64,000 bases of DNA, from positions 1 through 64,000 of the forward strand of contig JACQWY010000026.1 of the NCBI GenBank assembly GCA_016209015.1. The letters are read 5' to 3'. This stretch comes from Gammaproteobacteria bacterium (GTDB lineage Bacteria; Pseudomonadota; Gammaproteobacteria; Ga0077536). The position numbers were made by a program, and so were the translations under genes. The stretch's first letter is position 1, and every line of letters starts with the position of its first letter. Below, in pieces: positions 1 to 64,000 of the stretch. A model generated the notes under the pieces. The model did no database searches, had not been told where the DNA came from, and saw nothing but the letters and a program-made list of their open reading frames with translations.

Positions 1-42
1 CCCTCGCCTGCGCGAGGGCGACACGTGGAAAATACGCGCCGC
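1..42 (+). repeat. 42-bp repeat, copy 1 (hairpin plus tail)
   Basis: The first 18 bases form a hairpin with a 7-bp stem, CCCTCGC/GCGAGGG. The full 42 bases recur in inverted orientation at 3969-4010 with one mismatch, and the hairpin part recurs at 4133-4155. The copy may begin before the window. Confidence 0.75.
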
Positions 43-85
43 GGTGTATGGAGGAACAGTCCCACCGTTCGGAGAAGAACGAAAG

Positions 86-115
86 AAAAAGGCGCCGACT
101 CTGCGCGCCGGCGCC
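86..115 (-). terminator. Rho-independent terminator of the first VPLPA-tail gene
   Basis: Read on the minus strand, a GGCGCCG/CGGCGCC stem (109-115 with 91-97) is followed by TTTTTC. It lies 16 bases past the stop codon of the gene at 131-940. Confidence 0.7.
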
Positions 116-130
116 TCGTAGGCGGAAGTT

Positions 131-940
131 TCAGACGGCGCGGCGACGTGCTGCGCCGAAGAGCCCGAGCGTCGCGGGCGCGAACAGCAGCACGCCGGCC
201 GGCAGCGGCACGGGCGCGGTATCGAAATTGCCCGACTCCGAGCTGTTCAGGGTGACGCCTTCCGGGAGGATCAGCGTGAGCTTCGCCGTGTGCGCGAAAT
301 CACCGCTCACCGTCGTGCCGGCCTGCATGCTCCACACCTGGAACAGGATCTTCGTGAAGATGCCGAGCGTCTGGGTGTTGCCCGAGAGTTGCACGGTCTC
401 CGAGATCACGTCCGAGACCGCGCCGCTCGTGCGATAACTTCTGAATTCGCTCGGACCGAGCCCGCCGTTCGGCTGCAATTCGAGCCAGGCCGCGCCGCCG
501 TTGTACAGTCCGGGGACGTCGACCGCACCCGCGACGTCGAGCGTTCCGTCGACCTGCATCAGCACCGTCACGTCGTAGGGATCGGGCGAGATCGAGGTCA
601 GCGTGATGGTGTCCGTCATTTCCGAATAGACCTTGATGACGCCGGTCTCGAAGTTCGCGATGTCGCTGCCGCTCGTGAGGCTGCCCGAGATGCGCAGCGC
701 AGGCGTCGCGATGTCCGCCTGCGCGTAATAGCTGAATGATCCCGGCTTGGCATCCGAAACCTGGATCGTCGGCGTCGGGAACGGCAGCGTCCCTTCGTAA
801 TCGCTCTTGACGGAATCGGGAACGTAGTCCCCGTTGGAATCGACGAAGCCGAAGACCTGCATATGCGTGACGGCGGCGGCGTCGAGACTGAGTGCGGAAA
901 GCAGTGCGAACAGGGCCGAAGCCCGGCTGAACGTTTGCAT
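131..940 (-). CDS. Secreted protein with VPLPA/PEP-CTERM-like sorting tail
   Basis: A 269-residue exported protein of unknown function. The start is placed at the ATG that opens an N-terminal signal peptide (MQTFSRASALFALLSAL); an upstream in-frame ATG would add 14 non-signal residues. The C-terminus carries the tripartite sorting signal: a VPLPAG motif, a hydrophobic stretch (VLLFAPATLGLFG) and an arginine-rich end (AARRRAV). Proteins of this class are normally processed by an exosortase and anchored or released at the outer surface. The middle is rich in beta-strand, Thr/Ser and Gly and matches no family I recognise. A clean terminator follows it. No exosortase is in the window. Confidence 0.75.
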   Translation of the reverse strand: MQTFSRASALFALLSALSLDAAAVTHMQVFGFVDSNGDYVPDSVKSDYEGTLPFPTPTIQVSDAKPGSFSYYAQADIATPALRISGSLTSGSDIANFETGVIKVYSEMTDTITLTSISPDPYDVTVLMQVDGTLDVAGAVDVPGLYNGGAAWLELQPNGGLGPSEFRSYRTSGAVSDVISETVQLSGNTQTLGIFTKILFQVWSMQAGTTVSGDFAHTAKLTLILPEGVTLNSSESGNFDTAPVPLPAGVLLFAPATLGLFGAARRRAV

Positions 941-1160
941 CGTGATTCTCCCTGAGTCTTGTGTCGCGCCCGCCGGCTTCATGCCGGAGCACCCCGCGCG
1001 AACGATGAAAGTGGCAGGGCGACTCTATGCCCGGCCGGGCGCGCACGGCCAGCGCCGCGCGCCCGGCCGATGCGCGAATTGTGCGCGGTTTCTCCTCACC
1101 GGCCGTTCTGTGCGCCCGCCTGGAGGCGATCCGGTCCGTGCGCGACGGTCGCGCCGCGGC

Positions 1161-1976
1161 CTAGAGGATCCGGCGGCGGCGGAGAAAGGCGAGGCAGGCC
1201 TCGGCCAGGCGCTCGGGCTCCTCCATCATGATGAGATGTCCCATCTCCTTCGCGATGCCACCCTCGGCGAGTCCGTTCGGGATCGCGGCGATCGTGTCGA
1301 GCACGGCCTGTTCCGGGATGTGATAGTCCGCCTCGCCCTTGAAGAGGAAGATCGGCACTTCAATCTTCTGCAGGTGCTCGCGCACGTCGTGATCGTTCCA
1401 GGCATCCATGTCGGCGACGCAGGTCTCCTGGTAGGTCGCGCGATGCTGCCACTTCGATTCGAGCACCTTGCGGGGATCGCAGGGGTAATACATCGCGGAC
1501 GTCGAGGCGTTGTCCGTCAACGCCGCGAAACCCGGGAAGGTATGCGGATCGGAGAAGCCGGAGAGGAAGGAGATCGAGCCCGTGCGCGCCGCGCATTCGA
1601 AGCCCATGCCGGCGCGGATGCCCTGTGGATGATGACACGCGAGCTGCAGCGTCATGTCGCCGCCGATGCCGCTGCCGCAGACGATCGGCCGCTCGCCCGG
1701 ACACACCGCTTCGATGAAGTGCCAGACCCATTCCGCGTAGTCGCGCATCTTGCGGAACGGTTTCCAGTTCACGGGCATGGATTTCGCGTGGCCCGGCAGA
1801 TCGGGCGCGATCACTTTCAAGCCCGCCGCCGCCATGAGCGGCATGAAGTACTGCCATTGCAGCGAGCACGCCCAGCCCATGTGGATGCAGATGAGGGGGA
1901 TGCCCTCGCCGCACACGTCGTAATAGGCGCGCGCGCCGTCGACGAGCGCATAACGTCCGGTGATTTCGTGCGTCAT
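1161..1976 (-). CDS. Alpha/beta-hydrolase-fold protein with altered nucleophile elbow
   Basis: A 271-residue alpha/beta-hydrolase-fold protein. The HG-like oxyanion region (ICIHMGW, 29-35), the DLPGHAKS segment (59-66), the acid region (GEADYHIPE) and the C-terminal GH (AKEMGHLIMMEEPERL) are all present. The nucleophile elbow reads G101-S-G-I-G-G106, so when aligned on the usual G-x-S-x-G-G the serine position (103) is glycine, with a serine one residue earlier. It lies 10 bases downstream of the SCP2-like gene at 1987-2361 on the same strand, so the two are probably one transcript. The substrate is unknown; a lipid or steroid-like compound would fit the SCP2-like partner, but that is inference. 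Confidence 0.8.
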   Translation of the reverse strand: MTHEITGRYALVDGARAYYDVCGEGIPLICIHMGWACSLQWQYFMPLMAAAGLKVIAPDLPGHAKSMPVNWKPFRKMRDYAEWVWHFIEAVCPGERPIVCGSGIGGDMTLQLACHHPQGIRAGMGFECAARTGSISFLSGFSDPHTFPGFAALTDNASTSAMYYPCDPRKVLESKWQHRATYQETCVADMDAWNDHDVREHLQKIEVPIFLFKGEADYHIPEQAVLDTIAAIPNGLAEGGIAKEMGHLIMMEEPERLAEACLAFLRRRRIL

Positions 1977-1986
1977 CGTGAGCCCC

Positions 1987-2361
1987 CTACCGTTTCAGAT
2001 CGCGAACGGCCGACAGCATGAGATGCGTCGATTCGTAGAGGCGGTTCGCCTGCAGCAGATCGCCGTCGACGGCGATCTCGCCGCGATCGAGCAGATGTCC
2101 GAGCACGCGGCTGCCGTCGCGCAGCGCCTGCCAGGTCGCGAGCGGCGCGGTGATCGAATAATCCCAGCCGAGCGGATTCGCCATCGGGAACCAGACCATC
2201 AGATCGATGATCTTCCCGCCGTAGAGCTTGAGCCAGTAGCGCTGATCGCCGAAGCCGAGCACGACTTTCACGTCCGACCAGCGACTCGCGGCATTGAACG
2301 CCGCGTCCTCGTTCAGATGGGCCTGCAGTGCCCGCACGAAACCGATGTCGGGAAAATCCAT
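1987..2361 (-). CDS. SCP2-like (sterol-carrier-type) small protein
   Basis: A 124-residue protein. The segments 'FGDQRYWLKLYGGKIIDL' and 'GEIAVDGDLLQANRLYES' resemble the SCP2 lipid-binding fold: a beta-sheet core, then a late 'GDL' strand and a helix. The match is from pattern only and is moderate. There is no signal peptide, so it should be cytoplasmic. It is first in a two-gene unit with the alpha/beta hydrolase at 1161-1976 (10-base gap). A carrier role for a hydrophobic substrate of that enzyme is inferred, not shown. Confidence 0.55.
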   Translation of the reverse strand: MDFPDIGFVRALQAHLNEDAAFNAASRWSDVKVVLGFGDQRYWLKLYGGKIIDLMVWFPMANPLGWDYSITAPLATWQALRDGSRVLGHLLDRGEIAVDGDLLQANRLYESTHLMLSAVRDLKR

Positions 2362-2462
2362 GACCGCCTCCCTCGTGTGACGTGCGAGGGAGTCTAAACG
2401 TGCGCTTCGCAGCTTGTCAGCACGCGTTTACGGGGAGACTCGGTGTTGCGATGCGGGGGCCG

Positions 2463-3602
2463 TCAGCGAAGAGCGAGACGCCGCAGCGCGACGAGTGCGG
2501 GCGCGAAGAGCCAGAGCGCCGCCGGTACCGGCACGGGCGTGAGGAGGAAGGCGCGCAGGCCGTCGGGCGTCACCGCCTCGGCGGCGATCTGACCGAGGTC
2601 GTTGATATAGATCCCGGATTGCCAGCCGACGAACACGTAGCCGGCCGGGTTGTTCACGATCAGCGCATCGAGCAGCGTCGCGTTCGCACCGTTCGCGTCC
2701 GTGACGAAATCCCGGATCGCGGTCGACCCGCTGCCCGGGTCGTCGTAGATGCCGACGACCTGGCCACTCGCGTTGATGCCGATACCGATCGAGAAGCCCG
2801 GCAGTGCCGTGCCGATGTCGACGAGGTTCGTGCCGTTCGGCCCGGTCATGATGGCGTGCATCCCGGAATGATCGCTCAACCAGGAAGAGCCGACGATCTG
2901 CCCCGAGGCGTTGATCCCGTAGGCCTCGGTCTCGAGACCCGCGAGCGAGCCGATGCTGCGCATGTTCGCGCCGCCGGGATCCGTGATGAAGGCCTGCGTC
3001 ATGCCAACCGGATCCGCGGCGCTGGGTGCCGAGTTGCTCGAGCCGGCGAGCTGGCCGCTCGCATTGATGCCATACGCACGACCGAACCAGCCTCCGAGCG
3101 TGCCGAGCTCGGTCAGGCCGGCGCCGTTCGGCCCGGTCACTGCCGCAGCTTCGCCGAACTGGCCGAGCGCGGGCCTGGGATAGACGCTGCCCGCGACCTC
3201 TCCGTTCGCGTTCACGGCGTACGGATAGAAGCGGCCGGACGCGGGCTCCGGCAACGGCATGGGATTCTGGCCATCCGGCCCGGTGAGGAAGGAGCCGTCG
3301 GCGGTGAAGCCGAGGACCTGCCCGCTGTCGTTGATCGCAATGGGCGAGGCCGTCACGCCGCCCGGCCCGGTGATCAGGTTCATGCCCTGCCCGTTCGCGC
3401 CCGTCACGTAAGCGATCGTGGAATAAGGGTTCGCCGTCGTGGCGTAGCCGAGGACCTGGCCGCGATTGTTCAGGCCGGCGACGGTGAGCGGAGTCGAAGC
3501 GTCGACCGAGATTTCCTGCATGACGTACTTCGGCAGCGCGCTCACCGCGACGGGGGCGAGCGCGGCCGCGAGGCCGAAGGCGAGCGTGTTCGTGATGCGC
3601 AT
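2463..3602 (-). CDS. HAF-type repeat secreted protein with VPVPA sorting tail
   Basis: A 379-residue exported protein. The start is chosen at the ATG preceding a clear signal peptide (MRITNTLAFGLAAALAPVAVSALP); the longer upstream reading lacks one. The mature part consists of about seven repeats of 40-50 residues marked by G-I-N-x-S-G-Q-x-x-G (for example GINASGQLAGS and GINASGQIVGS), as in HAF/beta-propeller-like extracellular repeats. The tail VPVPAALWLFAPALVALRRLALR has the PEP-CTERM-like layout of motif, hydrophobic helix and basic end. Function unknown. It is the second sorting-tail protein in 4 kb, although no exosortase is in view. Confidence 0.75.
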   Translation of the reverse strand: MRITNTLAFGLAAALAPVAVSALPKYVMQEISVDASTPLTVAGLNNRGQVLGYATTANPYSTIAYVTGANGQGMNLITGPGGVTASPIAINDSGQVLGFTADGSFLTGPDGQNPMPLPEPASGRFYPYAVNANGEVAGSVYPRPALGQFGEAAAVTGPNGAGLTELGTLGGWFGRAYGINASGQLAGSSNSAPSAADPVGMTQAFITDPGGANMRSIGSLAGLETEAYGINASGQIVGSSWLSDHSGMHAIMTGPNGTNLVDIGTALPGFSIGIGINASGQVVGIYDDPGSGSTAIRDFVTDANGANATLLDALIVNNPAGYVFVGWQSGIYINDLGQIAAEAVTPDGLRAFLLTPVPVPAALWLFAPALVALRRLALR

Positions 3603-3764
3603 GTGCGGCAATCCTCGTTCTGGTGCGTCGTCGGGCGAGCGCTGAGCGGGTTCGGCGTCATCGCGGTGGACCGGCTCCCCGGAAAGCGCTGCCGGCCGGA
3701 CCGCACGGGTGGGCACCCGGGATCAAAGCAATGTGGATCCATCCCGTCAAGTACGGGCGATCCC

Positions 3765-3780
3765 CTAGGACGATTCCTAG
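3765..3780. promoter_or_regulatory. Perfect dyad CTAGGA-CGAT-TCCTAG, possible operator
   Basis: Two 6-bp arms separated by 4 bases lie about 165 bases upstream of the HAF-repeat gene (minus strand). A closely related sequence, GGACGATTCCTAGGA, occurs at 12081-12095. The dyad geometry suits a dimeric regulator, but the identity of the regulator is unknown. Confidence 0.4.
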
Positions 3781-3968
3781 TGCCCGACGCGGCCGGTGCG
3801 CTTGACCGCCGGACGTTCGATTTCCGGGATGCGCGCGCGAGCCGCGCCGGCTTCGCGCTCGGTTCGATGAGCGCCGCCGGCGTTGCGCGCCATGGCGAGC
3901 AGCGCAGCCTATGTCCCCCCGCTCCGCCTGCAATCCATCGCGGCCGCGCCGTCCTTCGCTGCTCTGGT

Positions 3969-4010
3969 GCGGCGCGTATTTCCCACGTGTCGCCCTCGCG
4001 CAGGCGAGGG
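3969..4010 (-). repeat. 42-bp repeat, copy 2 (inverted)
   Basis: The reverse complement of bases 1-42 with a single mismatch, including the CCCTCGC/GCGAGGG hairpin. Confidence 0.8.
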
Positions 4011-4132
4011 CCCGGTCGTTCAGCCTCGGCGGCGGGGTCGAACCGCGGGCCCAGCATAGAAAGCGAGCGCGGTGCGGAACGGAGCTCTGGAAAGTCCGGG
4101 GTTCACTGCGCGTGCCGTGGGTCACCGACTGG

Positions 4133-4155
4133 CCCTCGCCTGCGCGAGGGCGACA
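4133..4155 (+). repeat. 42-bp repeat, partial copy 3 (hairpin only)
   Basis: Identical to the first 23 bases of the window; the tail is absent. It ends 18 bases before the surviving reading frame of the PAS-receiver pseudogene, so it may mark the truncation point. Confidence 0.7.
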
Positions 4156-4173
4156 GGGATCAGCCGAGGCGGT

Positions 4174-4898
4174 ATGCGTCACGCGAGCATCGACGCGAAC
4201 GAGGATCGCGAGGCCGTGCTCGATCATCTCGCGCGGATCGCCGCGCAGGGCAGCGACGAGTTCCAGACGGTGCATCGCGCGAAGGACGGCCGCCTGTGGA
4301 ACGCCGAGGTGCTCGTCTCGAACCCGAAGGGCGGCCGCATCTTCGCGTTCATCCGCGACGTGACGCAGCAGCAGCGGCTCGAGCGCGAGTCCGAACACTA
4401 CCGGCAGATCGTCGTGTCCTCCGACGACGGCATCATCAGCAAGGATCTGCAGGGCATCGTCACGAGCTGGAACCGCGCCGCCGGCGCAATCGTGGGCGCC
4501 TCGAAGATCGTCCGCGACATCAGAGAGCGACGGCGCACAGAGTGCGAGTTCGAGCGCCATCGCCCAACGAATTCAATCGCGACGTCCTGCGCGAGCTGTT
4601 GCGCGATTCGGGGCTCGAGCTCGATTTCGCGGAGCACGGCGGCATCACAGTGCGCAAGGCGGTCGAACTGCCGCGTGATCTCATCCTCATGGATCCCTAC
4701 ATGCCCGAGATGGACGGCTTCGAGGCGACGCGGGCCATCCGCCGGCTCTCCGACTATGCCGCAACGCCGATCATCGCGTTCGCCGAGGATCGCGCGGCCT
4801 GCCTCGATGCCGGCATGAACGATCACCTGCCGAAACCCGTGGACCCCGAAGTGATCTACGCCGCGCTCGATCGCTGGCGCGCGGCCGCACCGGTGTGA
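4174..4898 (+). pseudogene. Decayed hybrid sensor kinase (PAS fragments plus receiver)
   Basis: The remnant of a PAS-containing hybrid histidine kinase. The first frame (4174 to about 4550) reads the second half of one PAS domain (HRAKDGRLWNAEVLVSNPKG ... FIRDVTQQQ) and the start of another (YRQIVVSSDDGIISKDLQGIVTSWNRAAG). That second PAS joins directly to a PAS end (AIVGASKIVRDI), so its core is deleted. The kinase core is absent. A different frame then carries most of a receiver domain (NEFNRDVLRELL ... DLILMDPYMPEMDGFEATRAI ... DHLPKPVDPEVIYAALDRW) to the stop at 4898. The PAS part is clearly similar to the kinase at 5605-7386, which suggests a former paralogue. Confidence 0.75.
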
Positions 4899-5014
4899 CG
4901 CGATCCCCGTCGCGGGGCGGCCTGCAGTCGACGCGCGGGGCGTTCTTGTCGAATAATTGACGCCCACCCGCGGCCGTGCGCCGCGGCCCTTCCTTCCGAG
5001 ACTGGAGAATGAAG

Positions 5015-5371
5015 ATGAGCGATGACCAGGCTGCCAAGGGCCGCGCCCTGCTCGAGCGCCTCACGCCGAACGCGGCGGCGCTCGAGCGCTTCCCCGAACC
5101 GTTCCGCCGCTATACGCTGGAGCACCTGTTCGGCGACGTCTGGCAGGGCGACGGACTCTCGCTCGAGGAGCGCTCGCTCGTCACCTGCACGATCCTCGTC
5201 GCGCTCGCCCGCGAGCACGAGCAGCGCTTCCACTTCGCCGCCGCGCGCCGCCTCGGCGTTCCCCGCGAGAAGCTCGTGGCGATGCTGACGCACGTCGCGC
5301 ATTATGCGGGCTGGCCGAACGCGGTCGGCGCGCTGCGCGGTCTCGAAGAGGTCTGGCCGGCGGGTGAATGA
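5015..5371 (+). CDS. Carboxymuconolactone decarboxylase (AhpD-like) family protein
   Basis: A 118-residue protein of the CMD family. The body shows the family layout: 'FPEPFRRYTLEHLFGDVWQGDGLSLEERSLVTCTILVALAREHEQRFHFAAARRLGVPREKLVAMLTHVAHYAGWPNAVGALR'. The catalytic-type E-H-Q-R-F-H pattern and the H-x-A-x-Y-x-G-W-P motif match decarboxylase-like rather than CxxC peroxidase-like members. The ATG at 5015 is preferred because a GGAG at 5004-5007 sits at normal distance; the ATG at 5009 is too close. Substrate not deducible. It stands alone between two sensor genes. Confidence 0.8.
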   Translation: MSDDQAAKGRALLERLTPNAAALERFPEPFRRYTLEHLFGDVWQGDGLSLEERSLVTCTILVALAREHEQRFHFAAARRLGVPREKLVAMLTHVAHYAGWPNAVGALRGLEEVWPAGE

Positions 5372-5604
5372 GGCGATGCCCGGCCGCGACGCCATCGGGC
5401 GGATTCCTTCGAACGCATGAACGAGAATGCGCCGGTCCGCGACCGAGGCGCACGGAAATGGGCACGGCGATCGTCCGCGGCCGGGTCGAAGTGGCGAGCT
5501 TCGACCAGCGCGCGGCACGGCGATCGCCGCACCGGGGTGACCGCGCCGGCACCGGCACGGACGACGCTGCGAGGAACGCGGCACACTGACAACGGACGGG
5601 ACAC

Positions 5605-7386
5605 ATGCTCGGCAGAATTCGGATGGTCACGGTCGGTCTGCTCGCCGGCATCGTCTACTGGCTCGTCGAGACGGCCCTCCATCATTACCTGTTCGGCTCG
5701 CCGGGCTTCGATCTGATCCCCTCCGAGCCGAACGAGCTGTGGATGCGATCCACGGTCTTCGTGCTGTTCTTCGTGCTCGGCGTGGTGATGGAAGACCAGT
5801 CGAAGCGCAGCGTGCTCGTCGAGATCCGCAATCACCTGCTCGAGCAGCAGCAGCTCGCCGACGCGAAGGAGAAGAAGCAGCTCGCCGCGAAGCTCGACGA
5901 GACGACGAAGACCGCGCGTCACGAGCTGCAGCTCATCGCGACGATCTCGCCCGAAGGCTTCTTCATCGTCGATACGTCCGGCCGGGTGCTCGTCGTGAAC
6001 GACGCGTACTGCAGCGCGTCGGGTTATGCGCGCGAAGACCTGCTCGGCAATACCATCGGCCTCGTCGATGCGCACACGGGCGCGGAAACGCTCGCGGAAC
6101 GGCTCGCCGGACTCGCGGCCGGCGGTACGGAGCGTTACACCGTCCTGAACCGCGCGAAGGACGGCCGGAGCTGGACGGCGGAAGTCTCGGCGAGCCGGCC
6201 GGAGGCGAGCGACCGCATCTTCGTCTTCGTGCGCGACATCAGTGAGCAGACGCACGTCGCGACCCAGTCGCAGCACTTCATGGAAATCGTGCGCTCCTCC
6301 GAGGACGCGATCGTCGGCTGGGATCTCGACGGCCGCGTGACGAGCTGGAATCCGGCGGCCGGCGGGCTCTTCGGGCACGGCGAGGCGGAAATGATCGGCC
6401 GGCCGTTCTCGAGCGTCCTGCCCGAGGATCTGCAGAACGTCGAGGACGAGCTCATCGAGCGGCTCGAGCGCGGCGAGACGATTCGCAACTTCCCGACGAC
6501 GCGCCTGCGCGCCGACGGCAGCGCGCTCGCCGGCACGGTGACGATCTCGCCCGTCCACGACGAGGAGGGCACGATCATCGGCGCCTCCGAGATCTTCCGC
6601 CCGGTCGAACCCGAGGCTCCGATGCCGCTCGTCGAACGCCTCGCCGGCATACCCCACGAGCACCTGCAGGCGCTCGAGCGCCGCGTCGTCGCAGCGGAGG
6701 CCGGGACCGCGGCGCTGTCGGACTACATCGCGAACATGGCGCGCGAGTTCCAGCAGCCGCTGAGCGCGATACTCGGCGCCGCGCAGCAACTGAAGCCGCT
6801 GCTCGGCGAAGCGCAGTTCGAGCCGCTGCGCAGGATCGGCGGCGCCGTGAATCAGCTCGTGCGGATCATCAACGACACGATCGACTTCACGAAGCTCGAG
6901 GCCGGCCGGTTCGTGCTCGAGCCCGCGGACTTCGCGCCCGCCGAGGTGCTCGCGCGGATCGTGCAGTCGACGCGCGATCACGCGGCGCAGAAGGGCCTCG
7001 AGCTCACGGCGGACATCGCGGAGTTGCCGCCGAAGCTGCACGGCGATGCGGGCCGGCTCTCGCAGCTCGTCGCGAACTACCTCGGAAACGCACTGAAGTA
7101 CACCGAACAGGGGCACGTGCGGCTCGCCGTCGCGATAGCCGAGGCGCGCACCGACGACGTGCTGCTGCGTGTCGAGGTCGCGGACACCGGCATCGGCATC
7201 GTCCCGGAGCGCCTCGCCACGCTCTTCGCGCCCGGCGCGCCGGGTGACCGCGGCGGCCCCGCGCTCGGGCTTGCGATCAATCGTCTGCTCGCCGCGGCGA
7301 TGGGCGGCGAGGTCGGTGTGTCGTCGGCACCGGGCGTCGGCAGCCGCTTCTGGTTCACGGCACGCTTCGCTTGCGTGCGCACCTGA
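5605..7386 (+). CDS. Membrane PAS-PAS sensor kinase lacking the H-box histidine
   Basis: A 593-residue protein. Two N-terminal membrane helices (about residues 7-25 and 48-66) are followed by a coiled region (70-110), two PAS domains (about 112-215 and 225-335), a DHp-like region and an HATPase domain. The ATPase boxes are present: N-box VANYLGNALKYT, G1 DTGIGI and a G2 region ending GVGSRFWFTARF. The H-box reads N-M-A-R380-E-F-Q-Q-P-L, so arginine (codon CGC at 6742) replaces the phospho-accepting histidine of the usual S-H-E-x-x-x-P-L. It may signal without autophosphorylation, act on a partner, or be inactive. There is no receiver domain and no adjacent response regulator. Confidence 0.85.
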   Translation: MLGRIRMVTVGLLAGIVYWLVETALHHYLFGSPGFDLIPSEPNELWMRSTVFVLFFVLGVVMEDQSKRSVLVEIRNHLLEQQQLADAKEKKQLAAKLDETTKTARHELQLIATISPEGFFIVDTSGRVLVVNDAYCSASGYAREDLLGNTIGLVDAHTGAETLAERLAGLAAGGTERYTVLNRAKDGRSWTAEVSASRPEASDRIFVFVRDISEQTHVATQSQHFMEIVRSSEDAIVGWDLDGRVTSWNPAAGGLFGHGEAEMIGRPFSSVLPEDLQNVEDELIERLERGETIRNFPTTRLRADGSALAGTVTISPVHDEEGTIIGASEIFRPVEPEAPMPLVERLAGIPHEHLQALERRVVAAEAGTAALSDYIANMAREFQQPLSAILGAAQQLKPLLGEAQFEPLRRIGGAVNQLVRIINDTIDFTKLEAGRFVLEPADFAPAEVLARIVQSTRDHAAQKGLELTADIAELPPKLHGDAGRLSQLVANYLGNALKYTEQGHVRLAVAIAEARTDDVLLRVEVADTGIGIVPERLATLFAPGAPGDRGGPALGLAINRLLAAAMGGEVGVSSAPGVGSRFWFTARFACVRT

Positions 7387-7406
7387 TCGACAGGAGCCGT
7401 TTCGCC

Positions 7407-8804
7407 ATGACCAATCTCGCCGAGTGTCCCGCGCACGAGCTCGTCCAGCTCTATCGCCGCCGCCTCGCTTCGCCCGTCGATGCGGCCCGCGCCGTGCTCG
7501 CGCGGATCGACGAGCTCAATCCGGTGTTGAACGCGTTCTGCCATCTCGCGCCGGACGAGACGCTCGCGATGGCGGTCGCGAGCGAACGGCGCTGGCAGGC
7601 GGGCACGCCGGCGAGTGCCATCGACGGCGTACCCGTATCGATCAAGGATCTCGTGCTGACGCGCGGCTGGCCGACGCGGCGCGGCAGCCGCACGGTCGAT
7701 CCCGCGCAGAGCTGGGACGTCGATGCGCCGGCGAGCGCGCGCCTGCGCGAAGCGGGCGCGGTGCTGCTCGGAAAGACCACGACACCGGAGTTCGGCTGCA
7801 AGGGCGAGACGAACTCGCCGCTCACCGGCCACACGCGCAATCCCTGGCATCACGAACGCACGCCGGGCGGATCGTCCGGCGGCGCCGCGGCCGCAGTCGC
7901 CGCGGGACTCGGCCCGCTCGCCATCGGCACGGACGGCGCGGGCAGCATCCGCATTCCGGGCGCGTTCTGCGGCACGTTCGGACTGAAGCCGAGCTTCGGC
8001 CGCGTGCCCGCCTATCCGCTCTCGCCGTTCGGTACGGTCGCGCATCTCGGTCCGCACACCATGAGCGTGCGCGACGCCGCCCTGATGATGAACGTGTTGA
8101 AGCAACCGGACGCCCGCGACTGGACTTCGCTGCCGCCGGACGCGCGCGACTACGGCGTCGGACTCGAGGACGGGATACGCGGGCTGCGCATCGCCTGGTC
8201 GCCGACGCTCGGCTACGCGCACGTCGATGCCGAAGTCGCCGCGGCCTGCGCGGCGGCGGTGAGCGAGCTCGAAGCGCTCGGGGCACGCGTCGAGGCCGTC
8301 GATCCGGGTTTCGGGGATCCGCTCGAGATCACGACCGGCCTGTGGTTCCTCGGCTCGTGGACGCTGTGGAATACGTTGACGCCCGAGCAGCGTGCGGTGA
8401 CCGATCCCGATTTCCGCGCGCAGGCCGAGCTCGGCGCGGCCTACACCGCGCTCGAGATCCAAGGCCTGAACCTGCGCCGCGGCGCGCTCGGCGCGCACCT
8501 GCGCCAGTTCATGCAGGAGTTCGATGTGCTGGTCACGCCCGCGGTCGCCGTGCCCGCGTTCCCGATCCGCGAGCCGGGCAGCGTGAACATGGATCCGCAG
8601 ACGATGCTCGGCTGGACGCCGTTCTCCTATCCCTTCAATCTCACGCAACAACCGGCGTGCACGATCCCCTGCGGCCTGACGCGCGACGGCCTGCCGATCG
8701 GCCTGCAGATCGTCGGTCCCATGTTCGGCGACGCGCTCGTGCTGCGCGCGGCGCGGGCCTACGAGGCGGTGCGCCCGATCCCGAGACCGCGGCCGCTCGC
8801 GTAA
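7407..8804 (+). CDS. Amidase signature family enzyme
   Basis: A 465-residue amidase. The complete Ser-cisSer-Lys apparatus is visible: lysine in VSIKDLV (near residue 81), the glycine/serine-rich signature TPGGSSGGAAAAVAAG, and the nucleophilic serine region GTDGAGSIRIPGAFCG. The C-terminal part (PCGLTRDGLPIGLQIVG) is also typical. The family hydrolyses C-N bonds of amides in the cytoplasm; the substrate cannot be told. The ATG at 7407 is chosen over one 36 bases upstream because AGGAG precedes it at suitable distance. It starts 20 bases after the sensor kinase and may be co-transcribed. Confidence 0.88.
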   Translation: MTNLAECPAHELVQLYRRRLASPVDAARAVLARIDELNPVLNAFCHLAPDETLAMAVASERRWQAGTPASAIDGVPVSIKDLVLTRGWPTRRGSRTVDPAQSWDVDAPASARLREAGAVLLGKTTTPEFGCKGETNSPLTGHTRNPWHHERTPGGSSGGAAAAVAAGLGPLAIGTDGAGSIRIPGAFCGTFGLKPSFGRVPAYPLSPFGTVAHLGPHTMSVRDAALMMNVLKQPDARDWTSLPPDARDYGVGLEDGIRGLRIAWSPTLGYAHVDAEVAAACAAAVSELEALGARVEAVDPGFGDPLEITTGLWFLGSWTLWNTLTPEQRAVTDPDFRAQAELGAAYTALEIQGLNLRRGALGAHLRQFMQEFDVLVTPAVAVPAFPIREPGSVNMDPQTMLGWTPFSYPFNLTQQPACTIPCGLTRDGLPIGLQIVGPMFGDALVLRAARAYEAVRPIPRPRPLA

Positions 8805-8829
8805 GTCGGGCTGACGAAGGAATCGCGAC
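8805..8829 (+). repeat. REP-like hairpin, family A (degenerate copy)
   Basis: GTCGGGCT, the loop core GACGAAGGA, then a degraded right arm. It lies immediately after the amidase stop codon and, with the copy at 8976-9000, flanks the 77-bp inverted element at 8846-8922. Confidence 0.6.
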
Positions 8830-8845
8830 GCCCGCGGACGGGAAT

Positions 8846-8922
8846 TGGGGTCAGGTTCGATTTCGCGGGCAGTTGTTCTGCAAAAAGCACCCGGGTCAGC
8901 CGCGAATTCGAACCTGACCCCA
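8846..8922. mobile_element. 77-bp MITE-like element with 15-bp inverted ends
   Basis: The perfect terminal inverted repeats TGGGGTCAGGTTCGA (8846-8860 and, reversed, 8908-8922) enclose 47 bases without coding capacity. Two copies of REP family A lie directly outside it. This looks like a non-autonomous element; no transposase is in the window. Confidence 0.65.
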
Positions 8923-8975
8923 TTTTCCCTCGACGCGTCTTTCGTGATTGCGGACGCTGCACAAACGTCATGCCC

Positions 8976-9000
8976 GTCGGGCTGACGAAGGAAGCCCGAC
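8976..9000 (+). repeat. REP-like hairpin, family A
   Basis: A GTCGGGCT/AGCCCGAC stem (8 bp) around the loop core GACGAAGGA. It is followed by the stop codon of the minus-strand SRPBCC gene. Further copies lie at 8805 and 30171. Confidence 0.75.
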
Positions 9001-9015
9001 GCCCGCGACCGCCGC

Positions 9016-9462
9016 TCACCCCGGAATATCCGGCTCCACCAGCGCCGCGAGCTGCATCAGCGATTCCTGCCAGCCGAGGTAACACATCTCGAGTGGAATC
9101 GCCTCGGGGATCCCGTCCTGAACGATCGAGAGCTCCGTCCCGCACAGCGCCGGCTGCAACATCACCGTCACGTGCAGCGTGCCCGGCAGATTCGGATCGT
9201 CGAATTCGTCCGTGTAGCGGATGAGCTCGTGCGGCACGAGCTCGAGATACTCGCCCGAGAACGAATGTCCCGCGCCGGTCGCGAAATTGTGGAACGACAT
9301 GCGGAAGCCGCCGCCGACCTTCGCCTCGAGCTCGTGCACGCTGCACGTGAAGCCGTGCGGCGGCAGCCACTTCGCGAGTGCGGGCGCTTCGATGAACGCG
9401 CGATAGACTTTCTCGGGGGTGGACCGCAGGACGCGATGCAGACGGACGGTACGTGAAGACAT
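9016..9462 (-). CDS. SRPBCC / AHSA1-type START-fold protein
   Basis: A 148-residue protein of the activator-of-Hsp90-homology-1/polyketide-cyclase-like fold. Family hallmarks are the opening VRLHRVLRSTPEKVYRAFIEAPALAKWLPP, the central GGxFRMSFHNF strand, 'SGEYLELVPHELIRYTDEF' and the C-terminal amphipathic helix GWQESLMQLAALVEP. Members bind hydrophobic ligands or act as stress-related cytosolic proteins; no specific role can be given. The start is set at the ATG ending at 9462, as the upstream extension has no family similarity. Confidence 0.85.
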   Translation of the reverse strand: MSSRTVRLHRVLRSTPEKVYRAFIEAPALAKWLPPHGFTCSVHELEAKVGGGFRMSFHNFATGAGHSFSGEYLELVPHELIRYTDEFDDPNLPGTLHVTVMLQPALCGTELSIVQDGIPEAIPLEMCYLGWQESLMQLAALVEPDIPG

Positions 9463-9496
9463 GCTGGGCTCCTTGGCTCGGAATGACGAGACTTGC

Positions 9497-9524
9497 GGAA
9501 GCTCTGAACTCTTTGAGAGCTTCC
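9497..9524. repeat. Solo end hairpin of the five-hairpin repeat
   Basis: The stem GGAAGCTCT/AGAGCTTCC matches the terminal hairpin of the repeat found complete at 11895-12058. Nothing else of the element is present, so this is a relic or an independent hairpin. Confidence 0.5.
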
Positions 9525-9661
9525 TTGCTCCGGAGCCGCACCGCTCCGAAGCCCTGCACCGAAGACGGGAGTGGCTTCGGCGCGTCGATGATCGCCCGGT
9601 CGCGGAAGCCGCGTCTACCCGCCGCCCGTGAGGGAAATCGCGCATGCGGTCCGCCCGCGTT

Positions 9662-10106
9662 TCATTGCGCCGGGACGCCGCCCGTCGCACGCAGCCGCGC
9701 CTCGAGGTAGGCGAGGCGGTCGCCGCGCTCCGCATGCGGGCTCAGGAACGGGATTGCCGCGCCGTGCGACGCCGCCTCGAGCTTGCGCTGCAGCTACACC
9801 GCGGCGCGGGGGATCGAAGCCCGCGGCCCTCATGAAAGTGAGGCTCATGAGGTCCGCCGCCTTGTCCTGATCGCGCGTGAACGTCGTGTTGAACGCCTGC
9901 ATCGCGAAGTCTCCGTGCCACCGAACGGCACGCCGGCGACGCCGAGCGCGATGCCGGCAAGCTCTGAACTCATCCGGGGCTTCCGTCGGCGATGATGTGC
10001 ACCACCGGCGCGGCGGCGGTGCGGTCCCGCAGGCGCTGAGCAGGACCGCGAGCGCGGCGGAGGGCGTGAGGCAGGTGAAGAACGCGATCATGCCCGCGGG
10101 TTCCTG
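9662..10106 (-). pseudogene. Broken M48-type metallopeptidase (lipoprotein) gene
   Basis: Pieces of a secreted M48-family peptidase in several frames on the minus strand. A lipoprotein-like start (MIAFFTCLTPSAALAVLLSACG) is followed, after frame changes, by FNTTFTRDQDKAADLMSLTFMRAAGFDPP, which matches the region carrying the third zinc-ligand glutamate and the D-x-x-A-D motif. In another frame, KLEAASHGAAIPFLSPHAERGDRLAYLEARLRA ends at a stop at 9662-9664, matching the family C-terminus. The HExxH segment is missing. Several frameshifts and deletions make function unlikely. Confidence 0.65.
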
Positions 10107-10116
10107 CACGAGTACT

Positions 10117-10617
10117 TCAGGACCGCGGGTGTGTCGTGGCGGCGCCCGAGATCCGGCGCACGCCGAGGACGAACAGTCCGACGGCGCCGGCGGCGAGGCA
10201 AAGCACGTGCAGCGTGTCGATGGAAACGCGCTGGTAGAGTACGTTCGCCGCGCTGAACGGTGCGAGCGGACGGATGTCCTCGTGCATGACGCTGTCGAGC
10301 ACGATGTGCGAAAAGCCCCCGAGCAAGGCGCCGAGCGCGATCTGACCCGGTCGCAAATCCTTCCATCCGAACACGTTCGGCAGCCGCGCTGGATGGGGCA
10401 GCACCACGAACAGCGCCACGGTCAACACGATGACGATCGAGACGCCGACATAAGTATGGAAGAAGCGATGAATCGGATATTGCTCCGTGAGCATGTAATA
10501 CAGCGGCTCGACATCCACGAGGATGTTCGCGGCGCAGAACGCCAGGAAGCTCACGCGTGCCGGGGCGACCGAATGGAGCGCCGCGCCGGGACCGAAATGG
10601 AGGGGCGTGAACGGCAT
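10117..10617 (-). CDS. Multi-pass membrane protein, DUF4184/YdjM-like
   Basis: A 166-residue integral membrane protein beginning MPFTPLHFGPGAALH. This motif, 'ANILVDVEPLYYM' and 'YPIHRFFHT' are typical of the small 'PFTPxHFGPG' metal-dependent-hydrolase-like membrane family (related to YdjM), whose conserved H, D and E residues sit near the membrane. About four hydrophobic segments follow. The start is placed at this motif; the upstream in-frame extension is low-complexity. Its substrate and role are unknown. It is separated by 68 bases from the upstream globin gene on the same strand. Confidence 0.75.
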   Translation of the reverse strand: MPFTPLHFGPGAALHSVAPARVSFLAFCAANILVDVEPLYYMLTEQYPIHRFFHTYVGVSIVIVLTVALFVVLPHPARLPNVFGWKDLRPGQIALGALLGGFSHIVLDSVMHEDIRPLAPFSAANVLYQRVSIDTLHVLCLAAGAVGLFVLGVRRISGAATTHPRS

Positions 10618-10685
10618 GCGGTTGCTAGTACCGCACAGCCGCGCGCACGGGGACCCGCTCGATGCACCTCGTTTCCCGGCGCATC

Positions 10686-11159
10686 CTAGGAAGGCTTGCC
10701 CTTGCCCGGCCATTGCACGCCGTAGGACGCGAGGCCGCCCGCGAGCTTCGTGCCGCCGGCTTCGCGCACGACGTCGCGGAACGAGGGACTGCCGACGACT
10801 TGGTGCTTGTAGGCGCAGATGAAGCGCGTGACTTCGGCGCTGATGTCCGGTGCGACCTGGAAATGCGCGTAACTCTCCTCGAGCACTTCCATCAGTTCCT
10901 GCCAGTGGCTCTCCGTAATGCCCATGCCCTTGTGCGCGGACACCATGTCACGGCCCTGATAAACGGCCGGGCCTCCCCAGTGCGCGGAGGCGAAATCGCA
11001 GAAGCTCTGCAGCTCGGCTTTCACGCGATCCTCGGACATGTGCTTCCAGATCTTCCCGACCTCCTCGCGTGCCATGAGCTTCGCGATCGCATATTCGATG
11101 AACGCATAGATCGCGTCGTAACCACCGATGCGCTCGTAGAGCGTGCGGATGTTGCTCAT
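10686..11159 (-). CDS. Truncated hemoglobin (group 1-like)
   Basis: A 157-residue protein with the 2-on-2 globin pattern: LYERIGGYDAIYAFIEYAIAKL at the start, then 'GGPAVYQGRDMVSAHKGMGITESHW', where H76 is the proximal (F8) haem ligand. Such globins bind O2, NO or CO in the cytoplasm and often protect against nitrosative stress. The C-terminal 35 residues (VVREAGGTKLAGGLASYGVQWPGKGKPS) extend beyond the usual globin core. No regulator lies next to it; the membrane protein downstream may be co-transcribed. Confidence 0.85.
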   Translation of the reverse strand: MSNIRTLYERIGGYDAIYAFIEYAIAKLMAREEVGKIWKHMSEDRVKAELQSFCDFASAHWGGPAVYQGRDMVSAHKGMGITESHWQELMEVLEESYAHFQVAPDISAEVTRFICAYKHQVVGSPSFRDVVREAGGTKLAGGLASYGVQWPGKGKPS

Positions 11160-11404
11160 GGCAGGGCTCCTCGGTTCGGGGCGGAAAGGGCGGATTCAAG
11201 GTACCCGCAAACGGGCGCGGGAGACAATGCGGAGGGTCGGCCGGCGTCGTGAACGATGTGCTGCCCTGCGGTCAATGTCGTCCACGGACTTCCTGAGCAG
11301 TGCCGACGCCGGACCCCCACCGGCGTCGCGCAGGCATGAGTGACGAAGTGGCGTGAATGCGAGTCACGGACCCTCGACGCAGGAATGCCGGCGCGCTTGG
11401 CGTG

Positions 11405-11779
11405 CTACTTCGCCGGCTTCTCGATCGGCACGACGTAGCTCGCGGGATATTCGCGATGCATGTCGGTTATCGCATCGGTGATCCCCAGGTCGAGGAATAC
11501 TGCGCTCGCGACGATCTTCGCGCCCAAAGTGCTCTCGAGTCCTCCGAAGGCTTTTCGTCCGTCGGTCGTCTCGCAGTCGTATTTCAACTGATCGTCCGAG
11601 CGCCTGATCGACGCGGTGGTCGGCAGCCTGATGTCCCAGGTGCCGCGCTTGTTCTGTAGTTTGCATCGCCCGCTCGAGCCGTCGCTGAACGACATCGCGA
11701 CGGGCACCATGGGATCGTTCGTGAGGGTTGCGCAGCCGACCATCCCGACCGAGAGGGCGGCGACAACGAGAGTCTTCAT
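11405..11779 (-). CDS. Small predicted lipoprotein of unknown function
   Basis: A 124-residue protein with a lipoprotein signal: a short hydrophobic helix ending in V-G-M-V-G-C16, so cysteine 16 would be lipidated. The mature part begins ATLTNDPMVPVAMSFSDGSSGRCKLQNKRGTWDIRLPTTASIRRSDDQLKYDCET, which resembles small periplasm-facing lipoproteins with one disulfide. A hydrophobic stretch (GAKIVASAVFLDLGITDAITD) lies near the C-terminus. Monocistronic. Function not recognised. Confidence 0.75.
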   Translation of the reverse strand: MKTLVVAALSVGMVGCATLTNDPMVPVAMSFSDGSSGRCKLQNKRGTWDIRLPTTASIRRSDDQLKYDCETTDGRKAFGGLESTLGAKIVASAVFLDLGITDAITDMHREYPASYVVPIEKPAK

Positions 11780-11894
11780 CTGGTCTGTCCCTTGATCGTT
11801 AGAATTTTCTTGCCAGGCGCGTGTGCGCCGCTGGCATGCAGAGAAGCAGTGCGAGTCAGTTGCTGAACACGCCCTTCACTCCGTCCGGAAGATT

Positions 11895-12058
11895 AAGGAA
11901 GCTCTGAACAAGTTCAGAGCTTCCGGCGGCACAGGGATGTGCCGCCGTGAACAGTGGCGTAAGCCATTGTTCACGTAAGGTCGGCAAGAACCACGCTTCT
12001 TGCCGACCGTGCTCTGAAAAGTCCAGGATGGGATGGACTTATTCAGAGCTTCCTTAAG
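11895..12058 (+). repeat. Five-hairpin repeat element, complete copy 1
   Basis: About 164 bases made of five successive hairpins: GGAAGCTCTGAA/TTCAGAGCTTCC, then GGCGGCACA/TGTGCCGCC, GTGAACA/TGTTCAC, GGTCGGCAAGAA/TTCTTGCCGACC and GCTCTGAA/TTCAGAGC, ending in CTTCCTTAA. It recurs at 26891-27028 and 49571-49708. It has no coding content of its own; spurious short frames run through all copies. Its right end faces the 3' end of the Lrp-type gene at 12142-12609. Confidence 0.85.
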
Positions 12059-12141
12059 GAAGTCCCCACGGCTCACCATCGGACGATTCCTAGGACTCTC
12101 CGCGCGAAACACTTTCTAACGAACGTATCCCTGCGCACCGC

Positions 12142-12609
12142 TCACAACGGCAACGCCCCCTGACTCTTCACCTCGTGCAACGCAATCGTCGATCGAATGC
12201 CGGCGACGGAAGGCAACGAGAAAATCCGCTCCTGCAGAAACGCGTGATACGCCTTCGCGTCCTTCGCGAGCACTTTGATGACGTAGTCCGCGTCGCCCGT
12301 GACGACGAAGCATTCGACGACCTCCGGGCAGGCGCGCATCGCGGCTTCGAATTCCGTGACGGCGTTCTTCGAGGCGCGTTGCAGCGAGACGTGGGCGAAG
12401 GCGCAGAGATCGAGTCCGAGCTTCTCGCGATCGAGCACGACGGTGTAGCGCTCGATGATGCCCTCCTCCTCCAGCGCCTTGAGCCGGCGCCAGCAAGGCG
12501 TGGACGAGAGGCCGACGAGGTTCGCGAGGTCCTGGAGCGTGCGGCGGCCGTCGGCCTGCAGGGCCTTGAGGATCCGGACCGAAGCCCTGTCGAGTGATTT
12601 TTTCTCCAT
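12142..12609 (-). CDS. Lrp/AsnC-family transcriptional regulator
   Basis: A 155-residue regulator. An N-terminal AsnC-type helix-turn-helix (LDRASVRILKALQADGRRTLQDLANLVGLSSTPCWRRLKALEEEGIIERYTVVLD) is followed by the RAM ligand-binding domain (CPEVVECFVVTGDADYVIKVLAKDAKAYHAFLQERIFSLPSVAGIRSTIALHEVK). It is transcribed divergently from the ammonia-lyase at 12723, with 113 bases between the starts. Family members usually sense amino acids as octamers; control of the neighbouring aromatic-amino-acid genes and of itself is the natural inference. Confidence 0.92.
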   Translation of the reverse strand: MEKKSLDRASVRILKALQADGRRTLQDLANLVGLSSTPCWRRLKALEEEGIIERYTVVLDREKLGLDLCAFAHVSLQRASKNAVTEFEAAMRACPEVVECFVVTGDADYVIKVLAKDAKAYHAFLQERIFSLPSVAGIRSTIALHEVKSQGALPL

Positions 12610-12655
12610 ATTCGATTATTCCGGGTTATCTTTCCTCGAATACTCGGATTCCGGG
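12609..12655. promoter_or_regulatory. Candidate Lrp-type binding region between divergent genes
   Basis: An AT-richer stretch holding the direct repeat ATTCCGGG at 12618-12625 and 12648-12655 (30-bp period, about three helical turns) and the inverted pair TATTCGA/TCGAATA at 12609-12615 and 12636-12642. It overlaps the lrp start codon. Spacing on one DNA face suits an Lrp multimer. Confidence 0.45.
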
Positions 12656-12722
12656 CGGATAAAGGCAAGTCTTTCCCCGGCGCGGCGCACACACTGGCGA
12701 CACTTCAACCGGAGCCGCCGCC

Positions 12723-14303
12723 ATGCCCGACATGCCCGAATCCATCGTCCTGACCGGCCACGATCTGCGTCTGCCCGGGTTCGTCGCGGTCGCGCGCCAC
12801 GGGCGCCACGCCGGCACGGGGCCCGACGTCATGCGCGCCGTCGAGGCCTGCCGCGCGGCACTCGTGCGCAAGCTCGAGCGCGAGGAGATCATCTACGGCG
12901 TGTCGACCGGCTTCGGCGCGCACGTCCGCTACTTCATTCCGCCGAACGAATTGAAATCGCTGCAGGTGAACGTTCTGCACGCGCTGTGCTGCGGCACCGG
13001 GCCCGCGTTCGAGGAGGAAGCCGTGCGCGGTGCGATGCTGTTGCGCGCGAACGCGCTGAGCAAGGGTTACTCCGCCGTGCGGCCCGTCGTCATCGAGCGG
13101 CTGCTGCAGCTCCTCACGGCCGGCATCACGCCGATCGTGCCGCGCTTCGGCTCGGTCGGTGCGAGCGGCGATCTCGTGCCCTCAGCCTATGTCGCGAACG
13201 TGCTGATGGGCGAAGGCGAGGTGATGCACGAAGGCGCGGTGAAGCCGACGGCCGCGGCGTTCCAGGCGGCGGGCATCGAGCCCATCCGCATCGAGGCGAA
13301 GGAAGGTCTCGCGCTCGTCAACGGCACGACGGTGATGACGAGCGTCGCGGCGCTCGCGCTGCACGATTTCGACTACCAGGCGAAGCTCATGCTCGCCGCG
13401 GTCGCGATGACGACGGAGGTGTTGAAGGCGACTGGCGATTCCTTCCTCGACGCCATTCAGCGACTCAAGAATCACCCCGGCCAGATCGAAGCCGCGCGAC
13501 TGTTGAGGGAGTACTCGGCCGGCAGCTCGCTCATGTTCGATCTCGACAAGCTGCGCGAGGACATCCGCGGCGCGCGCGCGACGACGGCGGACACGGTCGA
13601 GGTCGAGCACGCCATCCAGACGCCCTACTCGCTGCGCTGTGCGCCGCAGGGACTCGGACCCGTGCTCGACAGCATCGCGGACGCGCGCGAGGTCATCGAG
13701 CGCGAGATGAACTCCGTGAACGACAACCCGCTCGTCGACGCCGGGTGCGACGCGGTCTATCACACCGGCAACTTCTACGGCGGCCACATCGCGCGCGCCA
13801 TGGACGGGCTGAAGATCGACATCGTGAACTGCGCGAACTGGGCGCACAGTCTCATGGCGATGCTCATGGATCCGCGCTTCAGCAACGGCCTGCCGCCGAG
13901 CCTCGCGTTCAGGCCCGGCCTGCACAGCGGCTTCAAGGGCATGCAGCTCTCGCAGACGAGCCTCGTCGCGGCCTGCCGCCAGCTCGCGAATCCGAGCTCG
14001 ATCCACACGCTGCCGACCGAGCAGTACAACCAGGACATCGTGAGCCTCGGGCTGCACGCCGCCTCATCGGCCCAGGAAATGACACTGCGCCTGCGCGATG
14101 CGCTCGCGATCCTCACGCTCGCGCTCTGCCAGGCCGCGGATCTGCGCGGTGTAGGCAAAGGCGAAGCGCGGCTCGGCGCGGCGACCGGGCGCCTCTATTC
14201 GGCGGTGCGCCGCGTCGCGAAGTTCGTCGACGAGGATCGCTACATGGCGAACGACATCGCGGCCGTGGGCGACCTGATCGCGCGTCACGCGGCCGGCCTT
14301 TGA
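12723..14303 (+). CDS. MIO-type aromatic amino acid ammonia-lyase/aminomutase
   Basis: A 526-residue enzyme of the histidine/phenylalanine ammonia-lyase superfamily. Ala147-Ser148-Gly149 in GSVGASGDLVPSAYVA form the self-made MIO electrophile, and Tyr59 in IIYGVSTGFG is the catalytic tyrosine. Later motifs (SVNDNPLVD, YHTGNFYGGHIARAMDGLKIDI, TEQYNQDIVSLG) are intact. The selectivity loop after Leu-Gln is V-N-V-L-H-A87-L88-C-C-G: the two residues that are S-H in histidine lyases and H-L or F-L in tyrosine and phenylalanine enzymes are Ala-Leu here, so histidine is an unlikely substrate. It is followed by a TrpB2-type gene and divergent from an Lrp regulator. Substrate, and lyase versus mutase activity, remain open. 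Confidence 0.85.
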   Translation: MPDMPESIVLTGHDLRLPGFVAVARHGRHAGTGPDVMRAVEACRAALVRKLEREEIIYGVSTGFGAHVRYFIPPNELKSLQVNVLHALCCGTGPAFEEEAVRGAMLLRANALSKGYSAVRPVVIERLLQLLTAGITPIVPRFGSVGASGDLVPSAYVANVLMGEGEVMHEGAVKPTAAAFQAAGIEPIRIEAKEGLALVNGTTVMTSVAALALHDFDYQAKLMLAAVAMTTEVLKATGDSFLDAIQRLKNHPGQIEAARLLREYSAGSSLMFDLDKLREDIRGARATTADTVEVEHAIQTPYSLRCAPQGLGPVLDSIADAREVIEREMNSVNDNPLVDAGCDAVYHTGNFYGGHIARAMDGLKIDIVNCANWAHSLMAMLMDPRFSNGLPPSLAFRPGLHSGFKGMQLSQTSLVAACRQLANPSSIHTLPTEQYNQDIVSLGLHAASSAQEMTLRLRDALAILTLALCQAADLRGVGKGEARLGAATGRLYSAVRRVAKFVDEDRYMANDIAAVGDLIARHAAGL

Positions 14304-14333
14304 GCTTCGCCTGATCCATCGCAAGCAGACCGC

Positions 14334-14360
14334 ACCGGCGGTGCGCGCGGCACCGCCGGT
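14334..14360 (+). terminator. Strong hairpin between ammonia-lyase and TrpB2 genes
   Basis: A perfect 11-bp stem ACCGGCGGTGC/GCACCGCCGGT with a 5-base loop lies 30 bases after the ammonia-lyase stop codon. Only a weak T-tract (TTTCCGTT) follows, so it may attenuate rather than end transcription. Confidence 0.5.
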
Positions 14361-14375
14361 TTCCGTTACGCTGAC

Positions 14376-14397
14376 AGGACATCGCCTCGGATGTCCT
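14376..14397 (+). promoter_or_regulatory. Hairpin at the TrpB2 start site
   Basis: A perfect 8-bp stem AGGACATC/GATGTCCT with a 6-base loop ends 4 bases before the ATG at 14402. In mRNA it would sequester the leader and the only ribosome-binding-like AGGA. Alternatively it is a protein-binding dyad. Confidence 0.45.
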
Positions 14398-14401
14398 CTT
14401 G

Positions 14402-15763
14402 ATGAACGAAACCCTCAAATTCCTGCTCGACGACGCGGCAATGCCCCGCGCCTGGTACAACCTCGTCGCGGATCTGCCGGTCGCGCCGCCGCCGGTGCTC
14501 CATCCCGGCACGCGCGCGCCGCTCGCGCCGTCCGAGCTCGAGCCGCTGTTCCCGCGCGCGGTGATCGAGCAGGAGATGAGCGCGGAGCGCTACATCGACA
14601 TTCCCGAGCCCGTGCAGGCGATCTACCGCCAGTGGCGGCCCTCGCCGCTGCATCGTGCGCGCCGCCTCGAACGCGCGCTCGATACGCCGGCCCGCATCTA
14701 CTACAAGTACGAGGGCGTGAGCCCGTGCGGCAGTCACAAGCCGAACACCGCGATCCCCCAGGCCTTCTATTCCAAGCAGGAAGGCGTGAAGCGCATCGCG
14801 ACCGAGACGGGCGCGGGCCAGTGGGGCTCGTCGCTCGCGCTCGCCGGCGCGTTCTTCGGGCTCGAGATCGAAGTGTTCATGGTGAAGGTGAGCTATCAGC
14901 AGAAACCTTACCGGCGCGCCTACATGGAGAGCTTCGGCGCCCGCTGCATCGCGAGCCCGAGCATGGAGACGGCGGCGGGCCGCGGCATACTCGCGCAACA
15001 TCCGGATTCGACCGGCAGCCTCGGCATCGCGATCAGCGAAGCCGTGGAGCGCGCGGCGCAGAACGCCGACACGAAGTACGCGCTCGGCAGCGTGCTGAAT
15101 CACGTCTTGCTGCACCAGACGGTGATCGGGCTCGAAGCGATCCGCCAGTTCGATCGCGCGAACGATTATCCGGAGATCGTGATCGCCTGCACCGGCGGCG
15201 GCAGCAACTTCGGTGGCCTCGTGTTTCCCTTCCTCGGCTCACAGCTCCGCGGCGGGCCGCGCGTGCGGGCGATCGCCGTCGAGCCCGCGAACTGCCCGAC
15301 GCTGACCCAGGGCCGCTACGCCTACGACTTCGGCGACACCGCGCATCTGACGCCCTTGATGAAGATGCACACGCTCGGCTCGGGCTTCATTCCCCCCGGC
15401 TTCCATGCCGGCGGCCTGCGCTATCACGGCATGGCGCCGCTCGTGAGCCTCGTCGTCGATCTCGGCCTCGCGGAAGCCCGCGCCTGTCACCAGCGCGAAT
15501 GCTTCGAGGCCGGCCTCACGTTCGCGCGCGCCGAAGGCATCCTGCCGGCGCCGGAATCGAATCACGCGGTGCGCGTCGGTATCGACGAGGCTCTGAAGTG
15601 CAAAGCGGAAGGCCGGTCGCGCAGCATCCTGATCGGCCTCTCGGGGCATGCCGACTTCGACATGCAGGCGTACTCCGATTACCAGGCCGGGGTGTTGCAC
15701 GATCATACCTACGAGCTCGCGGATCTCGAGCGGGCGCTGGCGGCGTTGCCGTCGGCGGAGTGA
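14402..15763 (+). CDS. TrpB2-type tryptophan synthase beta-like enzyme
   Basis: A 453-residue PLP enzyme of the TrpB2 class (longer N-terminus than TrpB1, usually not paired with TrpA). The PLP lysine is K113 in [10 protein letters not shown], the phosphate-binding loop is [11 protein letters not shown], and the family motifs [14 protein letters not shown] and [16 protein letters not shown] are present. The ATG at 14402 is preferred over the TTG just before it. The class makes tryptophan from indole and serine or works as a salvage or modified beta-replacing enzyme. The position after an aromatic ammonia-lyase and near an Lrp regulator suggests a linked aromatic amino acid pathway; the product is not deducible. 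Confidence 0.85.
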
Positions 15764-15775
15764 TGGTCGATACGT

Positions 15776-15814
15776 GAAGACGCGATCGATGCGCCTCCTT
15801 CGTCGGCACATCCT
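15776..15814 (-). repeat. REP-like repeat, family B copy 1
   Basis: About 38 bases nearly identical, in inverse orientation, to 22035-22071. It contains a short stem (GATGC/GCATC type) around a CCTCCTTCGTC loop, related to the loop core of family A. It lies 13 bases after the TrpB2 stop codon. Confidence 0.65.
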
Positions 15815-15828
15815 AATGAAGCGGACCG

Positions 15829-15952
15829 TTCGTAGGTCCATTGATTAGCGCCAGCGTAATCGGACGTTCGTGTCATGCGTCACCTGGGTATCGCGCGCCG
15901 TGCGAGGTTCGGAGCGTCCGATTACGCCTGCGGCTAATCAACGGACCTACGT
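15829..15952. repeat. REP family C, inverted pair
   Basis: Two imperfect hairpins in opposite orientation share the core CGTAATCGGACG / CGTCCGATTACG and outer arms GTAGGTCC / GGACCTAC, together forming one long palindrome. The same core recurs at 26821-26887. They lie between the convergent TrpB2 and ICMT-like genes. Confidence 0.7.
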
Positions 15953-15953
15953 G

Positions 15954-17249
15954 CTACGTGCGGGGCTTGCAGTAACGCAGGAACGGAAAGATCTTCCCCA
16001 GCCCGCGCAGCGGGCCGTGCGCCTCCATCCACGCCGCGTACGCGACGTAATCCGGATCGCGGCTCAGATGCCATTCCTCGGTACGCGCGCGCAGGTAGTA
16101 GAGCGCGTTCAGCGCGAGCAGCAGCCCGCAATTGCGGACTGCGTCGAGCGCGTCCCCGGCCGGGATGAACGGGATGGAAATCAGCCACCAGCTCAGGTTC
16201 TTCGAGAGATACGCCGGGTGCTTCGACCAGCGGTAGGGACCGTTCGTGATGATGCCGCGATGCGTGAGGTTCGAGAAACGCAGGCCGAAGGCGATCGTCG
16301 AGAGCGTGTAGAGGCTCAACAGGACGAGGATGACGATCGCCCACACCATCCGCAGCGCGGGCTGATCGACGAGCCAGTTGTCCCAGAACAGGCGATCGTC
16401 GTAGCGGAAATAGCGCGCGCCGAGGACGAGGCCATAGAACGGATCGTAGCAGGCGATGGCGACGAGCCAGCCGCGCACCGTCGGCTCGACGCTCCGCATG
16501 TGCGAATCGAAAAGGCGCACCGTCAGGGTGTAGCCGACGACGCAGAACAGCACGTCGAGCGCGTAAGTGAGGTCGTAGACGAACGTGTAGACGTGCATGA
16601 GCTCCGGCTGGAGCGAGCGATACGAGAGCTCGAGTCCGTAATAGCGATCGTCGAGGAAGACGACCATGAGCGGCAGGAAGAAGCCCTTCACCCCCCAGCC
16701 GAGGAAATGCAGGCGCAGCGTCGGCCCGTCGCAGTCCGCGGTGCTGAACGTCGAGACGAGCCGGCCGAGCTGCCAGTAGGCGTCGCGCGGCTCGGTCATG
16801 CGCGGATCCGCCCACAGGAAATAGAACGGTGCGAAGACGAGGAACGGCGGTCCGATGGTCTTGAGAAACCGCCAGAACGGCGTGTAGAACGTGCCCTGGT
16901 ACTCCGGCACGAGCCAGTAGGCGAGCGCGAGGAGGCCGAGCGTGACGCCGAGGCCGACGAGGCGGAAGACGACGTCCGGCAGCGCGCGCGCGCGCAGCGG
17001 CCGCGGCGCGTAACCCGTGCTCGTGCGCAGGCCGGCGCGCAGCCACACGACGTCGCCGAGCACGAGCGCGGCCGCGACGACGAGACAGGGCATGATCGGC
17101 AGATACAGCCCGCGCAGCGCGGGCCAGCTCAAGACGCGCGAGGGCGGGAAAGCCCACAGGGCGAGCAGCGCCGCGGCCAGCGCGGCGAGGCAGATGCCGA
17201 AGTGCTGCGCCGATCGCGGTCGCGGGGCGGCGCGTGCTGCGGACTCCAT
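15954..17249 (-). CDS. Multi-pass membrane protein with ICMT/PEMT-like C-terminus
   Basis: A 431-residue protein with about nine hydrophobic helices. The last 110 residues carry the isoprenylcysteine/phospholipid methyltransferase pattern: ITNGPYRWSKHPAYLSKNLSWW (the RHP-type SAM-binding motif), then RARTEEWHLSRDPDYVAYAAWMEAHG (the E-E-x-x-L motif). Members transfer methyl groups from SAM to membrane-embedded substrates or reduce sterol-like lipids. The long N-terminal membrane part is not typical of short bacterial ICMTs, so the substrate is uncertain. It is 33 bases downstream of the alpha/beta hydrolase at 17283-18074, on the same strand. Confidence 0.75.
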   Translation of the reverse strand: MESAARAAPRPRSAQHFGICLAALAAALLALWAFPPSRVLSWPALRGLYLPIMPCLVVAAALVLGDVVWLRAGLRTSTGYAPRPLRARALPDVVFRLVGLGVTLGLLALAYWLVPEYQGTFYTPFWRFLKTIGPPFLVFAPFYFLWADPRMTEPRDAYWQLGRLVSTFSTADCDGPTLRLHFLGWGVKGFFLPLMVVFLDDRYYGLELSYRSLQPELMHVYTFVYDLTYALDVLFCVVGYTLTVRLFDSHMRSVEPTVRGWLVAIACYDPFYGLVLGARYFRYDDRLFWDNWLVDQPALRMVWAIVILVLLSLYTLSTIAFGLRFSNLTHRGIITNGPYRWSKHPAYLSKNLSWWLISIPFIPAGDALDAVRNCGLLLALNALYYLRARTEEWHLSRDPDYVAYAAWMEAHGPLRGLGKIFPFLRYCKPRT

Positions 17250-17282
17250 CCGGTGCGGCGACCCTTCGCGCTCGGGTCCGGC

Positions 17283-18074
17283 TCAGGCGCCGATCCCGTC
17301 CATGAACCGGCGCACCGCCGCGCTCGTGCCCTGCGGATCGAGATTCGGCTCGAAGTTCGCGCCGGTGAGCTCGATCGCCAGGGCCTCCGGCAGGGCCTCC
17401 TTCGTGCGCTGATAGCCGAGATAGAGCACGTCGTCGGGCGCCGCCAGCAGCAGCACCGGGCACTGCAGGTGCGCGATGAATTCGTCGAACGGGTAGTCCC
17501 ACACGCAGCGATAGACCATGCCGCGTGCGCGCCAGGCGCGGAGCGCGAGCCACATCTCGTCGTTGCACATGTCCATGTCGCGCGTCGCGCCGAGGCCGGT
17601 GAGGTACTCCCAGGTCTCGGCGAGATACGTGCCGGCGACGTCGGGCGCGGCCGAGCCGCTGAAGTTCTCGCGATACCACTGCTTCTCCTCGTCCGTGAGG
17701 CGCAGGGGCCCTACCATCATCACGGACTTCACGCGCTCCGGATAGAGCATCGCGAGCTCGGCGACCATGCCGGCGCCGGTGTGATTGCCGAAGGCGTGGA
17801 ACTCCGCGAGGCCGAGCTCATCCACGGCCTCCATCACGCGCAGCGTGAGCTCGCTGATCGAGGTGAACGGCGGCGGATCGTAGGATTCACCGAAGCCCGG
17901 CAGATCGAAGGCGTAGACGCGGAAGCGATCCTCGAGCGCGGCGAGCGTGCGCTCGTACATCTTCGAGGAGCTCACGTTCTGGTGGAGGAAGATGATCGGT
18001 GTCGCGTCCACGGGACCGCCGTAGCGGTAGTGGATCTGACCCGAGGGCGTATCGACGTAGGCCTTCTTGATCAT
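17283..18074 (-). CDS. Alpha/beta-hydrolase-fold protein with GNHTG elbow
   Basis: A 263-residue alpha/beta-hydrolase-fold protein. The oxyanion region is IIFLHQNVSSS and the fold motif DLPGFGES is present. The nucleophile elbow is G96-N-H98-T-G100, so histidine occupies the usual serine place. The late position that normally holds the catalytic histidine (G-H-F) reads G-A-N-F. The acid-region segment APDDVLYLG is present. It may be a non-hydrolytic member (lyase-, oxygenase- or decarboxylase-like) or a binding protein. It is likely co-transcribed with the membrane protein downstream and diverges from the molybdenum hydroxylase operon at 18261. Confidence 0.75.
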   Translation of the reverse strand: MIKKAYVDTPSGQIHYRYGGPVDATPIIFLHQNVSSSKMYERTLAALEDRFRVYAFDLPGFGESYDPPPFTSISELTLRVMEAVDELGLAEFHAFGNHTGAGMVAELAMLYPERVKSVMMVGPLRLTDEEKQWYRENFSGSAAPDVAGTYLAETWEYLTGLGATRDMDMCNDEMWLALRAWRARGMVYRCVWDYPFDEFIAHLQCPVLLLAAPDDVLYLGYQRTKEALPEALAIELTGANFEPNLDPQGTSAAVRRFMDGIGA

Positions 18075-18260
18075 CGCGACGTCTCCCGGCTGCGGATAGT
18101 GCGGACTCTAACACTCGACGCGGCGCGATGGGCACTGCGGCGTCCCGCACCCGTGACGATGTGCTGTATTGCATCATCCAGGGCGCCGCACGCGCGCATT
18201 GCCCGACCCGCCCACGACCGTATTATGATTCGGCGGCACGGAAACGGAGGAGGGGAGCCG

Positions 18261-19142
18261 ATGTATCCGAACGCCATCGCGCACTATCACGCGCCGACGG
18301 AGCTCGCAGACGTGCTCGCGCTGCTCGCGGCCGGCGGCGAGGCGAAAGTGATCGCGGGCGGCCAGACGCTGATGCCGCTCTTGAAGTCGCGCCTCTATTC
18401 GCCCGCGACACTCGTCGATCTGAATCGCGTGCGCGGCCTGGGTGCGATCGAGGAACACCCCGATCGCCTCGTCCTCGGCGCGCTGGTCCGCCATCAGCAG
18501 GCCGCGACGCATCCCGTCGTCCGCGCCCGCTGCCGCGTGCTCGCTTCCGCCGCGATCAAGGTCGCGGATCGTCAGGTGCGCAATCGCGGCACGCTCGCCG
18601 GCAGTCTCGCGTACGGCGATTACACGAGTGACATCGCCCCTGCCCTGCTCGCCCTCGGTGCCGCCGTCCGCATCGCGCGTCACGGCGCGGCGGAACGCGT
18701 CGTCGACCTCGACGCTTTCCTCGTCGGCCCCTTCGAATGCGATCTCGCGCGCGAAGAGCTCGTCACCGCAATCGAGATCCCGCTCGAGCCGGGCGCGACC
18801 GGCGGCGCCTACGTCAAGATCGGCCGCGTCGCGCACGATCGGGTGACGGTGAGCGTCGGCGCGCACGTCGCACTCGACGGCGCGGGCCGCCTGCGCTTCG
18901 CCCGTCTCGGTTTCGGCGGCCTCTCGCCGCGCGCGCAGCGGGCCCGCGCCGCCGAGGAGCTGCTCGCGGGCCGGACGCCGTCCGCGCCGCTCTTCGCCGA
19001 AGCCGGCGCGGTGGCGGCGAACGGCGTGAAGACGCGCAGCGACGAGCTCGCCTCCGCCGAATACCGCACCCAGCTCATCCGCGTCACGGTCCCGCAGTCG
19101 CTCGAACGCGCCGTCCGACGGGCAAGAGGAGATCTCGCATGA
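18261..19142 (+). CDS. Molybdenum hydroxylase FAD-binding subunit (CoxM type), operon 1
   Basis: A 293-residue FAD-binding subunit of the xanthine dehydrogenase/CO dehydrogenase family. FAD-contacting motifs are KVIAGGQTLMPLLKSR and the second site 'VRNRGTLAGSLAYGDYTSDIAPALLALGA'. The C-terminal CO_deh_flav_C part follows (AYVKIGRVAHDRVTVSVGAHVAL). The ATG at 18261 has a strong GGAGGAGGGGA site. It passes electrons from the iron-sulfur subunit to an acceptor in the cytoplasm. The stop overlaps the next start (ATGA), which implies translational coupling. Confidence 0.9.
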   Translation: MYPNAIAHYHAPTELADVLALLAAGGEAKVIAGGQTLMPLLKSRLYSPATLVDLNRVRGLGAIEEHPDRLVLGALVRHQQAATHPVVRARCRVLASAAIKVADRQVRNRGTLAGSLAYGDYTSDIAPALLALGAAVRIARHGAAERVVDLDAFLVGPFECDLAREELVTAIEIPLEPGATGGAYVKIGRVAHDRVTVSVGAHVALDGAGRLRFARLGFGGLSPRAQRARAAEELLAGRTPSAPLFAEAGAVAANGVKTRSDELASAEYRTQLIRVTVPQSLERAVRRARGDLA

Positions 19143-19645
19143 AGCGCGACGTCGCGATCACCATCAACGGCGAGCGCCATGAGGCGACGGTCGATCATCG
19201 CCTGCTGCTCGTCGATTTCATCCGCGAGAACGCGGCGCTCACCGGTACGCATCAGGGCTGCGGCTACGAGGGCCGCTGCGGCATGTGCACGATCATCGTC
19301 GACGGTGTTGCCGTGAAATCCTGCCTCATGCTCGCCGTGCAGGCGGACGGCTGCCAGGTGCTCACCATCGAAGGACTCGCACGAGGCGATACGCTGCATC
19401 CGCTGCAGCACGCGTTCTGGGAGAAGCACGGCCTGCAATGCGGCTTCTGCACGCCCGGCATGTTGATGACGGCCTACGAGTACCTGAAGGATCCGGATCC
19501 GTCCGAAGAGGCGATCCGCGAAGGACTGAAAGGCGTGCTGTGCCGCTGCACCGGCTACGTCGGCATCGTCGACGCCGTGAAGCAGGCGATCGCCACACTC
19601 GAGGCGATGCCCGCCGCGGAGCGCGCGAAATGGTTTCCGCTGTGA
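19139..19645 (+). CDS. Molybdenum hydroxylase 2Fe-2S subunit (CoxS type), operon 1
   Basis: A 168-residue small subunit with two [2Fe-2S] clusters. The plant-ferredoxin-like set is [10 protein letters not shown] followed by a later KSC; the second set is C-G-F-C-T-P-G with CRCTGY. The length and layout are standard. It sits between the FAD subunit and the large subunit, the usual M-S-L gene order for this family, and carries electrons from molybdenum to FAD. Confidence 0.93.
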
Positions 19646-19659
19646 ACGGGGGCGGGGAG

Positions 19660-22023
19660 ATGAACGGCGGGAAGTGGGTCGGTCGCCCGCTCAAGCGCAA
19701 GGAGGATCGGCGCCTCCTCGTCGGCGAGGGGCAGTACGTCGCGGACCTGAAGCTGCCGCGCATGGTGTACGCCGGCTTCGTGCGCAGCCCGCACGCGCAC
19801 GCGAAGATCCTCGGGATCGACGCCACGCGCGCGCTCGCCGTGCCGGGCGTCGTCGCGGTGATGACGGGACGGGACTTCGCGGAATACGGGCCGATTCTGA
19901 GCGATCTCAGCGTGCCGAAGCTGCCGGGCGAGACGAAGCGGCCGATCTTCTCCGCGCTGCCGGTCGACGAGGTGGGCTATGTCGGCGATCTCGTCGCGGT
20001 CGTCATCGCGAAGGACAAGTACGCGGTCGAGGACGGCGTCGATGCCGTCGACGTCGAGTACGAGCCGCTGCCGGCGGTGATCGAGATCGCGGACGCCCTG
20101 AAACCCGATGCCCCGCTCGTCTATCCGGAATGGGGCGACAACGTCGTCTACCACCAGCACCTCGTCGCGGGCGACGCGGATGCCGCGTTCGCGAACGCCG
20201 ATCATGTCATCGAGGAACGCTTCACCTGTCCGCGGAACGGCGCCTCGCCCATGGAGACGCGCGCCGCGATCGCGAGCTACGGCGCGGCCGAAGGGCTCAC
20301 GGTCTGGCTCACGACGCAGCGCTCGCACATCAAGCGGCATCTGCTCGCGGAATACTTCAAGCTCCCGGACAACCAGATTCGCGTCATCGCGCCGATGGAC
20401 GTCGGCGGCGGCTTCGGCGTGAAGGCGCCGCTCTACCGCGAGGACATCGCGGTGTGCGCGATGGCGATGAAGCTGCGCCGGCCCGTGAAGTGGGTCGAGA
20501 ACCGGCAGGAGAACCTGCTGAACATCGGCCAGGAGCGCGATCAGATCCACGAGATGGCGATTGCCTTCACGCAGGACGGCCGCATCACGGGCCTGCGCGA
20601 TCGCATGTACGCGAACTGCGGCGATGCACGCGTGCCGATCTACATCGGCATCGCCATGCCCTGGCTCGGCATGATGTATCTCACGAACGCCTACGACATC
20701 CCGAACCTCGACGTCGATCTCACCTGCGTCGTCTCGCACAAGGCGGGGCTCACGCCGAGCCGCGCCTTCGGCTCGTTCACGGGCCGCTTCGCGATCGACC
20801 GCATGGTCGATCTCGCCGCGAAGCAGCTCGGCATGGACATCGTCGAGATCCGGCGCCGCAATGCGATTTCGAAATTCCCGCACGTGACCGCGGCCGGCGT
20901 CTATTGCGACTCCGGCGACTTCGACGGTGCGATCACGAAAGCCTGCGAGGCGATCGACTACCCCGGCTTCCGCAAGCTGCAGAGCGACGCGCGTGCGGAG
21001 GGCCGTTACCTCGGCGTCGGCTTCAGCCTGGGCCTCGAGTTCTCCGGCCTCTCCTCGCAGATCCTCGTGCCGATGGAGCGCCAGCCGGGTTTCGGTGTGG
21101 CGACCGTGCGCTTCGACGCGAACGGCAACGTGCAGCTCGCGCACGGCGATCAGCCGCAGGGCCAGGGGCACGACACCGTGCTCTCGCAGGTCGTCGCGGA
21201 CGAGCTCGGCATCACGCCGGACGACGTGCGCGTCATCTCCGGCGACACGCAGTCCGCGCCGTTCGCGGCCGGCACGCTCGCCTCGCGCATGGCGTCCTAC
21301 ACCGTGAGTGCCGCGTACTACGCTGCGCAGGGGCTGCGCAAGAAGATGGCCTCGATCGCCGCGCACCTGCTCGGCGTGCCGGACGAGCCCGAGGCCTTCG
21401 CGTTCGCCGGCGGTGAGGCGGTGTGGACGCGCGATCCGACGAAGCGTCTCACGGTCGCGCGCATCGCCGAGACCGCGCTGCTCGCGCCGACGGAGCTGCC
21501 GCCCGGCATGGAAGGCGGACTGGAGAACACCTCGCACTTCGAGGCCGATGCGCCCGGCATGCAGAGCACGAACGTGCACGCCGTGATCGTCGAGGCCTTC
21601 CCGGACACCGGGCGCTACAAGATCCTGCGTTACGTCGCGGTCGACGATTCCGGCCTCGCCCTGAATCCGCTCATCGTGCGCGGCCAGGTCCAGGGCGGCA
21701 TCGCGCTCGGCATCAGCAATGCGTGCTTCGAACAGTTCCACTACACCGCGGACGGCCAGCAGACGACGGCCTCGCTGGCCGAATACCTCATGGCCTCGAG
21801 CGCGGATCTGCCGCACATCGAGACCCACGAGCACAACGTGCCGACGCCGCACAATCCGCTCGGCTCGAAGGGCAAGGGCGAGGGACCGACGGGCATGGTG
21901 CCGGGGGCGCTCGGCAATGCGCTCGAGGACGCGCTCGGGCCGTTCGACGTGAGGATCACGGAGCTGCCGATGACCTACGAGCGCATCTGGCGTCTCGTCG
22001 ACGCGCGCCGACGCGCGGGCTGA
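19660..22023 (+). CDS. Molybdenum hydroxylase large (molybdopterin) subunit, operon 1
   Basis: A 787-residue molybdopterin-binding catalytic subunit. Motifs in order are VGRPLKRKEDRRLLVGEGQYVADL at the start, VRSPHAHAKI, GGGFGVKAPLYREDIAVCAMAM (Mo-pterin contact), SRAFGSFTGRFAIDRMVDLAAK at the active-site loop, GQGHDTVLSQVVADELG, and the catalytic glutamate region KGKGEGPTGMVPGA. The CO-dehydrogenase-type active-site cysteine loop is absent, so an organic hydroxylation substrate is expected. The start is uncertain: GTG at 19642, ATG at 19630 and ATG at 19660 are all in frame. Neighbours (hydrolases, reductases) suggest catabolism of a ring compound. Confidence 0.9.
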   Translation: MNGGKWVGRPLKRKEDRRLLVGEGQYVADLKLPRMVYAGFVRSPHAHAKILGIDATRALAVPGVVAVMTGRDFAEYGPILSDLSVPKLPGETKRPIFSALPVDEVGYVGDLVAVVIAKDKYAVEDGVDAVDVEYEPLPAVIEIADALKPDAPLVYPEWGDNVVYHQHLVAGDADAAFANADHVIEERFTCPRNGASPMETRAAIASYGAAEGLTVWLTTQRSHIKRHLLAEYFKLPDNQIRVIAPMDVGGGFGVKAPLYREDIAVCAMAMKLRRPVKWVENRQENLLNIGQERDQIHEMAIAFTQDGRITGLRDRMYANCGDARVPIYIGIAMPWLGMMYLTNAYDIPNLDVDLTCVVSHKAGLTPSRAFGSFTGRFAIDRMVDLAAKQLGMDIVEIRRRNAISKFPHVTAAGVYCDSGDFDGAITKACEAIDYPGFRKLQSDARAEGRYLGVGFSLGLEFSGLSSQILVPMERQPGFGVATVRFDANGNVQLAHGDQPQGQGHDTVLSQVVADELGITPDDVRVISGDTQSAPFAAGTLASRMASYTVSAAYYAAQGLRKKMASIAAHLLGVPDEPEAFAFAGGEAVWTRDPTKRLTVARIAETALLAPTELPPGMEGGLENTSHFEADAPGMQSTNVHAVIVEAFPDTGRYKILRYVAVDDSGLALNPLIVRGQVQGGIALGISNACFEQFHYTADGQQTTASLAEYLMASSADLPHIETHEHNVPTPHNPLGSKGKGEGPTGMVPGALGNALEDALGPFDVRITELPMTYERIWRLVDARRRAG

Positions 22024-22034
22024 TCGATTCTCAC

Positions 22035-22071
22035 AGGATGCCGACGCAGGAGGCGCATCGATCGCGTCTTC
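22035..22071 (+). repeat. REP-like repeat, family B copy 2
   Basis: The inverse of 15776-15814 with few differences. It lies 11 bases past the stop codon of the large molybdenum hydroxylase subunit. Confidence 0.65.
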
Positions 22072-22133
22072 CCGCACCGCGTAGAGCGTCGTCGGGTCAC
22101 ACTGCACTCAGCCGACCCGGGGGAATTCGATCC

Positions 22134-22577
22134 ATGGCTGCAGGGAGTGTCGCGACACGTACCGCGGAGGAGACGAAAGCGCTCGGCGGGCGTTTCACGG
22201 ACGGGCACGGGAACTGCCCCTGGCGAGCGCTCCTCGCGTCGCTCGCGGCGACGGGCGGCATCGAATCGATCGACCTGCGCGGTTTTCCTGCGCCCTGCCA
22301 GATTCAGCTCTGGCACACCGGCACGCAACGCTACCTCGCCTGGGACTACCGATCTCCTGAATGGCTGCACGACGAGCCCGAGACACCGCGGGAGGACTAC
22401 GTCCTCGTCTCCGACGAGCTGCGCTACGACGCGGCACGCTGCTGGATCACGCACATCATCATCTGGCGCGGCGAGGCGACGGGCCGGCGCTATGTGTGGA
22501 TCGTGCGGGCAAAGGATTTCCGGGAGCGGATCGGATCGCGCGACTCGGACGAGCTGCGCGGCGGCGTGTTCCACTGA
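22134..22577 (+). CDS. Hypothetical cytoplasmic protein
   Basis: A 147-residue protein of no family known to me. No signal peptide or membrane segment is seen. Its composition is that of a normal soluble protein, with many aromatics: CQIQLWHTGTQRYLAWDYRSPEWLHDEP, then CWITHIIIWRGEATGRRYVWIVRAKDFRERI. The start is taken at the ATG at 22134; the longer upstream frame is a shadow of the preceding gene. It lies between molybdenum hydroxylase operon 1 and the XRE-cupin regulator. Confidence 0.6.
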   Translation: MAAGSVATRTAEETKALGGRFTDGHGNCPWRALLASLAATGGIESIDLRGFPAPCQIQLWHTGTQRYLAWDYRSPEWLHDEPETPREDYVLVSDELRYDAARCWITHIIIWRGEATGRRYVWIVRAKDFRERIGSRDSDELRGGVFH

Positions 22578-22641
22578 GCCCTCTCGGGCGCGGGCCACCT
22601 CTCGCCAAATCGGCCGCGCATGCTCTAGATTACGGCCGACC

Positions 22642-23238
22642 ATGTCAGCCCCACCCGTCAAACCCGATCCGAAGTCCTCACCCGGCAGCGGCCTCATCGG
22701 CGGCAAGCTGCGCGCGCTGCGCAAATCGCGCGGCATGACGCTGCAGGCCGTCGCGGACGCGACGAAGCTCTCGGTCGGTCACTTGAGCCAGCTCGAGCGC
22801 GACATCACCTCGCCGTCCGTGAAGACCTTGCACGACATCGGGCTCGCGCTCGGCGTGAACATCGGCTGGTTCTTCGACGCGAACGAAGCGAAGGACGCGG
22901 ACTCGCGCTACGTCGTGCGCAGCGCGAACCGGCGGCGCATCCATTTCGCGGACGGGATCGACGACTACCGGTTGAACTCGCGCGCGACGGAGACGCTCGG
23001 ACTGCTCTACAGCGTGTTCGAGCCCGGCGCCTCGAGCGGCGATCGCACCTATGCCCACGCCGGCGAGGAAGCCGGCTACGTGGTCTCCGGCCAGCTCGAG
23101 TTCTGGATCGACGGCGAGCATCTCGTCGTCCAGGCCGGCGACAGCTTCAGTTTCCCGAGCACGAGCGAGCACCGCTATCAGAATCCCGGCCCCGATCGCA
23201 CGGTCATCATCTGGGCCATGACCCCGCCGAGTTATTGA
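22642..23238 (+). CDS. XRE-family regulator with C-terminal cupin domain
   Basis: A 198-residue regulator. A helix-turn-helix (IGGKLRALRKSRGMTLQAVADATKLSVGHLSQLERDITSPSVKTLHDIGLALGVNIGWFF, residues 19-78) is followed by a cupin barrel (SSGDRTYAHAGEEAGYVVSGQLEFWIDGEHLVVQAGDSFSFPSTSEHRYQNPG). This class (PuuR/SutR-like) represses catabolic genes and senses a small molecule in the cupin. A candidate operator dyad lies just downstream at 23288-23302, before the next gene. The target is unknown; operon 1 is the closest candidate. Confidence 0.9.
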   Translation: MSAPPVKPDPKSSPGSGLIGGKLRALRKSRGMTLQAVADATKLSVGHLSQLERDITSPSVKTLHDIGLALGVNIGWFFDANEAKDADSRYVVRSANRRRIHFADGIDDYRLNSRATETLGLLYSVFEPGASSGDRTYAHAGEEAGYVVSGQLEFWIDGEHLVVQAGDSFSFPSTSEHRYQNPGPDRTVIIWAMTPPSY

Positions 23239-23239
23239 G

Positions 23240-23271
23240 CGCCGGCAGCGACGCCGGGCGGCGGCGTTTTT
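23240..23271 (+). terminator. Probable terminator of the XRE-cupin gene
   Basis: The stem CGCCGGC/GCCGGGCG (one bulge) directly follows the stop codon, and a run of five T lies at 23267-23271 after a short GC spacer. Confidence 0.4.
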
Positions 23272-23287
23272 CATATATTTCATATTT

Positions 23288-23302
23288 GTGAAATAACTTC
23301 AC
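23288..23302. promoter_or_regulatory. AT-rich promoter region with dyad GTGAAATAACTTCAC
   Basis: GTGAA/TTCAC arms are separated by five bases within an AT-rich stretch (about 23268-23320), unusual for this GC-rich window. It precedes the hypothetical gene at 23513 by 210 bases and follows the XRE-cupin gene. It is a plausible operator or promoter, but which regulator binds is unknown. Confidence 0.4.
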
Positions 23303-23512
23303 GATTCTGGCGGTATAAATGCTGCGTCAGCACAAGGGTTTACGCAAAGTCGTGAAAAGTTTCGTTGATCTGAGCGTCCGGAGACGCTAAATTTTCACCG
23401 TCCGACAAATTCCGGCGGCCGGGAGCTGCACCCCGCGATTTCGAGTCTCGCGGGCCCACCCTGCCGGTCGCCGGCCCCCGCTTGTCCGCGGTGCATCCCC
23501 GGAGCCCGATCG

Positions 23513-24073
23513 ATGGAAAACAAAGCGCTGACGGCGGCGCTCGCGCGCGCCGGCTTCGACGATCGCTATTACGCGCTGTGCGAGCGCTACCCGGCGGGGT
23601 CGAAGCGTTGCGGCGTGTCCGCGACGAAGGACGATGTCGCGGCCGCGCTGCGTACCGCGGGCGCCCGCTACACCTATGATCCCCGCGACCGCTCCTTCCG
23701 CATCGATCCGCGACACGTGAACGGCCTCGCCTGGCACGGCCTGTTCGTGAAGCAGCAGGGCGGCGCGCTCGATCTGATCCTCCACGGCGAGGCGCCCGAT
23801 GCACCCTCCTACACGGCGGGCGGCAGTTTCGCGCTGCTCGCCGAGCAGGTCGCGCGCGCGCGTGGCGGCGCGGCCGGCTGCAGCGCCCGTTATCCCCGCC
23901 CCTGTTACAACAACGATCCGGAGCTGCTGCGCGCCATCGCCTGCGATTTCGTGCGCCTCTATCGCGAGTGTCTGGAGGCGATCGCTGCGAGCGAGGGGAG
24001 CTTCGCGCTCGTCGAACCCGATTGCCTGCCCGCCTTCTGCGCCGCGCCGTTCAGCTGGGCCGCACTGCGCTGA
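23513..24073 (+). CDS. Hypothetical cysteine-containing soluble protein
   Basis: A 186-residue protein not assigned to any family. No export signal. It has seven cysteines, several in pairs around turns (GCSARYPRPCYNNDPELL; CLPAFCAAPFSW), and a central strand-rich region (ARYTYDPRDRSFRIDPRHVNGLAWHGLFVKQQGGALDLILHG). The ATG at 23513 follows a 270-base intergenic region whose AT-rich part may hold its promoter. The codon choice is like that of neighbouring real genes, which supports it being coding. Confidence 0.6.
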   Translation: MENKALTAALARAGFDDRYYALCERYPAGSKRCGVSATKDDVAAALRTAGARYTYDPRDRSFRIDPRHVNGLAWHGLFVKQQGGALDLILHGEAPDAPSYTAGGSFALLAEQVARARGGAAGCSARYPRPCYNNDPELLRAIACDFVRLYRECLEAIAASEGSFALVEPDCLPAFCAAPFSWAALR

Positions 24074-24218
24074 GCCGCCCGGCGCGACCCGACGGGTCCG
24101 GGCCGCCCGACTTCCGCAAATCCGACACCGAAAAGGGTGGATCGCCCGACACGCTTCCCGCCGCGCGTCCGCCACACTCGCGCTGCAATTCCTACAACAC
24201 GCCCATGGGAGGTTTCGT

Positions 24219-24533
24219 ATGCAACAGCTCCTGCGCAGTCTGTTCGTGATTCGGGAAGCGATCGTGGCCGGCGCGCAGGCCGGCGGCGGCACGCTCGAGG
24301 GACGCGACGTCCGATGGATCGTGGACGGCAACGCGGGCGGCCGGCGGGCGCGGATCCGGCTGCAGGTCCGGCGCCACGGCACGCTCGTCTTCCAGCGCGC
24401 GTTCTCGCGCCGCGACATCGAGACCTGGCTCGAGGATCCGGCGTTCGCGGTCCACATCGAAGCGGCCATCAGCTATGCCGCGATGCCGGGGCGCCCGCTG
24501 GACATCCCGCTCGGCGCGGCGCCGAGCCACTGA
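24219..24533 (+). CDS. Hypothetical small protein
   Basis: A 104-residue soluble protein of unknown function. The ATG at 24219 has GGGAGG at good distance (24207-24212), which supports this start against the much longer open frame. The sequence alternates strands and a basic segment (GGRRARIRLQVRRHGTLVFQRAFSRRDIETWLEDPAFAVHIEAAISYAAMPG). No partner can be inferred; it lies 145 bases after the hypothetical gene at 23513. Confidence 0.6.
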   Translation: MQQLLRSLFVIREAIVAGAQAGGGTLEGRDVRWIVDGNAGGRRARIRLQVRRHGTLVFQRAFSRRDIETWLEDPAFAVHIEAAISYAAMPGRPLDIPLGAAPSH

Positions 24534-24574
24534 GAGCGGACGGGGCGCGGACGCTGCTCCGTCCGTGCCCCGAC

Positions 24575-24709
24575 TCAACGGCAGGCCTCGCTCACGACCG
24601 CGCAATCCGCGACGTAACGGTCGGCGACGAGCGCGGCGAGCTGCTGGGAGAGGACGCCGGAGCTCGCGATGAGGACGAAGACGGCGATGATACGATTGAT
24701 GCTGCACAT
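24575..24709 (-). CDS. Short secreted or membrane peptide, 44 residues
   Basis: A small open frame with a good AGGAG site nine bases before its ATG. It starts M-C-S-I-N-R-I-I-A-V-F-V-L-I-A-S-S-G-V-L-S, a hydrophobic signal-like helix. The remaining 22 residues contain two cysteines and end SEACR. It is convergent with the hypothetical gene at 24219 and divergent from the LysR gene at 24837. No family is recognised. The ribosome site and signal-like N-terminus are the only support. Confidence 0.5.
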   Translation of the reverse strand: MCSINRIIAVFVLIASSGVLSQQLAALVADRYVADCAVVSEACR

Positions 24710-24836
24710 GACGGCTGACTCCTGCGTTTGATTTCCGACCGGCCTGTCCGGTCCATGGGGCGCATTGTGGAGATCACCGGTTCGTGGATAAACTGGCCTT
24801 CCGTTGATTCATTGTCCACGGTTCATTGACTATCCC

Positions 24837-25808
24837 ATGGACACGCTCGCCGGCATGCGCACCTTCGTCGCAGTCGTGACCCACGGCTCGTTCACCGCCG
24901 CGGCCGATCACCTGAACGTCTCCAAAGCGCTCGCGAGCAAGTACGTCGCGACGCTCGAAGCGCGGCTCGGCACGCGCCTGCTCAACCGCTCGACGCGCAC
25001 GCTGCATACGACGGAAGCGGGCCGGGCCTACTACGATCGCTGCCGCAAGATCCTCGAGGAAGTGGACGAGCTGGAAGGCGCGCTGCTCGCCGGGCGCAAG
25101 GAGCCGCGCGGCCACCTCGCGATCGCCGCGCCGCAATCCTTCGGCGACAGCTTCGTCGCCGACGCCGCCGCGCGCTTCATGCGCGAATACCCGCAGGTGA
25201 CGATCGACGTGCACTTCGCGGACCGCTACGTGAACGTCGTGGAGGAAGGATTCGATCTCGCGATCCGCGTCGGTGCGCTCGAGGATTCCTCGCTCGTCTC
25301 GCAGCGTCTCGGCGCCGTGCGGCTCATCGCCTGTGCCGCGCCGTCCTATCTCGCGACCCGCCCCGTGCCGCGCCGCCCGGAGCAGCTCGCCGATCACGAG
25401 TGCGTGCGCGATCGCAATTTCCGGCTCGGCGCGAAATGGCCGTTCGCGCGCCAGGGTCGTGAGCTCGAGATCGCGATCGCCGGTCCGCTCGTCGTGAACG
25501 GCATCATGGCCACGCACCAGGCGACGCTCGCGGGCGCCGGCATCGGGCTCCTCGCCGCGCATCTCGTCGCAGCGGACCTCGAGAGCGGGCGCCTCGTGCG
25601 CGTGCTCGAGGCCTATGAAGCGCCTGAGCTGCCGATCAGCGCGGTGTATCCGCATCGCCAATATCTCGCGGTGAAAGTGCAGAAGTTCGTGGAGTTCCTG
25701 CGGGAGCGGCTCGCGCACTACGGGCTCGCGACGGTCCCGCGCGCACGGAGCGCCGCAGCGCCGGGCGCACGCGCCACGCCGCGGGCCGGCCCTCCGCTCA
25801 GACGGTGA
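24837..25808 (+). CDS. LysR-family transcriptional regulator
   Basis: A 323-residue LysR regulator. The N-terminal winged helix-turn-helix (MRTFVAVVTHGSFTAAADHLNVSKALASKYVATLEARLGTRLLNRSTRTLHTTEAGRAYY) is followed by the substrate-binding domain (GHLAIAAPQSFGDSFVADAAARFMREYPQVTIDVHFAD...). The last 30 residues (RARSAAAPGARATPRAGPPLRR) are low-complexity and may be a tail. It ends convergently with the oxidoreductase at 25798-26790, overlapping it by 11 bases. LysR proteins usually control a divergent gene; here the divergent neighbour is only the small peptide at 24575. Confidence 0.9.
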   Translation: MDTLAGMRTFVAVVTHGSFTAAADHLNVSKALASKYVATLEARLGTRLLNRSTRTLHTTEAGRAYYDRCRKILEEVDELEGALLAGRKEPRGHLAIAAPQSFGDSFVADAAARFMREYPQVTIDVHFADRYVNVVEEGFDLAIRVGALEDSSLVSQRLGAVRLIACAAPSYLATRPVPRRPEQLADHECVRDRNFRLGAKWPFARQGRELEIAIAGPLVVNGIMATHQATLAGAGIGLLAAHLVAADLESGRLVRVLEAYEAPELPISAVYPHRQYLAVKVQKFVEFLRERLAHYGLATVPRARSAAAPGARATPRAGPPLRR

Positions 25809-26790
25809 CCACGATCTTTCCGTGCTGCGCGTTCGACTCCATGTAGCGATGCGCAGCGACGACGTCCGCGAGCGGGAACGTTGCACCGACGACGGGGCGA
25901 TAGTCGCCCGCGGCGAGACCGGCCTGCACGTGGCGTTTGCCGGCTTCGAACTTCTCCGGGAAGTTGATGATCTCGAACAGCGAGTAGCCGCGCATCGTGA
26001 GACCCTTCGCGAGCCCGAGCCCGACGGGGAAGATCGCGGGGCGCGCGTCGAGCCGGCCGTAGACGAAGAGCCGGCCCTGGTAGGCGACGGCCTGCGCGAG
26101 CCGCTCGAGCTCGGGGCCGGCGACGGGGTCCATGATCATCTCCGCGCCGCGGCCGCCGGTGATGTCGAGGATGCGCGCGATCATGTCCTCTTCCTCCGAC
26201 GCGATCAGGTGATCCGCACCGGCCGCCTCGATCCAGGCGCGCTTCGCCGCAGTGCGCGTGACGGCGATCGTCCGCGCGCCGAGCCGCTTCGCCATCTGGA
26301 TCGCGGCGAGCCCGACGCTGCTGCTCGCGGCCCGCACGACGAGATGCTCGCCGGCCGCGAGCCTGCCGTATTCGATCAACGCGCCGTAGCAGGTCATGAA
26401 CGGCATCCAGATCGCGGCACCTTCCTCGAACGACAGATGCGCGGGCAGCGGCGCGACGGCGTGCTCGGGCACGCGCGCGACCTCGCCGTAGCTCCAGTAG
26501 CGGCCCATCTTGAACGAAGGAATCGTCGCGACGCGATCGCCCGGCGCGAACGCGTTGACGCCTTCGCCGACCGCGAGCACCGTGCCGGCCGCTTCGTAGC
26601 CGAGCGCCGAGGGGAACTCCGGCTGGTATTGCGGATACTCGCCGCGGCGGAACATGACCTCGGCGCGATTGAGACCGAAGGCGCGCACCGCGACGACGAC
26701 CTCGCCGGCTGCCGCCTCCGGCATAGCGATTTCGTCGAGCTGCAGGACATCGGCGTCGCCGGTGCGGTGGAAGCGGACGATTCTGGGCAT
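25798..26790 (-). CDS. Zinc-independent MDR / quinone oxidoreductase-type enzyme
   Basis: A 330-residue medium-chain dehydrogenase/reductase. The GroES-like N-terminus (PSALGYEAAGTVLAVGEGVNAFAPGDRVAT) lacks the catalytic-zinc cysteine and the structural-zinc cysteine cluster. The nucleotide-binding fold is marked by AASSSVGLAAIQMAKRLGARTIAVTR, so NAD(P)H use as in quinone or enoyl reductases is expected. It overlaps the LysR gene tail-to-tail. Substrate unknown; the surrounding catabolic genes suggest a C=C or quinone reduction step. Confidence 0.88.
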   Translation of the reverse strand: MPRIVRFHRTGDADVLQLDEIAMPEAAAGEVVVAVRAFGLNRAEVMFRRGEYPQYQPEFPSALGYEAAGTVLAVGEGVNAFAPGDRVATIPSFKMGRYWSYGEVARVPEHAVAPLPAHLSFEEGAAIWMPFMTCYGALIEYGRLAAGEHLVVRAASSSVGLAAIQMAKRLGARTIAVTRTAAKRAWIEAAGADHLIASEEEDMIARILDITGGRGAEMIMDPVAGPELERLAQAVAYQGRLFVYGRLDARPAIFPVGLGLAKGLTMRGYSLFEIINFPEKFEAGKRHVQAGLAAGDYRPVVGATFPLADVVAAHRYMESNAQHGKIVVTV

Positions 26791-26820
26791 GGGGGGTTCC
26801 TCTCTTTCGCGAAATTCGCA

Positions 26821-26887
26821 GGTCCGATTAGCCGAAGGCGTAATCGGACGTCGGGATCACGGGGCGCGAACGTCCGATTACGCTGTC
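26821..26887. repeat. REP family C, inverted pair, copy 2
   Basis: The stem GTCCGATTA/TAATCGGAC (26823-26850) and a second inverted half CGTCCGATTACG at 26872-26883, as at 15829-15952. It directly abuts the five-hairpin repeat at 26891. Confidence 0.7.
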
Positions 26888-26890
26888 GCT

Positions 26891-27028
26891 AAGGAAGCTC
26901 TGAATTAGTTCAGAGCTTCCTGCGGCACAGGGATGTGCCGCCGTGAACAGTGGCGTAAGCCATTGTTCACGGGAGGCCGGCAAGAACCACGCTTCTTGCC
27001 GGCCGCGCTCTGAAAAGTCCAGGATGGG
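26891..27028 (+). repeat. Five-hairpin repeat element, copy 2 (right end truncated)
   Basis: Matches 11895-12058 for the first four hairpins and half of the fifth. The fourth stem is GGCCGGC/GCCGGCC where copy 1 has GGTCGGC/GCCGACC, a compensatory pair of changes. The truncated end runs into the 3' end of the fumarylacetoacetase-family gene and supplies its last residues and stop. Confidence 0.85.
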
Positions 27029-27974
27029 CCGCGACGCGATTCCTCAATACCCCGATGCGCTCGATCGACGATTCTATCTCGTCGCCGGGCAGGCAGTAGC
27101 GCGTCGCGGCGATGAGGCCGGGTGCGGGCTCCCACTTGCCGCCGAGCTCCTTGTCCGTCGACCACGCGGTGCCGGCCGGCGTGCCGGTGATGATCACCAT
27201 GCCGGGCCTGAGCGTGAAGTTCACGGAGAAGAACGCGACGAGATCGGCGCAGGTCCAGATCATCTCGCCCGTCGAGCTCGACTGCCTGAGCTCGCCGTTG
27301 ATGCGCGTCTCGAGCAGCAGTGCCTGCGGATCGGGGATCTCGTCGCGCGTGACGATGCAGGGCCCGAGCGGCGCGCTGGTATCGAAGCACTTGCCGCGGC
27401 CGAGCTCGTACCAGGTGAAGCCCTGCGGCGAGCGGCGCACCTGGCGATCGCGCGCGGTGACGTCGTTGACGATCGTGTAACCGAAGACGTGCTCGAGGGC
27501 GCGGTCACGCGGGATGTGGCGGCCGGGCTTGCCGATCACGATCGCGAGCTCGGTCTCGCAGTCGAGCTTCTTCGTCAGCGTCTCGTCGTGGATGATGGCG
27601 TCGCCCGGGCCGACGACGCAGTCCGAGGTCTTGATGAAGAACTCGGGCTCCTTGCCGCTGATGGGCGTGTTCTCCTTCTCCTTCACGTGGGCGCGATAAT
27701 TGCTGCCGCTGCAGACGATCGTCGTCGGCATGATCGGCGCGCGGAGCTTCGTGCCCGCGAGCGGTCGCCGCACCGCGGCGGGAGCGCCGTGCAGTAAATC
27801 GCGCGCCAGACCGAGCGCGGACTCGCCGCCGCGGATGAACGCGATCGCGTCCGCGAACAGGCGCCGCGTCGCGCCGTCGGCGCCCGCCGAGGCGGCCTGC
27901 GCGTCGATGATGGTCTCGCCCTCGAGGAGACCGAAGCGCACCTCGCCCTCGGCCTCGAAGCTCACGATCTTCAT
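26967..27974 (-). CDS. Fumarylacetoacetate hydrolase family enzyme
   Basis: A 335-residue FAH-family protein. The conserved metal/active-site stretch covers IVCSGSNYRAHVKE, DCETELAIVIGK (acidic metal ligands), GYTIVNDVTARDRQ, 'GKCFDTSAPLGPCIVTRDEI' and VIITGTPAG. The family cleaves or decarboxylates C-C bonds of oxo-acids late in aromatic degradation. GGGAGGGG precedes the ATG at 27974. The last 20 residues (from about AHPGLFRARP on) are encoded by the five-hairpin repeat at 26891-27028, so the natural end near IERIGVLRNRV has been replaced. It is divergent from the old-yellow-enzyme gene at 28094. Confidence 0.88.
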   Translation of the reverse strand: MKIVSFEAEGEVRFGLLEGETIIDAQAASAGADGATRRLFADAIAFIRGGESALGLARDLLHGAPAAVRRPLAGTKLRAPIMPTTIVCSGSNYRAHVKEKENTPISGKEPEFFIKTSDCVVGPGDAIIHDETLTKKLDCETELAIVIGKPGRHIPRDRALEHVFGYTIVNDVTARDRQVRRSPQGFTWYELGRGKCFDTSAPLGPCIVTRDEIPDPQALLLETRINGELRQSSSTGEMIWTCADLVAFFSVNFTLRPGMVIITGTPAGTAWSTDKELGGKWEPAPGLIAATRYCLPGDEIESSIERIGVLRNRVAAHPGLFRARPARSVVLAGLP

Positions 27975-28093
27975 GTCCCCTCCCGGGTTTCGTTGATGCT
28001 GTACTGCGGCGTGACAGCCTGCGATCGCCGCCAGCAAAATACCGCGGCGCCGACGGCGCGTTCGACAGGAATACTACACTGGGAGGGAAGTAG

Positions 28094-30136
28094 ATGACCG
28101 CCTATCCGAAGCTGTTCACGCCGTGGAATCTGCGCAATGCCGAGATCAGGAACAAGGTCGTGTTTCCGCCGACGTGTCCGAGCTGGACCTCCGATCCCTG
28201 GACGGGGGTGTTCACGGACATGGCGACGAGCTACTACGAAGAGCGCGCGAAAGGCGGCGTCGGCCTCATCATCATCGGCGGCACGCACGTGCATCCCTCT
28301 TCGCTCTCCGCACCGCTGCTCCTGCCGCAGCTCCACAGCGACAACGCGATAGGGCCGCTCTCGAAAGTCGCCGACGCCGTGCACGCGCACGGCTGCAAGC
28401 TCGCGATCCAGCTCTTCCACTCGGGGATGCGCGGCTACGCCACTTACAAGCAGGTGCCGGGCTACGATCCCGACGCGACCTGGTACACGCTGAGCCCGAG
28501 CCAGGTGCCGCTCGGCGAATTCCCCGGTGCGTCCACACCGAAGGCGCTCGAAGAGCACGAGATCGAGGAGATCCTCCAGGCCTATGCGAGCGCCGCGAAG
28601 CGCGCGATGGCGGCAGGCCTCGACGGCGTCGAGCTCCATCTCTCGCACGGCTATCTGCCGTGGCAGTTCCTCTCGCCGCTCTACAACCACCGCACGGATC
28701 GCTGGGGCGGCTCCTACGAGAATCGCCTGCGTTTCCCGGTGGAATGCCTGCGGCGGATCCGCGCGGCGATAGGACCGCAGCCCTTCCTCGGCTATCGCAT
28801 CAACTCGACTTCGTTCTGGCCGGGCGATCTCGAGATCGACGACGTGCAGCGCATCGTGAAGGACATCGAAAGCAGGGTCGACGTCGACTACGTGAACGTC
28901 TCGGCCGGCGTGCACCACACGTTCATCCACACGCCGATGGAATTCCAGGGCGGCTGGGAGCGCGGCTACGCACGGAAGATCAAGGACGTCTCGGCCAAGC
29001 CCGTCTTCCTCGTCGGCCGCATCACGATGCCCGACGTCGCGGAGCATCTCCTCGAGGCCGGTGATGCGGATGCGATCTGTCTCGCGCGCCAGCTCTTCAC
29101 GGATCCCGAATGGGCGAACAAGGCCAAGGAGAACCGCGCGAACGACATCCGCGCCTGCGTCGCCGCGAATTTCTGCTGGAAGAGCGTGAGCCGCGGCGGG
29201 CGCGTGCAATGCGTGTACAACCCGACCGTCGGCCGCGAAGGCGAATGGGGCGCGGGCACGCTCGTGAAAGTCGCCGAGCCGAAACGCGCGCTCGTCATCG
29301 GCGCGGGCCCCGCCGGTCTCGAATACGCGCGCGTCGCCGCGGCGCGCGGCCATCACGTCACGGTGCTCGAGGCGCAGGACGCGACCGGCGGCCACGTGCG
29401 CGTGCATGCGCTCCTGCCCTCGCGCACGGAGTTCGGCGAGATCGGCCGCTGGCTCGGCGATCAGGCGCAGAAGAACGGTGCCGTGGTGAAGACGGGCGCC
29501 GAAGTGACCGCTGCGAACCTCGATGCCGTCCTCGCCGAGTACGCGCCCGATCACGTCGTCGTCGCGACCGGTTCGAAGAGCGCCGTCGACGGCTTCCAGG
29601 GCTGGACGGCAGCGGGTCTGCCCGGATGGGAGACCGGCAACTGCATCACCTGGGAAGAGCTGATCCAGGCGCGCGCGGCGACACCGCCGCGATCGTTCCC
29701 GGGTCACGCGGTCGTGATCGACGATCTCGGCGACGTCGCCGGACCGTTGACGGCCGTCGCACTCGCGGAAGGTGGCGCGTCCTCGGTCACGCTCGTCACG
29801 CGTTGGCCGATGGTCGGCATGGAGACGCTGCTCGACGTCTATTTCGAATGGATCATGCCGCGCGTCTACAAGGCGGGCGTCCGCGTGCTCGCCGATCACT
29901 TCGTGAAGGAGATCGACGGCGAGACGATCACGCTCTACAACGTGCATCACGAAGAAGCGCGGCAGACGCTGCCCGCAGACTGGATCGTGATGGCGACGGG
30001 CCGGCGTTCCGAGAACGCGCTCTATCATCTGCTGCGCGATCGCGGGGTCTCGACGGAGATGATCGGCGACTCGGCCGCGCCGCGTTACACCTACGAAGCC
30101 GTCTACGAGGGACACCGGCAGGCGCGGAAGCTCTGA
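28094..30136 (+). CDS. Old-yellow-enzyme/2,4-dienoyl-CoA reductase-like flavoprotein
   Basis: A 680-residue fusion of an FMN TIM barrel (residues 1-345: KLFTPWNLRNAEIRNKVVFPP ... LSHGYLPWQFLSPLYNHRTDRWGGSYENR ... GRITMPDVAEHLLEAGDADAICLARQLFTDPEW) and an FAD/NAD(P)H domain (390-680: RALVIGAGPAGLEYARVAAARGHHVTVLEA). The linker iron-sulfur motif reads C355-V-A-A358-N-F-C361 and C373, so the second of the four usual cysteines is alanine. It reduces conjugated C=C bonds or demethylates amines in related proteins. GGGAGGGA precedes the start. A shared promoter region with the divergent FAH-family gene is likely. Confidence 0.88.
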   Translation: MTAYPKLFTPWNLRNAEIRNKVVFPPTCPSWTSDPWTGVFTDMATSYYEERAKGGVGLIIIGGTHVHPSSLSAPLLLPQLHSDNAIGPLSKVADAVHAHGCKLAIQLFHSGMRGYATYKQVPGYDPDATWYTLSPSQVPLGEFPGASTPKALEEHEIEEILQAYASAAKRAMAAGLDGVELHLSHGYLPWQFLSPLYNHRTDRWGGSYENRLRFPVECLRRIRAAIGPQPFLGYRINSTSFWPGDLEIDDVQRIVKDIESRVDVDYVNVSAGVHHTFIHTPMEFQGGWERGYARKIKDVSAKPVFLVGRITMPDVAEHLLEAGDADAICLARQLFTDPEWANKAKENRANDIRACVAANFCWKSVSRGGRVQCVYNPTVGREGEWGAGTLVKVAEPKRALVIGAGPAGLEYARVAAARGHHVTVLEAQDATGGHVRVHALLPSRTEFGEIGRWLGDQAQKNGAVVKTGAEVTAANLDAVLAEYAPDHVVVATGSKSAVDGFQGWTAAGLPGWETGNCITWEELIQARAATPPRSFPGHAVVIDDLGDVAGPLTAVALAEGGASSVTLVTRWPMVGMETLLDVYFEWIMPRVYKAGVRVLADHFVKEIDGETITLYNVHHEEARQTLPADWIVMATGRRSENALYHLLRDRGVSTEMIGDSAAPRYTYEAVYEGHRQARKL

Positions 30137-30170
30137 GACCGCGACCCGCCGGGGTCGGGATTCTTCGTAG

Positions 30171-30195
30171 GTCGGGCTGACGCAGGAAGCCCGAC
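30171..30195 (+). repeat. REP-like hairpin, family A
   Basis: A GTCGGGCT/AGCCCGAC stem around GACGCAGGA, preceded by CGTAG. It lies 35 bases after the old-yellow-enzyme gene. Confidence 0.75.
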
Positions 30196-30333
30196 GTGCC
30201 GAGGTCGAACGAGGCACCGTCGCTTCGTTCGGCCTCGTCGTGACCCTGTCCTCGTAGTGCCTTCGACCGACGCGGGCCGGGCCCGCGTCGGCCCCGCCTC
30301 TTCCCTCGCCCCCACCAGCCCTGCTACGCTATA

Positions 30334-30356
30334 ACTCGGATAATCGGTGTCCGAGT
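30334..30356. promoter_or_regulatory. Dyad ACTCGGA-N9-TCCGAGT at the Rrf2 gene promoter
   Basis: Perfect 7-bp arms lie 8 bases before the Rrf2 start codon, in an AT-enriched stretch (ATAACTCGGATAATC, then GAGTAATAAACC). The position over the likely promoter and ribosome-binding region suits autorepression by the Rrf2 regulator. Confidence 0.55.
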
Positions 30357-30364
30357 AATAAACC

Positions 30365-30883
30365 ATGGCTCTCTACGCCGCCACCGTCGAATACGGCCTG
30401 CACTGCCTGCTCCATCTCGTGGACGCCCCCGCGGACGCGAAGACGAGCGCGGCGGATCTGGCGGAACTGCAGGGCGTTTCGCCGTCCTACGTCGCGAAGC
30501 TCTTCACGGCGCTCAAAGCCGCCGGCCTCGTCGAGTCGCTCGAAGGACGGCATGGCGGTTACCGGCTCGCGCGCACGGCCGCGGACATCACCGTGCTCGA
30601 CGTCGTCGAGGCGCTCGAAGGCGACAAGCCGCTCTTCGAGTGCAAGGAGATCCGCCGCCAGTGCGCCGTGTTCGAAGGCGCGCCGCCGGCCTGGGCGGTG
30701 AAAGGGCCGTGCAGCATCCACGCGGTGATGCTCGAGGCCGAACAGCAGATGAAGCGGAGCCTCGCCGGCCACACGCTCGCCGATCTCTCCGCACGCGTGG
30801 CGCGCAAGGCGCCGAAATCCTTCGCCCTCGACGTCGACGCCTGGCTCGCGGGCCGCAAGGCGGCACGGCGCAATCCCGACTGA
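30365..30883 (+). CDS. Rrf2-family regulator with three cysteines
   Basis: A 172-residue Rrf2 regulator. A winged helix (YAATVEYGLHCLLHLVDAP ... AADLAELQGVSPSYVAKLFTALKAAGLVESLEGRHGGYRLAR) is followed by a dimer helix and the cysteine region ECKEIRRQCAVFEGAPPAWAVKGPC, which has three cysteines as in Fe-S-sensing members such as NsrR and IscR. A cluster-based sensor of redox or NO is therefore plausible. A dyad operator candidate overlaps its promoter. The NDH-2-like gene starts 18 bases downstream. Confidence 0.9.
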   Translation: MALYAATVEYGLHCLLHLVDAPADAKTSAADLAELQGVSPSYVAKLFTALKAAGLVESLEGRHGGYRLARTAADITVLDVVEALEGDKPLFECKEIRRQCAVFEGAPPAWAVKGPCSIHAVMLEAEQQMKRSLAGHTLADLSARVARKAPKSFALDVDAWLAGRKAARRNPD

Positions 30884-30901
30884 TCCTACGAGGAGATACT
30901 C

Positions 30902-32107
30902 ATGTCGAAACTTCTGATCCTGGGCGGCGGCTTCGCCGGCATGTGGGCGGCGCTGACCGCGGCACGCGAAGCGCACGTCGCCGGCAAATCGCTCGACGTC
31001 ACGCTCGTCTCGCGTGACGAGTACCTGACCGTACGGCCGCGCCTCTACGAACCCTTCGAGGACGGGCTGCGCGCACCGCTCCGGCCCGTGCTCGAGCCGG
31101 TCGGCGTGCGCTTCGTGCCCGGCGAGATCGGGAACGTCGACGCCGCCGCGCGGCGCGTGCGTGTCGCGACGGGCGGCAGCGAGACGACGTTCGACTACGA
31201 CCGCCTCGTGCTCGCGACGGGCAGCGTCCAGCGCGCGCTGCCGATTCCCGGCGCGGAATTCGCCTACGACATCGATACGTTCGCCGGCGCCGGCCGCTTC
31301 GACGCCCGTCTGCGCGACGTGCTGCGCGAGCCGGAGCGCACGGGCGCGCTCACGTTCGTCATCGTCGGCGCGGGATTCACGGGCATCGAGCTCGCCACCG
31401 ACATGCGGCGCCGGATCCGCGTCCTCGCCGACGCGGCGCTCGCCGGGCGTGCCCGCATCGTGCTCGTCGAGCGCAACACCATGGTCGGTCCGGATCTCGG
31501 CAGCAAGCCGCGTCCGATCCTCGAAGCGGCGTTGCGCGACGTGCGTGTCGAAGTGCGACTCGGCGTCTCGCTCACCGCGATCGACGCGGAAGGCGTGACG
31601 CTCGGGGGCGGCGAGCGCATCGCGAGCCGCACGGTGATCGTCGCGGCCGGGCTCGCGGCGAACCCGCTGACGGCGGATTTGTCCGCGGAGCGCGACGCGC
31701 TCGGCCGCGTCGTCGTCGACGATTACCTGCGCGTGCCGACGGCACCGGGCGTGTTCGCGGCGGGCGACAGCGCGCATGCGAAGGTCGACGAAGAAGGCCA
31801 TTCGGCCCTGATGTCCTGTCAGCACGCGTGCCCGATGGGCAAGCACGCAGGTTACAACGCCTCGCGCGAGTTGCTCGGACTCGAGCCGCGCGTTTATCGC
31901 CAACCGATGTACGTCACCTGTCTCGATCTCGGCGACGCCGGCGCGATGCTGACCTCGGGCTGGGATCGCGAGGTGCAACAGACGGGCGAAGAGACGAAGG
32001 CGCTGAAGCGCACGATCAACACGCAGTGGATCTATCCGCCGAAGGGCACGCGCGAGGACATCCTCGCCGCTTCCGACATCGACGGCGTATGGCCGCCGCC
32101 GACTTGA
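30902..32107 (+). CDS. NDH-2-like FAD-dependent NADH:quinone oxidoreductase
   Basis: A 401-residue flavoprotein of the type-II NADH dehydrogenase/pyridine-nucleotide-disulfide class. The FAD site is LLILGGGFAGMWAALTA, the second nucleotide site is TFVIVGAGFTGIELATDM, and the C-terminal FAD contact is GVFAAGDSAHA. No redox-active CxxC is present at the disulfide position. No obvious C-terminal membrane anchor is seen, so binding to the membrane surface is uncertain. An AGGAG site precedes the ATG. Co-transcription with the upstream Rrf2 gene suggests redox-responsive expression. Confidence 0.88.
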   Translation: MSKLLILGGGFAGMWAALTAAREAHVAGKSLDVTLVSRDEYLTVRPRLYEPFEDGLRAPLRPVLEPVGVRFVPGEIGNVDAAARRVRVATGGSETTFDYDRLVLATGSVQRALPIPGAEFAYDIDTFAGAGRFDARLRDVLREPERTGALTFVIVGAGFTGIELATDMRRRIRVLADAALAGRARIVLVERNTMVGPDLGSKPRPILEAALRDVRVEVRLGVSLTAIDAEGVTLGGGERIASRTVIVAAGLAANPLTADLSAERDALGRVVVDDYLRVPTAPGVFAAGDSAHAKVDEEGHSALMSCQHACPMGKHAGYNASRELLGLEPRVYRQPMYVTCLDLGDAGAMLTSGWDREVQQTGEETKALKRTINTQWIYPPKGTREDILAASDIDGVWPPPT

Positions 32108-32189
32108 CGCCGTCAGGCCGGGACGCGGCTGCTTGACGGCCGCGTCCCAGCCCCGACAATGCCGGGATACCCGTCAGTAGGCGATCGTC

Positions 32190-33140
32190 ATGAGCGCAGG
32201 CGCGAGACTTCCCGGAACTCCCGATCCCATGCACCGCTGGCCGGGCGCGCTCGGCGTGACGATCGCCGGCGACAGTTGGGGCGACCCGCGCGGCCCGCTT
32301 ATCCTCCTGCAGCACGGCGGCGGCCAGACGCGCCACGCCTGGAAGACCGTCGGCGAGACGCTCGGCAGCGCCGGCTATCACGCCGTCGCGTTCGACGCGC
32401 GCGGTCACGGCGATTCCGACTGGGCGCCGGACGGCACGTACGGCCAGGACATCATGGTCGAGGACCTGCGCTGCGTGATCGAAGCCCTCGGCGGCCGGCG
32501 GCCCGTGCTCGTCGGCGCGTCCATGGGCGGCGGCACGAGCCTCGTCGCGATCGGCGAGGATCGCGTGGATGCGACCGCGCTCGTCCTCGTCGACATCGCG
32601 CCGCGCATCGAATCCGCGGGCGTCAATCACATCATCTCGTTCATGGCGCAGAAGCCCGAGGGCTTCGCGTCGCTGGAGGAAGTCGCGGCGACGATCGCGG
32701 CCTATCAGCCGCATCGCAAACCGCCGAAGGATCTCGCCGGGCTCGCGAAGAACCTGCGCCTGACGGCGGATGGCACATACCGCTGGCACTGGGATCCGCG
32801 CTTCATGACGATCGGCCGCGACTTCTCGAAACGCATCGAGCGCCTGGAAGCCTGCTCGCGGAATCTGAACCTGCCGACGCTGCTCGTGCGCGGCGGACTC
32901 TCCGACGTGCTCAGCGAGGAGGGCGCGCAGTCGTTTCTCGAAGTCTGTCCGCACAGCGAGTACATGAACATCTCGGATGCCGGCCACATGGTCGCGGGCG
33001 ACCGCAACGACGTCTTCGGCAAGGCCGTGATCGATTTCCTGACGCGTACGGTGCCGGTCGGCGGCGAGCCCGTGCAGCCGCCGCACACGCCGCGGCCGCA
33101 TCACGAAGGGCCGCCCGGGGACGTCGTCGACATTCCTTGA
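32190..33140 (+). CDS. Alpha/beta hydrolase with complete catalytic triad
   Basis: A 316-residue alpha/beta hydrolase. The nucleophile elbow is VGAS111MGGG, the oxyanion segment LLQHGGGQTRHAW, the acid region RGGLSDVLSE and the catalytic histidine DAGHMVAGD. The profile is that of C-C or ester hydrolases of aromatic and lipid catabolism; the substrate is not assignable. The final 25 residues (PPHTPRPHHEGPPGDVVDIP) are a proline-rich tail. It ends immediately against the convergent EamA transporter gene (adjacent stop codons). Confidence 0.88.
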   Translation: MSAGARLPGTPDPMHRWPGALGVTIAGDSWGDPRGPLILLQHGGGQTRHAWKTVGETLGSAGYHAVAFDARGHGDSDWAPDGTYGQDIMVEDLRCVIEALGGRRPVLVGASMGGGTSLVAIGEDRVDATALVLVDIAPRIESAGVNHIISFMAQKPEGFASLEEVAATIAAYQPHRKPPKDLAGLAKNLRLTADGTYRWHWDPRFMTIGRDFSKRIERLEACSRNLNLPTLLVRGGLSDVLSEEGAQSFLEVCPHSEYMNISDAGHMVAGDRNDVFGKAVIDFLTRTVPVGGEPVQPPHTPRPHHEGPPGDVVDIP

Positions 33141-34064
33141 TCAGCGCGCAGTCTGCCGCAGGAACTGTCTGCGCAGGAACAGATTGTTCGCGACGAGCGC
33201 CGCGACGACCATCGACGCGCCGGCGATCTCCACGGCCTCGAAGCGATACCCCTGCCAGGTGCGGTAGCCGAACGTCATCACCGGCATGAAGTTGATGAGC
33301 AGCGTCGAGTTCAGCGCGCCGATGTTCCGCGTGCCGTAGTTCCAGGCGAGCATGGAGAGCAGCACGCCGAACACGGTGAGATAGGCGAGCTGCCAGACGA
33401 TGCCGCTGAGCGCGGCGGGCGCCGGCGGATGCAGCACGCCCGCGACGACGAGCGTCTCCGTCACGACGAGACACGCGACGGCTCCCGGGATCATCGTCAG
33501 CACCGTGATGCGCCACGTCGACCAGCCGGCGAGCCGCTCCGTGCCCATGGTGTAGAACACCCAGCACAGCGCCCCCGAGAGCACGATGAACGCGCCGAAG
33601 ATCTCCTTCGCCGTGTGCACGGTCTGCAAATCCCCTTTCGTCACCACGAGCACGACGCCGGAGAACGCGAGCGCGATGGCGCCGAGCGTGAACGTGGCGG
33701 GACGGCGGCCGTGCAGTACCCATTGGGCGATGGCCGCGAACGAGGGCTGGAGCGAGACGATGACGACCGCGTATTCCGCGCGCGACATCGACATGCCGAG
33801 GAAGACGAGCATCGGCGAGGCGCACATGCCGGTGACGCCGAGCACGCACGCGGGCACGAGCTTCGGCCCGTAGGACAGCGCGGCGAAGCCTTCGAGCTTC
33901 ACGAGCAGCGGCGCGAGGCAGAGCGTCGCGACGCAGTAGCGGAGCACCGTCACGTGAAAGGGATCGACGATCCCGAACACGTCTTTCGCGATCGGCAGTT
34001 GCAGACCCCAGAACGTCACGGCGGCGAAGGCCGCGACGAGGCCCGTGGCGAAGGACTGCTTCAT
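33141..34064 (-). CDS. EamA/DMT-superfamily transporter
   Basis: A 307-residue inner-membrane protein with about ten hydrophobic helices in two homologous EamA halves (ATGLVAAFAAVTFWGLQLPIAKDVF...; GAFIVLSGALCWVFYTMGTERL...). These drug/metabolite transporters export or import small metabolites. The start at 34064 is set at the ATG beginning the first helix (MKQSFATGLVAAF). It ends in a short basic tail (NNLFLRRQFLRQTAR). Substrate not predictable; it is transcribed alone. Confidence 0.88.
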   Translation of the reverse strand: MKQSFATGLVAAFAAVTFWGLQLPIAKDVFGIVDPFHVTVLRYCVATLCLAPLLVKLEGFAALSYGPKLVPACVLGVTGMCASPMLVFLGMSMSRAEYAVVIVSLQPSFAAIAQWVLHGRRPATFTLGAIALAFSGVVLVVTKGDLQTVHTAKEIFGAFIVLSGALCWVFYTMGTERLAGWSTWRITVLTMIPGAVACLVVTETLVVAGVLHPPAPAALSGIVWQLAYLTVFGVLLSMLAWNYGTRNIGALNSTLLINFMPVMTFGYRTWQGYRFEAVEIAGASMVVAALVANNLFLRRQFLRQTAR

Positions 34065-34245
34065 GGGCGCACCGCGCGCGGCGCGGCGATCGCGGCGCAC
34101 AGCGCTGCGCCGCCGGACGCGTCGTCGTGAGAAATCATGCGAGTTCCAGACAGTGACGGCCCGCGCAGAGGCGGGTCGCCGGGTGATTCGGATCCGGCGC
34201 GAGACCGGACCCGGCCAGTCTACACGTTCGCGGGCGGGCGCGCGG

Positions 34246-34650
34246 TCAGACGATCTTCTTGCCGTAGGCGGCGGTCTCGACGAGCGCGGTGTCGAGGTAT
34301 TCGACGACCTCGGTGATCTTGCCGTCGGCGACGCTGAAGACGAACGCGTAATCGTTGTCGTAGGGCAGGTCGTGCACGGTGGTCGCCGTGCCGTGCGCGA
34401 GCGCGACGATGCGGTCGCCCTCGCCGATGATCTCGTCGACGACGAGCGTGATGTGGCCCTTGATCTGTTTGCTCCACGGCGCGAAGAAATCGTCGACGAT
34501 CGACTTCAGGCCGCGGAACGTGCCGGACACCGGCGTCGTGCCCTTGAGATCGTAGACGACGTCCGGCGCGAACAGCGCGAAGGCCGCCGGCGCATCGCCG
34601 CGGGCGATGCAGTCGAACCACTGTTGGACGATTTGACGCGAGCTCGGCAT
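34246..34650 (-). CDS. SnoaL-like / NTF2-fold protein
   Basis: A 134-residue protein of the SnoaL/ketosteroid-isomerase-like cone fold. It opens VQQWFDCIARGDAPAAFALFAPDVVYDLKGTTPVSGTFRGLKSIVDDFFAPWSK and has the late strands DNDYAFVFSVADGKITEVVEYLDTAL, both standard. Members are isomerases, cyclases or ligand-binding proteins. A GGAG site stands before the ATG at 34650. No tight operon partner; a role with the neighbouring catabolic enzymes is only guesswork. Confidence 0.85.
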   Translation of the reverse strand: MPSSRQIVQQWFDCIARGDAPAAFALFAPDVVYDLKGTTPVSGTFRGLKSIVDDFFAPWSKQIKGHITLVVDEIIGEGDRIVALAHGTATTVHDLPYDNDYAFVFSVADGKITEVVEYLDTALVETAAYGKKIV

Positions 34651-34954
34651 GGCGGCACTCCTCATCTCGTTCGGGGATTGAAGGTCGGAGCGCACCTTAA
34701 CCCGGCGCGTCCGGCGTGTCATCGACGCTCCGCAGCACGACGCTTCGTGCAGACAATTCTTGCGCGGTCTGCGGAAGCTGCGGCCGCGCGGCGGCGACAG
34801 TCGCGAGCCATTCCCAACGCGCACCGCCCCCGCGGGCGTCGTCGTCGATTCAAATCCCGGTATTCCCTGCGGTTAGCTGCGACGCCCCGGCCGTGAGCAC
34901 GACGCTGGCCCTCGAATTGCACTCCAGGCCGCGATGTCTCACGGAGCCGCGACG
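34651..34954. other. Intergenic region, about 300 bases, no gene seen
   Basis: It separates the divergent SnoaL-like gene and the TlpA operon. Short frames here have no recognisable content, and a GATTCAAATCCCGG string near 34849 is not part of a tRNA. It presumably carries both promoters; no clear sigma-70 match was found. Confidence 0.5.
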
Positions 34955-35410
34955 ATGATCCGATCCTTCGCCCTCACCCTGCTGCTCGCCCTCGGCATCG
35001 GCAATGCCCATGCCGGCGAATTCGAACTGCACGAGTTCCGCGGCCGCGTCCTGCTCGTCGACTTCTGGGCCTCGTGGTGCACGTCGTGCCGCCAGGAGTT
35101 CGCGTGGTTGAACGAGATGCACGAGGCGTTCGCGCGTCGCGGCCTCACCGTCGTCGGCATCAACGTCGACGAGGATCACCGGCTCGCGGAGGAATTCCTG
35201 CGCGAGCACGGCGCCCGCTTCGAGGTGGTCTACGACCCGGGCGGTGCGATCGCGAATGCGTTCAAGGTCCAGGGCATGCCGACCACGGTCTTCGTCGATC
35301 GCGACGGCCATCTCCGTTATCAGCACGTCGGCTTCCAGGCCGCGAACAAGGAGCAATATGAAGCACAACTCCGCGAACTGCTCGACGAGAAGGGCATCCT
35401 GCCGCTGTGA
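34955..35410 (+). CDS. TlpA-like periplasmic thioredoxin
   Basis: A 151-residue protein with a cleavable signal (MIRSFALTLLLALGIGNAHA). The thioredoxin fold has the active site W41-C42-T-S-C45, and the cis-proline is in VQGMPTTVFVDRDG. It should act in the periplasm as a thiol-disulfide reductant. The ATG at 34955, preceded by GGAG, is chosen over one seven codons upstream because it gives a proper signal peptide. The reading frame of the next gene (DUF4266) begins inside its 3' end, and it heads the operon with DUF4266, DUF3570 and ApbE. Confidence 0.9.
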   Translation: MIRSFALTLLLALGIGNAHAGEFELHEFRGRVLLVDFWASWCTSCRQEFAWLNEMHEAFARRGLTVVGINVDEDHRLAEEFLREHGARFEVVYDPGGAIANAFKVQGMPTTVFVDRDGHLRYQHVGFQAANKEQYEAQLRELLDEKGILPL

Positions 35411-35630
35411 GCGCCGCGCCGGCGCCGCGCTCGGCGCCGCGATCCTGCTCGCGCTCGGCGGCTGCTCGTCGATCGGCGCGAAACCCTGGGAACGCGATCT
35501 GATGGCGCAGAAGGTCATGCAGCTCGACGCCTATCCGCTCGAGAGCGCGATGGACCAGCACATCTACTTCAGCAAGGAAGGCTCGAGCGGCGGCCGCACC
35601 TACGCCGGCGGAGGTTGCGGATGCAATTGA
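35358..35630 (+). CDS. DUF4266 small lipoprotein
   Basis: A 90-residue protein. After an unusual basic, cysteine-containing start (MKHNSANCSTRRASCRCERR) comes a hydrophobic helix and a lipobox (ILLALGG-C), then the DUF4266 core KPWERDLMAQKVMQLDAYPLESAMDQHIYFSKEGSSGG and a Gly/Cys tail (GGRTYAGGGCGCN). The only in-frame ATG lies inside the TlpA gene (AAGGAG four bases upstream), so it overlaps TlpA by 53 bases and DUF3570 by 10 bases. Members are lipoproteins of ApbE-linked loci; the role of the Gly/Cys tail is unknown. Confidence 0.8.
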   Translation: MKHNSANCSTRRASCRCERRAGAALGAAILLALGGCSSIGAKPWERDLMAQKVMQLDAYPLESAMDQHIYFSKEGSSGGRTYAGGGCGCN

Positions 35631-36976
35631 CGAGACTGAACCGCGGCGTACAGCCCGCGCTCGCGGCCGCGACGGCGAGCCTGCTCGCGAACTGCGGCGC
35701 GCACGCCGAGGACGAAGCCGAGAATGCGTTCGTCGATTCGGGACTCCTGTTCTACCAGGAATCGGATCGCGTGCGCGCGATCGAGCCGAACCTGAACTTC
35801 AACTACGACTTCGGCGGCGGCGAACTGCTGAGCCTCGGCTTCGTCGCGGATTCCGTGACCGGCGCGACGCCGCTCGGTGCGGTCGCCGCGCCCGTGAAGC
35901 AGACGTTCATCCGCCCGATCTCCGTCAAGAGCAACAGCTCGACGCAGACCGTGACCTCGGCATCCGGCGGCGCGACGGTCGTGACGATTCCGCCGCCGCC
36001 CGGCTCGCCCGCGGCCACGATCGTCGCGGCGAGCACGACGGTCGGCGCGAACAGGCTGCCGCTCGATCAGGGCTTCAACGACACACGCTACGCCGGCACG
36101 CTCGGCTGGGTCGAGCCGATCACGCCCGATTTGAAACTGAGCCTCGGCGGCGCGTATTCGTCCGAGCAGGATTACCGCTCGCTGAGCGGCAACCTCGGCC
36201 TCGCGCAGGACTTCAATGCGCACAACACCACCGTCTCGCTCGGCGTGAACTACGAGAACGATCGCTCTTCGCCCATCGGCGGCACGCCGACGCCGTTCGC
36301 GTCCATGAGCGGAAGCTGGAAGAACGGCAACCGCTCGAAGGACGAGATCAACGCGCTCGTCGGCCTCACGCAGGTGATGAGCCGGCGCTGGCTGACGTCG
36401 TTCAATTACTCCTATGCCTGGTCGAACGGCTACCAGACCGATCCCTACAAGCTCGTCTCGGTCGTCGACGGCACGACCGGGCTGCCGGGCGATTACCTCT
36501 ACGAGAACCGGCCGGACAAGCGCCGGAAGCAGAGCGTGTTCTGGGAGAACCGCATCCATCTGCCGAGCGACGTCGTCGACGTCTCGATGCGCTATTACTG
36601 GGACGACTGGAGCCTGCGCTCGTTCACGATCGAGGGCCGCTATCGCTTCGTCTTCGATGGTTACTACGCCGAACCGCTCGTGCGCTGGTACCGCCAGGAG
36701 GCGGCGAGCTTCTTCCGCTACTACCTCGTGCAATCGCAGGCGCTGCCGCAATACGCCTCGGCGGACACGCGCCTCGGCAACTTCGACGCGACGACGGCGG
36801 GCGTGAAGTTCGGCCTGCAGCTCGACAAGTCCAGCGAGCTCAACCTGCGCGTCGCCTACTACCTGCAGCAGGGCGACAATCATCCCGCGGGCGCCGTCGG
36901 CCAGTTGAAGAACCAGAACCTGTTCCCGGATCTCGATGCGGTCTCGGTCGTCGTCGGCTATTCGTTCGCCTTCTGA
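35621..36976 (+). CDS. DUF3570 outer-membrane beta-barrel protein
   Basis: A 451-residue exported protein. A signal peptide of about 31 residues ends ANCGAHA. The family core starts EDEAENAFVDSGLLFYQESDRVRAIEPNLNFNYDFGGGELLSLGFVADSVTGATP and continues as alternating amphipathic strands ending in a C-terminal aromatic (VVVGYSFAF), typical of outer-membrane barrels. GGAGG lies seven bases before the ATG at 35621. It sits between DUF4266 and ApbE; families in this arrangement are reported in extracytoplasmic flavin/redox loci. What passes through or is held by the barrel is unknown. Confidence 0.88.
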   Translation: MQLTRLNRGVQPALAAATASLLANCGAHAEDEAENAFVDSGLLFYQESDRVRAIEPNLNFNYDFGGGELLSLGFVADSVTGATPLGAVAAPVKQTFIRPISVKSNSSTQTVTSASGGATVVTIPPPPGSPAATIVAASTTVGANRLPLDQGFNDTRYAGTLGWVEPITPDLKLSLGGAYSSEQDYRSLSGNLGLAQDFNAHNTTVSLGVNYENDRSSPIGGTPTPFASMSGSWKNGNRSKDEINALVGLTQVMSRRWLTSFNYSYAWSNGYQTDPYKLVSVVDGTTGLPGDYLYENRPDKRRKQSVFWENRIHLPSDVVDVSMRYYWDDWSLRSFTIEGRYRFVFDGYYAEPLVRWYRQEAASFFRYYLVQSQALPQYASADTRLGNFDATTAGVKFGLQLDKSSELNLRVAYYLQQGDNHPAGAVGQLKNQNLFPDLDAVSVVVGYSFAF

Positions 36977-36989
36977 GCCGGGCGCCGGC

Positions 36990-37838
36990 GTGCGCCGGCG
37001 CTTCACGGCGATGGCGAGCCCGTGCGAAGTGCTCGTCGACACCGACGACCGCGCGCACGGGCTCGCCATCGCCGCGATCGCGGAAGCCGAAGCGCGGCGC
37101 GTCGAAACGAAATTCACCCGCTACGCGAACAGTCCGCTGAGCCGCCTCAACGCCGCCGCCGGCACGGCCGTCACGGTCGACACGGAGATGGCGGAGCTGC
37201 TCGACTTCGCCGCGTGCTGCCACGCGCTCAGCGACGGCCGCTTCGACGTGACCTCGGGTGTGCTGCGCCGGGCCTGGCGCTTCGACGGCTCGGACCGCAT
37301 CGCCGATCCGCTGCTCATCGCCGCACTGCTGCCGCTCGTCGGCTGGGAGAAGCTCACCTGGCGCCGTCCCGTGCTGACGCTGCGGCCCGGCATGGAGCTC
37401 GACTTCGGCGGCATCGGCAAGGAATACGCCGTCGACCGCGCGCTCGTCCTCGCGGCCCGGGCCGCGGGCGCCCCGCTGCTCGTGAACCTCGGCGGCGATC
37501 TGCGCGCGTCCGGCCCGCGCGCCGGCGGCACGCCCTGGCAGGTCGCGATCGCGGACGTCGACGACACGGCGGCGCGGGCCGGCCGCCTCGCCCTCGCCTG
37601 CGGCGCACTCGCGACGAGCGGGGACGCGCATCGCTACGTCGAACGCGGTGGGCGGCGCTACGGTCACCTTCTCGATCCGCGCACGGGCTGGCCGATCGAT
37701 TGCGCGCCACGGGCGGTGACGGTCGCCGCGGCGAGCTGTCTCGAAGCGGGACTGCTGGCGAAGCTCGCGCTGCTCGCCGGCGCGGACGCGGAGCGCTTTC
37801 TTGCTGCGGAGGGGTTGCGGGCCTGGTGCCTGCGCTGA
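36990..37838 (+). CDS. apbE: FAD:protein FMN transferase
   Basis: A 282-residue ApbE-family protein. Recognisable stretches are RRRFTAMASPCEVLVDT at the start, LDFGGIGKEYAVDRAL, LLVNLGGDLRASG, the metal/FAD region ALATSGDAHRYV and GHLLDPRTGWPI. It attaches FMN to a Ser/Thr of target proteins outside the cytoplasm. A GTG at 36990 fits the family N-terminus best. No lipobox or signal is visible at this start, which is unusual for a periplasmic enzyme, so the location is open. No target with the usual D-(A/G)-x-T-(S/T)-A-T motif was noticed in this operon. Confidence 0.87.
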   Translation: MRRRFTAMASPCEVLVDTDDRAHGLAIAAIAEAEARRVETKFTRYANSPLSRLNAAAGTAVTVDTEMAELLDFAACCHALSDGRFDVTSGVLRRAWRFDGSDRIADPLLIAALLPLVGWEKLTWRRPVLTLRPGMELDFGGIGKEYAVDRALVLAARAAGAPLLVNLGGDLRASGPRAGGTPWQVAIADVDDTAARAGRLALACGALATSGDAHRYVERGGRRYGHLLDPRTGWPIDCAPRAVTVAAASCLEAGLLAKLALLAGADAERFLAAEGLRAWCLR

Positions 37839-37851
37839 AGGGATGCCGCGC

Positions 37852-38757
37852 TCAGCGCGCGGCCGCGTGCAGCGCCTGGCGCGGCGGCGCCGGCAGCGGC
37901 GCGCCGGGCAGATGGGTCTCGATGCAGGTGCGCATCGTGGCGTCGTGGAGATCGAGCACGGGACGGATCGTGCCGTGCGGATCGCGCTGACAGCCGCCCG
38001 CGAGATTCCAGGCGATCGGCTTGCCGAGCGCGAGCGCGGTCTGGAAGACGAGGCGATCGCGCTCGACGATCTCCTCCGTCGTGAGCCAGCCGCCCGCCGC
38101 GTCGTCGACGTGGACGTTCACGCCCGCCTGGTAGATCAGCAGATCGCAGTCGGCCATCGACCGCACGAGATCCGGCACGCGGCGCAGGAACTCGCCGGCC
38201 TGATCGCGCCGTGCGTATTCGAAGCCGGCACTGTAATGCGCGATGCGATCCCCGAGGCCGGCATGCATCAGCACGTCGCACGTGCCGTCCGCGCGTTCGA
38301 GATCGAAATCGAGGATGCCGACGCGCGAGGCGAGGCCGGCACGGCGCACGACCTCGGCCGCGATCACGACGCCGTTGAACGTACAGTTGCAGCGCCCGCC
38401 GGCATAGCCCGCGCGATTGAAGCCCGAACAGGGCGCGACGGCGACCCCGCCGTTGAGCGCGGCGTAGCGGGCGGCGCCGATCATCGCGCCGACCGTGAAG
38501 AGCACGGATTTCGAGATCTGGAAGCAGTGCGTGCCGAAGCCGTTCTCGACGCGGCTGCTCAGGATGCCGTCGACGTATTCCGGATCGTGCGCGAGGCAGA
38601 GCTCGGCGCGCGTCGCGGCCGCGGGATCGAGCAGCTCGATCGGCGCGCGCATCGCCTGCCACGACCGCAGGACGAGGCCGGGCTTCGCGGCGCTGGGCGA
38701 GCCGCCCTGTTGTTCGGCGACCATGCGCTGGGTGAAGAAGACGGGGATTCTGTACAC
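37852..38757 (-). CDS. Histone-deacetylase-fold protein, catalytic residues substituted
   Basis: A 301-residue member of the arginase/deacetylase fold. The framework is well kept: VAPCSGFNRAGYAGGRCNCTFNGVVIAAE, VGILDFDLERADGTCDVL, DLLIYQAGVNVHVDDAAGGWLTTEEI and AWNLAGGCQRD. Catalytic positions are changed. The His-His pair of SGFHHAGY is N114-R115, the zinc-ligand His of DxDxH is E154, and the third zinc ligand (Asp of GAD) is N214; only D152 remains. The start is taken as GTG at 38757 (AAGGA upstream), matching the family beginning. It is convergent with apbE, 13 bases apart. It is unlikely to be a zinc deacetylase; a binding or new catalytic role is possible. Confidence 0.8.
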   Translation of the reverse strand: MYRIPVFFTQRMVAEQQGGSPSAAKPGLVLRSWQAMRAPIELLDPAAATRAELCLAHDPEYVDGILSSRVENGFGTHCFQISKSVLFTVGAMIGAARYAALNGGVAVAPCSGFNRAGYAGGRCNCTFNGVVIAAEVVRRAGLASRVGILDFDLERADGTCDVLMHAGLGDRIAHYSAGFEYARRDQAGEFLRRVPDLVRSMADCDLLIYQAGVNVHVDDAAGGWLTTEEIVERDRLVFQTALALGKPIAWNLAGGCQRDPHGTIRPVLDLHDATMRTCIETHLPGAPLPAPPRQALHAAAR

Positions 38758-39372
38758 GGGAAATCCTTGGTATGGCGGCGAAGTCCGGGACGACCGCGTG
38801 CGATTCTGGCGCCATCGCGGCTGGCGATCCACCACCCTCGGCTTCGCGAGGACGGCGCGCTCGGACGGACCGCCAGGGAAGGGCAATGCGGCACGTGTTG
38901 TCGTTCAAGGCGATGCCGCGCACGGCGCAGGCCGGGCCTGAGCTTCGTGCCGCAAGCCCGCGATTCGGTCATGGCATCGTCATATACGTTTCATCGGCGG
39001 TAAGGGATGCGCGGTGCCCGCAGGCACCGCGCGTGGCCAGAGCGGCCGGAGGGGCGAAAACCGGGCGCCGCCGTGGGGGGGAGTGGCAATGCTGCACCCG
39101 GTCGCAGCGACTGTGCCCTACGGCCGTGACCGCGCCATGGCGGGCGGGCGATCGTTTCGCGACAGCCGGCCGTTTTGCCCGACGACGCGGCGCTCCGCCG
39201 CCCCTCGAGGCTTGCACACTGTCGGGATTGAGGCACAATCCCTCCCTGGGCACCCACCTCGCATCGTCTACCCATGATGCCGCCCGGCGGGCCGGCGGAT
39301 TCCGGCCTGCGACCCCGCCGCGGACTCCGGTCCTGCGCACAAGAACATCGAGACGAACATAGGGAGGATCAG
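38758..39372. other. Intergenic region, about 615 bases, hairpin and promoter candidates
   Basis: Several overlapping open frames exist on both strands but none resembles a protein family, and codon use does not favour any of them. It includes a perfect 10-bp hairpin GCGCGGTGCC/GGCACCGCGC at 39009-39032 and a possible promoter with overlapping dyad at 39212-39242 for the second molybdenum hydroxylase operon. It may be the residue of a lost gene. Confidence 0.5.
39212..39242 (+). promoter_or_regulatory. Possible promoter with dyad over the -10 region
   Basis: TTGCAC at 39212-39217 and CACAAT at 39234-39239 are 16 bases apart. The dyad GGGATTG-AGGCA-CAATCCC (39224-39242) covers the -10 candidate. 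It lies about 130 bases upstream of the first gene of molybdenum hydroxylase operon 2. Confidence 0.35.
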
Positions 39373-40239
39373 GTGATCAACTTCGCCATACCAACATCCG
39401 TCGACGAGGCCGTGGGCCTGCTCGCACGGGCGAACGGCTCCGGCCGCGTGCTCGCGGGCGGTACGGATCTGCTCGTCCAACTCCGCGCCGGCCGCGTGTC
39501 GCCGGGGATCATCGTGGACATCAAGCGCATTCCGGACCTCAAGGCCGTGCGCCACGAAGCCGGCGGCCTGCGCGTCGGCGCCGCCGTCTCGGGCGCCGAG
39601 CTCGCCGAGCATGCGGAAGTGCAGAAGCACTGGCCGGGCGTGCTCGAAGCCGCGCGCCTCATCGGCTCGACCCAGGTCCAGGGCCGGGCGAGCCTCGGCG
39701 GCAACCTCTGCAATGCCTCGCCGGCCGCCGACAGCGTGCCGGCGCTGATCGCCGCGGGGGTCACCTGCACGATCGCCGGTCCGGACGGCCGCCGCGAAGT
39801 CGCGGTGGAAGACGTCGTGACCGGTCCGGGCAAGACTTCGCTCGCCGCGGGCGAGTTCGTGGTCGACTTCCTGCTGCCGGCGCGCGGTGCCCGCACGAGC
39901 GATGCCTACCAGCGCTTCATTCCGCGTACGGAAATGGACATCGCGGTCGTCGGCGCGGCGGTCTGTCTCGCGCTCGATGCGAACGGCACGGTGAGCGCCG
40001 CGCGCGTCGCGCTCGGCGCGGTCGCCCCGACGGTGCGGCTCGTACCCGCCGCGGGCGCCGCCCTCGTCGGCACGAAGCTCGAGGACGCTGCGCTGGCCAG
40101 GCTCGCCGCCGCGGCGAGCGCCGCCTGCGACCCCATCAACGACAAGCGCGGGACGATCGAATTCCGGACCCGCGTCGCGGGCGTGCTGGCGCGTCGCGTC
40201 GCCGTCCTGGCCTACGATCGCGCGAGGAGCAAAGCATGA
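39373..40239 (+). CDS. Molybdenum hydroxylase FAD-binding subunit, operon 2
   Basis: A 288-residue FAD subunit of the xanthine dehydrogenase family. Motifs: RVLAGGTDLLVQLRAG and 'GSTQVQGRASLGGNLCNASPAADSVPALIAAG' with the C-terminal domain 'MDIAVVGAAVCLALDANG'. A GTG start at 39373 with AGGGAGG directly upstream is preferred, as it places INFAIPTSVDEAVGLLA at the N-terminus as expected. It overlaps the next gene by four bases (ATGA). It belongs with the Fe-S and Mo subunits that follow and is only distantly like its operon 1 counterpart, so the two enzymes are different. Confidence 0.92.
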   Translation: MINFAIPTSVDEAVGLLARANGSGRVLAGGTDLLVQLRAGRVSPGIIVDIKRIPDLKAVRHEAGGLRVGAAVSGAELAEHAEVQKHWPGVLEAARLIGSTQVQGRASLGGNLCNASPAADSVPALIAAGVTCTIAGPDGRREVAVEDVVTGPGKTSLAAGEFVVDFLLPARGARTSDAYQRFIPRTEMDIAVVGAAVCLALDANGTVSAARVALGAVAPTVRLVPAAGAALVGTKLEDAALARLAAAASAACDPINDKRGTIEFRTRVAGVLARRVAVLAYDRARSKA

Positions 40240-40712
40240 GCAAGCATCACATCACCGCCACCGTGAACGGCGAGGCCGTCGAGTTCCTGTGCGAGACGCA
40301 GGCCACGCTGCTCGACGTGCTGCGTGACGAGCTCGGTCTCACCGGGGCGAAGGAAGGCTGCGGCTCCGGCGACTGCGGTGCGTGCAGCGTCATGCTGAAT
40401 GGCCGGCTCGTCTGCTCCTGCCTCGTCCTCGGCTGCGAGGTCGACGGGCACAGCATCGACACCATCGAAGGCGTCGCCGAAGGCGCCGTGCTGCATCCGC
40501 TGCAGCAGGTGTTCCTCGAAGAAGCCGCGCTCCAGTGCGGCATCTGCACCCCGGGCATCATCGTCGCAGCGAAGGCGCTGCTCGAGAAGAACACGGATCC
40601 CAGCGAGGAGGAGATCCGCTACTGGCTCGCCGGCAATCTCTGCCGCTGCACCGGCTACGACAAGATCATCCGCGCGGTCCAAAAGGCCGCCACAGTCATG
40701 CGCGAGGCTTGA
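40236..40712 (+). CDS. Molybdenum hydroxylase 2Fe-2S subunit, operon 2
   Basis: A 158-residue small subunit with both cluster sites: C-G-S-G-D-C-G-A-C with a later VCSC, and C-G-I-C-T-P-G with LCRCTGY. It starts inside the stop of the FAD subunit gene and ends three bases before the large subunit gene. Standard length and spacing; no odd features. Confidence 0.94.
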   Translation: MSKHHITATVNGEAVEFLCETQATLLDVLRDELGLTGAKEGCGSGDCGACSVMLNGRLVCSCLVLGCEVDGHSIDTIEGVAEGAVLHPLQQVFLEEAALQCGICTPGIIVAAKALLEKNTDPSEEEIRYWLAGNLCRCTGYDKIIRAVQKAATVMREA

Positions 40713-40715
40713 ACC

Positions 40716-42980
40716 ATGGGCAACGAAGAGAACCAGTACAAGGTCATAGGCACCCGTCCGATCCGTCCGGACGGCGTCGACAAGGTCACCGGCCGCGCCG
40801 CGTTCGGCGCGGATTTCAGTTTGCCGGGGACGATCGTGGGACGCGTGCTGCGCAGCCCGCATGCGCATGCCCGCATCAAATCCATCGACGCGAAGCTCGC
40901 GCTCGCGCTGCCGGGTGTAAGGGCGATGGTCACGGGCGCCGACTTCCCCGAGCTGCCCGACGAGATCACCGCGGGCGGCGAGGCGCCGGTGAATTTCCGC
41001 GACGTCTCCCACAACGTGATGGCGCGTGCCAAGGCCCTGTACGAAGGCCATGCCGTCGCGGCGGTCGCGGCGACGACGGCCGCGATCGCCGAGCAGGCGC
41101 TCGCGCTGATCAAGGTCGAGTACGAAGTGCTGCCGCACGTCATCGACGTGCGTGACGCCGCCGCCGACGGCGCGCCGGTGCTGCACGAGACCATGTTCAC
41201 GTCCGGGGTCGAGCCGGCGCCGAAGAAGCCCTCGAACGTCGCCGGCCGCACGGAGATGGGACTCGGCAACGTCGAGGAGGGCTTCGCCGCGGCGGACGTC
41301 ACGGTCGAGCGCGAGTACACGACGCAAGCCGTCCACCAGGGCTACATCGAGCCCCACGCCTGTGTCGCGAGCGTGACGACCGACGGCCAGGCGACGGTGT
41401 GGAGCACGAGCCAGGGCCAGTTCATGGTCCGCGAATTCTGCTCGCGCCTGCTCGGCATGGACCGCGCGGCGATCCGCGTCGTGCCCTCCGAGATTGGCGG
41501 CGGCTTCGGCGGCAAGACGACGGTCTATCTCGAACCGCTCGCCATCGCACTCGCGAAGAAGTCCGGCAAGCCGGTGAAGATGGTCATGACGCGCGACGAG
41601 GTGTTCCGCGCGACGGGACCGACGTCAGGCGCGTCCATGAAGGTCAAGCTCGGCGCGAAGCGCGACGGCACGCTGACCGCGGGCGACATGACGCTCTATT
41701 ACCAGGCCGGTGCGTTCGCGGGCGGCCCGGCGATGCTCGGCTGCATGACGGGTTTCGCGCCGTATGCGCTGACGAATGCGCGCGCCGTCGGCTACGACGT
41801 CGTCTCGAACCGTCCGAAGGCCGCGGCGTATCGCGCGCCGGGCGCGCCGATGGCGGCGTTCGCGGTGGAGTCGGCGATGGACGAGCTCGCGCAGAAGCTC
41901 GGCATGGACCCGATCGAGCTGCGCCTCAAGAACGCAGCGAAGAAGGGCACGCGCGCGATCTACGGCGTGAAGTTCCCGGAGATCGGTTTCGTCGAGACGC
42001 TCGAAGCGGCGAAGAAGCATCCGCATTACTCCGCCCCGCTGGGTCCGAACCAGGCGCGCGGCGTGGCCTCGGGTTTCTGGTTCAACATCGGCGGCCAGTC
42101 GAGCGCCGCGGTGCACGTCAACGAGGACGGCACGGCCGAGGTCGTCACCGGCAATCCGGACATCGGCGGCTCGCGCGCCTCGATGGCGATGATGGCGGCC
42201 GAAGTGCTCGGCATCGAGTACTCGAAGGTCAAACCGACGGTCGGCGACACCGGCCAGATCGGTTACAGCTTCCTGACCGGCGGGAGCCGCGTCACGTTCG
42301 CGACCGGCAAGGCCGTGTGCGAAGCCGCGCAGGCGACGGTCAATGAGCTGCGCGCGCGCGCCGCGAAGCTCTGGGAATGCCCGATCGAGGACGTCGAGTG
42401 GAAGGACGGCGCCGCGCATCCGGTCGGCGGTCAGACCGACACGCGCACCGTGCTCTCGCTCGCCGAGCTCGCGGAGAGCGCGGCGAAGACGGGGGGGCCG
42501 ATCAGCGGCGCGGTGGGCATCAACGCGGCGGGCGCGGGCGCGGGCTTCGGCACGCAGATCTGCGACGTCGAGATCGATCCCGAGACCGGCAAGGTCACGG
42601 TGCTGCGCTACACGGTCGTGCAGGACGTCGGCCGCGCGATTCATCCGGCTTATGTCGAAGGCCAGCTCCAGGGCGGCGCCGTGCAGGGCATCGGCTGGGC
42701 GCTGAACGAGGAGTACGTGTACGACGGGAACGGCCGGCTCGACAACCCGGGCTTCCTCGATTACCGCATGCCGGTCGCCTCGGACCTCCCGATGATCGAC
42801 ACGGTGATGATCGAGGTCCCGAACCCGGGTCATCCGTTCGGCGTGCGCGGCGTCGGCGAGACACCGATCGTGCCGCCGCTCGCGGCGGTCGCGAACGCGG
42901 TGAGCCGCGCCGCGAAGGTCCGCCTCGCCGACCTGCCGATCTCGCCGCCGCGGCTGCTCGCCGCACTCGACGGCAAGTAA
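40716..42980 (+). CDS. Molybdenum hydroxylase large (molybdopterin) subunit, operon 2
   Basis: A 754-residue catalytic subunit. Motifs in order: IGTRPIRPDGVDKVTGRAAFGADF, LRSPHAHARI, EIGGGFGGKTTVYLEPLAIALAKKSGKPV, the substrate loop AAYRAPGAPMAAFAVESAMDELA, and the catalytic glutamate in GVRGVGETPIVPP. This pattern is that of the aldehyde/aromatic-CoA-type hydroxylases and not of CO dehydrogenase. With the preceding two genes it forms a complete heterotrimer. A MoaD-like gene and an ArsD-like gene follow in the same direction and may assist cofactor insertion or modulate the enzyme. Confidence 0.93.
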   Translation: MGNEENQYKVIGTRPIRPDGVDKVTGRAAFGADFSLPGTIVGRVLRSPHAHARIKSIDAKLALALPGVRAMVTGADFPELPDEITAGGEAPVNFRDVSHNVMARAKALYEGHAVAAVAATTAAIAEQALALIKVEYEVLPHVIDVRDAAADGAPVLHETMFTSGVEPAPKKPSNVAGRTEMGLGNVEEGFAAADVTVEREYTTQAVHQGYIEPHACVASVTTDGQATVWSTSQGQFMVREFCSRLLGMDRAAIRVVPSEIGGGFGGKTTVYLEPLAIALAKKSGKPVKMVMTRDEVFRATGPTSGASMKVKLGAKRDGTLTAGDMTLYYQAGAFAGGPAMLGCMTGFAPYALTNARAVGYDVVSNRPKAAAYRAPGAPMAAFAVESAMDELAQKLGMDPIELRLKNAAKKGTRAIYGVKFPEIGFVETLEAAKKHPHYSAPLGPNQARGVASGFWFNIGGQSSAAVHVNEDGTAEVVTGNPDIGGSRASMAMMAAEVLGIEYSKVKPTVGDTGQIGYSFLTGGSRVTFATGKAVCEAAQATVNELRARAAKLWECPIEDVEWKDGAAHPVGGQTDTRTVLSLAELAESAAKTGGPISGAVGINAAGAGAGFGTQICDVEIDPETGKVTVLRYTVVQDVGRAIHPAYVEGQLQGGAVQGIGWALNEEYVYDGNGRLDNPGFLDYRMPVASDLPMIDTVMIEVPNPGHPFGVRGVGETPIVPPLAAVANAVSRAAKVRLADLPISPPRLLAALDGK

Positions 42981-42991
42981 CGGCGGGAAGG

Positions 42992-43240
42992 ATGGCGCGA
43001 GTCCTCCTGCAACGCGAAGTAGCCCGCCGGTTCGCCGGCGGGCTACTCGAGCTCGAGGTCGAGGCCTCGAGCTACCGCGCGCTCGTCACCGCACTGGACG
43101 TGCGCTTCCCGGGCATCGCGCAGGCGCTCACGGTACGCACGGCCGTCGCGATCGACGGCGAGATCTACGCCGACCCGCTGCTCGAACCGATCGGTCCGCA
43201 CAGCGAAGTCCAGTTCCTGCCGGTGATCGGCGGCGGCTGA
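42992..43240 (+). CDS. MoaD/ThiS-like small sulfur-carrier protein
   Basis: An 82-residue beta-grasp protein with the middle segment 'SSYRALVTALDVRFPGIAQAL' and a C-terminus VQFLPVIGGG. The terminal glycines are those that become a thiocarboxylate in MoaD proteins, which supply the dithiolene sulfur of molybdopterin. It starts 11 bases after the Mo-subunit gene (GGGAAGG upstream). A dedicated carrier within a molybdenum enzyme operon suggests a cofactor or sulfuration role for this enzyme. Codons 9-18 form a very strong hairpin in the mRNA (43019-43046). Confidence 0.85.
   Translation: MARVLLQREVARRFAGGLLELEVEASSYRALVTALDVRFPGIAQALTVRTAVAIDGEIYADPLLEPIGPHSEVQFLPVIGGG
43019..43046 (+). other. 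12-bp perfect hairpin with TTCG loop inside the MoaD-like gene
   Basis: GTAGCCCGCCGG, loop TTCG, then CCGGCGGGCTAC. It lies 27 bases after the start codon and directly precedes a CTCGAGCTCGAG palindrome. A fully paired GC-rich stem in coding sequence is unusual and could set translation or RNA-processing levels. Confidence 0.75.
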
Positions 43241-43286
43241 GACGCCGCCGGACCGCCGCCCGCGACACGGAACGGACTCCTCCGCC

Positions 43287-43619
43287 ATGGCCGACATCAA
43301 AGTCTTCGAACCCGTCCTCGCGCCCGATCCGGCGCCGGGCGAACCGGCATTCGAGGAATCCCGCGCGCGTTTCGCGAACGACGCGGTCTGGCTGCTCGCA
43401 CAGGGCGGCCACATCGAACGCTTCAATCTCGGCCTGCAGCCACTCGCGTTCCCCGAGCTCACGATCGTCAAACAGTTCCTGACGAGGCACGGCATGGAAG
43501 GCCTGCCCCTCGTCATCGTCCGCAACCGGATCGTGCTCCACGGCCGCTATCCGACGCGCGAGGAGCTCGCGCGTCATGCCGGACTCGCCGAGCCTCCGCC
43601 TCCGAAGCTCATGCCGTAA
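43287..43619 (+). CDS. ArsD-like protein without arsenic-binding cysteines
   Basis: A 110-residue protein with the ArsD layout: IKVFEPVLA at the start, NDAVWLLAQGGHIERFNLGLQPLAFPELTIVKQFLTRHGMEGLPLVIVRNRIVLHGRYPTREELARHAGL. ArsD metallochaperones bind As(III) through a cysteine pair and a third cysteine after the first strand; here that loop is LAPDPAPGEPAFEES and the protein has no cysteine at all. No arsA, arsB or arsR lies nearby. It follows the MoaD-like gene by 46 bases, so it belongs with molybdenum hydroxylase operon 2. An arsenic role is improbable; a delivery or scaffold role for the Mo enzyme is a guess. Confidence 0.75.
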   Translation: MADIKVFEPVLAPDPAPGEPAFEESRARFANDAVWLLAQGGHIERFNLGLQPLAFPELTIVKQFLTRHGMEGLPLVIVRNRIVLHGRYPTREELARHAGLAEPPPPKLMP

Positions 43620-44005
43620 GCGAAGTCGAAGCCGTCGGGCTTCGCGCGGATCCCGGGCGAGGACGGCAGGAGAAACTCGCAGGAGCGGATGAGCAAGCAC
43701 GGATCCTGCGTGGTGCGCCGCAGGCTGTCGTCGAATACCCCGCGGCGGCGATTCTCCGCGGCCCCGCCTGGCGACCGGTGCGGCTGCCCGGCTTCGAACA
43801 GTCCCCACGCGCTCGCTGCCGTCACGAAGCCCGTACGCTCCGGCGCCGGTTCCGCCCACTTGTCCCGGATTTCGGTGAGTCCCTGCGGAATTCTTAAGAA
43901 CGTCTTGGACGCCGCCGCTATCAGGCGGACAGCGTTCGCGTCTGCGGCCCCACTTGCCGCGCGCGAGCCGACGTTTGGACAACGTACGAGCAGACCATCG
44001 TCACT
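43620..44005. other. Intergenic region, 386 bases, no gene supported
   Basis: No family match on either strand. A minus-strand frame here (...RSCEFLLPSSPGIRAKPDGFDFAYG...) looks protein-like but has no good start and runs into the ArsD-like gene. The promoter of the PAS-GGDEF-EAL gene should lie near the right end, where the sequence is less GC-rich (about 43880-43900). Confidence 0.45.
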
Positions 44006-46579
44006 ATGGCCTCCACGCCAAGAATTCGCGGGGACGATCCCGCCCACGTCGAGGACCCGGAGCAGCCGCTCGCGGAAAGTCTGGATCTCGCGCGCGCGCT
44101 CGAAGGTCTGCGCGACGGCGAAGTGGCGCTGCAGTCCGGCTTGAGCGAACGGCGGCGCGCCGAGGCCCTGCTCCGCGAGAGCGAGCAGCGCTTCAAGATC
44201 ATGGCTGATTCGGCACCCGTGCTGATCTGGGTCGCGGACACCGACAAGCGCTGCATCTGGTTCAATCAGCCCTGGCACGAATTCACGGGGCGGACGATCG
44301 ACGAGGAATTCGGCGACGGCTGGGCCGAGGGCGTGCACGCCGACGATCTCGAACGCTGCTTCGCGACCTTCGTCGAGCACTTCGATCGCCGCGAGCCCTT
44401 CCACATGGAATACCGCCTGCGCCGGCACGACGGCGAATACCGCTGGATCCACGACAACGGCGTGCCGCGCTTCGAGAACGGCGAGTTCCGCGGTTACATC
44501 GGCTCCTGCATCGACATCACGGCGCGCAAGGAGGCCGAGGAAGCGCTCGCCCGCGAGCACGCCAGAAATCGCGCGATTCTGAGCGCGGCGAGCGACGGCA
44601 TCCACATCCTCGATCCCAGCGGTCACGTGATCCACGCGAACCAGAAGTTCTGCGACATGCTCGGATACACGCTCGAGGAGATCGTCGGCAAACACGTCAG
44701 CGAATGGGATGCCCGCTGGACCGGCACGGCCCTCAGTCGACAGATTTCCGAGATCCTGGCGCGCGGCGACATCTTCGAGACGCGCCACCGCCGCCGCGAC
44801 GGCACGTCGTTCGACGTCGAGGTCAACGCGGTCGGCATCGATTACGACGGTCAGGCCGCGCTCTACGCCTCCTCGCGCGACATCACCGCCCGCAAGCGCG
44901 CCGAGGAATCGCTGCGCCTGGCTGCCTCCGTCTACCAGGCGAGCAGCGAGGCGATGCTCATCTCCGACGTCGCGAACCGCATCGTCGACGTCAACCCGGC
45001 GTTCACGCGCATCACGGGCTACAGCCGCGAGGAAGTCGTCGGACGGAATCCGCAGATGCTCTCCTCCGGCCATCACGACGAGAGCTTCTACCAGTCGCTG
45101 TGGCACTCGCTCTGCGAGACCGACCACTGGCAGGGCGAGATCTGGAACCGGCGCAAGAACGGCGACGTCTATCCCGAGTGGCTCGACATCAACGTCGTGC
45201 GCAACGAGGCCGGCGAGATCTACCGCTACATCGCGCTCTTCTGCGACATCACCGAGAAGAAGCAGACCTACGAGATGATCTGGCGCAACGCGAACTTCGA
45301 CATGCTCACCGGGCTGCCGAACCGGCGCCTGTTCCGCGATCGCCTCGAACAGGAGATCAAGCGTGCCGCGCGCCACGGCTCGACGGTCGCGCTGCTGTTC
45401 CTCGATCTCGACCGCTTCAAGGAAGTGAACGACACGCTCGGCCACAACCGCGGCGACGTGCTGCTCACCGAGGCCGCCCTGCGCATCGGCAACTGCGTGC
45501 GCGAATCGGACACCGTGGCGCGGCGCGGCGGCGACGAGTTCACGATCATCCTGCCGGAGCTCGCCGACCGGCGGCACGTCGAGAAGATCGCCCAGCACGT
45601 CATCGAGGCGCTCGGCGCGCCGTTCCAGCTCGAGGACGAGATGGTCTACATCTCGGCGAGCATCGGCATCACGCTCTATCCCGACGACGCGCACGATGCC
45701 GACCACCTGGTGCGCAATGCGGACCAGGCGATGTATGCCGCGAAGCACTGTGGACGCAATCGCTTCAGTTATTTCACGCCGACCATGCAGCTCGCGGCCC
45801 AGGCGCGCCTGCACCTCATCAACGATCTGCGCTCGGCACTCACGAACGGCGAGTTCGAGGTCCGCTTCCAGCCGATCGTCGAGATCGCGACGGGCGCCGT
45901 GCACAAGGCCGAAGCGCTGCTGCGCTGGCACCATCCCGAGCGCGGCACGGTGAGCCCGGCGGACTTCGTGCCGCTCGCGGAGGAAACCGGCCTCATCCAC
46001 GAAATCGGCGATTGGGTGTTCCGTGAATCCGCCGCGTTCGCGCGCTACTGGACCGAGCGCAGCGGCCGGCCGTTCCAGGTCAGCGTGAACGCCTCGCCCG
46101 TGCAGTTCATGGCGCGCTCGAGCTGCGGCAGGGCCTGGCCCGCCCACCTCGGCGATATCGGACTGGACGGCGGGTGCGTCGCGGTGGAAATCACCGAGGG
46201 CCTGCTGCTCGATGCCGCGCCGTCCGTCGAAAAGCAGCTCCTGCAGTTGCGCGATGCGAACATCGAGATTTCGATCGACGATTTCGGCACGGGCTACTCC
46301 GCGCTCTCCTACCTGCAGAAGTTCAGCATCGACTTCCTGAAGATCGATCAGTCCTTCGTGCGCAACCTCTCGACGGACGCGTCCAGCGTCGCCTTGACCG
46401 AAGCGATCATCGTGATGGCCCACAAGCTCGGCCTGAAAGTCATCGCCGAAGGCGTCGAACGACCGAACCAGCTCGAGATCCTGCGCGGCATGGCCTGCGA
46501 TTACGCCCAGGGCTTCCTGTTCTCGCAGCCGGTACCGGCGGCACAGTTCTCGCTTACCGAGCACGCCGCCGCGGGCTGA
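44006..46579 (+). CDS. PAS-PAS-PAS-GGDEF-EAL cyclic-di-GMP protein
   Basis: An 857-residue cytoplasmic signalling protein. Three PAS/PAC modules occupy about residues 62-180, 190-300 and 308-425. A GGDEF domain (RRGGDEF near 507-513, with the cyclase motif intact) and an EAL domain (KAEALLRW near 635, DDFGTGYSAL, DFLKIDQSFVRNL) follow. Both output domains keep their signature residues, so either diguanylate cyclase, phosphodiesterase or both are possible. No membrane helix is present, so PAS ligands or cofactors would be the input. It is monocistronic, ending 59 bases before modB. Confidence 0.93.
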   Translation: MASTPRIRGDDPAHVEDPEQPLAESLDLARALEGLRDGEVALQSGLSERRRAEALLRESEQRFKIMADSAPVLIWVADTDKRCIWFNQPWHEFTGRTIDEEFGDGWAEGVHADDLERCFATFVEHFDRREPFHMEYRLRRHDGEYRWIHDNGVPRFENGEFRGYIGSCIDITARKEAEEALAREHARNRAILSAASDGIHILDPSGHVIHANQKFCDMLGYTLEEIVGKHVSEWDARWTGTALSRQISEILARGDIFETRHRRRDGTSFDVEVNAVGIDYDGQAALYASSRDITARKRAEESLRLAASVYQASSEAMLISDVANRIVDVNPAFTRITGYSREEVVGRNPQMLSSGHHDESFYQSLWHSLCETDHWQGEIWNRRKNGDVYPEWLDINVVRNEAGEIYRYIALFCDITEKKQTYEMIWRNANFDMLTGLPNRRLFRDRLEQEIKRAARHGSTVALLFLDLDRFKEVNDTLGHNRGDVLLTEAALRIGNCVRESDTVARRGGDEFTIILPELADRRHVEKIAQHVIEALGAPFQLEDEMVYISASIGITLYPDDAHDADHLVRNADQAMYAAKHCGRNRFSYFTPTMQLAAQARLHLINDLRSALTNGEFEVRFQPIVEIATGAVHKAEALLRWHHPERGTVSPADFVPLAEETGLIHEIGDWVFRESAAFARYWTERSGRPFQVSVNASPVQFMARSSCGRAWPAHLGDIGLDGGCVAVEITEGLLLDAAPSVEKQLLQLRDANIEISIDDFGTGYSALSYLQKFSIDFLKIDQSFVRNLSTDASSVALTEAIIVMAHKLGLKVIAEGVERPNQLEILRGMACDYAQGFLFSQPVPAAQFSLTEHAAAG

Positions 46580-46638
46580 ACGGACGCGGCTGCCGGAGCC
46601 GGTTTGCGGCCGCCGCGAAATGAGCGATCCTTGGCGCC

Positions 46639-47334
46639 ATGAACCTCTCGCTCAGCGCGGCGGAATGGACCGCCGTCCTGCTCTCCCTCAAAGTCTCTCT
46701 GTGGTGCACGGCGTGTCTTTGCGTGCCCGGCGTCGCCGTGGGCTGGCTGCTCGCGCGGCGCGAATTCCCCGGCAAGGCGCTGCTCGACAGCCTCGTCCAC
46801 CTGCCGCTCGTGCTGCCGCCGGTCGTCCCGGGCTATCTGCTCCTGCTGCTCCTCGGCAGCCGCGGGCCGCTCGGCCGCTGGCTCGACGCGAGCTTCGGCA
46901 TCCGTCTCGCTTTCACCTGGCAAGGCGCGGTGATCGCCGCGGCGGTGATGGCATTTCCGCTCATGGTGCGTGCCGTGCGCCTGTCCATCGAGCTCGTCGA
47001 TCGCCGGCTCGAGGATGCCGCGCGCGCGCTCGGCGCCGCACCCTGGCGCGTGTTCGCGACGGTCACGCTGCCGCTCGCGCTGCCCGGGCTCCTGACCGGT
47101 CTCGTGCTCGCGTTCAGCCGCAGCCTCGGCGAGTTCGGCGCGACGATTACGTTCGTCGGCAACATCCCCGGTGAGACGCGCACGCTCGCGCTCGCGATCT
47201 ATTCCGCCGCGCAGACCCCAGGCAACGAGCTGCCGGCGCTCAGGCTCGTGCTGCTCTCGCTCGTGCTCGCGCTCGGCGCACTCTACGCGGCGGAGCGGCT
47301 CGCGGCGCAGGCGCGCCGGCGCCTGCAGGGCTGA
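46639..47334 (+). CDS. modB: Molybdate ABC transporter permease
   Basis: A 231-residue permease with five or six membrane helices and the ABC-permease EAA loop (EDAARALGAAPWRVFATVTLPLALPGLLTGLVLAFSRSLGEFGATITFVGN), of the ModB type (SLGEFGA). It moves molybdate across the inner membrane. modC begins four bases later. No modA binding-protein gene precedes it, as is usual; the gene before it is the GGDEF-EAL protein. Supply of molybdenum to the two hydroxylases in this window is a likely use. Confidence 0.92.
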   Translation: MNLSLSAAEWTAVLLSLKVSLWCTACLCVPGVAVGWLLARREFPGKALLDSLVHLPLVLPPVVPGYLLLLLLGSRGPLGRWLDASFGIRLAFTWQGAVIAAAVMAFPLMVRAVRLSIELVDRRLEDAARALGAAPWRVFATVTLPLALPGLLTGLVLAFSRSLGEFGATITFVGNIPGETRTLALAIYSAAQTPGNELPALRLVLLSLVLALGALYAAERLAAQARRRLQG

Positions 47335-47337
47335 GCA

Positions 47338-48426
47338 ATGCTCGAGCTCGATGTCGAGCTGCAGCGCGGCGCATTCGAGATGCGCGCCGCGCTCGTACTG
47401 CCGAGCGCGGTGACCGGGATCTTCGGCCGCTCGGGATCCGGCAAGAGCAGCCTGCTCGGCACCATCGCCGGGCTCGTGCTTCCGCGGCGCGGGCGCATCG
47501 TGCTCGACGGCGTGACGCTCTGCGACGTGGCGCGCGGGGTGTGGGTGCCGCCGCATCGTCGACGCATCGGCCTGGTCTTCCAGGACAGTCTGCTGTTCCC
47601 GCATCTGAGCGTGCGCGGCAATCTCGAATACGGTTTCAAGCTCGTGCCGAGGTCCGAGCGCCGCTTCACGCTCGCGCAGATCGCGGCGCTGCTCGACATC
47701 GAGCCGCTGCTCGCGCGCCGGCCGCAACATCTCTCGGGCGGGGAGAAACAACGCGTGGCGCTCGGTCGCGCGCTGCTGTCGGCGCCGCGACTGCTGCTGC
47801 TCGACGAGCCGCTCGCCGCGCTCGACGCCGGGCTCAAGCAGCAAATCCTGCCGTTCCTGCGCCGCGTGAAGGACGAGCTCGGCACGCCCATGCTCTACGT
47901 GAGCCACGCGATCGACGAGATCCTGCATCTCACCTCCGAGCTCGCGGTGATCGACGCGGGGCGCGTGCTCGCGCACGGCACGTTCGGCGAAGTCATCCAC
48001 GACGAGCGCGTGCTCGGCCTCGCGCAGTCCCTGGGATTGGAGAACGTGCTCGCCGTGCGCATCACGGGTCACGATGCGGACGGCGCGGCGACACTCGGCG
48101 ATTGTCACGGCCGCGAAATGCATCTGCCCCCGTGCGCGGCCCGGGCCGGCGCGACCGTCTACGTGAGCCTGCGCGCCTCGAACATCGCGCTCGCGCTCGC
48201 GCCGGTGCCCGGCACGACGATTCAGAACCAGCTCCCGGGAATCGTCAGCCGCATCACGCGGCTCGGCGATCGTATGCTCGTCGAGATCGACGTCGGTCAG
48301 CCGCTGCTCGCCGAAGTGAGCGTGCGCGCCGTGCAGACTCTCGGCCTCGCGCCCGGGGCCGCGGCGATCTGCCTCGTCAAGTCACAGGCGCTCGCCTATC
48401 TCGGCGGCGGTATCGTGCCCGGGTGA
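47338..48426 (+). CDS. modC: Molybdate ABC transporter ATP-binding protein
   Basis: A 362-residue ATPase. Walker A GRSGSGKSS (30-38), signature LSGGEKQRVALGRALL, Walker B LLLLDEPLAALD and the H-loop YVSHAID are all intact. The C-terminal TOBE/Mop domain (VSLRASNIALALAPVPGTTIQNQLPGIVSRITRLGDRMLVEIDVG) binds molybdate in this family and reduces uptake. It is coupled to modB. modA is missing from the window. Confidence 0.93.
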   Translation: MLELDVELQRGAFEMRAALVLPSAVTGIFGRSGSGKSSLLGTIAGLVLPRRGRIVLDGVTLCDVARGVWVPPHRRRIGLVFQDSLLFPHLSVRGNLEYGFKLVPRSERRFTLAQIAALLDIEPLLARRPQHLSGGEKQRVALGRALLSAPRLLLLDEPLAALDAGLKQQILPFLRRVKDELGTPMLYVSHAIDEILHLTSELAVIDAGRVLAHGTFGEVIHDERVLGLAQSLGLENVLAVRITGHDADGAATLGDCHGREMHLPPCAARAGATVYVSLRASNIALALAPVPGTTIQNQLPGIVSRITRLGDRMLVEIDVGQPLLAEVSVRAVQTLGLAPGAAAICLVKSQALAYLGGGIVPG

Positions 48427-48830
48427 GCAGGATCGGGTGGCGATACCGCATCGACCTACTCGACAAGCCGTGATCCAATAATGTGTATGCCGCAGGAAAT
48501 GTCTTGAAGCGGGGCTCGTTGGTCGGGCCAATTCAAGAATAGTTCATGCCCGCTGCGCGCTGCAGCCATCCGAAGCGATCGCGTATTTGTTCAGAGTATC
48601 AATTGAGTACGCGCTCTTCTTGAACACTCTTGGACCACCTAACACAAAGCGTGACAATCACCCATCTGGGCCGCTGCTAGATTTGCGATGGGGTGAAGGG
48701 AATCGGATCCCGCCGCAGCGGGACGGTGGGGTCAACACTGTACAAGGGTGACGGTGTCGACCGAATGACGACTGTGGCGCGGTGCCCTCGCTCGCAGAAA
48801 TAACGACTAAAACATCGGGGCAGAAGCTAT
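48427..48830. other. Intergenic region, 404 bases, holding a response-regulator promoter
   Basis: A less GC-rich stretch. A sigma-70-like pair TTGGAC (48630-48635) and GACAAT (48653-48658) with a 17-base spacer points towards the NarL-type gene, leaving a leader of about 170 bases. No gene was found in it. Confidence 0.5.
48630..48658 (+). promoter_or_regulatory. Sigma-70-like promoter of the NarL-type gene
   Basis: TTGGAC, a 17-base spacer and GACAAT, in a local AT-rich context. The distance to the start codon is about 170 bases, so the transcript would have a long leader. Confidence 0.4.
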
Positions 48831-49571
48831 ATGTTCAACAATGCCACAACCGGCGCGGGCGGGCATGCGCCCGGAGTCGCACCAACTCAGGTGCCTGTCG
48901 TTCTCGTCGAGGACCACGCGATTCTGCGCGAAGGTCTGAAAGCCCTCATCGAATTCGAAGCCGAGCTCAAGGTGGTCGGCGAGGCCGGCTGCGCGCAGGA
49001 CGGTGTCGAGCTCGCGGAACGGCTGCAGCCGCAGGTCGTCGTCACGGATCTCGCACTGCCGGGACGCTCGGGCATCGCGCTCATCACCGAGCTGCAGGAA
49101 AAGTGTCCGGAAACACGCATCCTCGTCCTCACCGCGCACAACACGGAGGAATACATCCGTGCGGCCTTGAATGCCGGTGCCACGGGCTACGTGCTGAAGG
49201 ACTCGAGTCGCGCAGAGCTCATCCAGGCCATCCGCAGCGTCGCGACGGGTCGGCAGTTCCTGTGTCAGGAAGTCTCGGCGCGGATCCTCTCGCGCTATCT
49301 GATGCCGCAGGAAGCGCCGAAACCGACGGCCTCGTCGGCGACGGTGACCGGCCGCGAGCGCGAGGTGCTGACGAGTATCGCGCTCGGTCACTCGAACAAG
49401 CACATCGCGCGGCTGTTGAATCTCTCGGTGAAGACCGTCGAGAAGCATCGCTCGAACCTGATGCGCAAGCTCGGCCTGCACAATACCGCGGCGGTCACGA
49501 TGTTCGCGATCAGGAACGGTTACGTGCGCAGCGAGGAAGTCGCGGGCGTGAACACGGCAGTCCACACCTAG
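48831..49571 (+). CDS. NarL/FixJ-type response regulator
   Basis: A 246-residue regulator. The receiver domain has the acidic pair E-D near 27-28, phospho-acceptor D73 in VVTDLALPG, T in VLTAHN and K in YVLKDSSR. A LuxR-type DNA-binding domain follows (VTGREREVLTSIALGHSNKHIARLLNLSVKTVEKHRSNLMRKLGLHNTAAVTMFAIRNG). No cognate kinase is adjacent. The stop codon TAG shares its last base with the start of the five-hairpin repeat at 49571-49708. The N-terminal 20 residues are a non-conserved Gly/Ala-rich extension. Confidence 0.92.
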   Translation: MFNNATTGAGGHAPGVAPTQVPVVLVEDHAILREGLKALIEFEAELKVVGEAGCAQDGVELAERLQPQVVVTDLALPGRSGIALITELQEKCPETRILVLTAHNTEEYIRAALNAGATGYVLKDSSRAELIQAIRSVATGRQFLCQEVSARILSRYLMPQEAPKPTASSATVTGREREVLTSIALGHSNKHIARLLNLSVKTVEKHRSNLMRKLGLHNTAAVTMFAIRNGYVRSEEVAGVNTAVHT

Positions 49572-49708
49572 GGAAGCTCTGAATAAGTCCATCCTGGACT
49601 TTTCAGAGCACGGTCGGCAAGAAGCGTGGTTCTTGCCAACCTTACGTGAACAATGGCTTACGCCACTGTTCACGGCGGCACATCCCTGTGCCGCCGGAAG
49701 CTCTGAAC
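49571..49708 (-). repeat. Five-hairpin repeat element, copy 3 (inverse orientation)
   Basis: The reverse complement of the repeat at 11895-12058, lacking half of the first hairpin and 5 bases of the last loop. The fourth stem keeps pairing through a G-T wobble (GGTTGG opposite CCGACC). Its right end touches the stop codon of the response regulator gene. Confidence 0.85.
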
Positions 49709-49778
49709 CCGCGACGACGCCGTGTCGATCACGGCGTCGGTCGCGTTCGCGCGGCACAGCGCCGCACGGGATTCGCGT

Positions 49779-50381
49779 TCAGCGGCCGGCCAGCGCCGGC
49801 CGGAGCTCGTTCATGAGCGCCTCGGCCGTGGTGAATCCATCGAGCCGGATCCAGGACGCCGACGCCGCAGTCCGTACGAACGTCACCGGGGCATGTTCCA
49901 TCTTCCGACCGCGATAAGCGTCGAAGGCGCGCTGGATCGATTGGATGGCCGCCACCGTCCCCGTGTAGTGATGCCACGCCGGTCCGGCGCGATATTTCGC
50001 CGCATAGGCGGCGAGCCGCGCGGGCGTATCCTGCTCCGGATCGATCGACACCGAGACGAGCCGGACGCGCGCCTGCTGCGCGCCGAGCCGGCCCTGCAGA
50101 GCAGAGAACGTCCTGCTCGAGAGCGGGCAGATCGTGTCGCAGGAAGTGAAGACGAAATTCACCACGACGGGCCCTTCCCGATTCAGTTCATCGGCGAAAT
50201 TCACGGCCTTCCCGTCTTCCCGTACGACCTCGACCGCCGGCACGACATACTCGACGGCACGGCGTTGGACCACGGCCGCGGAGGTATGCGCGGCGCCGTC
50301 CGCTTCATGGCAGAACGCGCTTTCGACCGCGAACGCCACAACGAGGCCCGTCACGGACAAAACGATTCTCGAAACCTTCAT
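49779..50381 (-). CDS. SCO1/SenC-family copper chaperone-like protein
   Basis: A 200-residue thioredoxin-fold protein with an N-terminal signal or anchor (MKVSRIVLSVTGLVVAFAVESAF). The copper/redox motif is C81-D-T-I-C85, and a histidine in MEHAPVTFV is at the position of the third ligand. 'VNFVFTSC' and 'VRLVSVSIDPEQDTPARLAAYAAKY' are typical. SCO proteins deliver copper to cytochrome oxidases or other cuproproteins, or act as thiol reductants, in the periplasm. No cytochrome oxidase gene is near; it closes the minus-strand block that starts with the giant surface protein. Confidence 0.9.
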   Translation of the reverse strand: MKVSRIVLSVTGLVVAFAVESAFCHEADGAAHTSAAVVQRRAVEYVVPAVEVVREDGKAVNFADELNREGPVVVNFVFTSCDTICPLSSRTFSALQGRLGAQQARVRLVSVSIDPEQDTPARLAAYAAKYRAGPAWHHYTGTVAAIQSIQRAFDAYRGRKMEHAPVTFVRTAASASWIRLDGFTTAEALMNELRPALAGR

Positions 50382-50421
50382 GGCAGTCTCCTGTTGCAGT
50401 CTTCGGGCGCCGGCCCTCTGG

Positions 50422-52080
50422 TCACGGCACGATCCATCCGCCGTCGGCAGCCACTCGCGATTTCGCCCCGACGGGAAACTTGACGACATAGCCGCCTTTC
50501 GAGGCGAACCTCTGATGGGGCGCGAGCGCGAGGCGCGGGTAGTACCCCGTGATGAGCCGCTTGTCGAGCATGTCCTCGAGCCGCTCGATCAGATATTCCG
50601 GATAGAAGGCATCCGCCATGTGGTTCAACGCCTCGGCGAGCACGGTGCAGACGAGGAACGTATCGGCCTGCACGCGATCGGCCACCACCGGAATGTGCCG
50701 CAGGCGAAACCAGCCGTACGCGTAGTCGAGATTGATCCGGCGCTCGTCAGGCAGGCCGATCGGATAAGCCATGTGCACGTGCGCGCGCCAGGTCGGCGCC
50801 AACGGTACCCGCTCCATGCCGCCCATGAGTCCTGACAGATAGACCGCGCCTGCCGGCGGAGCACGGGGCTGGAGCGCAGCCAGATCCGCGGGTCGCAGCC
50901 ACAGAATCACTGCCTCCGCCGGCGCGGCGCGTTGCAATGCGTCGACCAGCGCGGATTCGGGCGCGGCGCGTGCCAGCGCGCTGTCGGTAATCCGGATGCC
51001 GCGACTCCGCAGTGCGCTCGCGAGCGCGGCGGCGCCCACTTCGCCGACGTCCCCCGTGCGGAACAATTGTCGAACTTCGCGCACCGCGCTGCCCGCGCTC
51101 TCGGCCAGCAGGCGATGGGCCATGAGATCGGCTTCGAGCGTCACGCCGCGGGTGAAGTAGAGCGAGTAGAAATCCTCGTCCGCCGTCGCCGGCGGTGCCT
51201 CGACGTTCGGGAACAGACAGGGCACGTGCCTGTGCTCGCAGAACGCATGGATCGGTTCCCAGGTGCGGCCCCCGACGCCGGAGAGCACCGCGAAGACCGG
51301 TTCGGCGTCGAACTTCCGCTCGAGCTGCGCCGGCCAGGTATCCGGCGCGCCGGTCAACTCCCACACGTGGAGCTGCCACTGGCGATTGACCATATAGTGC
51401 ATCGTGCGTTGCGAATGCACGCGCGGGACCGCCCCGATGTGAAAGGAGTTCTTCGTCGCGACGAACTGCGTGAGCACGTCGAGCATGCCCTTGCGGGCCG
51501 CAGGATCCGCTTCCGGCGTGACGATCGTCGCGAAGTGCAGGGTCGTTGCACCGACGCCGGGGACTCTCGGGCGATCGAGCTTCCCGAGGTAATCGATGAG
51601 CGCTGCCATGTCGCCGTCGGCGAGCTGGTAACGCGGCATCAAGGGGATCAGCGACCGGCCGTGGGCATCGACTCCTTCGCGTATCGCGCGGGCGAGGGTC
51701 GCATCGGAATACGCTTCGTGATCGAAGCGGATGCCGTCCACGAACGGCAGGTCGAATTCCTCGGCGCTGCTGCGGCCGTGGTAGAGATAGCGTCCCGTGA
51801 CGGGCGGGATCGTGATGCGGCCTTCTCGCGCTCCGAGGCCGCTGCGGCGATGGCACTTCACGCAGGCGGCGTCGGCGCCGCGGATGACTTCGTTGCCGGC
51901 GCGCGCAGCCTGCACCGGTGCGCCGGAGGGCAGCACGCCGTCGCGGTAGATGCCGGCGCCGGGCAGGGCGTCCGGCTCCGGGCGCGCCGCCGCGGCCGCG
52001 GCGGCGAGGGCGACGCAAGCCAGGGCGGCGGCGATCGAACCGCGCAGGATCGCGAGCGGTAATTTGCCGACCTGAGGCAT
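50422..52080 (-). CDS. Cytochrome c fused to a periplasmic-binding-protein-like domain
   Basis: A 552-residue exported protein with a signal peptide to about residue 32. A class-I cytochrome c domain (35-170) has the haem site C73-V-K-C76-H77 and a likely axial methionine in SLIPLMPRYQLADGDMAALIDYLGKLD. A long C-terminal domain (about 175-552) resembles type-I amino-acid/branched-chain periplasmic binding proteins: LHFATIVTPEADPAARKGMLDVLTQFVATKNS, EPVFAVLSGVGGRTWEPIHAFCEHRHVPCLFPNVEAPP and VYLSGLMGG. This couples electron transfer to ligand sensing or docking. It lies 40 bases upstream of the SCO gene. Confidence 0.82.
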   Translation of the reverse strand: MPQVGKLPLAILRGSIAAALACVALAAAAAAARPEPDALPGAGIYRDGVLPSGAPVQAARAGNEVIRGADAACVKCHRRSGLGAREGRITIPPVTGRYLYHGRSSAEEFDLPFVDGIRFDHEAYSDATLARAIREGVDAHGRSLIPLMPRYQLADGDMAALIDYLGKLDRPRVPGVGATTLHFATIVTPEADPAARKGMLDVLTQFVATKNSFHIGAVPRVHSQRTMHYMVNRQWQLHVWELTGAPDTWPAQLERKFDAEPVFAVLSGVGGRTWEPIHAFCEHRHVPCLFPNVEAPPATADEDFYSLYFTRGVTLEADLMAHRLLAESAGSAVREVRQLFRTGDVGEVGAAALASALRSRGIRITDSALARAAPESALVDALQRAAPAEAVILWLRPADLAALQPRAPPAGAVYLSGLMGGMERVPLAPTWRAHVHMAYPIGLPDERRINLDYAYGWFRLRHIPVVADRVQADTFLVCTVLAEALNHMADAFYPEYLIERLEDMLDKRLITGYYPRLALAPHQRFASKGGYVVKFPVGAKSRVAADGGWIVP

Positions 52081-52101
52081 CAGGCGCAGACCGGAAGCGC
52101 G

Positions 52102-53037
52102 CTATCGGCCGCCCACGGAATCCGCGGCGGCCGGTGGAGATCCTGCCGGCGCGCCGCCCCGCCCGTCGGACGTCGCCGCCGGCTTCGGGGGATCGACGCG
52201 GCGCAGGTGTCCGCCGTTCGCGCTGCTACGCTCGCGAACGTTCGGTCTGGTGAACATCCGCGGATCGAGTCCGGGCTCGATCTCCACTTTCTCCAGGATC
52301 ATGCGATCGGCGAGCGCCCCGTTGCCGGCACGGGTTTCGATCGTCGTCGGCACCTGCACGGCACCGAAGGTCTTGAAATCGCGATTGAACACCTTCACCG
52401 CGCCACCCGGGCCGTGCGGCTCGTGCACGGGGCGATCGTATTCGACGTCGAGGAAGCTCTGAGCATCGACCCAGACGTGATGCATGGCGCCGGACGGCAG
52501 CGTCACGCCGAGGCGGTAGGCGCGATGCCCCTCGACGTCCTCCGTGCCTTCGAGCGCAATGCGGTTCCCCTTGGCCGCGCCATCGATGAGCGGGCCGTCG
52601 AAGCCCTGACCGTCCGCGGCAAATCTGCGCTCTTCTTCATCGTAGGCCTCGAGCGCCGGCGCGCCGTCACTGCCCATGCTGAGCTTCCAGCCCTGCGACC
52701 CGTCGTATATCCGCGCATGGCGCCGACCCTTCATCGTCATTTCGAAGCGGGTCTTGTTCGGGCGTTCCATCGCGAGCACGAACTGCGGGGCGTCACCCGC
52801 GCCCGGCCCGGCGCGTTCGATGTGTCCCGCCCACAGCATGGCGTGGATCTTCCGCCAGGCATCCAGGCCCCCGCGCGCCGCGACGTTGCGCTCGACGATC
52901 CGGGCCGCGCTGAGCGTGGGTTCGGATCCGTTCTGTGCGGCGCCGGCCGCGGCCGTCACGGCGAGGAGCGCTGCCGCTGCGGACGCGACGACGCCACCGC
53001 GATGCAGGGGCCGCGTCTCGGGCAAGTGGAATTTCAT
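52102..53037 (-). CDS. LolA-like exported protein, paralogue 1
   Basis: A 311-residue exported protein (hydrophobic signal around residues 15-34, GGVVASAAAALLAVTAAAGAAQ). The mature core (IVERNVAARGGLDAWRKIHAMLWAGHIERAG ... KTRFEMTMKGRRHARIYDGSQGWKLS ... EGHRAYRLGVTLPSGAMHHVWVDAQSFLDVEYDR ... FKTFGAVQVPTTIETRAG) matches the 'outer membrane lipoprotein-sorting' LolA-like fold. It is clearly homologous to the next gene upstream (53163-54083). A charged, proline-rich tail of about 40 residues follows. Such proteins bind acyl chains or lipidated partners in the periplasm. Confidence 0.8.
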   Translation of the reverse strand: MKFHLPETRPLHRGGVVASAAAALLAVTAAAGAAQNGSEPTLSAARIVERNVAARGGLDAWRKIHAMLWAGHIERAGPGAGDAPQFVLAMERPNKTRFEMTMKGRRHARIYDGSQGWKLSMGSDGAPALEAYDEEERRFAADGQGFDGPLIDGAAKGNRIALEGTEDVEGHRAYRLGVTLPSGAMHHVWVDAQSFLDVEYDRPVHEPHGPGGAVKVFNRDFKTFGAVQVPTTIETRAGNGALADRMILEKVEIEPGLDPRMFTRPNVRERSSANGGHLRRVDPPKPAATSDGRGGAPAGSPPAAADSVGGR

Positions 53038-53162
53038 GGCTCGACGTTTCCTGCGGCGACCTGCTGCAATCCCGGCCGCGCCGGGGATGATCGGCAACGT
53101 GCGGGCGGGGCTCCGAGTGGAAAGGTCCGGCGCGCCATTGCCGATGACGCGCCGGCGTGGGC

Positions 53163-54083
53163 CTATTTCGCCGCCGAGGAGTCCGCAATCGCGGGCACAC
53201 CGGCGGGCTTGCCGAAGAGACTGTCGTCCATCGGCGCGTTCACGACGACCTTGTCGAAAGTCATCTTGTGAGTACCCTTCACGCCTTCGACGACGGTCTC
53301 CTGAACGCGCGGCACCTGGAGTCCGTTCTCCGTCTTGTAGTCGCGATAGAAGATCGCGACCTCGTGCATCCGTCCGTCGAGCTTGCGCGCCTCGCCGTCG
53401 ATCTTCTTCTCCAGGAACGACTTCGCGTCGATCCACAGGCGGCGCCCCACACCGCTCTTGCCGGTCAACTGCAGTACGTAGGTCTTGGCGCCTTCGATCT
53501 CCTGCATGCCGAGCAATTTCACCGTCGTACCCTTCGCCGCGTAATCGACCAGCGGCCCGTCGAGCTCTTCCCATGCGGCGGCCGACTTCGTCTCCGCAGG
53601 CGTGTAAGGCTCGACGTCGGTGCGATTGAGATAGGGACGCAGCTTCCAGCCCTGCGTCCCGTCGTAGACCTGCACCGCGGTCATGTGCTTCACCGTGAGC
53701 TCGAGACGGCTCTTGTGCGCCCGTTTGAGCTTCATCACGAAAGGCAGCGCGGTATTGTCCTTGCCGCCTGCTTCCAGGCTGCCGGTGTAGGCGAGGGTCT
53801 CGACCGCGCGCCAGGCTGCGAGGCCGCCGCGCGCGGCGATGTTGCGATCGACGATCTGCCCGGCGGTGATGCCGGCGGCCGGTGTGTAGCCCGGCTCGGT
53901 CGACTTCGCCTTCGCTGCGAGCCCAACCGCGGACGGTGTCGGCGCGACGTAGGACCCGGCGCGCAGCGGCTTCGATGCGTGTCCGGCCGCGACGCCCGGC
54001 GCCGTGGCGGCAGTGGCTTCGAGGGATCCCGCCGCCATCGTCAGCGCGGCGGTGATCGCCAGCGCACATTTTCGATTCTTCAT
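53163..54083 (-). CDS. LolA-like exported protein, paralogue 2
   Basis: A 306-residue exported protein (signal MKNRKCALAITAALTMAAGSLEATA). It shares with its neighbour the sequence path IVDRNIAARGGLAAWRAVETLAYTGSLEAGG, SRLELTVKHMTAVQVYDGTQGWKL, 'LDGPLVDYAAKG', 'LWIDAKSFLEKKIDGEARKLDGRMHEVAIFYRDYKTENGLQVPRVQETVVEG'. The two form a tandem duplication with 125 bases between them. An N-terminal linker (GHASKPLRAGSYVAPTPSAVGLAAKAKS) is specific to this copy. The ligand is unknown; the context is the giant surface protein and redox proteins on the same strand. Confidence 0.8.
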   Translation of the reverse strand: MKNRKCALAITAALTMAAGSLEATAATAPGVAAGHASKPLRAGSYVAPTPSAVGLAAKAKSTEPGYTPAAGITAGQIVDRNIAARGGLAAWRAVETLAYTGSLEAGGKDNTALPFVMKLKRAHKSRLELTVKHMTAVQVYDGTQGWKLRPYLNRTDVEPYTPAETKSAAAWEELDGPLVDYAAKGTTVKLLGMQEIEGAKTYVLQLTGKSGVGRRLWIDAKSFLEKKIDGEARKLDGRMHEVAIFYRDYKTENGLQVPRVQETVVEGVKGTHKMTFDKVVVNAPMDDSLFGKPAGVPAIADSSAAK

Positions 54084-54123
54084 TGCATGCTCCTGACCTA
54101 TCGCGCAGCGCGCCCGCGGCGCA

Positions 54124-54714
54124 TCAATCCACGACGAGATTCTCGACGCGGAAGTCGCCGACGACGACGTCGACCCGATCGCCGGTCCGCACCGGGAAAC
54201 CCTTGTTCGAGAACACCATCCACACGTCCTTGCCGTTCTCTACGGCGCTGATCTGACGCAGCTTGCCGACGTTCTCCATCTGCGGCACCTGCAGTGCCAC
54301 GCCGGCACGGCGCGCGACGAGGGCGGGCGTGGCGCGCTCGTCGGCCAGCACTTTTGCACGCTCCGCGTTCACGACGTGGGCCGTGAAGCGGACGAGGTTG
54401 CCTGAATTCGTCAGATGCACTTTCGGATTGTCCACACCCCAGAGAGACGCGTAGTAGGACCGCATTCCGGGTGTCATGTGCGGGCGCTTGTAGCGCGAAT
54501 GGGGCGCCGTGCTGACGGGAATGGGCGGTCCGGCCTCTGCCGCCGTCACGTTCGCGACGGGTGCGGGCTCACGGCCGCCGCCCGGCTTGCCCGCAGTATG
54601 GAGCGCGAGCAGCAGCAGCGCTGCGACGAGGCCGAGAACGCCGGCTTTGAGCCCAGTGCTCCTGTGGTCCACCGTTCCGTCACGCGTGGTCGAAAGGCCG
54701 GTCGGGTGATTCAT
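54124..54714 (-). CDS. Single-pass membrane protein with periplasmic domain
   Basis: A 196-residue protein with one membrane helix (about 24-41, AGVLGLVAALLLLALHTAG) and a periplasmic part of about 155 residues: YYASLWGVDNPKVHLTNSGNLVRFTAHVVNAERAKVLADERATPALVARRAGVALQVPQMENVGKLRQ and a strand-rich end. No family recognised. It starts inside the stop of the upstream small membrane protein (four-base overlap at 54711-54714), so the two are translationally coupled. Confidence 0.7.
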   Translation of the reverse strand: MNHPTGLSTTRDGTVDHRSTGLKAGVLGLVAALLLLALHTAGKPGGGREPAPVANVTAAEAGPPIPVSTAPHSRYKRPHMTPGMRSYYASLWGVDNPKVHLTNSGNLVRFTAHVVNAERAKVLADERATPALVARRAGVALQVPQMENVGKLRQISAVENGKDVWMVFSNKGFPVRTGDRVDVVVGDFRVENLVVD

Positions 54715-55037
54715 CGGAACGCACCACGCGGGATGCGCCCGGATTGCCCGAGGGAGATCTGCTGAGACTTTCCAGGCCCGTGCACGACGCGGCCCGCCTG
54801 GGCGCGGCGCTGGTTGGCGGCGGCGTAAGGCGATTGACGCGGGACGTGGACGATCGCAGCGCCCGCCCCTCGCGCATCGACGTCGGGACGGGAAGCGTCT
54901 CCGACGTGTCCCGCGAGCGCGAGTACCGCGAGCAGGCCGGCGCAGGCAGTGGCGATGACCGCCAGCACCGGGATGATCGACGCGTCGCGCTTCGCGCCCG
55001 ACGCCGGGCAGTCAGAGGCCGCACTGATATTTTGCAT
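54711..55037 (-). CDS. Small single-pass membrane protein
   Basis: A 108-residue protein with one hydrophobic helix (SIIPVLAVIATACAGLLAVLALAG, about 20-44) and a basic, glutamine-rich, likely unstructured periplasmic tail (VPRQSPYAAANQRRAQAGRVVHGPGKSQQ). It is coupled to the gene at 54124-54714 and lies 158 bases after the giant protein gene on the same strand. No family recognised; support is the overlap coupling and the membrane segment. Confidence 0.6.
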   Translation of the reverse strand: MQNISAASDCPASGAKRDASIIPVLAVIATACAGLLAVLALAGHVGDASRPDVDARGAGAAIVHVPRQSPYAAANQRRAQAGRVVHGPGKSQQISLGQSGRIPRGAFR

Positions 55038-55155
55038 ACGCGAAACTTTCCCCGTCCGTCACGTTCGCCGCGCGACACGGGGAGCTGAGCTCTCCGTATC
55101 GCTTGGCGCCTGTCCGATTACGCAAACCTTTTTTCGTTGCCGGCGGTGGCGTCCT

Positions 55156-55187
55156 GCCGTGGGACGGACGGGTGCCCGCCCCACGGC
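55156..55187 (-). terminator. Hairpin after the giant surface protein gene
   Basis: An 8-bp stem GCCGTGGG/CCCACGGC lies 9 bases past the stop codon. There is no T-run directly behind it, so it may only slow polymerase or protect the 3' end between the giant gene and the smaller genes. Confidence 0.4.
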
Positions 55188-55195
55188 TTCATCGC

Positions 55196-57182
55196 TTACG
55201 GGGCATTGCCGCCCGCGAAGTTGTCGACGCGCTGATTCAGCGGCATCAGCATGCCGATCCGGCCGCTTCCGGTCACGGTGGTCTGCACGATGCCCGCGAA
55301 CGTCGAGTTGACCCACACGTACACCACGCCATTCGCATCCGCTCGCGCCGTCAGCGTGTTGCCGGCGGCCACGGCGGCCGTCAGCGTGCCCGCGGTCGTG
55401 AAGCTCAAGCCGGCGTTCGTGGTGGTCGCGACCGAGACCTGCGTGCCATTCGTGCTCACGCGGATCCAGTTCGTGGGAATCGCCGCCGTACCGCCCGAGA
55501 CCTTCAGCAGCAGCGCCTCACCATTGACCGAAGTCGCACCGGCGCCCGCGGTCATGGCCGCCGCCTGCGCCGCACCGAAGCTCGACGCATTCCAATAGGC
55601 CAGCGGGTTCAGCGTGCAATTCGCGAGCGGTCCGCCCGAGAGGATCGGCGGGTTGGCACAGACCGCCTGGTTCGTGTTCACCCGCAGCGCGGCGTTGCTG
55701 CTCACGACGACCTGCGCCCAGTTCGAACCCAGCGTGCTGGCGTTAGCCCGGTTGAAGTTGTCGAGCACGCCGAGCGCGGGCAGAGCCGGCGCCACACCCG
55801 TACCGTTCAACGTCACCACGGCCGGCACACCCGTCGCTGGCGCCGTACCCGAGACCGTCACGCTGCTGTTCGCCGCGCCGACCGCGAGCGGGCTGAACGT
55901 CATGTCGATCGTGCAGCTCGCGCCGGCATCGAGCGTCGTGCCGCAGGTGCCGCCGGTGCGTGTGTACCGCGCCGATCCGATCGTGACGCTCAAGCCGTTC
56001 AGCATCGACGTATTCGCCGCATTCGCGACCGTCAGGGTCTGCGCCGCGCTACTTGCACCGACCGTCGCACTGAAGCTCAGCGGACCGGCCGGCGTGACCG
56101 TGATGCTCGGCGGCACGACGACGTTCGTCGTCAGCGCCGCGGGCGAGTTCAGCACCGTCACGCCGGTTGCCGTCACCGTCGCCTGGCCGACCTTCGGCCC
56201 GAGCGGGTCGTTGGCGGGCGAGGTGTAGACGACGCCGATCGTGCAGGTCGAGCTCGCCGCGAGCGTCGTGCCGCAGGTGCCGCCGGAGCGGGCGTAACCC
56301 GTGCCGCTGACCGCGACGCCGATGCCCGTCATGCCAACCGTGCTGTTGTTGTGCAACACCAGGTTCTGCACGGCGGTCGTGCCGCCGACCGCCACGATGC
56401 CGAGATCGAGCGATCCGGGCGAGAGGCTGGGTGCCGCACCGGCGGTCGCCACGTACTCCACGGCGCCGATGTCCGGATTGCCGCTACGGTTAGTGCCGTA
56501 GAAGTCCACCGTCGGCGCCGTATTGCCGAGCACCGAGGCCGCCCCCGCATTGATCGCCGGGGAGCCCGACGCGAGATGCTTGTCGGCCAGCGGCGGCAGC
56601 ACGGTGCCCGCCACGGTGTAGCCCGCCGCATTGCTGAGCGAGAACGGTCCGAACGTCAGATTGACCCAGTTGTTCCCTTCGTCGACGGTCGGCGCGGCGA
56701 CCACCTGATTCAGGGCGAAGACCGGATAGAGACCCGTCGTCTCGGCGCGGCCCGCCGGCGCATTGAAGCCGGCGAACTGACCGCCACCTTCCGGCGGCAG
56801 GCGCGAGCCGTTGCAGTAGTCGGCGATGACCTGCGGGTCGGTGCCGAGCAGATTGCCGTTGCCCGCGTAGTCACCCCCCGAGAGGATGGAATTGCGCGGC
56901 ACCATCTTCCAGCCCCCGGGACCGGACAGGCCCGTGCTGTTGTGGGTCGACGGACCGCTGTCACCGCGCACGCCGAGATCCCAGTAATTCACGGGACCGG
57001 AGCTGCCCGGAGCGCCGTTCGACGTACCCACGCTCGCGCACATGCCGGTGTAGGTCTGGTTCAGCGACGGCACGAGCGTCACGACCTTCTGCGTATTCTG
57101 CTGACCGGTCGCCATGTCGCCCACTTCGACGTGGAAGGCGCGGTTGTGCCATAGCGCATCGTTCAGCACGACATCGTCACCA
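55196..57182 (-). CDS. C-terminal part of the giant surface protein, displaced by frameshift
   Basis: About 660 residues in a different frame from the upstream part (57163-63999). It begins at DVVLNDALWHNRAFHVEVGD where the upstream frame hits a stop. It reads the end of a parallel beta-helix or pectate-lyase-like region (SPAINAGAASVLGN ... NRSGNPDIGAVEYVA), two or more choice-of-anchor/ASH-like domains (SLDLGIVAVGGTTAVQNLVLHNNS ... CGTTLAASSTCTIGVVY; and a repeat of that), and a last beta-sandwich (LGVLDNFNRANASTLGSNWAQVVV ... GSGRIGMLMPLNQRVDNFAGG) up to the stop at 55196. No start signal is visible at the junction, so it is probably part of one original gene. A sequencing error is the other explanation. 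Confidence 0.75.
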
Positions 57183-60100
57183 CACCTGCCGGCTGATTCG
57201 TCGACACGTTGTTGATGTCGTCGGGGCAGGTCGCGCCGGGCTGGGTGCCCGGGTTGCAACCCGGCGGCGGCGTCGAGGCCAGCGGTGCGCCGATGGTCTT
57301 GAACAGCACGCCGGCCGACGCCGTCGTGTCGTTGTCGACGATGGTGTTGTTCATCAGGCGCACTTTCAATGCATCCTGGATCGAGACGCCGCCGCCGTCC
57401 CAGCCGGCGACGTTGTCCGCGATGATGTTGTTCTGGAGCGTGACGTCGTTCCACAGCGCCGGGCGGGCGGGCATCGCGACGACGTCGTCGCCATTCACCA
57501 TCTGGATGCGGATACCGCCACCGGAACCGCTTTCCGCCGCGTTCCCCATGATGAGGTTCGAGTCGACCAGGAGATTGCGACCCGTGCCTTCCGGCAGGCC
57601 CGGCGGACAATCCGCGTCCGAGGTCGCACCGCACTCCGTGCCATCGGGCAAGGTGCGGTCCGGCGAGGCGCCGAGGATGCCGAGACCACCGCCGTTCACG
57701 GGCAGAGTCGCCTGCTGGCTCTGGTTGAACAGGATCTGGTTGTTCTTGATCTTGCCGTCGTTGCTGAAGCCGACGTGCGCCACACCGGCCGAGTCGCCGT
57801 AGCTCAGGTTGCCGCACACCCAGTTGTGATCGAGCAGGTAGCCGTCCGAGCCGGAGCAGAAGCTCACGCCACCGGCGGCGGACGGCGTGCCCGAGTACAG
57901 CGCGTCGCCGATCGAGGCGTTGCCGACCACCATGTTGTGGTGGACCTTCGTGTTGACGTTGAAGCCGTAGCCGTACTGGTAGCCCTCGGGCTGATTGGCA
58001 GACCCGCAGTTGTTCTGGAACGGCAGCGGCACCGTGCCGTCGATCACCGTCGCGGCGCACACGAACGGATCCGGGAACTCGCCGTTGCCGATCGTGATGC
58101 CGCCGGTCAGCGTGCCGTGGTTCGCACGCACCCGGTTGTTCGACACTTCGAGGTTGTGGTTCCAGGCATGGGCCCAGATCGCACCACCGCCCTGCGAGCT
58201 GTTGATGACGCTGAAGCCGTCGATGCGCGACGGGTTGCAGTTGAAGTTCGCGGTCGCGTAATCGCGGCCGTTCGGCGTGGCGCCGCCGAAGCTCGTGCAA
58301 TCGGTGTTCGAGTTCGTGAGGTAGGTATAGCCGGCCGGGAAGCCGCCGGCCGTCGCCGAACCCCAGAAGTCGTTGCTGTTGTTCGGGATGCGCACGCCGC
58401 GGCCGAGCACGGTCACGCCCGCGCCTTCATAGGCGCCCATCAGCGTCGGCTCCTGGAGCATCTGCGCCAGGTTGCCGTTGCCGGTGGTATCCCAGCCGAC
58501 GACCGTCTCGAACGGAATGCGATCGACACGCTGCTGCAGGCCCGCAGGACAACTGTACTTGTTCGTCGGATCGTAGGCCATGCCCGTGCCGAGCGTGCCC
58601 GTGCCGTCGTTCAGGAGCGGACGGCCGTCGAGCGAGAGACCGAACAAACAGTTCACTTCGCGCCGCCAGGCGTCCATCTTGCCGGCCGGATGGGCATCGG
58701 CATTGATGGTCACCGACTCCGCGCCCACACCCTGCAGACGCACCGGCTTCCACATCAGCAGATTGTCGCGATACGTGCCCGGTCCGACGATGATCAGATC
58801 GCCGGGCTTCGCGTTGTCGATCGCGCTCTGCAGCGGGCTCGGCTCGAGGCGGCCGAAGGCGGCGTCGGTGTCGATCGGCGCGTAGCCGGCCGGATACGTG
58901 ACCGCGGTCGGCGTCACGTAGATCGGCGCGTTGCCGCCGACGGTGACGGTGATCGCGTCGATCGTCTTCTTGCCGTTCGCCGCGGTGATCTCGAGCTCGC
59001 CACAGCGGGCCGACGGCGCGCCGCGCTGCTGCAGGCTGCAGTCCGGCACGGTGCCGGGGACCGTGACGGTAATCGCACTGTCCGTCCAGGTGTCGACCGT
59101 CGCGGTGATGCCGCCGATCGTCACCGAGCCCGGCGTCGAACCGAAGCCGTAATGACGCGTGACGAACTTGTCGTTGTACGGCGCCGACGTCGCGTTCGGG
59201 CCGGAGTAGGCATGGTTCAATACCTGCTTGTCGCCGAGCGCGGTGATGGTCAGCTCGGCGGTCGTGGTCGGCGCAATGGCCGTCACGCCGCCGGCCAGCA
59301 ACACGCCGTTGACCGTGTTCAGTCCAGTCTGATTGAAGACCAGCGCGTAGCCGTTCGGCGTCGCGCCCGTGCCTGTGGCTGCAGTGACGATGACGTTCGC
59401 ACCGGTGCCGCTCGCCGTGTAGCCGTGGGTGCCGGTCAGCGCATTGATCGCAGCCCGCAGCGCCGATGCCATTTTGTTGTTGCGCGTCGTCTGCGACGAG
59501 CTCGAGCAGTCGACCTGTGTCGATCCCGACACGAGGGCCCCGCAACGCAGAGGTTGCGCGACGAGCGCCGTGCTGTTGAGCATCACGGAATTGATGCGAT
59601 CGTTGGGCGTCGTCGCCGTCGTTCCCTGCTGGCTGACCCCGCCGATGTTGAAATTCAGGCTGGCCCGCACCTCCGCCACGCCGGGATCGATCCACGGCCC
59701 CGTGCCCACACTGTTCTGCACGGTCTTGATGGCCGGCGTCGTATCCGGGTATTCGCAGTCCGGCAGGTTGTAGCCCGCGGCGAAGGACGCCGTCGGCACC
59801 ACCGGGGTATCGAGATAGGACGTCTCGCCCGGCATGTACGGGAACTCGTAACAGAAATTGCTGTACGCCGGGTTGTACGCGGGATCCGTGATCATCTGCC
59901 CCGGATGCGCCGGATCGGCGATCGGCCCCGGATCGTTCATGCACATGATCATCGTGTTCGGGATGTACCCGGACGGGCTCGGCGGGAACACCGTCCAGCT
60001 CGAGGCCGCCATGCCGTTGTACTGGCCCCACTGGTCGCTGTAGACGCGCGAGATTTCGCGGCCCGAGAAGTCCCGCACCGCGACCGGCAGGCTCGGCACC

Positions 60101-63100
60101 GCGAACTTCTCGCCGAACTGCGGCGAGAACGGATCGAACTCGGACGCGAAGTCGTTCGTGATCGTGCCCGCGAAATGGCTCGCCTTGTGCGCCGAGGTGA
60201 AGAGATAGAACTTCGCGAGACCCGTCATCTCGTCGGAGAGCGTGACTTCCTTGCGATCGCAGGTCGAACGCGTCGCGCCGGCGAACGGCGTCCAGAGCTC
60301 CGACTGCGGGAAGAGACTGAGATAATCCGGCACGACGCGCTGCTCGCCGACGCACGGCCAGAACACTTCGAACGAGCCCGTGTCGCCCTCGCGGCGCGGC
60401 GAGGCGCCGTTGTTGACGAGCGGCTGCAGCGGGTTGTACGGGTTGTACAGCGCGTCGACGCTCGCCTGGTCCGGCATGATGAAGATGTTGCCGAAGCCCG
60501 CGAACTGCGTGACGGCCGGCGCGATGTAGGCATCGCCCTGGAGGATGTTCTTGTCCTCTTCCTTCACGAGCTCGTAACCCGTCGGCAGCACGACTTCCAC
60601 CACGTACACGCCGGGCGGCAGCATCGGGGTGCCGTCGTCCGGATTCGTGGTGCAGATGCTGCAGTTCGTCTTGTAGTTCTTCGGGTCGAGCGCGAGGAAC
60701 CAGTTCGCCGCGTTCGGCTCCTCGCCCGCGGCACCGGGATTGCCGACCGGCAACTCGCCGCTCGCGCTCTGCTTCGCGACGACGCTCGGGAACTTGTACA
60801 TGCCGTCGTAGGGCGCGGGCTGCAGCGCGCTCGCCATCGACCAGCCGTCGTAGCACTTGAAGCGGCCGCGCTCGGCGAGCGGCTTGTCCTCGTCGAGCGG
60901 GAACTTGCCGTCGACCATCGTGAAGTAGAATGGACTGTCGGTCTCCTGACCGGGGCAGCTCATGTTCGGCACGTAGCCGTTCGCCGCATCCCCGACGAAC
61001 GTTCCGTCCGCATTGCGGCGGAAGCCCTGCGCCCAGGCATCGAAGCTCGTGCTGAGCGTCATGTCGACGAGCGTCAGGTGCTCGACGCCGTTGTCGTCGA
61101 TCGTCTTCTTGTAGAGGTTGACCTTCGTGTTCGGGATGCCGGGCGTCCACATCAACTGCACGGACAGCGCCGGATCGTCGAACGGACGGGTGGACGCAAA
61201 CAGCACGTGGCCGCGGATACCGCCGTTTTCGCCGTACCGGTCGCTCACGCCCGGCTGACCGACGAGCTGCCCTTCACCCTTCTTCTTGAACGGCTGCATC
61301 GCGAACTCGAGGAAGGCATTGCTGCCGAGCAGGCCCTGCCAGCCCTGGGTGCCCGCCCAGCCGCGATCGATGCGGCCGGTGGAGCCGGCACTGCCGCCGC
61401 CGTTCGGATTCAGCAGGTTCTCGGTCGTGCAGTCGGCATCCGAGCAATACACCGAGCCGGGCGTGCGCAGGGCATCGGGCAGCTTCGAGGAAAGCGTTTC
61501 GAACGTGTTCGCGAAGCCGGCGGCGATCTCGGAGTTGCCACAGCCCCGGATGCCCGGATCGGCACAGGCCGCGCTGCCGTCCACCGGTCCCTGCGCGTCG
61601 TATACCGCATGCACGCCGGTCAACTTGTAGCGCGCCTGGTCGGTGTCGACGACGAGCCAGTTCAGGCGCGGGAAGATTTCGTTGAAGCCTGCATAACCTT
61701 CGAAGTCGGTGTTGTTGAAATTCTCGTAGCTGCCGTCGCGGTAACGAACGTTGAACGGCACGAGCGGCAGGCCCGGCTCGTTCGCCTGCGACACGCCGTC
61801 GCCGTTCTGATCGAGGAACACGCGGCCGTAGAGGTTCGTGCGCCACTGCATGACCGGGATGTCGGCGCGGTTGTTCGCGGCCGACCCGGGGCCCGAGCTC
61901 CCGGGCTTGATCGGCGTCGACAGGCCATCGACCAGGAGGTCGTTGTTCTGATCGAAGACGGTGAGCTTGAAATTGCCCTGCGGAATGTTCTTGAACTCGA
62001 AGTGACCTTCCGCGTCGCAGAACGCGAAATCGAAATCCTCGCTGTCCGGGTAGCTGATGCTCACATAGCAGCTCGTGAAGCCGTAGGCATCGTAGCTGCC
62101 GCTGGAGTACACGCGCTGATCGGGCGTGCGACTGAGGCGCGTGGCGGTGACCGTGCCGTAGAAGTTCTCGTTGCACGCGATGTTCCGGCAGATGCCGGCC
62201 TTGCGGTCCTGGATGATCTTCGGATTCGCGAAGCCCATCGCGACGTGGTAGCCGCCCGGGCCGAATTCCTGGAAGTAGCCCGGCTCGCCGGCCTTGATGA
62301 AGACCTCGATCGCCTTCGTGCCGTCGAGCGTGTTCGTCTGCAGCCACTGCTCCTTGCGCGCGAGGCGCTCGGCGCCGGCCACCGCGGTCACCTCGTACAT
62401 GCCGGGGTACATGTTCGCGATCACCGCGTGTCCGGCGAGCGGCGAGAGCACGTTCGTCGGATGGTTCGAGCTGTCGGATTCGTACTTCGGGCAGGTCTCG
62501 ATGATGCCGACGATGCCGTCCTGGTTCGCCGAGATCGGGCAGGCATTGTAGCCCGTCGCCGGATCGACGCGACCGGCGAGCGCGTTCGTCACGGGCATGC
62601 CGAACATGTCGTAGGTGATCTGACCGGCCGAGCCGCCCATCGCGCCCGCCTGGTCGAGCAGGACCATGTTGAAACCACCGAGGCCGGGCTCGTTCGGCGC
62701 GAGCACGTCCACGCCGCCGCCGGTGTCGTTCTCGCCGTTCAACGGGTTGTCGTCTTCGAAGATGAAGACGTGGAACGTCGCGGTCTGGATCGGCAGCGGC
62801 TGCACGATGACGTCGACCGCGGTCTGTCCCGCGGCGATCTGCGCGCCGCCCATGGCGTGCCCGACGCAACTGTCGAGCGCGTCGTTGAAGTCGCAGCCGC
62901 CGGGGCCGTTCAGCGGATCGGCCGCATCGCCCGGCAGCACGGAGATGAAATAGCGTTTCGTCGGATCGAGTGCGACGTCACCGGGCAGGGTGACGGCCTT
63001 CTGCGTCGCATCGCTCGTGCAGCGGCCGTAGGCGTCGCAGGCCGCGTCGTTGCCGAGTACCTTCTGGCCGGCCTCGCAGGAGATCGGGCCGGTGCAGCCC

Positions 63101-63999
63101 TGGGCAATCACGGGCGTGTGCGCGGCGTGGAAGTTGATCGCGAGATTGCGCACGGCACGGGTGCTGCACGCCGGCGGCGAGAGCGACGCGTTGTCCTTGC
63201 ACAGCGGCTTCGATTCCTCGGCGGGATCGACGTCGATCGTGCGATCCTCCTCGATGATCCAGCGGTAATCGCCGACGGTCTTGGCACCGTCCTTCGCGTC
63301 CTTGACGGTGACGGCGAGATTGCTCGCGGCCGGGAACGTGACCGTCACGGTCGCATTCGTGGAGGACGTACCCTGGGCATTCTTCGCCTTGTACGTGAAC
63401 GAGCAGCTCGCGTTCGCGCCCTTCGTCGCGCTGAACGAGCCGTCGGTCGCGACGCTCACGCTGCCGCAGTCCACGTTCGCGGCGTCGGCGGCGGCGAGAT
63501 CGAAGCCGGACGGATCGCTGTCGTTGTTCAGCACGCCGGGGCGCGCGACCTCGAGCGCGCTGGCGAGGTTGCTGGTGTAGGCATCGGCAGTCGCGGTGGG
63601 CGGCAGGCCCAGGCAGGTGCCGGTGCAGACATTCAAGGTCACCGTCGCGCAAGTGTCGCCCACCGTCGTGCCGTTGCCGCAATACACGAACGAGTCGCCG
63701 GTGAAGCCGGAATTCGGAACGTACGTGAACGTGCCGTTTGCGCTGAGCGTCACGGTCCCGTTCGCGGGAGCGGTCTGCACCGCGACGCCGTACACGCCGA
63801 TGTCATTGGCGACGAGGCCCTTCGCGACCGTGCGAATCGTCAAGGGCTGCTCGGCCACCACGCTGTAGCTGTCGGCATTCGCTTTCGCGGTCACTGCCGA
63901 AGCGCCGGATCCCGCCGCCCCTGCGGCGGCGCCGTCGGCGACTTTGATATAGGCCTGCATGCCGCCGTCGCGCTCGTTGTTCGTGGAGACACCGAGCAT
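57163..63999 (-). CDS. Giant multidomain surface protein, N-terminus outside window
   Basis: At least 2278 residues, entering from the right edge. Cadherin/Big-like repeats appear first (NADSYSVVAEQPLTIRTVAKGLVANDIG; PTATADAYTSNL ... VLNNDSDPSG), then an Asp/Cys-rich region. An SdrD B-like domain follows (residues 715-785, LYGRVFLDQNGDGVSQANEPGLPLVPFNVRY), with a long mixed region, an IPT/TIG domain (1615-1690, GSVTIGGITATVDTWTDSAITVTVPG) and a right-handed beta-helix (1695-2270, 'LQSAIDNAKPGDLIIVGPGTYRDN', many NN-x-I repeats). It must be secreted or outer-surface. It ends prematurely at 57163; the frame continues after a one-base shift in the segment 55196-57182. It heads a minus-strand block with membrane, LolA-like, cytochrome and SCO genes. 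Confidence 0.8.
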   Translation of the reverse strand: MLGVSTNNERDGGMQAYIKVADGAAAGAAGSGASAVTAKANADSYSVVAEQPLTIRTVAKGLVANDIGVYGVAVQTAPANGTVTLSANGTFTYVPNSGFTGDSFVYCGNGTTVGDTCATVTLNVCTGTCLGLPPTATADAYTSNLASALEVARPGVLNNDSDPSGFDLAAADAANVDCGSVSVATDGSFSATKGANASCSFTYKAKNAQGTSSTNATVTVTFPAASNLAVTVKDAKDGAKTVGDYRWIIEEDRTIDVDPAEESKPLCKDNASLSPPACSTRAVRNLAINFHAAHTPVIAQGCTGPISCEAGQKVLGNDAACDAYGRCTSDATQKAVTLPGDVALDPTKRYFISVLPGDAADPLNGPGGCDFNDALDSCVGHAMGGAQIAAGQTAVDVIVQPLPIQTATFHVFIFEDDNPLNGENDTGGGVDVLAPNEPGLGGFNMVLLDQAGAMGGSAGQITYDMFGMPVTNALAGRVDPATGYNACPISANQDGIVGIIETCPKYESDSSNHPTNVLSPLAGHAVIANMYPGMYEVTAVAGAERLARKEQWLQTNTLDGTKAIEVFIKAGEPGYFQEFGPGGYHVAMGFANPKIIQDRKAGICRNIACNENFYGTVTATRLSRTPDQRVYSSGSYDAYGFTSCYVSISYPDSEDFDFAFCDAEGHFEFKNIPQGNFKLTVFDQNNDLLVDGLSTPIKPGSSGPGSAANNRADIPVMQWRTNLYGRVFLDQNGDGVSQANEPGLPLVPFNVRYRDGSYENFNNTDFEGYAGFNEIFPRLNWLVVDTDQARYKLTGVHAVYDAQGPVDGSAACADPGIRGCGNSEIAAGFANTFETLSSKLPDALRTPGSVYCSDADCTTENLLNPNGGGSAGSTGRIDRGWAGTQGWQGLLGSNAFLEFAMQPFKKKGEGQLVGQPGVSDRYGENGGIRGHVLFASTRPFDDPALSVQLMWTPGIPNTKVNLYKKTIDDNGVEHLTLVDMTLSTSFDAWAQGFRRNADGTFVGDAANGYVPNMSCPGQETDSPFYFTMVDGKFPLDEDKPLAERGRFKCYDGWSMASALQPAPYDGMYKFPSVVAKQSASGELPVGNPGAAGEEPNAANWFLALDPKNYKTNCSICTTNPDDGTPMLPPGVYVVEVVLPTGYELVKEEDKNILQGDAYIAPAVTQFAGFGNIFIMPDQASVDALYNPYNPLQPLVNNGASPRREGDTGSFEVFWPCVGEQRVVPDYLSLFPQSELWTPFAGATRSTCDRKEVTLSDEMTGLAKFYLFTSAHKASHFAGTITNDFASEFDPFSPQFGEKFAVPSLPVAVRDFSGREISRVYSDQWGQYNGMAASSWTVFPPSPSGYIPNTMIMCMNDPGPIADPAHPGQMITDPAYNPAYSNFCYEFPYMPGETSYLDTPVVPTASFAAGYNLPDCEYPDTTPAIKTVQNSVGTGPWIDPGVAEVRASLNFNIGGVSQQGTTATTPNDRINSVMLNSTALVAQPLRCGALVSGSTQVDCSSSSQTTRNNKMASALRAAINALTGTHGYTASGTGANVIVTAATGTGATPNGYALVFNQTGLNTVNGVLLAGGVTAIAPTTTAELTITALGDKQVLNHAYSGPNATSAPYNDKFVTRHYGFGSTPGSVTIGGITATVDTWTDSAITVTVPGTVPDCSLQQRGAPSARCGELEITAANGKKTIDAITVTVGGNAPIYVTPTAVTYPAGYAPIDTDAAFGRLEPSPLQSAIDNAKPGDLIIVGPGTYRDNLLMWKPVRLQGVGAESVTINADAHPAGKMDAWRREVNCLFGLSLDGRPLLNDGTGTLGTGMAYDPTNKYSCPAGLQQRVDRIPFETVVGWDTTGNGNLAQMLQEPTLMGAYEGAGVTVLGRGVRIPNNSNDFWGSATAGGFPAGYTYLTNSNTDCTSFGGATPNGRDYATANFNCNPSRIDGFSVINSSQGGGAIWAHAWNHNLEVSNNRVRANHGTLTGGITIGNGEFPDPFVCAATVIDGTVPLPFQNNCGSANQPEGYQYGYGFNVNTKVHHNMVVGNASIGDALYSGTPSAAGGVSFCSGSDGYLLDHNWVCGNLSYGDSAGVAHVGFSNDGKIKNNQILFNQSQQATLPVNGGGLGILGASPDRTLPDGTECGATSDADCPPGLPEGTGRNLLVDSNLIMGNAAESGSGGGIRIQMVNGDDVVAMPARPALWNDVTLQNNIIADNVAGWDGGGVSIQDALKVRLMNNTIVDNDTTASAGVLFKTIGAPLASTPPPGCNPGTQPGATCPDDINNVSTNQPAGVVTMSC

Positions 64000-64000
64000 G

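Follow-up and report, generated by a model that had tools for sequence, protein, structure and literature searches.

What kind of system joins, in one compact run of genes, a giant surface protein, tandem LolA-like proteins, a haem protein and a copper chaperone? The question is raised by the end of the stretch of DNA analysed here, a window of 64,000 nucleotides (positions 1-64000) from a contig 111.5 kb long, one of the 65 that make up a draft genome of 5.7 Mb. The answer that I consider most probable, with appreciable room for others, is that the genes belong to a unit that makes, exports and supplies with copper a heteromeric multicopper oxidase (MCO) of the cell surface. This oxidase would be a six-domain ring with one active site, and Fe(II) or Mn(II) its likeliest substrate.

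A seven-gene block within a larger unit

The first-pass annotation had described seven genes on one strand, and all seven are present on the minus strand in the order given then (giant, MPA, MPB, LolA-like 1, LolA-like 2, cytochrome-PBP, SCO; Table 1). They form the downstream half of a larger unit of ~31 kb, all of it on the minus strand. The upstream part comprises, in order, a sensor histidine kinase, GspG, GspF, GspE, several ORFs in the stretch of type II secretion system (T2SS) genes, and the secretin GspD. Three small proteins follow, two of them with a pseudopilin methylation motif, and then MCO1, MCO2 and the giant, ahead of MPA, MPB, the two LolA-like proteins, the cytochrome c-PBP protein and SCO. 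The guess made at first pass, that the SCO gene might lie beside a large secreted oxidase as in some Mn-oxidising bacteria, was a good one: beyond position 64000 two multicopper oxidase genes, MCO2 and MCO1, were found on the same strand. With both oxidase genes immediately upstream and a cupredoxin unit at the start of the giant, the earlier reading of the block as envelope redox chemistry is strengthened. Nothing favours the lipid or lipoprotein handling proposed along with it beyond the LolA-like fold.

Table 1. Coordinates of the block and of the two oxidase genes upstream of it (positions beyond 64000 lie outside the window)
Feature	Position	Strand	Evidence and remarks
SCO1/SenC-family thiol/copper chaperone (SCO)	49779..50381 (longest ORF to 50489)	-	Pfam SCO1-SenC, E 1.6e-20
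MofC-like mono-haem cytochrome c + type-I periplasmic-binding domain (cytochrome-PBP)	50422..52080	-	motif; Pfam in relatives
LolA-like periplasmic protein 2	52102..53037	-	33% identical to LolA-like 1
LolA-like periplasmic protein 1	53163..54083	-	Pfam LolA_like, E 5.1e-5
MPB, small exported/anchored protein with C-terminal Ig-like beta-sandwich	54124..54714	-	AlphaFold model
MPA, small single-span protein	54711..55037	-	ORF; ATGA overlap with MPB (54711-54714)
Giant protein	55196..63999 in window, start at contig 65430	-	ORFs, Pfam domains, profile comparison
Frame break in giant gene	57163..57190 (at ~57187)	-	comparison with relatives
MCO2	contig 65443-67110	-	555 aa; upstream of giant
MCO1	contig ~67074-69092	-	672 aa; upstream of MCO2

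The giant runs for 2755 residues up to a stop at 57163 and for another ~660 in the next frame. Across this frameshift it had been put at more than 2900 residues, and with its start beyond the window it comes to ~3,400. The N-terminal cupredoxin unit, most of which lies outside the window, is followed by Ig/cadherin, SdrD_B-like, parallel beta-helix and choice-of-anchor Q and D domains.

Among the smaller genes, the longest ORF of SCO overlaps the cytochrome gene, and an internal ATG at 50381, after which a signal peptide is encoded, is the likelier start. In the cytochrome-PBP family CxxCH and a downstream Met are invariant (21 relatives' sequences), and Pfam recognises Cytochrom_C in 19, Peripla_BP_6 in four and ANF_receptor in one of the 21. 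The predicted fusion of a haem protein with a ligand-binding fold is therefore supported, and one relative is annotated as an 'ABC transporter substrate-binding protein'. That the LolA-like genes are tandem paralogues also holds, the LolA_like family matching 15/16 members of their alignment. LolA-like 1 shares 45-60% identity with proteins at the same position in relatives, and the best PDB match of the pair in a profile search is an outer-membrane lipoprotein-sorting protein (E 0.025). The C-terminal domain of MPB is modelled with pLDDT mostly >90; its fold search returned generic beta-sandwich matches and no convincing structural relative, and a profile search against the PDB no match. MPA has no matches among the related loci.

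Several genes around the unit deserve mention. A LuxR-type response regulator (48831-49571, plus strand) is convergent with SCO, and may form a regulator pair with the histidine kinase at the opposite end, that of the T2SS; response regulators flank the Paraburkholderia largidicola cluster too. Close by, on the plus strand, are a large PAS-GGDEF-EAL protein (44006-46579) and an ABC permease with an ABC ATPase carrying a TOBE domain, which resemble the molybdate transporter ModB/ModC (46639-48426). Directly past the histidine kinase lies a lytic transglycosylase (SLT) gene (contig C48, 80998-81606, minus strand; L003:3998-4606). This gene may belong to the system, because in P. largidicola a lytic transglycosylase gene adjoins the cytochrome-PBP gene. 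In Cupriavidus metallidurans CH34 a PpiC-type PPIase (L017:34363-35253) adjoins the SCO gene of the cluster, an arrangement that recalls MofB and the SurA-like gene of the Pseudomonas mnxG operon.

Three cupredoxin units and a divided set of copper ligands

MCO1 and MCO2 both match the Pfam family Cu-oxidase_3 (E 1.8e-15 and 1.7e-8), and their PDB matches are two-domain oxidases and Cu nitrite reductases. The same folds are matched by the AlphaFold model of MCO2, the C-terminal part of which is of low confidence (pLDDT 30-40 over the last 100 residues, the site of the HSH motif). The cupredoxin unit of the giant (MCO3) was recognised from profile comparison, and from Pfam on a stand-alone relative. 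Profile comparison relates it to both oxidases (MCO2-MCO3, E 4.9e-26; MCO1-MCO3, E 1.2e-7) and relates these to each other (E 2.7e-15), and by this measure the three are homologous two-domain cupredoxin units, over both domains. In a diverged relative (G043; L016, contig 247) a stand-alone 487-aa protein scoring above the Cu-oxidase cut-offs corresponds to the third unit, and the adhesin and beta-helix regions form a protein of their own; both proteins bear dockerin-like ends, suggesting an alternative way of joining the pieces. The oxidase of the present genome is encoded by three separate ORFs, and a search of 275 genomes of the class gave no single-chain version among its strong hits. Two apparent MCO1-MCO2 fusions were ruled out: ahead of MCO2 the long ORF of locus L029 is not in frame with it, and the L099 match merely started inside the MCO1 ORF.

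The copper ligands are divided between the two oxidases. MCO1 contains HxxHxHG, HCH and a further His and Met, that is, the type-1 copper ligands and four trinuclear histidines, and these residues (H311, H313, H353 and H355, with C354, H361 and M364/M366) are ~100% conserved in 75 sequences. MCO2 contains HPxHxHG and HSH, without a Cys, which provide the other four trinuclear histidines (H357, H359, H521 and H523, ~100% conserved in 82 sequences). No second-half copper motif occurs in the 75 MCO1 sequences, no first-half motif in the 82 MCO2 sequences, and in the ligand conservation analysis the giant's cupredoxin unit had neither motif set and no equivalent ligands. The eight invariant trinuclear histidines are thus split four and four, the type-1 cysteine is in MCO1 only, and the full set (eight trinuclear histidines plus the type-1 Cys, His and Met) is found in no one chain but in MCO1 and MCO2 together.

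The trinuclear site of a trimeric two-domain oxidase sits where domain 1 of one subunit meets domain 2 of its neighbour. Domain 1 of 3g5w aligns with domain 1 of MCO1 over HWHG and HCH..H..M, while domain 2 of 3g5w and 2zwn aligns with domain 2 of MCO2, the HSH/HDH alignment alone not being significant. With MCO1 matching the first domain and MCO2 the second domain of these enzymes, I infer that one trinuclear site is common to the two gene products. The ligand pattern accordingly predicts that neither MCO1 nor MCO2 works alone.

In the scheme proposed here, a single two-domain cupredoxin protein is represented by three diverged copies, MCO1, MCO2 and the giant's N-terminal unit. These would come together as subunits do in a trimeric two-domain oxidase, giving a six-domain ring with a single active site. 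Domain 1 of MCO1 would bring the type-1 copper and four trinuclear histidines, and domain 2 of MCO2 the other four. The giant would bring a catalytically dead third unit and a long adhesive arm by which the complex is held on the cell or on a mineral. SCO may help copper loading in the periplasm, after which the adjacent type II system would export the folded complex. The cytochrome-PBP and LolA-like proteins would be accessory, in maturation, in binding of substrate or copper, or as an electron branch.

Conservation of the unit and its export

A profile scan of one genome per named species (84,980 species) gave 180 relatives. The best 80 of these 180, together with three plasmid records and the diverged relative G043, make up the 84 loci compared here. 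MCO1, MCO2 and the giant are in this order on one strand in all 84, from Burkholderiaceae, other Proteobacteria and soil Acidobacteria; chance is excluded as the origin of an arrangement that recurs so constantly. MPB has a match in 50 loci, in most of them just after the giant gene, and the LolA-like genes in 38, most other loci ending before these genes would be reached; the genes downstream of the giant follow in most loci with enough DNA. The block is therefore strongly co-conserved, and a lack of co-conservation, named at first pass as an outcome that would refute the reading, was not observed. In six loci SCO immediately precedes MCO1. Of 29 genomes searched, 20 gave the cytochrome-PBP gene, its coordinates in proteobacterial contigs lying just past the cluster, and the nine genomes without it are all acidobacterial. 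Nine of ten acidobacterial genomes with the MCO core have no match, the tenth a distant one only (37% identity), and because of this absence the protein is probably accessory to catalysis.

Heterotrophs of soil and plants (Paraburkholderia, Burkholderia, Collimonas, Acidobacteria) predominate among the carriers, which include C. metallidurans and C. basilensis; in C. metallidurans CH34 the cluster is on the second large replicon. Within the class of the present genome the cluster is sparse (5/275 genomes, this one included, at E below 1e-80). The MCO2 tree needs several changes between phyla, and is consistent with transfer between them. Two or three copies of the MCO core occur in several Acidobacteria and some gammaproteobacterial genomes (L060/L082, L063/L089, L072/L079, L073/L074, L071/L096, L083/L090, G131).

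The secretion system that adjoins the oxidase genes, directly upstream and on the same strand, is type II. A type I system, one of the things that the first pass suggested looking for, was not found among the neighbours scanned. T2SS genes are also directly upstream in C. metallidurans and further downstream in Paraburkholderia. An adjacent T2SS is not universal, since the upstream DNA examined contains such genes in 13/44 proteobacterial loci and 1/22 acidobacterial loci, and the host genome has five other secretin matches, so that another secretion system could serve instead. Export of the oxidase by the adjacent T2SS is nevertheless a plausible and testable route to the cell surface. A literature search on MCO and type II secretion in Burkholderia found nothing.

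Substrate, rival explanations and known systems

What would such a complex oxidise? The likeliest substrate would be an extracellular reduced metal, either Fe(II), mineral-bound Fe(II) included, or Mn(II), and electrons probably pass to O2, given that the trinuclear site appears complete. The many carriers that live in soil as heterotrophs, and are not known to oxidise Fe or Mn, count against the Fe/Mn reading. A secreted heteromeric oxidase could instead act, laccase-like, on phenolics, lignin fragments or humics in soil: most carriers live in soil or with plants as heterotrophs, two-domain oxidases often act on phenols, and the giant's beta-helix region resembles polysaccharide lyases, as does that of the corresponding protein of Sideroxydans lithotrophicus ES-1. 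An organic substrate is possible but doubtful, given that the cluster of ES-1, an iron oxidiser, responds to solid Fe(II), with Slit_1812-1818 expression higher on magnetite than on Fe(II)-citrate (PMC12016527), and that clusters of MofC-like, SCO and MCO genes have otherwise been proposed for metal redox (PMC5566968). The host, moreover, encodes RuBisCO and RuBisCO-like proteins (contigs C50, C28 and C20), which fits lithotrophy without proving it; this and the magnetite response also count in favour of the oxidase explanation. Copper resistance, by an extracellular Cu(I) oxidase or a copper-sequestering surface protein, would account for SCO and for the presence among the carriers of C. basilensis and of C. 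metallidurans, well known for its metal tolerance. It is very improbable, for neither copper efflux genes nor CopB/C/D-like genes occur among the neighbours scanned, copper resistance modules do not usually feature a giant adhesin or an adjoining T2SS, and many carriers are not metal specialists; with its partner genes lacking, it was rejected as the main explanation.

Two other views concern the integrity of the unit. The T2SS, MCO and envelope genes might be a loose neighbourhood without joint function, the LolA-like and cytochrome-PBP proteins acting elsewhere, as the missing cytochrome-PBP matches in Acidobacteria and the minority of loci with an adjacent T2SS could suggest. The constant core order, the position of MPB and LolA-like genes directly next to it in most loci with remaining DNA, the cytochrome-PBP gene just past these in proteobacterial contigs, and phylum changes on the MCO2 tree that fit transfer as a unit make this scarcely credible. 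The broken giant gene also counts against the oxidase explanation. The frameshift is real in the present assembly, and the giant is a single ORF in 69/74 relatives. Because relatives have roughly 35-50 residues at this site that are missing here, the break appears to be an out-of-frame deletion or an assembly fault, and not only a single-base slip. A system decaying in the present genome, which would be compatible with the main explanation, could have lost these residues in this way. Decay is rather unlikely, since the remaining cluster genes are all intact, the 2755-residue product retains the cupredoxin unit, and a draft assembly may err at a repetitive beta-helix region.

A secreted metal oxidase is the reading I prefer. 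As for its full form, namely a trinuclear centre at the contact of two separately encoded subunits, a ligand-free paralogue serving as giant adhesive arm, export by the neighbouring T2SS, spread across phyla in soil bacteria and oxidation of extracellular metal or mineral, I regard the case as evenly balanced. Clusters of this type are widespread among soil bacteria that are amenable to genetics; were Fe(II) or Mn(II) the substrate, an ability to oxidise metal outside the cell would have been overlooked in many common soil bacteria.

By gene content, order and motif pattern the cluster is of the same type as Slit_1812-1818 of ES-1. In that strain three tandem MCO genes lie with a mofC-like gene and a copper chaperone (PMC5566968, Fig. 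4C), MofC-like proteins being a cytochrome c with a periplasmic-binding domain (PMC5566968), and similar clusters have been noted in Paraburkholderia, Ralstonia, Anaeromyxobacter and Steroidobacteraceae (PMC12016527). The first-pass annotation knew of no named system with this gene set. It was right that there is neither a system name nor a proven function, but the gene set itself had been reported in ES-1 in 2017 and 2025. Both clusters have three tandem cupredoxin/MCO genes on one strand, two with MCO motifs and a third that is far larger, motif-free and equipped with adhesin and lyase-like/beta-helix domains. Both also have SCO1/SenC, a mofC-like cytochrome and small hypothetical proteins, in the same overall order. 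Likened in this way by gene content, the present cluster adds the upstream T2SS, two LolA-like genes and the coupled pair of small proteins. The division of the ligands, an association with T2SS genes, the two LolA-like proteins and the broad distribution in Acidobacteria were not found in PMC5566968 or PMC12016527, supplements aside, and the split copper site and the T2SS link are what is added here.

The MofA/OmpB clusters (Leptothrix mofABC, Geobacter ompB) likewise combine an extracellular MCO, a MofC-like cytochrome-PBP and an SCO chaperone, and a T2SS serves for the export of Geobacter OmpB (Mehta 2006, cited in PMC5566968). Their MCO is a single chain, whereas the oxidase described here is split into three proteins, and Pfam revealed no MofB-type PPIase among the cluster genes scanned. 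The two-domain oxidases with type-1 copper in domain 1 (3g5w, 2zwn) share domain architecture and ligand motifs with the present proteins; they are homotrimers with three sites, whereas here the half-sites are on different gene products and the third unit is ligand-free. Finally, ceruloplasmin and MnxG have six cupredoxin domains and one trinuclear site, as would the ring proposed here, but they are made of one polypeptide, and the ring would be made of three.
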